A DNA stretch of 34,529 nt, from assembly GCA_020720455.1 (NCBI GenBank), contig DYOQ01000020.1, forward strand, positions 1 through 34,529, in the 5' to 3' direction. The position numbers were made by a program, and so were the translations under genes. Of the stretch, positions 1 through 34,529 are shown one piece after another. Every line of letters begins with the position of its first letter. Position 1 is the stretch's first letter. The stretch is from Bdellovibrio sp. (GTDB lineage Bacteria > Bdellovibrionota > Bacteriovoracia > Bacteriovoracales > Bacteriovoracaceae). The notes under the pieces were generated by a model. It was given only the letters and a program-made list of their open reading frames with translations, was not told where the DNA came from and ran no database searches.

Positions 1-21
1 AAAACTTTTCTGGTTTTAAAA

Positions 22-63
22 TTAAAAAAAGACGCCTAAACGTATCATGCGATGGGATACCGT
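22..63 (-). terminator. weak terminator-like hairpin downstream of the lipoprotein gene
   Basis: On the minus strand, past the lipoprotein stop, positions 63 to 40 can pair as a 7-bp stem with one bulged base (core GTATC/GATAC) and a 9-base loop. A run of seven T follows after another 9 bases. The long gap between stem and T-run makes this a poor match to a standard rho-independent terminator. Nothing else is recognisable in positions 1-199. Confidence 0.2.
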
Positions 64-199
64 ATTTGAGGTTTAAAAAAGTTTTAAATCAATCCTTTTT
101 TTGCCTCTCCAAAATCTTGAATATCAACCCATTACTTTGCTCCACAGGCAGTAGCGCAAATTGCAATGACCAAAATATCGTATGTACGCTATTAAAAAA

Positions 200-2884
200 C
201 TACTCTTTTTTTAATATTTCAAACATCACTTCATTCGAAGAAGAACTTAAAACAGGGCCAACGCTTGCACGAACAAACAATCGGTCCTCGTACCTATCAA
301 ACATCAGTAAAGCATCACTCATATTTCTATCACCAGAAAAATCAGCCGCTTTAGTTGCAATCTTTGTTTCAAAATCAAAATAAAACAACTTTCTATTATA
401 AGTAGTGCAGTTCAATTCATCTTCTTTACACACATGTCCAAAAAAATAAATCTTGTTATCAAAAATTATATTATGATATCTCGACATCGCACTACAAACA
501 GAGGTTGCTGTGCTAATGGTCGTCATCATTGGCCTACTGTTTTTTTCATCAACTTTGATCTCTTTCAGTTTTCCATCACTATCACAAACTATTAAGCTTT
601 CATTGTTGTAAACACCTATAGCAAATCTTGAATCATTGACTTCCTTATACTTAAAGAGGTTTATTGTTTTTTTATTTTCTACAGAATATGCATTAATACT
701 AAACATTTGGTAATTATTGTTCGTATAAAATGATGATCTTCCCCTTTCTACTGCTCTAGTAATATAATTGTTACCAATCTTTCCTAGAATATCATTCTCA
801 TCCGATATCGCTGTCGACGATGATACTGCAACAAGCTTTGACTCATCAGCATCTTGCCTAATACCCATGCATCGATTAGTTACAGCATCAGTGGTTAACA
901 TTTGACAATTCCCCAAAACATCATGGTCAATCGAAGATTCTTTCGGCGTAGCAATTAACGTACTATTATCTCCATAATTGCCAGGAGCATTTATCCAGTA
1001 AAAAGCAATATCGTCATATACTTTCATATAAGATAAATCCTGCTCTCTGTTGCTCACGCTGGTATAGAACAGTGTTGAACTAGTCAGCTTTAACTTACTG
1101 CCTACTTGTTCTTGATGAAGAAGTGTTGGCTTAGCAACAATTCTACGATAATCTTTAGCTGTAACATGAACTTTATCGTAACCCCCAAAAATATATTTTT
1201 TAAACGTTTTTCCATCTTCTATTAAACGTAAACTACTAAAATAGCTTAAGCTTGGATCACTCTGCTCGGAAGCAATTATATGTTCAGGCTTCAACAATGT
1301 TTTTGGCGGAAAAGAAAGAGGAGCACTAGAAAGTATCGGTAACTTGTAAACTGCAACATCAAAAACAGTTTTGCCAAAATTTATGGCCTTCGATGATTTT
1401 TTCATATATTTCATCGCATAATACAAATATTCATCGTCTAACATTATTGGCACGATGTCTCTATACACATCACTCGTCCCAACTTCATTTTTTAGTATAA
1501 TAGTTTTTATTGAATTTTCGCTCCCACTATAAAGATTATACCTCTTCGGCCCGCTAAGTTGCGGGGCGATGTACACAATATTGTTTTTACTTAATGTAAA
1601 GTATTGTGCTGGCGCTATATTGTTTGTACTAAACTTTTTCGATGGATCATTTTTGAATGGTAGTATTGAAACATGTCGCTGATGCGGTATTTGAATACAT
1701 TTTCCAGCTTCATACGTCATGTAATACCAAGTTAAAAAATCACCAGATGTCTGCGACACCCAAGATCCATCATTGCACTTTGACGAATATGATTCTTTCT
1801 CACACTTTAGAGCTTCACCAAAAGAAAATGCATTCGTATCCCTTGTAATAGTTTCTACCTCATCATGATAGAAGTATTTTTCATAACCAACTCTGGAACT
1901 ACACATTTTTTTAATCTCACGATCACCACATGGAACCCTTGTCATGTTAGAAGGAATCGTGTCTCCTATGCATACGTTATCAATTTTTGCAGACCCACAC
2001 TCAATTCCTGTCTCCTTCATCTTTGCTTTCACATATAAATCATCAACCGATATCCACCTTGTCTTATCTGCTTGTGCACAATCACTATAATCATCAACAC
2101 CATCGTTATCGCTATCCTTCTTGGAAAGAATCACTTTTTTAAAATTTTCTGTGGCTTCACCATTAGTTTTTTGATCTTCCCCAACTTGTTCTGAGACAAA
2201 GGACATTAGTTCATCTTTGTAGTCATCAATAAACATATCATCTATCAAATTTGATCTAAGTCCTAGCAACTCAAATTTTTTATAAATCATGTCAGCTGTA
2301 AATTGTGTCCTCTTTTCTGCGATTTTTTCTTCCGATACCACACCTCGATCTTTCTTTAGAGCTGCCTCAGTAAACATGGCTTCAAGCGTAGCTCCCTTTG
2401 TTACACCAAAATGTTTATCTGACATATTCTTATCTATCTTAAGCAATGCACGCCTTAACTCTATAGCTCCATCCTTATTCGCTATTGCTGTTCTAATAAC
2501 ATACGTTTTACCATGTAGCGCCTCATGGTTCTTTAAGGTAAACACGTATTGCCTTTGTGTACCAGCAATAACAAGATTGGCCGTACAAAGAATCTCCTCC
2601 TTACCATCCAGCGAAAAAGCAACAAGCTCAACGCATTCACCTGTCATACACTTTAAACAGTCAAACTTATCTTCTACCTCTTTTGCATAAGCAGTTGCGA
2701 GCAACGTGCTAAATATCGCCGAAACTGTTCCTTGTATTATTAATGGTGGTAAATTATTTTGATTACTGTTTGTCGGCACTTGTATATTTTGTTGTGATTT
2801 GTTGTCGACTTCAACTTTCTTACATGACGTGATTAGCATCATAGACAATAGAAAAAAAACTAAAATTTTTTCAACATACTTCAT
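200..2884 (-). CDS. large predicted lipoprotein with a thrombospondin type 3-like calcium-binding motif
   Basis: The product is 894 aa if it starts at the ATG at 2884, which has a GGAGG ribosome-binding site 6 bases upstream; an in-frame start 15 bases earlier has no such site. The N-terminus is a lipoprotein signal peptide: a Lys near the start, a hydrophobic stretch, then the lipobox LITSC with the lipidated Cys at about residue 21. Lys, not Asp, follows that Cys, which suggests outer-membrane sorting. Around residues 256-269 the segment DSDNDGVDDYSDC matches a thrombospondin type 3 calcium-binding repeat. Many Cys residues are present (for example CLKCMTGEC near residue 80), suggesting disulphides. 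The C-terminal half has repeated short hydrophobic/aromatic strands that could form a beta-propeller; that is a guess. I do not recognise the family. It lies 210 bases downstream of ftsZ with a candidate promoter of its own, so it is probably a separate transcription unit. Confidence 0.85.
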   Translation of the reverse strand: MKYVEKILVFFLLSMMLITSCKKVEVDNKSQQNIQVPTNSNQNNLPPLIIQGTVSAIFSTLLATAYAKEVEDKFDCLKCMTGECVELVAFSLDGKEEILCTANLVIAGTQRQYVFTLKNHEALHGKTYVIRTAIANKDGAIELRRALLKIDKNMSDKHFGVTKGATLEAMFTEAALKKDRGVVSEEKIAEKRTQFTADMIYKKFELLGLRSNLIDDMFIDDYKDELMSFVSEQVGEDQKTNGEATENFKKVILSKKDSDNDGVDDYSDCAQADKTRWISVDDLYVKAKMKETGIECGSAKIDNVCIGDTIPSNMTRVPCGDREIKKMCSSRVGYEKYFYHDEVETITRDTNAFSFGEALKCEKESYSSKCNDGSWVSQTSGDFLTWYYMTYEAGKCIQIPHQRHVSILPFKNDPSKKFSTNNIAPAQYFTLSKNNIVYIAPQLSGPKRYNLYSGSENSIKTIILKNEVGTSDVYRDIVPIMLDDEYLYYAMKYMKKSSKAINFGKTVFDVAVYKLPILSSAPLSFPPKTLLKPEHIIASEQSDPSLSYFSSLRLIEDGKTFKKYIFGGYDKVHVTAKDYRRIVAKPTLLHQEQVGSKLKLTSSTLFYTSVSNREQDLSYMKVYDDIAFYWINAPGNYGDNSTLIATPKESSIDHDVLGNCQMLTTDAVTNRCMGIRQDADESKLVAVSSSTAISDENDILGKIGNNYITRAVERGRSSFYTNNNYQMFSINAYSVENKKTINLFKYKEVNDSRFAIGVYNNESLIVCDSDGKLKEIKVDEKNSRPMMTTISTATSVCSAMSRYHNIIFDNKIYFFGHVCKEDELNCTTYNRKLFYFDFETKIATKAADFSGDRNMSDALLMFDRYEDRLFVRASVGPVLSSSSNEVMFEILKKE

Positions 2885-2927
2885 AAACGCCTCCAGCAAA
2901 CCAACAAGGTTCTACTTTAATAATTTT

Positions 2928-2955
2928 AGTATAACTCACTACTAATCTTGATCAA
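2928..2955 (-). promoter_or_regulatory. candidate sigma70-type promoter for the lipoprotein gene
   Basis: On the minus strand, TTGATC (2950-2955) and TATACT (2928-2933) are separated by 16 bases. Transcription would start near 2921, giving a leader of about 37 bases before the ATG at 2884. The match to the consensus is 4/6 and 5/6. Confidence 0.45.
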
Positions 2956-3005
2956 GTAAATACTGTGAGTGTACTACAAGCCGCCATAACTACGGAATAT
3001 TATAC

Positions 3006-3023
3006 ACGCTAGGCAAATAGCGT
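3006..3023. repeat. perfect inverted repeat next to a TATAAT element, between ftsZ and the lipoprotein gene
   Basis: ACGCTA and TAGCGT form a perfect 6-bp inverted repeat around a 6-base centre. On the minus strand a perfect TATAAT hexamer (2999-3004) follows one base later, without a convincing -35 element. On the plus strand the repeat is followed by a T-rich stretch, but no plus-strand gene precedes it. It could be a protein-binding site or the remnant of a terminator. Confidence 0.3.
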
Positions 3024-3094
3024 TTGTTTATTAGAATAAAACTATCGAGTACAAAAATAGGCAACCCGTCCAATCAAGAGATAGGGCGACAAAG

Positions 3095-4576
3095 CTAAAG
3101 ATCAGTCGGGAAAGTCTCGCCGTTATTTTCAGATCTTCTTCGCAAGAATGTTGGCCTATCTAACTCTTCTTCATCAAATGAAATGAATCCAAGCTTCTCT
3201 GCTATGCTTCTTGCTCGACCAGGAGTTTGCTGAATGTTTTCTTTTCTCTGTGGGGCCACAACTCTTTCTTTTGGTTGAGTAATTGTCTCATCTCTTTCGT
3301 ACTCTGTGGCGGCGCTCTTAATTGTATCGGCGAGAGAACTTCTTCTCTCTGTACTACCAGTCACAAATGATCTAAATCTATCGTCATAACGATCAGATTT
3401 AACATCATCTACAGAATGCTCTCCTCTGCTAGGCATTGAACGCTCGGTCTCTTCTCTCATCGCTGCAATACTATCATCTCTAGAGCTGAACTCTCTTGTC
3501 TCTCTTACTTCTCTAGCCTCGCGAACTTCTTCTGCTGCAACACTCTTCGCTTTTAATTGTTCATGTTTTTCTTCTTTTTTAACAGACGCAGAAGTTACTC
3601 TATCTAGTCCACCAAGACCCGTGGCAATTACCGTAACCTTCACTCGATCTTCCATCGCATCGTCAATAACAGTTCCAAATATAATATCTGCTTCTTCATC
3701 AGCAGCTTCCATTATAAGAGTGACCGCTTCATTTGTTTCATGCATTGTCATATCACTACTTCCAGTGATGTTAATAATAATACCAGTAGCACCATCAATA
3801 GAAATGTCCTCAAGAAGTGGAGAGCTGATCGCTTCATTTGCAGCTTTAATTGCTCTATCTTCACCGCTGGCAATGCCCATTCCCATTAATGCAAAACCTT
3901 TGTTTGTCATAACTGTCGACACATCTGCAAAGTCAGCATTAATGTGTCCAGTGTTGTTAATAAGATCTGAAATACCTCGTACAGCATTTAATAGTACAGC
4001 ATCCGCTTTTTTAAATGTTTCAACAAGGGATAATGATTCACCTGCTAAATAGAGAAGTCTTTGATTAGGGATTGTGATCAAAGAGTCAACACTCTCTTCT
4101 AAATCATTAATTCCATTCTCTGCTTGTCTAAATCTTTTTTTACCTTCAAATACAAATGGTTTTGTTACTACACCAACTGTTAGCGCTCCAAGCTCTTTTG
4201 ATAGCTTTGCAATAACCGGTGCAGCGCCTGTTCCAGTTCCACCACCCATTCCTGCTGTTATAAAAACCATGTCAGCACCAGAAAGAACTTCGCTTAATTT
4301 TTCGTACTCTTCAAGCGCTGCCTTCCTTCCAACGTCTGGATTTGCTCCTGCGCCTAAGCCTTTTGTTATTTCAACACCAAGCTGAACTTTAGTTGGCGCT
4401 AAACTCGCATTTAAACTTTGAAGATCTGTGTTGGCAACAATATACTCAACCCCTTCAAGGCCAGATCTAATCATTGTATTAACAGCGTTACACCCTCCGC
4501 CTCCAACACCAATTACTCTTATTTTCGCTCGCCCATCAATCACTTGTTTTTTATTATTGTCTGCCATCTCGAACAT
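3095..4576 (-). CDS. ftsZ: cell division protein FtsZ (tubulin-like GTPase)
   Basis: FtsZ polymerises at mid-cell into the ring that recruits the division machinery. The 493-aa product has the tubulin/FtsZ signature GGGTGTG at residues 111-117 and the catalytic T7-loop motif NADFADV at 213-219, which completes the GTPase site of the next subunit. The globular domain ends near residue 325. A charged linker of about 140 residues follows, rich in Arg/Glu (for example [12 protein letters not shown] near 351). The C-terminal peptide LDRPTFLRR at about 472-480 is the conserved FtsA-binding type. Unusually, 13 more residues follow that peptide. A G-rich ribosome-binding site (AGGGGG) lies 4 bases before the ATG; a second ATG 9 bases downstream is possible. 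It is 8 bases after ftsA and is the last gene of the dcw block. No clean terminator is visible after it. Confidence 0.98.
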
Positions 4577-4584
4577 GGTTCCCC

Positions 4585-5826
4585 CTAAAATATTTCTTTA
4601 AATACTGACTTTAATGAATTACTTAATTTACCTATTAAATCTACATGATGATCAACATCTACACTAGTATCTCTTTTAACCGTTTTTTTATTTCTCTGAG
4701 CACTTGCAATCAATCCAAGAACTGTTGAAAACTTTGGATTCTGCATAACCTTAGTTAATCCACCAAATGCAATTGGATGTCCTATTTTTGTCGGCCTGTC
4801 TATAATATATTCCCCAAGCTCTTGAAGGCCATCAATCAGTGCCCCTCCTCCAGTTAAAATAATTCCGCCAGTAATTTCTGCACTGAGATTTTTTTCTGTA
4901 ATCATCTCTTTTATTATTGTAAACATCTCTTCTGCTCTTGAACCTAACACGTTTGCAATCACGCTCATTTGAACTTCTCTATCTTTCATTCCAGGAAGCC
5001 CTTGTACTGTGATTTTTGCAGACTGATTCATTTTTTCACCAAGCACACAACCATGATTAGTTTTTATTCTCTCTGCTTCTATATGAGTTATTTTAAGAGC
5101 TACGGCCAAATCATTTGTAAAATGATTTCCACCAATTGGAATTACTGCTGAATGAATTACGCAACCATCTTTCCAAACAGCAACATCAGTTGTTCCACCA
5201 CCAATATCAACGAGAACGACGCCCAACTCTTTTTCTTCACTAGAAAGAACAGACATAGACGAGGCAATAGGTTGCAAAACAATCTGTTCAACCTTAACAC
5301 CAGCTTGTTCAACACATTTAATTAAATTTTGAATTAGCGGAATTGATCCAGTAACGATATGCACATGGACTTCAAGCCTTACCCCACACATTCCTATTGG
5401 ATTTTTGATTCCATCAATATTATCGACTTTAAATTTTTGAGGTATGACGTGAAGGATCTCTCTATCCGATGGAATCACTACGGCCTTGGCAGCTTCGAGA
5501 ACCCTGTCTACATCTTCTTGAACAATTTCACGATTCTTAACTGCTACAACACCTGAACTATTAAAACTATAAATGTGGCTTCCAGCAATTCCAATCGAAG
5601 CACTTTTGATTGAGACACCAGACATTAACTTTGCCTCTTCAAGCGAAGACATAATAGAACTTACAGTTTTATCAATGTTTACAACCGAACCTTTTTTCAG
5701 GCCAAGACTTGGCTGATTTCCCATGCCGATAATTTCAAGAATATTATCGTGATTATACTCGCCAACAACAGCGCAAACTTTGGTTGTTCCGACGTCAAGA
5801 CCAACAACGATGTCACCTGTGCCCAT
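4585..5826 (-). CDS. ftsA: cell division protein FtsA (actin-like membrane tether of FtsZ)
   Basis: FtsA is the actin-family protein that binds the FtsZ C-terminal peptide and anchors the ring to the cytoplasmic membrane. The 413-aa product has the phosphate-1 motif [10 protein letters not shown] at residues 9-18, the phosphate-2 motif [13 protein letters not shown] at about 206-218 and the adenosine motif [11 protein letters not shown] at about 324-334. Between the first two lies the FtsA-specific 1C domain (roughly 84-160) in place of actin subdomain 1B. The last 13 residues ([13 protein letters not shown]) form the expected amphipathic membrane-targeting helix. Length is normal for the family. 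The ATG is preceded by AAGGGA. A 75-base gap separates it from the ftsQ-like gene and contains two inverted repeats and a possible promoter. Confidence 0.98.
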
Positions 5827-5845
5827 GAGATTCCCTTCTCAAAAA

Positions 5846-5875
5846 AGTATCGCAGAATCATTCTGCAAAAAGCAA
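5846..5875 (-). promoter_or_regulatory. candidate promoter for ftsA with a palindrome in the spacer
   Basis: On the minus strand, TTGCTT (5870-5875) and an extended -10 element, TGC-GATACT (GATACT at 5846-5851), are 18 bases apart. The spacer holds the 15-base palindrome GCAGAATGATTCTGC (5852-5866). Transcription would begin near 5839, leaving a short leader before ftsA. Confidence 0.3.
5852..5866. repeat. 15-base perfect palindrome between ftsQ-like gene and ftsA
   Basis: Seven bases are mirrored around a single central base. As RNA it could form a 5-bp stem with a 5-base loop, followed after 5 bases by six U, so an attenuator is an alternative to an operator. Confidence 0.5.
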
Positions 5876-5889
5876 GCATGCCAACATGC
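5876..5889. repeat. second small inverted repeat between ftsQ-like gene and ftsA
   Basis: GCATG and CATGC are separated by 4 bases. On the minus strand the sequence after it is TTGCTTTTTG, so it resembles a weak terminator or attenuator hairpin placed 12 bases after the ftsQ-like stop codon. Confidence 0.35.
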
Positions 5890-5901
5890 CCATATAAAAT
5901 C

Positions 5902-6630
5902 CTAGAATTTGTCGCTGAACTTGACAACTACTTTCTCAGCATTCATAAGATTTATTACTGCTGGGACTCGATCTTTTTGTTTCATATAACCGACTATCTT
6001 AGTAAGCTTTTCGACTTTTTTAATCCAATCATCTTGGCCAAGAAACACGCTCGACGGAATTGTGTTAACAGAAAGAATAATCGTCAACTCTTTTTCTTCA
6101 TCTAAAATTACTTCGGAAACCATCTCACCAAGGCCCTGATCCATGCTTTTCATCATCTCGGTAATCTTATCACGCAACTCTTTATCTAGCTGGCCAACAG
6201 GAATAGCTAAAAATGGTAACTTCCTACTAAGCTTACTCTCTGTTCGAAGAATAGTTTCATATGTTGGATCATATAATTCACCATTATCAACAAGTATCGC
6301 ATCATACCCTTCGCTCCCACTCTCTTTATAAATTTGTACTTTCATCAGTGCCTTCGGGCATTGCAGATTGAACTTAAGCATATCTTCAACAGGATCGAAG
6401 GAGATTTTATAATCAGATATAAAATGTTTTTGGGCCAACTTTTCTTCTACCATCATTGATTTCAAATCTTTTAGTGAGCGGTTTTTTTCAAATGTCTTAA
6501 TCAGATTCATTGTAAGATTGCCCGCAACTCTTGATGGGCACTCTCCAAAATATGTTTTATATTTTACCTGCTCAGCAATAACCGAATAGTTTAAACCTAC
6601 GATCACAAAAAAACTAAATAATAACTTCAT
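5902..6630 (-). CDS. ftsQ: divergent FtsQ-like division protein (DivIB/FtsQ position and C-terminal pattern)
   Basis: FtsQ is the bitopic membrane protein that links FtsL/FtsB to the division ring in the periplasm. Position is the main evidence: the gene sits between murB and ftsA, where ftsQ normally lies. The C-terminal region also fits: a strand with IPSSVFLG, then KKVEKLTKIVGYM, then VINLMNAEKVVVKF, resembling the end of FtsQ beta domains (normally vrLG...Kl..L....iDlR...vvvk). The N-terminus differs. It begins directly with a hydrophobic segment (residues 3-17) ending in an A-x-A-like VIA before EQ, more like a cleavable signal peptide than a cytoplasmic tail plus anchor. Start: ATG at 6630, or TTG at 6636; both overlap the murB end. 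Length 242 aa is near normal. It could instead be an unrelated periplasmic protein. Confidence 0.65.
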   Translation of the reverse strand: MKLLFSFFVIVGLNYSVIAEQVKYKTYFGECPSRVAGNLTMNLIKTFEKNRSLKDLKSMMVEEKLAQKHFISDYKISFDPVEDMLKFNLQCPKALMKVQIYKESGSEGYDAILVDNGELYDPTYETILRTESKLSRKLPFLAIPVGQLDKELRDKITEMMKSMDQGLGEMVSEVILDEEKELTIILSVNTIPSSVFLGQDDWIKKVEKLTKIVGYMKQKDRVPAVINLMNAEKVVVKFSDKF

Positions 6631-7531
6631 TTTCAAATGTTATCCCAAAGTGTTGTCTTAACTCATCCTTAACAAAAATATTTAACATCAAAAAATCGTC
6701 CAGGCTCGCTCCTCCTGTATGCTCTACAAAATTAGCATGCTTTAAACTGATGGCGAGGTTTTTGGTTTTAAAACCCTTCATACCCATTATATCTATATAT
6801 TTACCCGCACGGCAAGTTACTCCGCCTTCATAATTTTTAAACACACAGCCACAGGTTTTTTTATCTAAAGGTTGAGAACTCTTTCTTTCTTCTAAGTACT
6901 TATTAATTTTATCAGAAACAGTGTCATCCATTCCTACGTTTTTAAACTCAACCTCAATTATCACCTCACCTTCACCTTGTTTTAATATTGTGCTATTTCT
7001 GTACGAAAACATTCCTTCTTCCACCATAATTTTTTTTTGAACACCAGCAGTATCTATAACAGTCACGGATAAAAGTAGCTCCGAGATTTCACCGCGGCTT
7101 GTACCGGCGTTTGTCACAACTGCACCGCCAAGTGTTGCAGGTATTCCTGCTACCTTGTCCCAATCTTTTAATTTATAATTGGCGGCCATCGAAACTGCTT
7201 TAGCAAGCAAGAGAGATGCTGGGAGTGAAAAAGATTCTTTTGTGAAATCTACAGAGGCTTCATTAAATTGAAACTTTATAACTATTATGAGTTCAGTACA
7301 AAACTTGGGCAGTAAAGTATTTGCACCCCTACCAATAACTCTGTATGGAATTTTATTTTGGCTTAATATTGGCAATAGTTTTTTTAATGCCTCAACAGTA
7401 TAGACTTCAACACTGTTTCCAACAGAAGAAAGTCCCATTGTAGTAAGCAAAGATAACTCTCGATTTATTTCTAGTTTTGTATCAACAATATTACTTAAGA
7501 GTTTTAACAATCTCTCTGATTCTTTTTCCAA
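6614..7531 (-). CDS. murB: UDP-N-acetylenolpyruvoylglucosamine reductase MurB
   Basis: MurB is the FAD enzyme that reduces enolpyruvyl-UDP-GlcNAc to UDP-MurNAc with NADPH in the cytoplasm. FAD-binding motifs are visible: GRGANTLL at residues 67-74 and GIPATLGGAVVTNAG at 129-143. The substrate motif SYRNS is at 176-180 and the C-terminal catalytic Glu is in TFENEV (about 302). The site that usually reads GSxFKNP, whose Ser is the proton donor, here reads CGCVFKN, so Cys (residue 229, codon 6845-6847) replaces Ser. The protein also ends two or three residues early after the Glu motif. The start is uncertain: the first in-frame ATG comes too late (within LTTMGL), so a TTG at 7531 or 7510 inside the murC end must be used. 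Overlap with murC implies coupled translation. Confidence 0.93.
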   Translation of the reverse strand: MEKESERLLKLLSNIVDTKLEINRELSLLTTMGLSSVGNSVEVYTVEALKKLLPILSQNKIPYRVIGRGANTLLPKFCTELIIVIKFQFNEASVDFTKESFSLPASLLLAKAVSMAANYKLKDWDKVAGIPATLGGAVVTNAGTSRGEISELLLSVTVIDTAGVQKKIMVEEGMFSYRNSTILKQGEGEVIIEVEFKNVGMDDTVSDKINKYLEERKSSQPLDKKTCGCVFKNYEGGVTCRAGKYIDIMGMKGFKTKNLAISLKHANFVEHTGGASLDDFLMLNIFVKDELRQHFGITFENEVII

Positions 7532-8891
7532 TTGCGCCGGCCCCCATTGTAAGAACTACTGAGTTTGACAAATCTCTAGTGCTAATATTTTCAAAATATT
7601 TTTCAATCTTACCAACATATTTAACACTAATTCCACGCTTAGCAATCTCTTGCGCTAAAGCTTCAGACGTTATGTTTTTAATTGGTTTTTCGCTAGCAGG
7701 ATAGATATCTAAAAGAATCAACTCATCAATATTATCAATATTATCAAACGCTGTAATAAACTCATCCCATGAATCTTTTGTTCTTGTATAACGATGTGGT
7801 TCAAAAATAGCTATAATTTTTTTAGAAGCATAGACCTCTTTTATCGCCTTTAGGACGGCCTTTACCTCTGTCGGATGGTGAGCGTAATCATCAATTATTT
7901 TAGTTACATTAGAACTAAAAAGGGTTTCCATTCTTCTTTGTACGCCCTTAAACAACTTTATTGTTTTTAAAATGACAGCAAGATCAACATTAAGAGTTAG
8001 TGCAAGGCCTATTGCTCCAAGTGAATTTGAAATATTATGATCTCCAGTAACGCTTAGTTCAACTAGGCCCTTAAGCTCACCGCTTACATACAACTCATAT
8101 GAAGCACTCTCTGGTAAATTTTTACACTCTCTTGCTTCAAAATAAAATTTAGACTCACAGTTCTTCTTAGTATTTACTCCATACGTAAGAGAAGGTTTTT
8201 TCAATGAAGGAATTATCTTTAATAAACGATCATTGTTACCATTTAATAAGCAAAGCCCGTCAAAAGGAACCTTGTTTGCAAATTCTGTGAATGCTTCATC
8301 AACCTTATCGTGTGTTTTATAATAATTCATGTGATCATCATCGATATTAGTAATTATCGAGATCTTCGGATTTAAAAGAAGAAAAGTTCCATCTGATTCG
8401 TCTGCTTCAGCAACGAGGTACTCACTACTTCCAACTTTAGCGTGGCCGCCAAGATTCTCAACAATGCCACCAATGATATAGGTAATGTCTATCCCTGCAC
8501 CTTTTAAAATCGTTGCAAGCATACTTGTCGTTGTCGTTTTCCCATGAGTACCCGCAATTGCGATTCCACTTTTAAGTCTCATTAACTCTGCAAGCATCTC
8601 TGCTCTCTTAATAATAGGAATACCGCGATTCTTTGCTTCAATAATTTCAGAATTTAAACTATCAATAGCAGAACTGACGACTAATAACGTAACTCCAGAA
8701 ATATTTTCCTTTTTGTGTCCAATATATATCTGCGCCCCGAGCTTTCTAAGTTTTTCGACATTTACTGATTCTGCGACATCTGATCCACTTACATGATACT
8801 TAAGAGTGAGGAGAATTTCAGCGATGCCACTCATTCCGATTCCACCGATTCCAACAAAGTGAATTTTAGAACTAACTGCTAGGCCTAACAC
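7491..8891 (-). CDS. murC: UDP-N-acetylmuramate--L-alanine ligase MurC
   Basis: MurC adds the first amino acid, L-Ala, to UDP-MurNAc using ATP in the cytoplasm. The 466-aa product shows the N-terminal nucleotide-sugar domain motif HFVGIGGIGMSGIAEIL (about 11-27), an intact ATP P-loop GTHGKTTTT at 114-122, NIDDDHMNYY, and the C-terminal domain motif DDYAHHPTEVKAVL. Length is normal. The start is a GTG at 8891 supported by AGGAG about 7 bases upstream. It overlaps the end of ftsW by 7 bases, so the murG gene that usually separates them is missing. It overlaps murB at the other end. Confidence 0.97.
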   Translation of the reverse strand: MLGLAVSSKIHFVGIGGIGMSGIAEILLTLKYHVSGSDVAESVNVEKLRKLGAQIYIGHKKENISGVTLLVVSSAIDSLNSEIIEAKNRGIPIIKRAEMLAELMRLKSGIAIAGTHGKTTTTSMLATILKGAGIDITYIIGGIVENLGGHAKVGSSEYLVAEADESDGTFLLLNPKISIITNIDDDHMNYYKTHDKVDEAFTEFANKVPFDGLCLLNGNNDRLLKIIPSLKKPSLTYGVNTKKNCESKFYFEARECKNLPESASYELYVSGELKGLVELSVTGDHNISNSLGAIGLALTLNVDLAVILKTIKLFKGVQRRMETLFSSNVTKIIDDYAHHPTEVKAVLKAIKEVYASKKIIAIFEPHRYTRTKDSWDEFITAFDNIDNIDELILLDIYPASEKPIKNITSEALAQEIAKRGISVKYVGKIEKYFENISTRDLSNSVVLTMGAGAIGKRIREIVKTLK

Positions 8892-10003
8892 TGGCCACTC
8901 CTAGAGCAAGTTCTAAGTGTAGATATAATAATTCCAACGATAAATAAATTTACGATCATTGATGAACCACCGTAACTAACAAATGGTAAATTTAACCCTT
9001 TAGTAGGAAGAAGGCCCATCACTACACCCATGTTTAATAAAGCTTGAGTTACTATTGCAAATGTTAGAGATGCAATTAACAACTTACCCAGTCTATTTTT
9101 AACTGCAAAAGCCGCTTTAATTCCAAAAAAAAGAAAAAGAGCGTATAAAGCAATAACGATTACTACACCGACAAAACCTAGCTCTTCCCCAATTACACTT
9201 AAAATAAAATCATTATGGGCCTCGGGAAGATAAAACAATTTTTCATTACTATTGCCAAGGCCCTTCCCTGTAATTTTTCCACTTGCAAGAGCAAGATACG
9301 ACTGAATTATCTGGAAGCCACTTGTTTTTGAATTTTTCCATGGATCAAGAAACGTCATAACTCTTGCAACACGATACGGCTGCATAAATAGGACCAAAAC
9401 TCCGACTGCACTTCCAATGCCAAACAAAGAATAAAAAAATTTCCTAGGAAATGAACTAAGAAAACATGAAAGACCAAGAAGTAATAAACATATAGAAAAA
9501 GTTCCAAAGTCTGGTTGTCTAATTAATATTAAAAAAGGAAACACAATAAGCAAAAACTGCACTATTTTATCTCTCGTTGTAGTTTCACTATACCTATCGA
9601 AAAAAGGGATCGCACTAAAAAGCAAAGTAACCTTTATCAATTCACTTGGTTGAAAATTGATTCCTCCAAGGCCAACCCAACGAGACGCTCCGTTAACTGA
9701 GACTCCTACCGAGGGGAACATTGTTAAAAGAAGCAGAAAAATAGCAAACCCATGAATAATATTTCCGAACTTAAGCCAGAAAGTAAATTTAGTTTTCGAA
9801 ACTATATAAGCAAGCATAGTACCAATGGCAATAAATATAAGCTGCTTGATAATAAAATATTGAGCGCTCCCATGTAGCTCTTTTGAATATATATAACTAG
9901 AAGAAAACACCATGACGCTGCCAAAAATTACAATCGTTGTAACAATAGCAACAATTGGAACAGAGAATTTACTTAGAAAAAAATTTTCATTATCGTTCAT
10001 CAT
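8885..10003 (-). CDS. ftsW: septal peptidoglycan glycosyltransferase FtsW (SEDS family)
   Basis: FtsW polymerises lipid II into glycan strands at the septum, paired with the transpeptidase FtsI encoded at 30793-28886. The 372-aa integral membrane protein has about ten hydrophobic segments. SEDS signatures are present: the RQPDFGT motif at about 162-168, LPEAHNDFILSVIGEELG at 259-275 including the essential Asp (about 265), and the C-terminal GLNLPFVSYGGSSM. Two ATG codons are adjacent (10003, 10000), and no Shine-Dalgarno sequence precedes either. It is the first dcw gene after the nuo operon, 41 bases after the nuoN stop, with a possible promoter in that gap. Confidence 0.96.
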   Translation of the reverse strand: MMNDNENFFLSKFSVPIVAIVTTIVIFGSVMVFSSSYIYSKELHGSAQYFIIKQLIFIAIGTMLAYIVSKTKFTFWLKFGNIIHGFAIFLLLLTMFPSVGVSVNGASRWVGLGGINFQPSELIKVTLLFSAIPFFDRYSETTTRDKIVQFLLIVFPFLILIRQPDFGTFSICLLLLGLSCFLSSFPRKFFYSLFGIGSAVGVLVLFMQPYRVARVMTFLDPWKNSKTSGFQIIQSYLALASGKITGKGLGNSNEKLFYLPEAHNDFILSVIGEELGFVGVVIVIALYALFLFFGIKAAFAVKNRLGKLLIASLTFAIVTQALLNMGVVMGLLPTKGLNLPFVSYGGSSMIVNLFIVGIIISTLRTCSRSGQC

Positions 10004-10008
10004 GAACT

Positions 10009-10036
10009 ATTTTATCAAAGAGCTGCGCCGAAGCAA
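10009..10036 (-). promoter_or_regulatory. candidate promoter directly in front of ftsW
   Basis: On the minus strand, TTGCTT (10031-10036) is followed after 16 bases by an extended -10 element, TGA-TAAAAT (TAAAAT at 10009-10014). The -10 ends 5 bases before the ftsW ATG, so a transcript would start at or near the start codon and be leaderless. That agrees with the missing ribosome-binding site. In AT-rich DNA this could be chance. Confidence 0.3.
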
Positions 10037-10044
10037 ATAGAAAT

Positions 10045-11520
10045 CTACTTAATGAAAATCGCTGGGAAAATTCCCATTTGGATTGTTATAAAAACAGATA
10101 TCGCAACAGTAATACCGCATCCAATCCATTTTGAGGCAACCACGACGCCACTACCATGCTGAGGTTCTTTCATAAACATAGTGATAATTACTCTCAAATA
10201 GTAATATACAGAAACAACTGATGCGAGTACGGCCAAAACGACCAAGACGATCTGTTTAGCTGATACGGCCGCTGCAAACAACAAATACTTTCCGATGAAC
10301 CCAGATGTAAGTGGTATACCTGCCATTGATAAGAGAAAAATAGTCATCGCAATAGATATCATTGGATATTTATTCCAAAGACCTGCCAAATCATCAATTA
10401 CGATATCCTTAGATCCACTTTTTTCTAACATAACAATCAACGCAAAAATTCCAATGTTTGAAAATGCGTATAGAACAAGATAAATCATAATGTATTGAGC
10501 ATTTGCCGGAGAACCACTCAAACTTAAAATCCCTAACAATAAATATCCAGTGTGAGCAATTGTTGAATAGGCAAGCATTCTCTTAAGTTCGTTCTGTTTT
10601 AAGGCCACAAAGTTACCAAAGATTATTGTTACTGCCGCAATACCTCCGACGACAAGAACTATGGCCGTATTGCCAACGGATGTTGATGCAAACATCAAAT
10701 TCAAGCTAACTTTTGTTAGTGCCATAAAAGCAACTAGCTTTACGGCCGCTCCCATAAAACCTGTGACAGAAGTTGTCGCTCCTTGATAAACATCAGGTAT
10801 CCAAGAATGAAATGGGAAAGCACCAACCTTGAAAAGCAGTCCCACCATAACAAACATTAGTCCAACATAAAAGATAGGTGATACTCCACGCTCAAAGCTC
10901 TGTGAAATTAATACTAGATTAAAAGACCCACTTGCTCCAAAAAGCAAGGCCGAGCCATAGAGTAGAAACGCTGAAGCTAATCCACCAAGAATAAAATATT
11001 TCAATCCTGCTTCTGCTGAAAACTTAGAATTCCTTCTCATCGCAACCATAACATAAATTGCCAGTGACATAATTTCTAGTGAGATAAACATAAAGAGAAG
11101 ATGATTTGTTGATACCATTAAAATCATACCGGCAAGAGAGATCGGAAGAAGTCCATAAATCTCAGACATCAACTCTTCTCTTTTATCATAACCGTAATTT
11201 ACCAAAAGACCTAAAACCGCGCACAAATGAAGTACGAGACTCAATATTCGTTCTTGATAATCAAAGAGTAAGGTTCCAGAGAGAAAATCGACCTGTTCGA
11301 AAGAAAATGTTTTATAAGTTACAGTAGCGCTTAAAAACATTCCGAACAAACTTAAGAGCATCGCTCCAGTGCGACCTTTATCGGATGATTTTTGAGCACC
11401 AACAATAATTACCAAAACTGCTGTAATCGAAAGAATTACTAGCGGCAACAAAGAAACAGATTGTTCCGAAGTTAGTGTTGGTATCGGGAAAATTTCTAGT
11501 AAAGACGCCACGCTATTCAT
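10045..11520 (-). CDS. nuoN: NADH-quinone oxidoreductase subunit N
   Basis: NuoN is one of three antiporter-like membrane subunits of complex I that carry proton channels. The 491-aa product is polytopic (about 14 hydrophobic segments). It has the TM5 Glu motif FISLEIMSLAIYVMVAMRR, the TM7 Lys region GLLFKVGAFPFHSWIPDVYQGA, and KRMLAYSTIAHTGYLL, all typical of the Mrp/NuoN family. The ATG at 11520 has AAGGTG upstream and overlaps the nuoM end by 8 bases. It is the last gene of the nuo operon and is followed by ftsW after 41 bases. Length is normal. Confidence 0.97.
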   Translation of the reverse strand: MNSVASLLEIFPIPTLTSEQSVSLLPLVILSITAVLVIIVGAQKSSDKGRTGAMLLSLFGMFLSATVTYKTFSFEQVDFLSGTLLFDYQERILSLVLHLCAVLGLLVNYGYDKREELMSEIYGLLPISLAGMILMVSTNHLLFMFISLEIMSLAIYVMVAMRRNSKFSAEAGLKYFILGGLASAFLLYGSALLFGASGSFNLVLISQSFERGVSPIFYVGLMFVMVGLLFKVGAFPFHSWIPDVYQGATTSVTGFMGAAVKLVAFMALTKVSLNLMFASTSVGNTAIVLVVGGIAAVTIIFGNFVALKQNELKRMLAYSTIAHTGYLLLGILSLSGSPANAQYIMIYLVLYAFSNIGIFALIVMLEKSGSKDIVIDDLAGLWNKYPMISIAMTIFLLSMAGIPLTSGFIGKYLLFAAAVSAKQIVLVVLAVLASVVSVYYYLRVIITMFMKEPQHGSGVVVASKWIGCGITVAISVFITIQMGIFPAIFIK

Positions 11521-13057
11521 GAATCACCTTTTCCATTAATTGTTTTGAGTATGAATCAAGGGTACTGTTAGACTTTCCAAAAAATGTGTTCGGGAAAAAT
11601 CCTATTCCAAAAATAAAAACTGTTAATATCCCCATCGCTAGAAACTCTCTAACAGATAGATCAGCAACATGTTTATTATGATCGTTTGTTACTGGGCCAA
11701 ACATTACTCGCTGATAGGCCTTCAGAGCGTATATCGCTCCAAAAATTACCCCGAGTCCAGTTATTAATGCTACAACTGGCCGTACCTGAAAAGTTCCAAA
11801 TAAAATTGTGAACTCACCAACAAAACCATTTGTTCCTGGTAAAGCAACAGAAGAGAGAGTCAGAATCATAAATGCTATCGCCATAATAGGAGCTGATTTT
11901 GCAATACCACCAAAATCGTTAAGATTTCTCGTATGTAATCTTTCATACAAAAATCCGACGATCATAAAGAGGCCCGCCGAAGAAATTCCGTGGTTAACCA
12001 TCTGATAAAGAGATCCCGCTGTTGCAACCTGATTAAAGGAGAATAGTCCAACTAAAATATAACCCATATGCGAGACAGAAGAGTAAGCGACCAACTTTTT
12101 AAAATCGCTTTGGCCCCAAGCGCAGAACGCACCATATATGACACCAATGATTCCTAAAATCATCATCATCATTGAAAAATATGATGCCGCTTCCGGAAAC
12201 ATCGGAATTGCAATTCTTATGAGTCCATAAGTTCCAAGTTTCAACAACACAGCGGCAAGAAATACTGAACCTAGTGTTGGCGCCTGAACGTGAGCATCTG
12301 GCAACCATGTATGAAATGGAACCATCGGAACCTTGATGACGAAGGCAAGAGTGAAGGCCAAGAACAAAAGACCTTGCTCGCTAAAAACTGCTGAACAAAC
12401 TCCATTATGAAAAAAATCATATTGAAGTTTTGCTAAATCAATTAATGATGCTGAAGGTACTCCAAAATTTTGTTGATGACGATAAACCATCCACATAATT
12501 GCCACTAGCATGAGCAACGATCCTACCATCGTATATATAAAAAATTTTGTCGTTGCATATACCCTTTCTGAACCACCCCAAATACCAATCAAAAAAAACA
12601 TCGGTATAAGTACAATTTCCCAGAAAAAATAAAACAGAAAAAGGTCGCATGCTAAAAATGTTCCATACATTCCTGTCTGGAGCACCATTACCATAAAAAC
12701 AAAAAACTTTTCTTGTTTGAGTTTACTAAAATCTTTTGGCCATGTTCCTAAAATAGCAATCGGTGTAATAAACGCTGTTAACATAACAAGCGGAAGAGAT
12801 ATCCCATCGACACCAAGAAAATAGCTAATACCAAGTTGTGGTATCCAACTAACAAGTTGAACAAACTGCATTTCACTTATAAACCCATCAAAGTTGGCCC
12901 ACAATTTCAGTGCTAGCAATAAATTTGCAACACCGGCAACAAGAGCAAAGGTTCTAAAATAACGCTCAAGCTTGCTTGGGAGTACCAACAAAACTGCTCC
13001 AAAAAGAAGTGGAGCAAAGATGATCCAGCTGAGCAATGAAGAACTATTTTCTATCAT
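11513..13057 (-). CDS. nuoM: NADH-quinone oxidoreductase subunit M
   Basis: NuoM is the second antiporter-like proton-channel subunit of complex I. The 514-aa protein has the TM5 Glu motif FFWEIVLIPMFFLIGIWGG (about 140-158), the channel Lys segment KVPMVPFHTWLPDAHVQAPT, then SVFLAAVLLKLGTYGLIRI and FKKLVAYSSVSHMGYILVG. These separate it from NuoN and NuoL. The ATG at 13057 has AGGATAAAG upstream and lies 9 bases after the nuoL stop; the end overlaps nuoN by 8 bases. Length and segment pattern are normal for the family. Confidence 0.97.
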   Translation of the reverse strand: MIENSSSLLSWIIFAPLLFGAVLLVLPSKLERYFRTFALVAGVANLLLALKLWANFDGFISEMQFVQLVSWIPQLGISYFLGVDGISLPLVMLTAFITPIAILGTWPKDFSKLKQEKFFVFMVMVLQTGMYGTFLACDLFLFYFFWEIVLIPMFFLIGIWGGSERVYATTKFFIYTMVGSLLMLVAIMWMVYRHQQNFGVPSASLIDLAKLQYDFFHNGVCSAVFSEQGLLFLAFTLAFVIKVPMVPFHTWLPDAHVQAPTLGSVFLAAVLLKLGTYGLIRIAIPMFPEAASYFSMMMMILGIIGVIYGAFCAWGQSDFKKLVAYSSVSHMGYILVGLFSFNQVATAGSLYQMVNHGISSAGLFMIVGFLYERLHTRNLNDFGGIAKSAPIMAIAFMILTLSSVALPGTNGFVGEFTILFGTFQVRPVVALITGLGVIFGAIYALKAYQRVMFGPVTNDHNKHVADLSVREFLAMGILTVFIFGIGFFPNTFFGKSNSTLDSYSKQLMEKVIHE

Positions 13058-13066
13058 AACTTTATC

Positions 13067-15049
13067 CTATAAAGGGTTCAATATCCCGTACACCGTAACA
13101 ACAACAATAAAAACACCAAACAACATAACAAGCGCATAGGCCTGTAGATCACCATTTTGGATAACTCTAATTTTATCAGCAAAAAATCTGCTTACAACGG
13201 CAACACCATTTACAGCGCCATCAATTACAACCTTATCAAAAACATTCGCTGCCCAAGATGATATTCCTTTAAGTGAAGTTATCACTACAGCGTCGTATAT
13301 CTCATCAACATAGTATTTGTTGGCAAGAACTTGCTGAACTCCAGCAATTCCTTTTACTATGTCAGAAATAAAAAATTTATTTTTGAATGTTCTCCATCCA
13401 ATTGTGAAACTACCAACTGCAAAAACAATTGAACCAAACATAACCACGCCTTCATGAAGAGGTAAATGTTCGCCAACAAGTGGCAGATGTTTAACCGCAA
13501 TTATCGGTGACAACCAATGGGAAATGAGATGGGGAATATGTCCAAGATTCATCCCAAGTAAATGAGGTATTCCTAGAAGGCCTCCTACTGCGGCCAAAAA
13601 GGCTAGCACATAAAGAGGTCCAACCATACTCCACGGAGACTCATGAAGATGATCTTTTGCATGATGTGACAATCTCTCTTCACCTAAAAACGTCATACTC
13701 ATCATTCTAGCTGTGTAAAAAGCTGTTAAAATAGCAGTGATCACTCCAATAATAAACAGATGTGAAAAACCCGCAGGAAGTGCAATCGTAGAATATATAA
13801 TTTCATCCTTGCTAAAAAAACCTGAAAAAATTGGAATTCCTGAAATCGCCAAAGATCCGATTAACATTGTGATATAAGTATGCGGAAGATATTTTTTGAG
13901 CCCACCCATCTTTCTCATATCTTGTTCACCACTGCATGCATGAATTACGGAACCTGAACCAAGGAAGAGTAGTGCCTTAAAAAAAGCATGTGTCATCAAA
14001 TGAAAAATAGCTGTATTATACGCTCCAACTCCGCAAGCAAGAAACATATAACCTAATTGCGATACTGTAGAATAGGCCAAGACCTTTTTAATATCAGTCT
14101 GAGCGACTGCAATTGTTCCTGCAAACAATGCTGTAACTGCGCCAACGTTAGCAACAACAGAGAGCGCGGTGGCAGAAAGCTCAAATAATGGATTAAGCCG
14201 AGCAACCATATAAACACCAGCAGTAACCATTGTCGCCGCATGAATAAGGGCAGAGACAGGAGTTGGGCCGGCCATCGCATCTGGCAACCAGACATACAGC
14301 GGAAGCTGAGCTGATTTACCAGTAGCTCCAACAAAAAGCGCCAAGCAAATAAGTGTCGCAACAGGAGTGACCTTTGCAATAAAATCTGGATTTCCAAGAA
14401 GAGCTACAATTTCTGAAATTGTTAACGTTCCAAAAACTGAGTAAAGCAAAAACATTCCAACTAAGAAACCAAGATCACCAACTCTATTTGTAATAAAGGC
14501 CTTAACTCCTGCATTTGCCTTTTCAGTATCGCTATACCAAAAGCCGATCAATAAATAAGAACAAAGGCCAACACCTTCCCAACCAAAGAAAAGAATTACT
14601 AGACTATCACCAAGAACTAGCAACAACATCGCAAAACAAAAAAGGTTAAGATAGCTAAAGAATCTACCGACGGCATGATCGTGGTGCATATATCCGATAC
14701 TATAAATATGAATTAAGCTTCCTACTCCGGTAATAATCAGTGTCATTAGAGAACTAAGAGCATCTATTCGTAAAGAAAAAGGTATAACGAGATTACCATA
14801 ATTGAACCAATCAAAAGCATAACTCAACACTGCTCCAGAACTTTCACCCATCTCGTGGACTTGTAAAAACGCTTTTACTGCTAGGATAAAAGAAGAAGCA
14901 ATAAAAAAAGTAGCGATTCCTCCTGCTACATTTGCAGGCGTCTTAGCAAATCCTCGATAAAAGATTGGCATTATCGCCCCATTGATAAGAAAACCTAACA
15001 ATGGAAGAAGAATGATCAAAAGTGGGATGTTTGATTCAATTACTTGCAC
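13067..15049 (-). CDS. nuoL: NADH-quinone oxidoreductase subunit L
   Basis: NuoL is the distal antiporter-like subunit of complex I and carries the long lateral helix. The product is 660 aa when started at the GTG at 15049. This start is chosen because GAGGAT lies 6 bases before it, and it leaves 4 bases after the nuoK stop. A longer reading to 15097 adds 16 polar residues, overlaps nuoK by 44 bases, and has no support. Motifs include FFGWEGVGLCSYLLIGFWYS, KSAQLPLYVWLPDAMAGPTPVSALIHAATMVTAGVY and QTDIKKVLAYSTVSQLGYM. The C-terminal extension with a final membrane segment is present, as expected for NuoL rather than MrpA. Confidence 0.96.
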   Translation of the reverse strand: MQVIESNIPLLIILLPLLGFLINGAIMPIFYRGFAKTPANVAGGIATFFIASSFILAVKAFLQVHEMGESSGAVLSYAFDWFNYGNLVIPFSLRIDALSSLMTLIITGVGSLIHIYSIGYMHHDHAVGRFFSYLNLFCFAMLLLVLGDSLVILFFGWEGVGLCSYLLIGFWYSDTEKANAGVKAFITNRVGDLGFLVGMFLLYSVFGTLTISEIVALLGNPDFIAKVTPVATLICLALFVGATGKSAQLPLYVWLPDAMAGPTPVSALIHAATMVTAGVYMVARLNPLFELSATALSVVANVGAVTALFAGTIAVAQTDIKKVLAYSTVSQLGYMFLACGVGAYNTAIFHLMTHAFFKALLFLGSGSVIHACSGEQDMRKMGGLKKYLPHTYITMLIGSLAISGIPIFSGFFSKDEIIYSTIALPAGFSHLFIIGVITAILTAFYTARMMSMTFLGEERLSHHAKDHLHESPWSMVGPLYVLAFLAAVGGLLGIPHLLGMNLGHIPHLISHWLSPIIAVKHLPLVGEHLPLHEGVVMFGSIVFAVGSFTIGWRTFKNKFFISDIVKGIAGVQQVLANKYYVDEIYDAVVITSLKGISSWAANVFDKVVIDGAVNGVAVVSRFFADKIRVIQNGDLQAYALVMLFGVFIVVVTVYGILNPL

Positions 15050-15053
15050 AGTC

Positions 15054-15362
15054 TTATCCTCGTAAAATTGATGCTTCACCTGTTTTTGGTGAACCAAAAT
15101 TTCTAAATAGGTTTATTAATATTGATAGGCCAACCGCAGATTCAGCAGCTGCTATCGTAATCGTGAAAAAAACTTGCATCTGTCCATCCACCAAAGATAG
15201 ATAGTGCGAAAAACCAATCATAGATAAATTGGCAGCATTAAGCATCAGCTCAATCCCCATTAAAACCATAATTGTGTTTCTTCTTTGAATAACAATCAAC
15301 GTCCCCATCATAAAAAGAAACGCTGCTAATACTTGAATAAATAGTTCGCTACTTATAAACAT
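15054..15362 (-). CDS. nuoK: NADH-quinone oxidoreductase subunit K
   Basis: NuoK is a small three-helix membrane subunit of complex I, related to MrpC, lying between the antiporter-like subunits and NuoJ/NuoA. The product is 102 aa from the ATG at 15362, which has GGAG 5 bases upstream and gives the usual family length; an in-frame TTG at 15383 would overlap nuoJ and has no such site. The signature RRNTIMVLMGIELMLNAANLSMIGF carries the conserved membrane Glu used in proton transfer. The segment AAESAVGLSILINLFRNFG carries the second conserved Glu. Confidence 0.95.
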   Translation of the reverse strand: MFISSELFIQVLAAFLFMMGTLIVIQRRNTIMVLMGIELMLNAANLSMIGFSHYLSLVDGQMQVFFTITIAAAESAVGLSILINLFRNFGSPKTGEASILRG

Positions 15363-15375
15363 ATACTCTCCAGTC

Positions 15376-15909
15376 TCAATCAAACTTTCTTTTTGCTAGA
15401 ACTACTGCACTAATAATCGCGACAAGAAGTGCGAGCGATATTACTTCAAATGAGAGATAATATTGTGAAAAAAGTGCATGGGCCAAAACTTTTGTATTAC
15501 CACCTAAATCAACAACCGCTTGTGGCGTAAACTGTCCTTGCGGGACAAGATAGTTATAGCTCTCAAAATGTAATCCGAGCTGAGATACCAACAAAACAAA
15601 CAAACCGACACACGCTACAAGTGTGCCTAAAAACGATGGAGACATTAGCTTGAAATCTAAAACCTCTTTTTTCAAGTTTAAAAGCATTATTGAAAAAATA
15701 AATAAAACCATAACTGCGCCAGCGTAAACAACAAGCTGAATGGCCGCAATAAAATGTTCCTGCATTAGTCCATACATCCCAGCAATTGTTAGCATGATTC
15801 CTAGTAAAGAAAGTGCGCCCGTTATCGGCGTTCGTGCAAACAACATAATTACAGACAAAATAACCGCAACAAGTCCCAATCCAAAAAATGCGTATGTTAA
15901 ACTATCCAC
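15376..15909 (-). CDS. nuoJ: NADH-quinone oxidoreductase subunit J
   Basis: NuoJ is a five-helix membrane subunit of complex I near the quinone site and the E-channel. The 177-aa protein is hydrophobic throughout. It carries the conserved segment HFIAAIQLVVYAGAVMVLFIFSIMLLNL, whose Tyr-Ala-Gly-Ala motif lies in the unusual bent third helix. The start is a GTG at 15909 that overlaps the nuoI stop by 8 bases, with AGGTAAAAGGT upstream. It ends 13 bases before nuoK. Length is normal. Confidence 0.95.
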   Translation of the reverse strand: MDSLTYAFFGLGLVAVILSVIMLFARTPITGALSLLGIMLTIAGMYGLMQEHFIAAIQLVVYAGAVMVLFIFSIMLLNLKKEVLDFKLMSPSFLGTLVACVGLFVLLVSQLGLHFESYNYLVPQGQFTPQAVVDLGGNTKVLAHALFSQYYLSFEVISLALLVAIISAVVLAKRKFD

Positions 15910-16408
15910 GACCTTTTACCTCACGTTTAAGATATACCAGATCATATTTTGCTTCTTCACGACTGGTTATTGCCATTTCATATTTCCCTGAAAGTTTAAT
16001 TGCATCCTTTGGGCACGCCTCTTCACAAAAACCACAGAAGCAACACCTAAGCGCGTCTATATCAAATTTCACTGGTTGTTTTTCTTTTTTAACACCATCA
16101 GGATTATGTGCCGACTCTCGCTCGCCTGCCACTATTGTAATACACTCAGCAGGACAAACCGTTTGGCACAAATAACAAGCAGTGCAGTTTTCTGTTTTAT
16201 TTCTATCAATAGAAATGAAGTGTGCCCCTCTAAACCGATCAGAGTACTCACGTCTAACTTCAGGATACATGATTGTGTTATGCTTTCTTAAAAAGAAACC
16301 ATTGATAAAATGTTTCAATGTAATTAACAGACCTTGAACAATGGCCAAAAGATATATCTTTTCCGACCAGGTATATGGTTTAGACACATTTACTGTTTTA
16401 GTGGCCAT
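15902..16408 (-). CDS. nuoI: NADH-quinone oxidoreductase subunit I (two [4Fe-4S] ferredoxin-like)
   Basis: NuoI carries clusters N6a and N6b, which pass electrons from NuoG to NuoB in the connecting arm of complex I. The product is 168 aa from the ATG at 16408 (AGGAG 7 bases upstream); a TTG at 16414 sits too close to that site. Two CxxCxxCxxxCP motifs are seen: C75-C78-C81-C85 and C122-C125-C128-C132. An N-terminal amphipathic helix (about 15-38) is typical for membrane association. It starts 15 bases after nuoH and overlaps nuoJ. Confidence 0.97.
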   Translation of the reverse strand: MATKTVNVSKPYTWSEKIYLLAIVQGLLITLKHFINGFFLRKHNTIMYPEVRREYSDRFRGAHFISIDRNKTENCTACYLCQTVCPAECITIVAGERESAHNPDGVKKEKQPVKFDIDALRCCFCGFCEEACPKDAIKLSGKYEMAITSREEAKYDLVYLKREVKGRG

Positions 16409-16423
16409 CGGCAATCTCCTAAA

Positions 16424-17509
16424 CTATTTCACAAAAAAATGAGATACTAAAATTATCACTATTAAATTAACGAACGATAACGGAAACAAAATTTTCCAAC
16501 CTAGATCCATCAACTGATCAAATCTAAACCGTGGCAATGTCCAACGGACCCAGACAAACACAAATAGAAAAAACCCTACTTTTAAAAGTAATGAAACAAA
16601 TTCAAATACTGCCTGAATATTTTGTACTGTTTCAGGTGAACCAGAAGTGAAGGTACCGACAAACTCAACAAGGGAAGCGAAACCAGGAAGCAAACCAAAT
16701 CCACCAAAAAACATCGTAGAAATTAGAGCAGATGCCATCACCATAGCAACATATTCCGCAAGAAAAAACATACCAAATTTCATTGCACCATACTCTATAT
16801 GGTAACCACCAACAATCTCTGAATCTCCCTCTGGTAAATCAAATGGCAACCTGTTTGTTTCTGCAAAAATAGCAATAAAGAAAATAAGCGCACCAATTGG
16901 GTTTACAACGACACCCCAGTAAGGAATAAAACCAAAGATTTTTTCACTTTGCCAAAATACCATTTCTTGTAGATTAAATGTTCCGTAGATTATCAGCATA
17001 GAGAGAATCGACATTCCCATGGAGATCTCATACGAAACCATTTGTGATGATCCACGCAACGAACCCAGAACGGTATATTTATTATGAGACGCCCATCCCC
17101 CTAAAATAACCGGGTATACCTCAAGCCCTGCAAACGCTAAAAGGAAAATTAAGCCACTATCTATCTCAGCAATTTGCAAAACAATTTTTTGGCCAAATAC
17201 AATTACATGTGAGCCAAATGGAATCACCATTAAAGCACCAACTGGCGCAGCTAACGCAATCACAGGAGCTAATACGTAGAAAAATTTATTAACATGGCCG
17301 GGAATAAAACTCTCTTTAGTAAAAAGTTTTAAAACATCTGCAACAGATTGCAACAATCCAAAAGGGCCAACTCTGTTTGGGCCGACCCTTCCTTGCATCC
17401 ACGCAGAACCTCTTCTTTCAAACCAAACTAAAAAAGGAACGCTAGTTAACGCAAAACCAAGTACCACTGCAATCTTGGCAAAAAGTTGTATGAAATCAAA
17501 TAGTGTCAT
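16424..17509 (-). CDS. nuoH: NADH-quinone oxidoreductase subunit H
   Basis: NuoH (ND1) forms the base of the quinone-binding chamber where the membrane arm meets the peripheral arm. The 361-aa protein has eight or nine hydrophobic segments. It has the conserved motifs RRGSAWMQGRVGPNRVGPFG (about 33-51), EIDSGLIFLLAFAGLEVY, MVSYEISMG, the acidic loop ETNRLPFDLPEGDSEIVGG with GYHIEYGAMKF, and VRWTLPRFRFDQLMDLGWK near the end. AGGATTTCAAA precedes the ATG at 17509, 9 bases after the nuoG stop. Length is normal. Confidence 0.97.
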   Translation of the reverse strand: MTLFDFIQLFAKIAVVLGFALTSVPFLVWFERRGSAWMQGRVGPNRVGPFGLLQSVADVLKLFTKESFIPGHVNKFFYVLAPVIALAAPVGALMVIPFGSHVIVFGQKIVLQIAEIDSGLIFLLAFAGLEVYPVILGGWASHNKYTVLGSLRGSSQMVSYEISMGMSILSMLIIYGTFNLQEMVFWQSEKIFGFIPYWGVVVNPIGALIFFIAIFAETNRLPFDLPEGDSEIVGGYHIEYGAMKFGMFFLAEYVAMVMASALISTMFFGGFGLLPGFASLVEFVGTFTSGSPETVQNIQAVFEFVSLLLKVGFFLFVFVWVRWTLPRFRFDQLMDLGWKILFPLSFVNLIVIILVSHFFVK

Positions 17510-17518
17510 TTTGAAATC

Positions 17519-18946
17519 CTATTTTTTAAAAAAACTAATAATACTATTAACAGCTAATCCCTCTCCAAGATGAGCAATCGCCGGAGAAAAGTTTTGTGAA
17601 ACCCCATCACAATTAATATATGTTCCACTCTTCTCTGTAGTTGCTAAACCTGGTAAAACAACTTCAACATTAGTTCCGAATGAGCCAATCTCTTTTTGAG
17701 TCCAAACACCAATAATAATAATTTTCTTACAGTTTTTAACCTGTGGAACTCCAGATCTTCCATAACGAATAAGAATGGCAACATCGCAGTCACCAACAAG
17801 ATCGCCGTCAAGATGATTTAACTTGCAAGCTGATGCCCCGTTGCTATTTGGTGTCTTGTCCTTCATCATTAACATGTGATCAAGCTTCTTATCTTCACCA
17901 TAACCACAATATGAGCTAAACTCAAACTTCTTACCAAATTTATCTGGCAAAGATGCTTGAATATATTTCATCTCTTCATTCGTAGCATCGGTACCAATAA
18001 CAACCTTAACTTTGCTTGCGGAAGTTATTAGATAATTAACTGCTGCACCGGCCAGTTCCCAGCTGGTTGACTTCAATGACCCTTCATGGGCCAAAAGAGG
18101 TTTTACTATTCTTGTTGCATCCATTACTTGATGATAACTTAATCTACCTTCATCACAGATCCAGTGGCCATTTACTTTCTCATTATAATGAGGTTTAAAA
18201 CGGTAAACCACTCCATTTTCACTATGGACACTTATGTTACAACCTTTCGAACATCTGTCACACACTGATGGATATTGCTCTAAAAACCATGACCGTTTTT
18301 TAAAACGAAAGTCATTAAAAGTATGAGCTCCTACTGGACAAATATCTGATAAACATCCTTGATAGTTACTGGTTAAACCAAGTTTCTCATCAGATAGAGT
18401 AAGCTCTTTATGCCAACCTCGATTAATCATCATCAAATCACAACTTTTAACAACCTCTTCTGTAAAGCGAACACAACGTTCACAGTGAACACACCGATTC
18501 ATATTTAACGTAATGTTAGGAGACAATTTTTTTGTTGCTGCTTTTGAATAAACTCTCTTCTCTTCCAAAAAACTAGACGTCACTGGCCCATATCGATAGT
18601 TATTATCTTGAAGTTCACACTCTCCTGCCTTGTCACAAACAGGACAATCAAGCGGATGATTGGTTAACAAAAACTCCATTACACCTGCACGACTTTTCAG
18701 AACGCGCTCGCTCTTGGTGTTAACAACCATACCATCTGTTGCTATCGTCGAACAAGCTGTCATCAGCTTTGGCATTTTTTCAACTTCAACTGTACACATA
18801 CGACATGTACCTGCAATCGGTAGACCAGGATGGTAACAGTACCTTGGAATCAAATGCCCTTTTCCGGCCCTCTCTGCAGCTTGCAAAATAGTATCACCTT
18901 GTACAAACTCAACAGCCTCTCCATCAATCTTTATATTGTTACACAT
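17519..18946 (-). CDS. nuoG: NADH-quinone oxidoreductase subunit G (short form)
   Basis: NuoG is the iron-sulphur scaffold of the NADH module of complex I. From the ATG at 18946 it is 475 aa; a GTG at 18952 is too close to the GAGG site. Cluster ligands are clear: N1b [2Fe-2S] C37, C48, C51, C65; N5 H97, C101, C104, C110; N4 C152, C155, C158 and C203; and the extra N7 set C229, C232, C236, C264. The molybdopterin-oxidoreductase-like domain is only about 200 residues, so the protein is much shorter than typical NuoG (roughly 670-900 aa). The frame stays open and no broken remainder lies downstream, so this looks like a natural short form. It overlaps nuoF by 8 bases. Confidence 0.95.
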   Translation of the reverse strand: MCNNIKIDGEAVEFVQGDTILQAAERAGKGHLIPRYCYHPGLPIAGTCRMCTVEVEKMPKLMTACSTIATDGMVVNTKSERVLKSRAGVMEFLLTNHPLDCPVCDKAGECELQDNNYRYGPVTSSFLEEKRVYSKAATKKLSPNITLNMNRCVHCERCVRFTEEVVKSCDLMMINRGWHKELTLSDEKLGLTSNYQGCLSDICPVGAHTFNDFRFKKRSWFLEQYPSVCDRCSKGCNISVHSENGVVYRFKPHYNEKVNGHWICDEGRLSYHQVMDATRIVKPLLAHEGSLKSTSWELAGAAVNYLITSASKVKVVIGTDATNEEMKYIQASLPDKFGKKFEFSSYCGYGEDKKLDHMLMMKDKTPNSNGASACKLNHLDGDLVGDCDVAILIRYGRSGVPQVKNCKKIIIIGVWTQKEIGSFGTNVEVVLPGLATTEKSGTYINCDGVSQNFSPAIAHLGEGLAVNSIISFFKK

Positions 18947-20273
18947 GAGCACGCCCTCTATCTATTTCCATAGCATCGATAGTCCTTGACGCAATTTTTT
19001 GCGGACAACGACGCTGACGAACATGATCCTCAAACTCAGATCTAAACTTGCGAACGGCAGAAAGTACTGGCCCTGTTACCGCATCAGCAAATGCACAAAT
19101 TGTTTGTCCGGCCATATTACTGCAAATGCGCTCTATCATCTCAAGATCTTTATGCGTTCCCTTGCCAGCTTCAATCCGAACAAACATTCTGGCCAACCAA
19201 TGGCTACCTTCTCTACATTGAGAACACTGTCCACACGACTCGTGCTCATAAAATCGAAGAAGGATTGATGTCGCCTCAACAATACAGACATCTTCACTCA
19301 TTACAATCGCACCACCTGATCCGGCCATCGTTCCAGCTTTCATCATGGCATCAAAACACATTGGAATATCTATTTCTGTTGCTGTTAACATAGGAGCAGA
19401 TGCTCCTCCAGGAATTACAGCTTTTAATTTTTTACCACCACGAACTCCACCAGCTATATCGATTAGCTCTCTAAGAGTTGTACGCATAGAGAGTTCATAA
19501 ATACCAGGACGCTCAACTTGGCCTGAAACACAAAACAATCTTGTTCCACCAGATTTCTCCGTTCCAAGAGAAGCAAATTTGGGCCCACCATGTTCAAGAA
19601 TATAAGGAACGACAGCAAAAGTTTCGACGTTATTCACACAAGTTGGCATTCCAAATGCTCCTACCTGTGCAGGGAATGGAGGTTTTAATCTTGGTTCACC
19701 TCTTTTTCCCTCTAGTGAATTTAAAAGTGCAGACTCTTCTCCACAAATGTAAGCTCCAGCACCCCTATATACGAACAGCTCAAAATCCATTTTGGATCCT
19801 AAAATATCTTTTCCTAAAAAGCCTTTTTTCCTAGCATCATCAATAGCGGACTGTAATATTCGTGCCTCTTTAAAAAACTCTCCTCTAATGTAGATATAAC
19901 CTCTACACGCTCCTACCGCCTTTGCTGCAATCACCATCCCTTCGATTAACGAATGAGGATTTTTCGACATAATCAGTCTGTCTTTGAATGTTCCAGGTTC
20001 ACCCTCATCTGCGTTACAAACAAGATATTTCGGCTTAGGATTTCCTTTTGCATCTACTGGATTTTTTGGCATGAATGACCATTTCATTCCGGTTGGAAAA
20101 CCCGCACCACCACGTCCTCTTAAATTTGATTTTTTGACCTCTTCAATGATCGCATCAGAACCAATCTCAAACGCTTTCTTTAAAGAGTTATATCCACCAT
20201 TTGCCAAGTAAAAATCAAGTGTATGACAATTTAGTGTATTAATATGTTTGGTTAAAATTTTCTCTTCCATCAT
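18939..20273 (-). CDS. nuoF: NADH-quinone oxidoreductase subunit F (NADH/FMN-binding)
   Basis: NuoF binds NADH and FMN and takes the electrons into complex I. The 444-aa product starts at the ATG at 20273, which overlaps the nuoE stop (ATGA) and has GAGG 7 bases upstream. Motifs: NADH-binding GRGGAGFPTG at 53-62, FMN-binding NADEGEPGTFKDR at 87-99, GAGAYICGEESALLNSLEG at about 171-189, and the N3 [4Fe-4S] ligands C347, C350, C353 (SCGQCSQCREG) with C393. Length and domain order are normal. Confidence 0.98.
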   Translation of the reverse strand: MMEEKILTKHINTLNCHTLDFYLANGGYNSLKKAFEIGSDAIIEEVKKSNLRGRGGAGFPTGMKWSFMPKNPVDAKGNPKPKYLVCNADEGEPGTFKDRLIMSKNPHSLIEGMVIAAKAVGACRGYIYIRGEFFKEARILQSAIDDARKKGFLGKDILGSKMDFELFVYRGAGAYICGEESALLNSLEGKRGEPRLKPPFPAQVGAFGMPTCVNNVETFAVVPYILEHGGPKFASLGTEKSGGTRLFCVSGQVERPGIYELSMRTTLRELIDIAGGVRGGKKLKAVIPGGASAPMLTATEIDIPMCFDAMMKAGTMAGSGGAIVMSEDVCIVEATSILLRFYEHESCGQCSQCREGSHWLARMFVRIEAGKGTHKDLEMIERICSNMAGQTICAFADAVTGPVLSAVRKFRSEFEDHVRQRRCPQKIASRTIDAMEIDRGRAHV

Positions 20274-20800
20274 GGCCAAACCTCTGGATTATAAGTTTCA
20301 CGTCCAATATTATTTTCACCAGCATCTATTTTTTTAAAAACATCATCCATAAGCTGATCAAGTTTCTCAACATCAAGATTCTCATTATAATCTTCATTCA
20401 CTTGAAGAACTGGACCACTACCACATGCCCCCAAACACTCCACCTTACTAAGTGTATACTTACCATCAGGTGTTGTTTGACCATGTTTAATTTTTAATCT
20501 CTTCTCCATATGATCCATTAATTTATCTGAACCATTCAACCAACATCCAATATTTCCACAAAGCTGATAGTGAACCTTTCCAACAGGTTTCTTATTAAAC
20601 ATTGTATAAAATGTTACAACTTCGCGAACCTTCATAAAAGGAAGATTTAAGAACTCGGCAATATCTCTCATTGAATCTTCACTTACCATTCCGGTTTCGT
20701 GCTGAACCTCATGTAGAGCTGGAATGACCAGCGCCTGTAGTGTCGGAAAATTTGGCCGAAGTTTATCAAGTTTATCTTTTATGTGCTTAGACAGTGCCAT
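20270..20800 (-). CDS. nuoE: NADH-quinone oxidoreductase subunit E ([2Fe-2S] thioredoxin-like)
   Basis: NuoE carries the off-pathway N1a [2Fe-2S] cluster next to the FMN site of NuoF. The 176-aa protein has an N-terminal helical part (about 1-70) with VVTFYTMF and a thioredoxin-like domain whose ligands are C81 and C86 (CGNIGC) and C122 and C126 (CLGAC). AAGGG lies upstream of the ATG at 20800, 14 bases after nuoCD. It ends by overlapping nuoF by 4 bases, a sign of translational coupling in the NuoEF pair. Confidence 0.97.
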   Translation of the reverse strand: MALSKHIKDKLDKLRPNFPTLQALVIPALHEVQHETGMVSEDSMRDIAEFLNLPFMKVREVVTFYTMFNKKPVGKVHYQLCGNIGCWLNGSDKLMDHMEKRLKIKHGQTTPDGKYTLSKVECLGACGSGPVLQVNEDYNENLDVEKLDQLMDDVFKKIDAGENNIGRETYNPEVWP

Positions 20801-20814
20801 AAATCAACCCTTAT

Positions 20815-22530
20815 CTAGCGATCAAGTTCGCCAGCAATAATATTAATACTTCCAAGCGTTGCAACCGCATCTGGAATTTTTCCACCCTTAACAACCTGTT
20901 CAAAATTTTGAAATAACATAAACGATGGAGACTTAACTCTCATTCTCCAAGCTTTTGGCCCACCTCTACTAACAATATAAAACCCTAACTCGCCGTTTGG
21001 TGCTTCAATTGATGAATAAGCATCTCCACTTGGAACATCAACACCATCCATAAAAAATTTAAAATGGTGAATTAAATCTTCCATTTTAGTATATACATCT
21101 TGCTTGTTTGGTATTTTAACTCGCTTATCATCAACCCAAATTGGGCCAGTTGGAATTCTATCAACACACTGTTTTAAAATTCTAGTGGATTGTCTCATCT
21201 CTTCCATTCTTACAAGATAACGATCATAAACGTCACCATTGCTACCAACTGCCACATCAAAATCTAAACTAGAATAATTATAATATGGCCGATCTCTTCT
21301 TAAATCAAAATCAACACCTGAAGCTCTTGCTACTGGCCCCATCAAAGAGTATTTAATCGCCTCTTCTTTAGTGATGACACCAACGTCTCTTGTTCGATCA
21401 ATCCAGATTCGATTTGAAGTTAACAGATTTGAAATCTCATCAATAGTTTTTGGAAACTCTTCAACAAATCGTTTCATTCTTGCAACAAAGTTATCTGGAA
21501 GATCCTGGCTCATGCCTCCGATCCTAGTGTAACTGGTAGTTAAGCGCATTCCACACATACTCTCAATCATCGTATATGCTTCTTCTCTCCAATAATAAAA
21601 ATGCCAGAACACTGTCATTGCACCAAGGTCCAGTGCATTGATGGCAACACAAACGATGTGGTCAATAATTCTTGCAAGCTCCATCGCCATCACTCTTATC
21701 ACCATGGTTCTTTCTGTAATAGAAATTCCCATCATCTTTTCAACGGCCATACAGTACGCAACATTATTCGCAAGAGATGAACAATAGTTCAACCTATCTG
21801 TATAAACAATCCACTGGTGATAAGTTTTATTCTCACCAAGTTTTTCTATCGCTCTATGAAGATATCCTAACTCACAAGCAGCATCCTCTATCGTCTCTCC
21901 ATTCACTCTACACATGACCCTTAATGTTCCATGCATCGCTGGATGTGACGGGCCAAGGTTTAACAAAACATTTGGGTTATAAAAATCATTAAGATTAACC
22001 CTACCTTCATTTGTATTTGGCAAAGGGTTAGTTCCAAGATGAAGTCCAATATTGTTTGAGAAAGGTTGACGTTGTCTTAGTGAATAATCTTTACGAAGTG
22101 GATGACCAACAAAACGATCGTCCATCATTATTCTTCTTAAATTTGGATGATTATCAAAAATAATACCGTACATATCAAACACTTCACGCTCAAGCCAATT
22201 AGCTCCAGTAAAGTGAATTGACACCGATTTTGCATGATCACCCTCACGTAATAAGAGCTTCAATCTTACTCTAGAACGATTCTCTAAAGAGTAAAGTTGA
22301 TACACAAGAACAAAGCGACCATCACCATCTACACCATCAACATTATCGTATGCAGTTAAATCCGTTAAGTAGTTGTATCGTGTTTCTTGATCATTTTTTA
22401 AATCATTAGCTGTATCGACCATATCTGTTGGTGACTTTGCCCAAATGACAATTTCTCCAAGAGAATCTGTCTCAATTTTTCGGCCATCGCTATATCTAGT
22501 TTTAATCTGTTCGGCCAAACTGTTTTTCAT
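20815..22530 (-). CDS. nuoCD: NADH-quinone oxidoreductase fused subunit C/D
   Basis: This gene joins the 30-kDa (NuoC) and 49-kDa (NuoD) subunits that, with NuoB, form the quinone-reducing part of complex I. Residues 1-160 are NuoC-like, with [13 protein letters not shown] and the signature GHPLRKDY at 142-149. Residues about 180-571 are NuoD, with [14 protein letters not shown] at 191-204, [16 protein letters not shown] at 222-237, YTDRLNYCS, and [16 protein letters not shown] near the end. The fusion is well known from E. coli, and the frame is continuous here. The NuoC part is compact. Its ATG overlaps the nuoB stop (ATGA) and follows a GGAGGG site. Confidence 0.98.
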
Positions 22531-23141
22531 CGGCCCTCCTGCTTTGATTTTTCAGTGGAAACATATTCCGGAGTAATTGTTAATCCTGCCTTAATCACTT
22601 GATCCCTAGTTCTAGAAACACAGTTTTTATATGTCATAGCATTAACGGCATCTTCATGAGTTGGTTTGTTTGATAAAGCTCGAGGAATTTTCCCTTCAAT
22701 TATTTTTTGTAAATGTAAAACTGCATACAAAAAACCCTCTGGAATTGGAGGACACCCTGGGACATAAACATCAACAGGCATAATTTCATCTATACCTTGA
22801 AGTACAGAGTAGGTATCAAAAATTCCACCAGAAGATGAACACGCCCCGATAGCAAGTACCCATTTTGGCTCTAACATTTGATCATAAATAGTACGAAGTA
22901 CTGGTGCCATTTTCGTCGTAATAGTTCCTGCCACCAAGAGCATATCACACTGCCTCGGAGAGAAACGAACAACCTCAGCACCAAACCGAGATAGATCATA
23001 ATGAGAAGAGAGAGTTGACATCATCTCAATTCCACAACAAGAAGTTCCAAATGGCATTGGCCACAGAGAATTTTTTCTCGCCCACTTTGCAGCCTCTTCT
23101 AACAACATGGGAAAGATCATCGCACTTCCATCTTTTGACAT
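22527..23141 (-). CDS. nuoB: NADH-quinone oxidoreductase subunit B (N2 cluster)
   Basis: NuoB holds cluster N2, the [4Fe-4S] centre that reduces quinone. The 204-aa product starts at the ATG at 23141, which has AGGAG about 6 bases upstream; further in-frame starts up to 23156 lie on or before that site. Ligands are visible: adjacent Cys35-Cys36 (TSCCGIEMM), Cys101 (GACSSSGG) and Cys130 ([10 protein letters not shown]). The conserved [14 protein letters not shown] segment is at about 60-73. It is 22 bases after nuoA and overlaps nuoCD by 4 bases. Length is normal. Confidence 0.98.
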
Positions 23142-23163
23142 CACCATCTCCTGCAATTACAAA

Positions 23164-23565
23164 TTAATCCCAATTAAAAGCGTTCCGTCTACGTAAATAA
23201 ATATATCCACCTAGCAGTAGAAAAATAAAAAATAACATTTCAATTAAAACGAACGGGCCAAATGCTCTATATCCTTTATATACAAGTGTCCAAGGATACA
23301 TAAACACTATTTCAACATCAAAAATCAGAAAAATTATTCCAATAACATAATATCTTACAGAGAACTGTTGATGAGCATCGCCAACGTAAGCAACACCACA
23401 CTCATAGACATCTTTCTTCTTTGCTAAAGCATTTGCACTTTTTTCTTTAGCACGAAAACCAAGGATGTGATTAATAGCAACGAGAGCGCCACCTAGAACG
23501 ATAGCGATGATTAAAAGAATCAGAGCTGCTATATATCCCTCAACTTGCCAGAATTGTAGAGGCAT
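23164..23565 (-). CDS. nuoA: NADH-quinone oxidoreductase subunit A
   Basis: NuoA (ND3) is a three-helix membrane subunit whose loop between helices 1 and 2 reaches the quinone site. The 133-aa product has the loop motif YECGVAYVGDAHQQFSVRYYVIGIIFLIFDVEIVFMYPW, in which the conserved Cys and the membrane Asp/Glu residues are kept. AGGAG lies 5 bases before the ATG at 23565. It is the first nuo gene and follows murD after an 86-base gap that holds a good promoter candidate, so nuo can probably be transcribed independently. Confidence 0.97.
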   Translation of the reverse strand: MPLQFWQVEGYIAALILLIIAIVLGGALVAINHILGFRAKEKSANALAKKKDVYECGVAYVGDAHQQFSVRYYVIGIIFLIFDVEIVFMYPWTLVYKGYRAFGPFVLIEMLFFIFLLLGGYIYLRRRNAFNWD

Positions 23566-23603
23566 AACTTCTCCTAAAATATAATTAAATTTTTATGTAG
23601 TGA

Positions 23604-23632
23604 AGTTTAGCACATTGATCTTATGAACTCAA
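23604..23632 (-). promoter_or_regulatory. candidate promoter of the nuo operon
   Basis: On the minus strand, TTGAGT (23627-23632) and TAAACT (23604-23609) are exactly 17 bases apart. The -10 is preceded by TGC, giving an extended -10 (TGn). Transcription would start near 23597, about 32 bases before the nuoA ATG. The surrounding 86-base gap is very AT-rich and is the largest in the 27-gene block. Confidence 0.5.
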
Positions 23633-23651
23633 TTAATGTTTAATAAAATAA

Positions 23652-25037
23652 TTAAAGTTGATAGACTAACTTTTTAAAATAGTTTCCTCTTTCTTCATAG
23701 TCTCTAAAAAAGTCAGTACTTCCATTTCCTGGAGACAATAAAATCACATCGCCAGTCCTTGATTTTTGATATGCAATTAGAACCGATTCTTCGAATGATC
23801 CAACAAGGAAAGCTTGGGCCTCTTCTTCTATCGATCTATTCATTCTCTCTTTACTCTCGCCAACCAAAACTAAGACTCTCACTCGATCGATGATATCATC
23901 AATATACTTGCCATAATCTGTTTCTTCATCATCTTTCCCACCAGCAATCAAGACAATCGGTTGCTTTACAGCATCAATGCTCTTCATGAGATCATCCATC
24001 TGCTCCGCCTTAGAATCGTTATAAAACAAGACCCCATTCTTTTCCATGACAAATTCAAGTCGATGTGGAATCCCTGGAAACTTCTCAATACAGAGTTGAA
24101 TTGCGGCATCGCTGACTCCTAACGCTTTACAAGCAGTTACAGAGGCCAACATATTCTCTCTATTCTCAACGCCAATAATTCTCATTTTACTAACTATAAA
24201 CTCTGAGTGACAGTGAATATTTGAATGAATTCTTCTATTATGAAAATGAGTGCCTTGAACTTCATTCATAACACCAAGAGTAACGTACGATCTTCTCGAA
24301 TACCAGTATGTCTGACAGGAAGCGTTTCGGAAAAAAACATTACTTGCAAGAGTATCAAAATTAACAATCAAATAATCATCTGTTGATAATGATTTAATGA
24401 TCTTAAGTTTATGTTCAATGTATTCACCCTCTGAAGTAAAATGGCCATCATTAACATAATGATCTTTAATATTTGTAAATACCACCAGCTTGGGGTGGAA
24501 GTTTTCAAGTTTCAACATCTGTCTAGCGCTAACCTCTACCACAACGTAGTCAAACTCTTCACTCTTTCCCTGCATTGCATATTCAATAAATGGAGACTCA
24601 CTAGTACCACCAACGAATGCTTTTTTTCCATCTTGCTTCAACATAAAACCAATCATGTTCGCAACAGTTGTTCTACCAAAACTTCCACATACAGCAATAA
24701 TTGGCTTCCTACATAATAAATTTCCAAGAGCAAACTCGCTATAAACCTCTTTCCCTTGGGCCCTGGCCAACTCTAACTGAGGTAGATCCGGTTTTACTTC
24801 TGAGGAATAAACAATAACATCTGCTTCTAAAAAATCTTCATCTCGATGTTCACCAAACGTCATTGCAGGAACTGGCTCAATTCTTTTTAATTTTTTAACA
24901 GACTTATTAAGGTCAAATATCGGCTTAATATCAGTAACTCTGATATTTGCTTCAATCATATTAAAAAAACGAATCAGTGAAAAACCAGTCCTACCGATAC
25001 CAACAATCAATACTTTTTTTCCTCTAAAGCGTTCCAT
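23652..25037 (-). CDS. murD: UDP-N-acetylmuramoyl-L-alanine--D-glutamate ligase MurD (atypical P-loop)
   Basis: MurD adds D-Glu to UDP-MurNAc-L-Ala. The 461-aa product has the usual three-domain layout. It starts with KKVLIVGIGRTGFSLIRFF (residues 7-25). The C-terminal ligase motifs FPGIPHRLEFV (320-330), FYNDSKAE (338-345) and LLSPGNGSTDFF (433-444) are present. The ATP P-loop, normally GTNGKT/S, reads GSFGRTT at 118-124, so the nearly invariant Lys is Arg (R122) and Asn is Phe. The usual GxHNxxN reads GVENREN (289-295). The gene is intact, with AGAGG before the ATG. Either it is a diverged active MurD or catalysis has been altered. It lies 18 bases after mraY. Confidence 0.88.
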   Translation of the reverse strand: MERFRGKKVLIVGIGRTGFSLIRFFNMIEANIRVTDIKPIFDLNKSVKKLKRIEPVPAMTFGEHRDEDFLEADVIVYSSEVKPDLPQLELARAQGKEVYSEFALGNLLCRKPIIAVCGSFGRTTVANMIGFMLKQDGKKAFVGGTSESPFIEYAMQGKSEEFDYVVVEVSARQMLKLENFHPKLVVFTNIKDHYVNDGHFTSEGEYIEHKLKIIKSLSTDDYLIVNFDTLASNVFFRNASCQTYWYSRRSYVTLGVMNEVQGTHFHNRRIHSNIHCHSEFIVSKMRIIGVENRENMLASVTACKALGVSDAAIQLCIEKFPGIPHRLEFVMEKNGVLFYNDSKAEQMDDLMKSIDAVKQPIVLIAGGKDDEETDYGKYIDDIIDRVRVLVLVGESKERMNRSIEEEAQAFLVGSFEESVLIAYQKSRTGDVILLSPGNGSTDFFRDYEERGNYFKKLVYQL

Positions 25038-25055
25038 TACGTCCTCTCTATATCC

Positions 25056-26132
25056 CTATCTTATTTTCAGGGTAGCTATTGCAAGAATTGCCAGAAAAAT
25101 ACTTATTATCCAAAACCTGACGATAACTTTTGGCTCAGGCCATCCAGTTAATTCAAAGTGATGATGAATCGGTGCCATTTTAAAAACTCTTTTCTTTCTT
25201 GATTTATAAGAGGCTACTTGAATAATAACAGAGATGGCTTCTAAAACAAAGATGCCACCAATAACAACAAATAATACTTCATTCTTAGTCAAAACAGCAA
25301 CGGTACCAAGAACACCACCAAGAGAGAGAGAGCCAACATCACCCATAAAAATTTGAGCGGGATAACTGTTGTACCATAAAAAACCTACGCCAGCTCCAAC
25401 GATAGCTGCAACAAAAATGACGAGCTCACCAGAGTTACTTACATATGGAACATAAAGATACTGAGAGATCTCAGCATGACCTGATACGTAGGCTAAAATA
25501 CCAAGACTTGCAGCACTTGTAATCACTGGCCCGATTGCCAAACCATCAAGGCCATCTGTTAAGTTAACCGCATTGCTAGATGCTACAATTACTAACGCGA
25601 TAAAAAGAATGTAAAACTGGCCCATGTCAACCAGTGAACCTTTTAGAAATGGAATGTATAAACTAGAATCAACAACTCCAAAATTTACTGCAAAATATCC
25701 GGCAACAACACCAGTAACTACTTGCCACAACAATTTTCCACGAGGAGAAACACCATCAGTATTTTTTTTGACCACTTTTAAGTAGTCATCAAGAAACCCT
25801 AGACAAAAAAATGAAATTGCAACAAGTAATGTAATAAGAAAAGGTGGCGATAAAAAATTTCCACAAAAAAGTAGAGCAACAAAAATGCTAATGAAAATCA
25901 TTACACCACCCATTGTAGGTGTTCCTGCTTTTTTAAAGTGTGATTCAGGGCCATCATCCCTAATAACTTGGCCAAACTGTTTCTTCTTCATAAAATTGAT
26001 AAATCTTTTACCAATAAGAATGGAAACAAAGAGCGCAACGATAAACGCTAAAAAAGATCTCGTCGTAATATAACGAAAAATATTAAATATCGAAAAACGA
26101 TCACTCAGTGAATATAGATAATGATAAAACAT
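25056..26132 (-). CDS. mraY: phospho-N-acetylmuramoyl-pentapeptide transferase MraY
   Basis: MraY moves phospho-MurNAc-pentapeptide onto undecaprenyl phosphate, making lipid I in the cytoplasmic membrane. The 358-aa protein has about ten hydrophobic segments. The Mg/substrate motifs are intact: the double Asp DDYLK at 115-119, NLTDGLDG at 190-197, FMGDVGS at 262-268 and HHHFE at 323-327. Its ATG shares one base with the murF stop (TAATG), a coupled arrangement. Length is normal. Its product, lipid I, needs MurG, whose gene is not in this window. Confidence 0.98.
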   Translation of the reverse strand: MFYHYLYSLSDRFSIFNIFRYITTRSFLAFIVALFVSILIGKRFINFMKKKQFGQVIRDDGPESHFKKAGTPTMGGVMIFISIFVALLFCGNFLSPPFLITLLVAISFFCLGFLDDYLKVVKKNTDGVSPRGKLLWQVVTGVVAGYFAVNFGVVDSSLYIPFLKGSLVDMGQFYILFIALVIVASSNAVNLTDGLDGLAIGPVITSAASLGILAYVSGHAEISQYLYVPYVSNSGELVIFVAAIVGAGVGFLWYNSYPAQIFMGDVGSLSLGGVLGTVAVLTKNEVLFVVIGGIFVLEAISVIIQVASYKSRKKRVFKMAPIHHHFELTGWPEPKVIVRFWIISIFLAILAIATLKIR

Positions 26133-27484
26133 TATATCGTTTTAGCAATTAGAGACTCGAGTTGTAAAGTACGACTTCCTTTTAAAAACACATATTTATA
26201 TTTTTTTAAGATTTTATCTCTTTCGGCCACCAAATCTTTCGTCGTTTTAAATATGACGCCTGGCCCAAACCCTGCTTGATAAAAAGCTGCATACCTACCT
26301 ACGAAAAAAACATTTTTAACAAATAATTCTGAAAGTTTATGGCCAATCTCATTATGATACTGCTCTGTACGGCCACCTAACTCATTCATGTCGCCTATAA
26401 TTAACAAAGTATTTTCTAAAGCAGGATCATGTTTTTTACACTTGGCAACAAATCCCTCTATCGCAACACTCATCGAACTAGGGTTGGCATTATACGCATC
26501 CAGAAATACTTCACACTCATCCACTTGAACCCAATTAGACCTATTTCCACTAAATTTGAAAGTTGTAGCAGCTTCTAATAATTTTTTTTCTTCGACATTT
26601 AAAACTGATTTTGCAAGAAGGATACAACCGACTAGGTTCATAATATTATATTTATTCTCGACATATGGGTTTATCTTCTCCCACTTTTTAGCAAACTCAC
26701 CATCAAACGTAATAATCTTTTTTCCATTATTATCAGATATTACCTTTCTTAAAAAAGTATCCTCTAAATTAACAACAAATGGAGAATCAAATCTACTATG
26801 ACGTACAACATAGTCAAACAGTGCACGTTTCTCTTTTAACACTCCCTCTTCATCATGGAAAAACTCTAAGTGTGCCTTACCAATATTCGAAATAATTCCA
26901 AAGTCCGGCATGACAATCTTAGAAAGAAACTCAATCTCACCAAAGTTACTACTCCCAATTTCGACTATTAAGTATTTATGCTCATCCCTTAATCCTAAAA
27001 TGGTAAGCGGAACTCCAATATGATTATTAAAATTTCCGATTGTTGAGTGGACCTTACCTTCGACAACATTTGAAAAAATATGGAACAACATATTTTTTGT
27101 TGTCGTCTTACCATTCGATCCTGTCACACCTACAACTACTCCCCCTCTCTCTTTCCATTCAGCAATTCTTTGTCTTGCAAGATTTTGGAGAAAAAGCAAT
27201 GAACTATAAACCGCGATAAAGCAAACATCTGGATAACTCTCGTGCAGCCCCACAACTAGCTTCATCGATTTTGGCGTTTGCTCAAAAACAACAAGTTTAC
27301 AACCAAAGTTAAGTGGCACCTCAACATAGTCAAATCCATCAAAAGTTGGTCCTTTGAATGCTAGAAAAATAGTTCCAGGAGCATAGGTTCTAGAATCTGT
27401 ACTAATGTCAAACTCACCTTCTGGAATATCACCATAAACTTTAATAATCCCTTCCGTTTCATGAATAAACTTTGTCTTGATCAT
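26132..27484 (-). CDS. murF: UDP-N-acetylmuramoyl-tripeptide--D-alanyl-D-alanine ligase MurF
   Basis: MurF adds D-Ala-D-Ala to complete the UDP-MurNAc-pentapeptide. The 450-aa product has the N-terminal motif STDSRTYAPGTIFLAF (28-43), an intact P-loop GSNGKTTTK at 122-130, the central NIGKAHLEFF segment, and the MurF-specific DAYNANPSSM in the C-terminal domain. The ATG overlaps the murE stop (ATGA) with AGGTGG upstream. Length is normal. The ddl gene that supplies its dipeptide is not in this window. Confidence 0.97.
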   Translation of the reverse strand: MIKTKFIHETEGIIKVYGDIPEGEFDISTDSRTYAPGTIFLAFKGPTFDGFDYVEVPLNFGCKLVVFEQTPKSMKLVVGLHESYPDVCFIAVYSSLLFLQNLARQRIAEWKERGGVVVGVTGSNGKTTTKNMLFHIFSNVVEGKVHSTIGNFNNHIGVPLTILGLRDEHKYLIVEIGSSNFGEIEFLSKIVMPDFGIISNIGKAHLEFFHDEEGVLKEKRALFDYVVRHSRFDSPFVVNLEDTFLRKVISDNNGKKIITFDGEFAKKWEKINPYVENKYNIMNLVGCILLAKSVLNVEEKKLLEAATTFKFSGNRSNWVQVDECEVFLDAYNANPSSMSVAIEGFVAKCKKHDPALENTLLIIGDMNELGGRTEQYHNEIGHKLSELFVKNVFFVGRYAAFYQAGFGPGVIFKTTKDLVAERDKILKKYKYVFLKGSRTLQLESLIAKTI

Positions 27485-28893
27485 TTAATACCACCTAACT
27501 GTTGTTCAACTGCACTAATGTCACAAAAATCAATTTTTCTTCCATTAAAATCCCAAACAGTCTCGTGGCCTCTGCCTGCAATTAACAAAATTTCATTATC
27601 ACCCAAATTATTGATCGCTTGTTTAATCGCTTCCCGCCTGTCGATAATTACTGTTATGGACTCTTGGGATAACCTACTCATCCCACTTAAAATATCCTCA
27701 ATTATTCTTTGAGGTTCTTCCGTTCTTGTATTATCTGAAGTGACAATGACATCCGTGCTCTCTCTTTGAGCAATGGAGCCCATGATTGGTCGTTTTTTTC
27801 GATCTCTATCACCACCACATCCAAAAAGAGTAATAATTTTATGATTAGGGAAACCGCACTTAATTGCAATCAACATTTTCTCAAGGCCATCTGGGGTGTG
27901 AGCGAAATCCACAACAATTAACGAAGATCCTTTTTTATATGTGTTAAAACGTCCAGGAGGTAAATTAAACTCTCCATCATATAATTTTTCATAATTTGTT
28001 ATTCCAAAAGCCGCAGTAGTAACTGATGCAGCAACTTCTAAATTTGATCTAAATAGGTCGACCTGAAAAACTGGGGCAAGCCTACTAGCATCTAATAACG
28101 GAGCAACCTTAATTGCTTTTCCGCCACTGGTTTTTAATTTCTCCACTAATGCAACCTCTTTAGCTGGGATGAATAAGAAAGAATCTGGCAAAAGCAAACT
28201 AAAAATTTTAATTTTCTCCTGAAAATAATTCTCCATACTTCCGTGATAATCAAGGTGATCTTGCGAAAAACTTGTCCAGCCAGCACTCACAAGCTTTAGA
28301 TCATACAACCTTTGTTGCGACAACGCGTGACTACTAACTTCAAAAAAAATTATATCTACTTTGTTTTGATACTCATAAACTATTTTTCTAATTGTAACAT
28401 ACGACGCCGTCGTAGTGCCCTCTTCAAGCTTTCTAATATTACCACTACTGTCACTTATCCCTAATGTTCCAACGGCAATTGAATTTTTTTTATACAGTTT
28501 TGCCACCTGCGTGGCCAAAAAGACTGTAGAGGTTTTTCCGTTAGTCCCTGTCACACCTACAAGTTTTAGCTCACGATTTGTTATAGGGTAAATCTTATCA
28601 AGAACTATTTTTTGGGCCGCAAGAAAATTACCCTCATCGACCACGATTATGTAACAATGTTTGCTGATCTCTAGCGGAATCTCAAAATCAACTTTGTTAA
28701 TACAAATCGTGCTGGCCCTTGTATTATTTAACCTTTCACAAAAAATTTTGATGTCATTAGAAGTTTTCCCAATTTTGTAAAACACCAAATCACCGGGCTT
28801 GCCGTTTTGAAGATTAATTGTGACATCCCTAATTTCATCAAGCGGAGGACTACCGTAGCTCTTAATAATTATGTCACGTAATAAATTATTCAT
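27481..28893 (-). CDS. murE: UDP-N-acetylmuramoyl-tripeptide synthetase MurE, probably meso-diaminopimelate-adding
   Basis: MurE adds the third residue of the stem peptide. The 470-aa product has an intact P-loop GTNGKTS at 116-122, EVSSHALSQQRL at about 185-196, and FAHTPDGLEKML. The amino-acid selectivity motif reads DNTR at 387-390, followed by TEEP. The Arg is the residue that contacts meso-diaminopimelate, so DAP rather than Lys is inferred, although the usual Pro (DNPR) is Thr here. GHE at 442-444 also fits the DAP type. It overlaps ftsI by 8 bases and murF by 4 bases. Confidence 0.96.
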   Translation of the reverse strand: MNNLLRDIIIKSYGSPPLDEIRDVTINLQNGKPGDLVFYKIGKTSNDIKIFCERLNNTRASTICINKVDFEIPLEISKHCYIIVVDEGNFLAAQKIVLDKIYPITNRELKLVGVTGTNGKTSTVFLATQVAKLYKKNSIAVGTLGISDSSGNIRKLEEGTTTASYVTIRKIVYEYQNKVDIIFFEVSSHALSQQRLYDLKLVSAGWTSFSQDHLDYHGSMENYFQEKIKIFSLLLPDSFLFIPAKEVALVEKLKTSGGKAIKVAPLLDASRLAPVFQVDLFRSNLEVAASVTTAAFGITNYEKLYDGEFNLPPGRFNTYKKGSSLIVVDFAHTPDGLEKMLIAIKCGFPNHKIITLFGCGGDRDRKKRPIMGSIAQRESTDVIVTSDNTRTEEPQRIIEDILSGMSRLSQESITVIIDRREAIKQAINNLGDNEILLIAGRGHETVWDFNGRKIDFCDISAVEQQLGGIK

Positions 28894-30793
28894 AAATTGG
28901 CGGCCGATACCTTAATACAATAATATGGCCAGCTAAGTATTTTTGGCCCTCAGGTACTCCTTGTTCAACAACAACACCCATCCCTTTGTGTAAAACACTA
29001 ATCTCAGATTGTTTTGCTAAAGATTCAGCAGACATTTTATCGAGACCGACAAAGTTTGGCACCACTCCTAAAACTGCCTCTCTTACTGATGCAGCCTTTC
29101 TCTCTTGGATAACATCACTTTTATCTTTATCCTCTACAACTTTTACCTGTCTTAAATGTTCATCTTTATACAAAAGGTGTTGAGCAACATGTTTAAAAAC
29201 TGGGCCTGCAACAATGTTCCCGTAATATGCTTGGCCCTGTGGTTTATCAATATAAACGTATACAACAAATCTGTTATCAATATTTATAGGGTAACCAATA
29301 AAACTTGGTACATAACCAGAATAACCTCCAAGACTATCTGGCCGTTGTGCCGTCCCTGTTTTTCCTGCAATATCAAAATATGCAATCTTAGCACTTTTTC
29401 CCGTCCCATCTATTACAACATCTCTCATCATATCCGTTAATGCTCTAGCATTTTTTTCTGAGACAACCCTTTCTCCTGTAGGTGGAGCTAATTGTTTTAT
29501 AATCGTAGGTTGGTAGTATGTCCCACCATTTGCAATTGCCGCGTAAGCGGCCAACAACTGTATACCCGTTGTCGCAACCCCTTGTCCGAAACTTATATTA
29601 CTTAATGTTAAGGCCGGAACATTTTCTTTATCTACAAAGATCCCTCTAGATTCTCCTGGAATCTCTATTTTTGTTTTCTTGCCAACTCTAAATTTCTCTA
29701 ACGACTCCTTAAGCCTTGGAAAAGTTAAATCAAACGCAATTTTAGTTGACCCTATGTTTGAACTATATTTTAAAATCTCTTTGACAGTTAGCCATTCAAA
29801 CACCTCATGGGTCTCTGCCTCTTTAATTACATGATCGTCAACAACCAACCTTCCCTTCTCGCAATAATAAGTAGTTTCTGGAGTTGCTACCTTGTGCTCT
29901 AATGCCGCTGCCACCGTTAAAACTTTAAAAACAGAACCAGGCTCTATCGGAGAACTAATAAATGAGAGTTTCCTATTACCAATTGTTTCTTTTGTCACTT
30001 CGTTTGGATTAAACGTCGGATAATTAGCGATTGCTAAAACTTCTCCATTCGTTGAATCCATTACACCAATCCCGCCCCCTAAAGCGTTGTGTTCTAACAC
30101 TGCCTCTTTCAAATATTTCTCAGCAACTGCCTGTAACCCTTTATCTATACTGAGATAAATATCTTTCGGATCACCTTCAGCTTTTTCGCTCTCAAACGAA
30201 ACCGCACGGCCCTTAGCATCTTGTAAATATTTTATAATTTTTGGCTCACCTCTTAGCTCTTTATCAAACTGATACTCAACGCCAGCAAGCCCTTTATTAT
30301 CGACCCCCACAAACCCTAGCGTTTGAGCAAGAAGCTCGTTGTTTGGATAAATTCTTTTGGGAACCTCTTCAGCATATATCCCTTTTAGCTCTTTAATTTT
30401 TTTTGCCTGATCGTCAGTTAACCTAATTTTTCTTGCAAGCCAAGTATAGCGACTTCTACCCTTTACCACTCTTTGAATTTTAGAGTAGCTTAACTCTGGC
30501 ACAATTTCTGATAACTTTCTATATGATACCGACGTCATCCCATCCGTTTGAGGCATCGTAAATAGACTATAAGTCTTAATGTTTATAGCTAGCGGTTCTC
30601 CGTTCCTATCATAAATATTTTTCCTATACGGATATACCTCTTTAACTCTGAAAATCTGATTTTCTGCAATAGCACTTAACTTTCCAGAATTCACTACTTG
30701 AATTAAAAACGCCTTTATTGTCACAACCGCAAAAAGCGTGACCAGAAAAATGAAAACAAAAATTATTCTTTTATCTACTTTGCTCTCTTCCAC
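28886..30793 (-). CDS. ftsI: division transpeptidase FtsI (class B penicillin-binding protein) with C-terminal PASTA domain
   Basis: FtsI cross-links septal peptidoglycan in the periplasm, working with FtsW. The 635-aa protein has a short cytoplasmic tail, one membrane anchor (about 9-32), a dimerisation/pedestal domain, and the transpeptidase domain. Catalytic motifs are intact: SVFK at 287-290, SSN at 344-346, KTGT at 478-481. Residues about 577-630 (from VPNFVG to VLRYRP) form a single PASTA-like domain, as in SpoVD/PBP2x-type proteins and unlike E. coli FtsI. The start is a GTG at 30793, 6 bases after ftsL. It overlaps murE by 8 bases. Confidence 0.96.
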   Translation of the reverse strand: MEESKVDKRIIFVFIFLVTLFAVVTIKAFLIQVVNSGKLSAIAENQIFRVKEVYPYRKNIYDRNGEPLAINIKTYSLFTMPQTDGMTSVSYRKLSEIVPELSYSKIQRVVKGRSRYTWLARKIRLTDDQAKKIKELKGIYAEEVPKRIYPNNELLAQTLGFVGVDNKGLAGVEYQFDKELRGEPKIIKYLQDAKGRAVSFESEKAEGDPKDIYLSIDKGLQAVAEKYLKEAVLEHNALGGGIGVMDSTNGEVLAIANYPTFNPNEVTKETIGNRKLSFISSPIEPGSVFKVLTVAAALEHKVATPETTYYCEKGRLVVDDHVIKEAETHEVFEWLTVKEILKYSSNIGSTKIAFDLTFPRLKESLEKFRVGKKTKIEIPGESRGIFVDKENVPALTLSNISFGQGVATTGIQLLAAYAAIANGGTYYQPTIIKQLAPPTGERVVSEKNARALTDMMRDVVIDGTGKSAKIAYFDIAGKTGTAQRPDSLGGYSGYVPSFIGYPINIDNRFVVYVYIDKPQGQAYYGNIVAGPVFKHVAQHLLYKDEHLRQVKVVEDKDKSDVIQERKAASVREAVLGVVPNFVGLDKMSAESLAKQSEISVLHKGMGVVVEQGVPEGQKYLAGHIIVLRYRPPIYE

Positions 30794-30799
30794 GCTAAC

Positions 30800-31135
30800 C
30801 TACGGTATCACAATAATTTGATTTTCTTTTGGCTGACTAAAGTTATGCTTCTTCGCAAGTTCTCTTAGGTTTTTAACCGATAAAAATTTTGCTTGTTTTG
30901 CCTTTAAATCTTTTTGCGTTAACAACGATTTTTCAATTTGTTTTTTTATTTCAACAAATTTGTAATCAATTTCCACACTTTTCATTCTAAACAGAACAAA
31001 CAAAACGGCCATCATTCCAATTGTTAAAATAATTGGAAAACCATGAGCGCTAAGTAAAATCGATTTTATTCTAACAGAAAACTTGACCTTTTCTCTCGGC
31101 CTTACAGGCGAAACACTTTTTTTCTTTCCAAACAT
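30800..31135 (-). CDS. ftsL: cell division protein FtsL
   Basis: FtsL is a small bitopic protein that forms a complex with FtsB and FtsQ and activates FtsW-FtsI. The 111-aa product has a basic cytoplasmic tail (1-28), one membrane helix (about 33-50), then a coiled-coil-like stretch (55-85) and a C-terminal region ending NFSQPKENQIIVIP, which matches the usual FtsL ending. Sequence similarity is weak, as is normal for this family, so position between rsmH and ftsI is important evidence. GGAGG lies 5 bases before the ATG. Confidence 0.85.
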   Translation of the reverse strand: MFGKKKSVSPVRPREKVKFSVRIKSILLSAHGFPIILTIGMMAVLFVLFRMKSVEIDYKFVEIKKQIEKSLLTQKDLKAKQAKFLSVKNLRELAKKHNFSQPKENQIIVIP

Positions 31136-31184
31136 TTTTCCTCCATGAAATAGAATGTATGGAATACTCTATCTATACCTATAG

Positions 31185-31208
31185 TCTACTACCAACTCTA
31201 CTACCAAC
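31185..31208. repeat. perfect 12-bp tandem duplication between rsmH and ftsL
   Basis: The 12-mer TCTACTACCAAC occurs twice in direct succession in the 77-base gap just after the rsmH stop. On the minus strand it reads GTTGGTAGTAGA twice, followed by CTATAGG. It may be a slippage duplication or a paired protein-binding site. Confidence 0.7.
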
Positions 31209-31212
31209 CTAG

Positions 31213-32145
31213 CTAAATTACACGATTTTTTTCTAATACTCTTAGTTTTGCGCTTCTTGAACGACTATTAACTTTCAACTCCTCTTCTGAGGGAGAAAGC
31301 GGCCGTTTCGTTACGACACTAAACTGGGAAGTTTGGGCCAAACTTTTAAACTCATGTTTAACAATTCTATCTTCTAGTGAATGAAAACTAATTATCGCTA
31401 GTTTTCCACCCTCTCCAAGAAGTGAAGCAACGCTCGCAATTGAATCTTTTAAAACATCAAGCTCTCTGTTCACTGCAATTCTAAGGGCCTGAAAACAACG
31501 TGTTGCTGGATGAATTTTCCCGTGCCTCATATTTTTAGGATAACTATGAAATATTATAGTCTCTAAATCTTTTGTCGTTACCACCTCGACTTTAGATCTA
31601 GCTTCAACAATATTTTCAGCAACTCTTCTTGCAAATCGCTCTTCTCCATAGTCTTTAAAAATAAGTTCTAACTCTTCTCCTGAATAATTATTTACAATCT
31701 CTCTTGCGGTCATAACTGAAGAATCATCTGCGGCCATTCTCATATCTAGCTCAGCTTCAAACCGAAAAGAGAACCCTCTCTCTGGACTATCAAAATGATG
31801 ACTTGAAACTCCAAGATCCATTACAATCCCATCAAAACTTTTCTGCAAAATGCTTCCATGATCAACCAGCGACTTAAAGTTTACAAAGTTTGTCTTATAT
31901 AAAAAAACTCTGTCACTCAAACCTTTTTCCTGAATCAATTTTTTGCCATTCTCATATGCTTGCGGATCTTGATCTACTGCAAACACTTTCGTGTCTAAGC
32001 TTAGTCCTGCTAACGCAAGCGAGTGTCCTCCTCCACCAAATGTCATATCAGCATAAACTGGCAACGCCGTATCACATTTAAGAAATTCTAACACATCTCT
32101 ATTCATCACCGAATAATGTTCTAAATATTTGTCTGTCTCACTCAC
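31213..32145 (-). CDS. rsmH: 16S rRNA (cytosine-1402-N4)-methyltransferase RsmH (MraW)
   Basis: RsmH methylates N4 of C1402 in the ribosomal P site using S-adenosylmethionine. The 310-aa product has the SAM-binding motif DMTFGGGGHS at 33-42 with VDQD at 57-60. It also has MDLGVSSHHFDSPERGFSF, YGEERFARRVAENIV, HPATRCFQALRIAVNREL and ISFHSLEDRIVK, all family signatures. The start is a GTG at 32145 that overlaps the mtnP stop by 4 bases. It is the first canonical dcw gene here; mraZ, which usually precedes it, is absent. Its by-product S-adenosylhomocysteine is not the MtnP substrate. Confidence 0.97.
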   Translation of the reverse strand: MSETDKYLEHYSVMNRDVLEFLKCDTALPVYADMTFGGGGHSLALAGLSLDTKVFAVDQDPQAYENGKKLIQEKGLSDRVFLYKTNFVNFKSLVDHGSILQKSFDGIVMDLGVSSHHFDSPERGFSFRFEAELDMRMAADDSSVMTAREIVNNYSGEELELIFKDYGEERFARRVAENIVEARSKVEVVTTKDLETIIFHSYPKNMRHGKIHPATRCFQALRIAVNRELDVLKDSIASVASLLGEGGKLAIISFHSLEDRIVKHEFKSLAQTSQFSVVTKRPLSPSEEELKVNSRSRSAKLRVLEKNRVI

Positions 32146-32978
32146 TTCATTAGGACCTTAATCATTTCATTTATCTTATTAGAAACCAGAGCAGGATTTG
32201 TCATAACTACGTTTTCATTTTTTAGTGATCTTGGTGGTAAATTTTTAGCAAGCGTTGGAATCAAATGCCCTAAAATAGTTTGAACCGATTTATAATTCGA
32301 ATCCATTACTTTCATAATCTCTTCAACTGTACAGTGTTCATCTTTCCAGCAATCATAATCAGTAACCATTGCCAACGTGAGATAACTCATTCCGGCCTCA
32401 ACAGCTAAAAAACACTCTGGTACATTTGTCATTCCAATAACGCTCGCGCCAAATGACCTATAAATATTTGACTCAGCTTTCGTTGAAAACTGAGGCCCCT
32501 CTATACAAATATATGAGCCTCCAACACTAACTTTTACACCTGCTTTCTTACATGCTGATGCAGTGGCCTCTTGTAATTTTTTATCAATTGGCTCAGCAAC
32601 AGAGACATGGCCAACAACTCCACTTTGAAAAAAAGATCTCTCGCGCTTTCCTTTTGTCCAATCTATAAATTGATCTGGCAAAACAATTGTCGTCGGTGCT
32701 AGCTCCTCTTTTAATGAACCAACAGCAGAAATAGAGATCAAATGAGTCACACCAACAGACTTTAGTGCATAAATATTTGCTCTATAATTAATCTCACTTG
32801 GGTTATGAATATGGCCATCACCATGACGTTTTAAAAAATAAAATTTCTCACCGCCAAGTTCCGCTTCAACAATTTTTGAACTAGGTTTTCCAAACGGTGT
32901 ATCAACACTATGTTCACCTTTAACAATAATTACATCAAGTTTCTGTATACCACTACCACCAATTACGCCTATTGCCAT
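32142..32978 (-). CDS. mtnP: S-methyl-5'-thioadenosine phosphorylase
   Basis: The enzyme cleaves 5'-methylthioadenosine, a by-product of polyamine or homoserine-lactone synthesis, to adenine and methylthioribose-1-phosphate. The 278-aa product belongs to the purine nucleoside phosphorylase family. It starts with IGVIGGSG, then TPFGKPS (27-33), RHG (51-53), a conserved NYRANIYALKSVGVTHLI segment, EGPQFST (160-166), MTNVPE (183-188) and TDYDCW (206-211). The last two favour MTA over purine nucleoside phosphorylase. AGGAG precedes the ATG. It overlaps rsmH by 4 bases and is the promoter-proximal gene of the block, in the place usually taken by mraZ. About 15 residues at the C-terminus look family-atypical. 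Confidence 0.94.
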   Translation of the reverse strand: MAIGVIGGSGIQKLDVIIVKGEHSVDTPFGKPSSKIVEAELGGEKFYFLKRHGDGHIHNPSEINYRANIYALKSVGVTHLISISAVGSLKEELAPTTIVLPDQFIDWTKGKRERSFFQSGVVGHVSVAEPIDKKLQEATASACKKAGVKVSVGGSYICIEGPQFSTKAESNIYRSFGASVIGMTNVPECFLAVEAGMSYLTLAMVTDYDCWKDEHCTVEEIMKVMDSNYKSVQTILGHLIPTLAKNLPPRSLKNENVVMTNPALVSNKINEMIKVLMK

Positions 32979-32992
32979 ACCACTCTCCTAAT

Positions 32993-33018
32993 TTGACATT
33001 AAACCTACTTAATATAAC
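32993..33018 (+). promoter_or_regulatory. possible promoter for the plus-strand hydrolase gene
   Basis: A perfect TTGACA (32993-32998) is followed by TATAAC (33013-33018), but only 14 bases separate them, which is shorter than usual. Its -10 overlaps the candidate -10 of mtnP on the other strand. Confidence 0.25.
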
Positions 33019-33019
33019 A
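33011..33019 (-). promoter_or_regulatory. possible extended -10 promoter for mtnP and the dcw block
   Basis: On the minus strand, TGT-TATATT forms an extended -10 element (TATATT at 33011-33016). No good -35 is seen. Transcription would start near 33004, giving a leader of about 26 bases to the mtnP ATG. Confidence 0.35.
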
Positions 33020-33058
33020 ATTCCTTATTGGCAATTAATTCACGATTGAAAGGTGCTA

Positions 33059-34222
33059 ATGATCAATAAAACAAAAAAAGGAATTCTTCAGATAAAGGAG
33101 CAGCTTGCTGATGCCAACGGAAGAAAGGAACAAAATCTAGCCGCTTTAAAGAATGCCCTTGTTCTCTCTCAAAAAGAAATTTGGGCCGAGATTTTAAACC
33201 TTGGTAAAAATAGAGATATAAAACATCTCATTACGTTTCTTCGCACAGTTGGAGGTAGTTCGAACTGGATCGCCTCATCATACCTCGGACTTCTCACCTC
33301 TCCAATTCCGCTTTCAAAATACAAGGTACCAAAAAAAACATCAGAAAATGAGACTCGAATTTTATCCTCTGTATGTAACAATAAAAGTGATACAACTTTT
33401 AGCGACAAAGAAATTTTCAAAGCTATTTACTGCGACAGAAACAGGGCCATTCAATACAAAACACACAAATCAAAGCTGAAAGTAAAAAAAACTGAAGACG
33501 TTACGATAATTCTAATCTCCGGTGTCTTTAATGAGCTATTTACTACTGCTGCTTTTGAAAAAGGTGCCAAACACTTACTTGACCGTTATGAGATTGAATA
33601 TTTAACCCCCAAAACTTCTGGCATCAAAGGGCACCGGCACAATTGCAAACTATTAAAGGATCAACTTGAAAAATATATTGAGGAAAACCCCAGAAAAAAA
33701 CTGTGGCTAATTGGCTATTCAAAAGGTGGGACTGACGCTCTCTATTTTATTAGAAAACATCAAGATTTTTCTCGCAAATATATTTTGGGGTTATCAACAA
33801 TCGCCTCCCCAATTCTTGGAACAGATCACTTCAATAAACGAATTATAAAGCTTCTAAAAAATACTGGCCTCTCTAAAGAGTTTTTTCATCTAGATTCAAC
33901 AAGGCGAGAAGGATGGTTTAAGAGAAATTATCATGAGCTCCCAGAAGAGCTATTTTATACCTCTATTGCCTTTGTTTCTGATTGGCACGAAGGCCATTAT
34001 TCTATGATGATCGCTAGGACACTACTCTCAATTGATGGCCCAAACGACGGAATGGTTTGCGTTGAAAACGCCCACTTCCCTGAATATTTTAAGGCAATAA
34101 ATCTTGGCGAGGTTAAAGGACATCATCTTTCTGGCGCAAGAGGAAGTTCATACAAACAAGAGGCCCTAATTGAAGCATTGATTATTTTTTTAAACTACAA
34201 AGACAAAATGAACTCAAAATAA
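33059..34222 (+). CDS. alpha/beta-hydrolase-like protein of unknown function
   Basis: The product is 387 aa from the ATG at 33059, which has AAAGG 5 bases upstream; a GTG 6 bases earlier is inside that site. The N-terminal third is helical and charged, with no signal peptide. From about residue 148 a hydrolase-like fold is suggested: a hydrophobic strand (TIILISGVF), then LWLIGYSKGG at about 215-224 with a GxSxG-type nucleophile elbow (Ser at about 221), and LSTIASPILGTD after it. Possible partners of the Ser are Asp in SIDGPNDGMV (about 326-330) and His in KGHHLSG (about 355-356), giving a plausible Ser-Asp-His triad as in lipases and esterases. I do not recognise the exact family or the substrate. 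It diverges from mtnP, and its end overlaps the convergent partial gene by 28 bases. Confidence 0.75.
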   Translation: MINKTKKGILQIKEQLADANGRKEQNLAALKNALVLSQKEIWAEILNLGKNRDIKHLITFLRTVGGSSNWIASSYLGLLTSPIPLSKYKVPKKTSENETRILSSVCNNKSDTTFSDKEIFKAIYCDRNRAIQYKTHKSKLKVKKTEDVTIILISGVFNELFTTAAFEKGAKHLLDRYEIEYLTPKTSGIKGHRHNCKLLKDQLEKYIEENPRKKLWLIGYSKGGTDALYFIRKHQDFSRKYILGLSTIASPILGTDHFNKRIIKLLKNTGLSKEFFHLDSTRREGWFKRNYHELPEELFYTSIAFVSDWHEGHYSMMIARTLLSIDGPNDGMVCVENAHFPEYFKAINLGEVKGHHLSGARGSSYKQEALIEALIIFLNYKDKMNSK

Positions 34223-34529
34223 GTTTTCCAAGGTAAGACATCGATATCGTCTTCTTTGCGCTGATATTTCGTATTGCAAACAACAATTTTTTTATCAACT
34301 TGCTTAACAGCTGTTGAGAATGATTTAAATCCATTAACAAAAGATGTCGGATTTGGATTTTCACTGCTCTTAATTTCTACTGCGATAATTTGGTTTTTCG
34401 GAGTTTCAATAATCAAATCTAACTCTGCTCCATGTTCCGTTCGATAGAAAGAGAATACTAAATCTTTTTTTAAATATGAACTTAACATCAACGTTTCGTT
34501 GATAATCCAGTGCTCAAATAGCATCCCAT
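34195..34529 (-). CDS. DUF4143-type ATPase, C-terminal part only (cut by window edge)
   Basis: The frame is open to the right-hand edge, so the gene begins outside the window. The visible 111 residues match the C-terminal DUF4143 domain of AAA-type ATPases. The first residues, GMLFEHWIINE, resemble the domain's G-L-F-E-n-wv..E motif. GAELDLIIETPKNQIIAVEIKS resembles its conserved D...E-x-K pattern, a PD-(D/E)XK nuclease-like core whose activity is usually unproven. Full-length relatives have an N-terminal Walker ATPase domain, which cannot be seen here. These genes are often scattered singly and are prone to horizontal transfer. It is convergent with the hydrolase gene. Confidence 0.75.
   Translation of the reverse strand, partial: GMLFEHWIINETLMLSSYLKKDLVFSFYRTEHGAELDLIIETPKNQIIAVEIKSSENPNPTSFVNGFKSFSTAVKQVDKKIVVCNTKYQRKEDDIDVLPWKTYFEFILSL

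Follow-up and report, generated by a model that had tools for sequence, protein, structure and literature searches.

Inside the otherwise conserved division and cell wall (dcw) gene cluster of this genome, from an uncultured bacterium related to the predator Bdellovibrio, murD and ftsW are parted by 13.6 kb of nuo genes that, by gene content, encode a complete 14-subunit NADH:quinone oxidoreductase (complex I) with predicted NADH-to-quinone coupling. This gene order is genuine and rare, the only case in our sample. We hold with fair confidence that a nuo operon bearing its own promoter, linked through horizontal transfer to the operon of Bdellovibrionales RIFOXYD12_FULL_39_22, was inserted at a permissive murD|ftsW border and was nearly neutral for division. 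Few bacterial gene clusters are as conserved as dcw. Its history, as reconstructed over 85 species, is mainly one of loss or delocalization, likely without gene gain (PMC8871954). Here this cluster, whose described trend is loss, holds a large operon of an unrelated process. The family data offer a possible reason: murD|ftsW appears to be a transcription-unit border at which different lineages acquired unrelated genes. The general idea that follows is that conserved clusters may take up foreign genes at promoter borders, not inside transcripts.

Gene order and rarity of the locus

The window, by which we mean the whole stretch of DNA analyzed, comprises bases 1 to 34,529 of a 42,527-base contig from a draft genome (92 contigs, 97% complete). 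ORF calling and family searches recovered a single gene order, all on the minus strand: PNP, rsmH, ftsL-like, ftsI, murE, murF, mraY, murD, nuoA, B, CD, E, F, G, H, I, J, K, L, M, N, ftsW, murC, murB, ftsQ, ftsA, and ftsZ. The upstream dcw part, rsmH to mraY (25056 to 32145), was identified by NCBIfam and Pfam matches and by the equal order in relatives; the ftsL-like ORF within it lacks a family match and takes its name from its position. The last gene ahead of the insertion, murD (23652 to 25037), carries Pfam Mur ligase and MurD-like domains. The first gene past it, ftsW (8885 to 10003), scores above the cut-off of TIGR02614 and leads into the downstream part, murC to ftsZ (3095 to 8891), with NCBIfam and Pfam matches. 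The genes from rsmH to ftsZ thus follow the dcw order on one strand, as in relatives, but murD and ftsW do not adjoin.

Between them lies the nuo operon (10045 to 23565), in which every gene has both an NCBIfam and a Pfam match. All subunits A to N are present in canonical order, including the NADH-oxidizing module NuoE, F, and G; the ORFs number 13 because nuoC and nuoD are fused (20815 to 22530). NuoG is short (477 amino acids), as it is in relatives, and in keeping with this short family form it scores 403.7 bits against a curated cut-off of 470. The initial annotation had described a complete complex I operon of 13 genes, in canonical order on one strand, set into the dcw cluster with spacers of 86 nucleotides after murD (23566 to 23651) and 41 nucleotides before ftsW (10004 to 10044); the description is confirmed, and its figures are exact.

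Other features of the window can be stated briefly. An ORF of 899 amino acids 3' of ftsZ (200 to 2899, minus strand) has no Pfam or NCBIfam match, and an Rfam search of the window found no structured RNAs. No murG lies between ftsW and murC (7491 to 10003), here or in part of the family. The murG of this genome is found right at one end of a different contig (G000:C29:32328-33359), with a score just under the murG cut-off. We considered and rejected a tie between the missing murG and the nuo insertion, as many nuo-free relatives also lack murG at this place.

We searched for FtsW and NuoB, singly or as one joined query, in 128 family relatives and 61 other genomes of the phylum. None of these 189 relatives shows nuo within dcw among the matches listed, which places the order in 1 of 190 genomes searched. 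The smallest distance between FtsW and NuoB among the matches listed is about 77 kb, with many of the drafts fragmented; weaker matches beyond these in one search belonged mostly to the second complex I type described below. In the 32 relatives whose dcw loci were read directly, murD and ftsW share a strand, and the spacer between them never holds nuo. We also inspected 80 nuoCD loci drawn from many phyla; their flanks, followed for up to 10 kb, contain no credible dcw gene. Three weak matches near these loci, at 23 to 26% identity, were discarded as likely paralogous enzymes. An order common across unrelated bacteria, which the initial annotation named as a refuting case, was thus seen neither in the phylum (189 relatives, among the matches listed) nor around the 80 nuoCD loci. 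We found no published report of nuo inside dcw in a literature search that covered few subscription papers.

A second, 11-subunit complex I is also encoded in this genome; it has no nuoE, F, or G and is split over two contigs: nuoA-H-J-K-L-M-N on one (G000:C30, L213:3501-11229) and nuoB-C-D-I on the other (G000:C59, L068:11344-14035). This 11-subunit form is common in the family, and a NuoF match is absent from 6 of the 12 genomes tested; in this genome, the window operon holds the only NuoF above the family cut-off. Given how commonly the family has complex I without NuoE, F, and G, the benefit of the window operon is likely metabolic, in that it adds a complex I with NADH input next to the 11-subunit type.

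Promoter-like elements and the murD|ftsW junction

The 86 nucleotides 5' of nuoA (23566 to 23651, minus strand) align with the nuoA leader of RIFOXYD12_FULL_39_22 (G029), and the similarity starts right past the murD stop codon. Common to both leaders is TTGAGT, followed after 17 nucleotides by a TG-extended TAAACT or TAGACT; here the element is TTGAGT-N17-TAAACT with the TG extension, and the spacer also holds AGGAGAAG 5' of nuoA. Of the 14 family nuoA leaders compared, 11 contain a looser motif (TTG[AT][AGT], 13 to 16 nucleotides, TGnTA) 56 to 84 nucleotides 5' of the start used, against a mean of 0.29 and a maximum of 3 in 1,000 dinucleotide shuffles; it was set after inspection, and its 11 positive rows represent five genera. 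A generic scan for promoters and terminators gave counts at the level of shuffles, so that cross-genome comparison alone was informative. From the shared element we infer that the nuo operon has an active promoter of its own upstream of nuoA.

A range of comparative data bears on the junction itself. We scored a -10 box with a match of at least 5 of 6 positions, placed 4 to 9 nucleotides 5' of a possible ftsW start. Such a box precedes ftsW in 13 of 31 family loci, against a shuffle mean of 2.7 (maximum of 6 in 200 runs). The same count gave 0 at mraY, murD, murC, ftsA, and ftsZ, 7 of 28 at ftsQ, and 4 of 22 at ftsI. Hairpin-plus-T terminators lie 3' of murD in 6 of 33 genomes; after the other genes before ftsZ they were seen at ftsQ (5 of 34), murF (two), and murB (one), and at none of the rest. 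All of these border motifs were defined after looking at the data and counted in related genomes. With that reading of the counts, murD|ftsW looks like the ancestral border of two dcw transcription units, with fainter indications of such a border at ftsQ and ftsI.

This genome has kept its TAAAAT 5 nucleotides 5' of the ftsW ATG, within the 41-nucleotide spacer (10004 to 10044, minus strand) and now 3' of nuoN. It is a candidate promoter of the leaderless type; a -10 box 4 to 9 nucleotides from the start would yield a leaderless ftsW mRNA. No terminator is visible 3' of murD or of nuoN here, so read-through is possible and a weak coupling may exist.

Other lineages have used the same junction. 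While murD and ftsW adjoin in most relatives, four carry a small unrelated gene between them, always in the dcw direction: a 4HBT thioesterase in G034, a trypsin-like protease in G036, and proteins without a family in G012 and G014. Counting this genome, extra genes are found at 5 of 33 murD|ftsW junctions versus 4 of 307 other dcw junctions (p = 0.0006; 0.004 when this genome is excluded), p-values that are only indicative because the test was made post hoc on related genomes; ftsW|murC was omitted from the count because murG lies there. As a separate observation, the rsmH-to-murF genes are not directly 5' of mraY in G029 and G025, where dcw is split at another junction.

Origin of the nuo operon and rival explanations

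The nuo proteins of this genome (G000) that are comparable at length are 72 to 89% identical to those of G029 (81% for NuoCD), with lower identity to all others. For 91 pairs of nuo-bearing family genomes, we set concatenated nuo sequences against rpoB and dcw. G000 and G029 are the only pair of the 91 in which nuo (84.2% identity) is more alike than rpoB (77.2%), and their nuo/rpoB distance ratio is 0.67, versus 1.16 for the next pair. By rpoB, seven of the other genomes compared are closer to G000 than G029 is. The dcw tree groups the two weakly, with support of 0.60 to 0.86. Set against rpoB and dcw in the 91 pairs, nuo is in conflict with the core genes. That nuo exceeds rpoB in this pair and in no other points to horizontal transfer, and the simplest reading is that nuo was probably transferred horizontally, either directly or from a common donor. 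As rpoB is a single marker, the similarity could conceivably also reflect unusually slow evolution of nuo, or vertical inheritance followed by many losses. The third-codon-position GC content (GC3) of nuo and dcw is 0.289 and 0.263 in this genome and 0.387 and 0.357 in G029, so nuo fits each host, which argues that the transfer was not recent and is also evidence against a chimeric contig. Except for one one-sided neighborhood common to two genera, the neighbors of nuo differ between genera. We found no insertion footprint at the nuo borders: in a search for border repeats or a target-site duplication, the longest direct match measured 8 nucleotides and the longest inverted one 10, both at shuffle level, no tRNA lies in the window, and no mobile-element or integration signature was seen at the borders. 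Elsewhere in the family, G025 and G103 belong to one genus and are 94.9% identical in rpoB but only 61.6% in nuo, which suggests either replacement of the nuo operon in one of the two genomes or nuo operons that are not orthologs.

In the explanation we favor, the nuo operon would have arrived at, or been relocated to, murD|ftsW with its upstream promoter attached, at a junction that was permissive because one dcw transcription unit already ended and another began there. The first of these units would still end at murD, with no transcript broken by nuo, and ftsW would still start from its own leaderless-type candidate promoter. As both units would keep their borders and promoters, both halves of dcw would stay expressed; it is from this that we infer near-neutrality for division. 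Of the two alternatives framed by the initial annotation, insertion with the flanking genes undisturbed draws support from a junction that in relatives is intact and border-like and from a conserved promoter-like element belonging to nuo. The other, an order under selection for joint transcription of respiration and septum synthesis, finds no support, the order being present in 1 of 190 genomes searched, among the matches listed.

That second alternative would make nuo and dcw one regulated superoperon in which respiratory capacity and septum synthesis vary together. The single strand, the short spacers, and the lack of a visible terminator at either border here are what it would predict, and nutritional control of dcw has a precedent in Escherichia coli, where PdhR acts on dcw and also controls ndh and cyoABCDE (PMC3265435). 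Besides the rarity of the order, however, the promoter-like elements at both borders argue against a single superoperon, and the other genes found at murD|ftsW, such as the thioesterase and the protease, are unrelated to respiration; we judge selected coupling very improbable. A related reading, in which the insertion made ftsW to ftsZ rely in part on transcription continuing from the nuo promoter, also seems improbable to us; were it true, division-gene expression would follow respiratory expression through a simple operon fusion.

Two further explanations were weighed. The lineage's own nuo operon could have been moved into dcw by rearrangement, without horizontal transfer: nuo changes position between genera, so relocation does happen, its GC3 fits the host, and the dcw tree, if weakly, groups G000 with G029. 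Against such a history stand a nuo more alike than rpoB in this pair and in no other, and the lack of this nuo in G022 and G017, which are placed among these lineages; we regard internal relocation as unlikely, if the more serious of the two. An assembly that wrongly joined dcw and nuo contigs is suggested by a draft of 92 contigs and by an order known from one genome of its genus, but it would take two exact joins at the borders of intact genes on one contig. Both junctions lie well inside the 42,527-base contig, and the nuo GC3 (0.289) matches the dcw of this genome (0.263), not the nuo of G029 (0.387). An assembly join is extremely unlikely as the cause of the order.

Comparison with known systems

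From rsmH to ftsZ, the locus resembles the canonical dcw cluster of E. coli, which runs from mraZ to ftsZ, in both gene content and gene order. It differs in that 13.6 kb of nuo separates murD from ftsW and, as many relatives do, in having no recognized mraZ 5' of rsmH, where a PNP-type phosphorylase is found instead, and no murG between ftsW and murC. The nuoA-N operon of G029 has the same 13 genes, order, and upstream promoter-like element as the window operon, at 72 to 89% identity, but it follows the methionyl-tRNA synthetase gene (metG), outside dcw. The 11-subunit complex I of the family, also present in this genome, has homologous A to D and H to N subunits that are about 26 to 49% identical, and it lacks the NADH module nuoE, F, and G. 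Acquisition at operon borders, where a foreign unit with its own promoter settles between transcription units, is a known pattern; what sets this case apart is that the host cluster is highly conserved and that the same junction has been used several times in one family.
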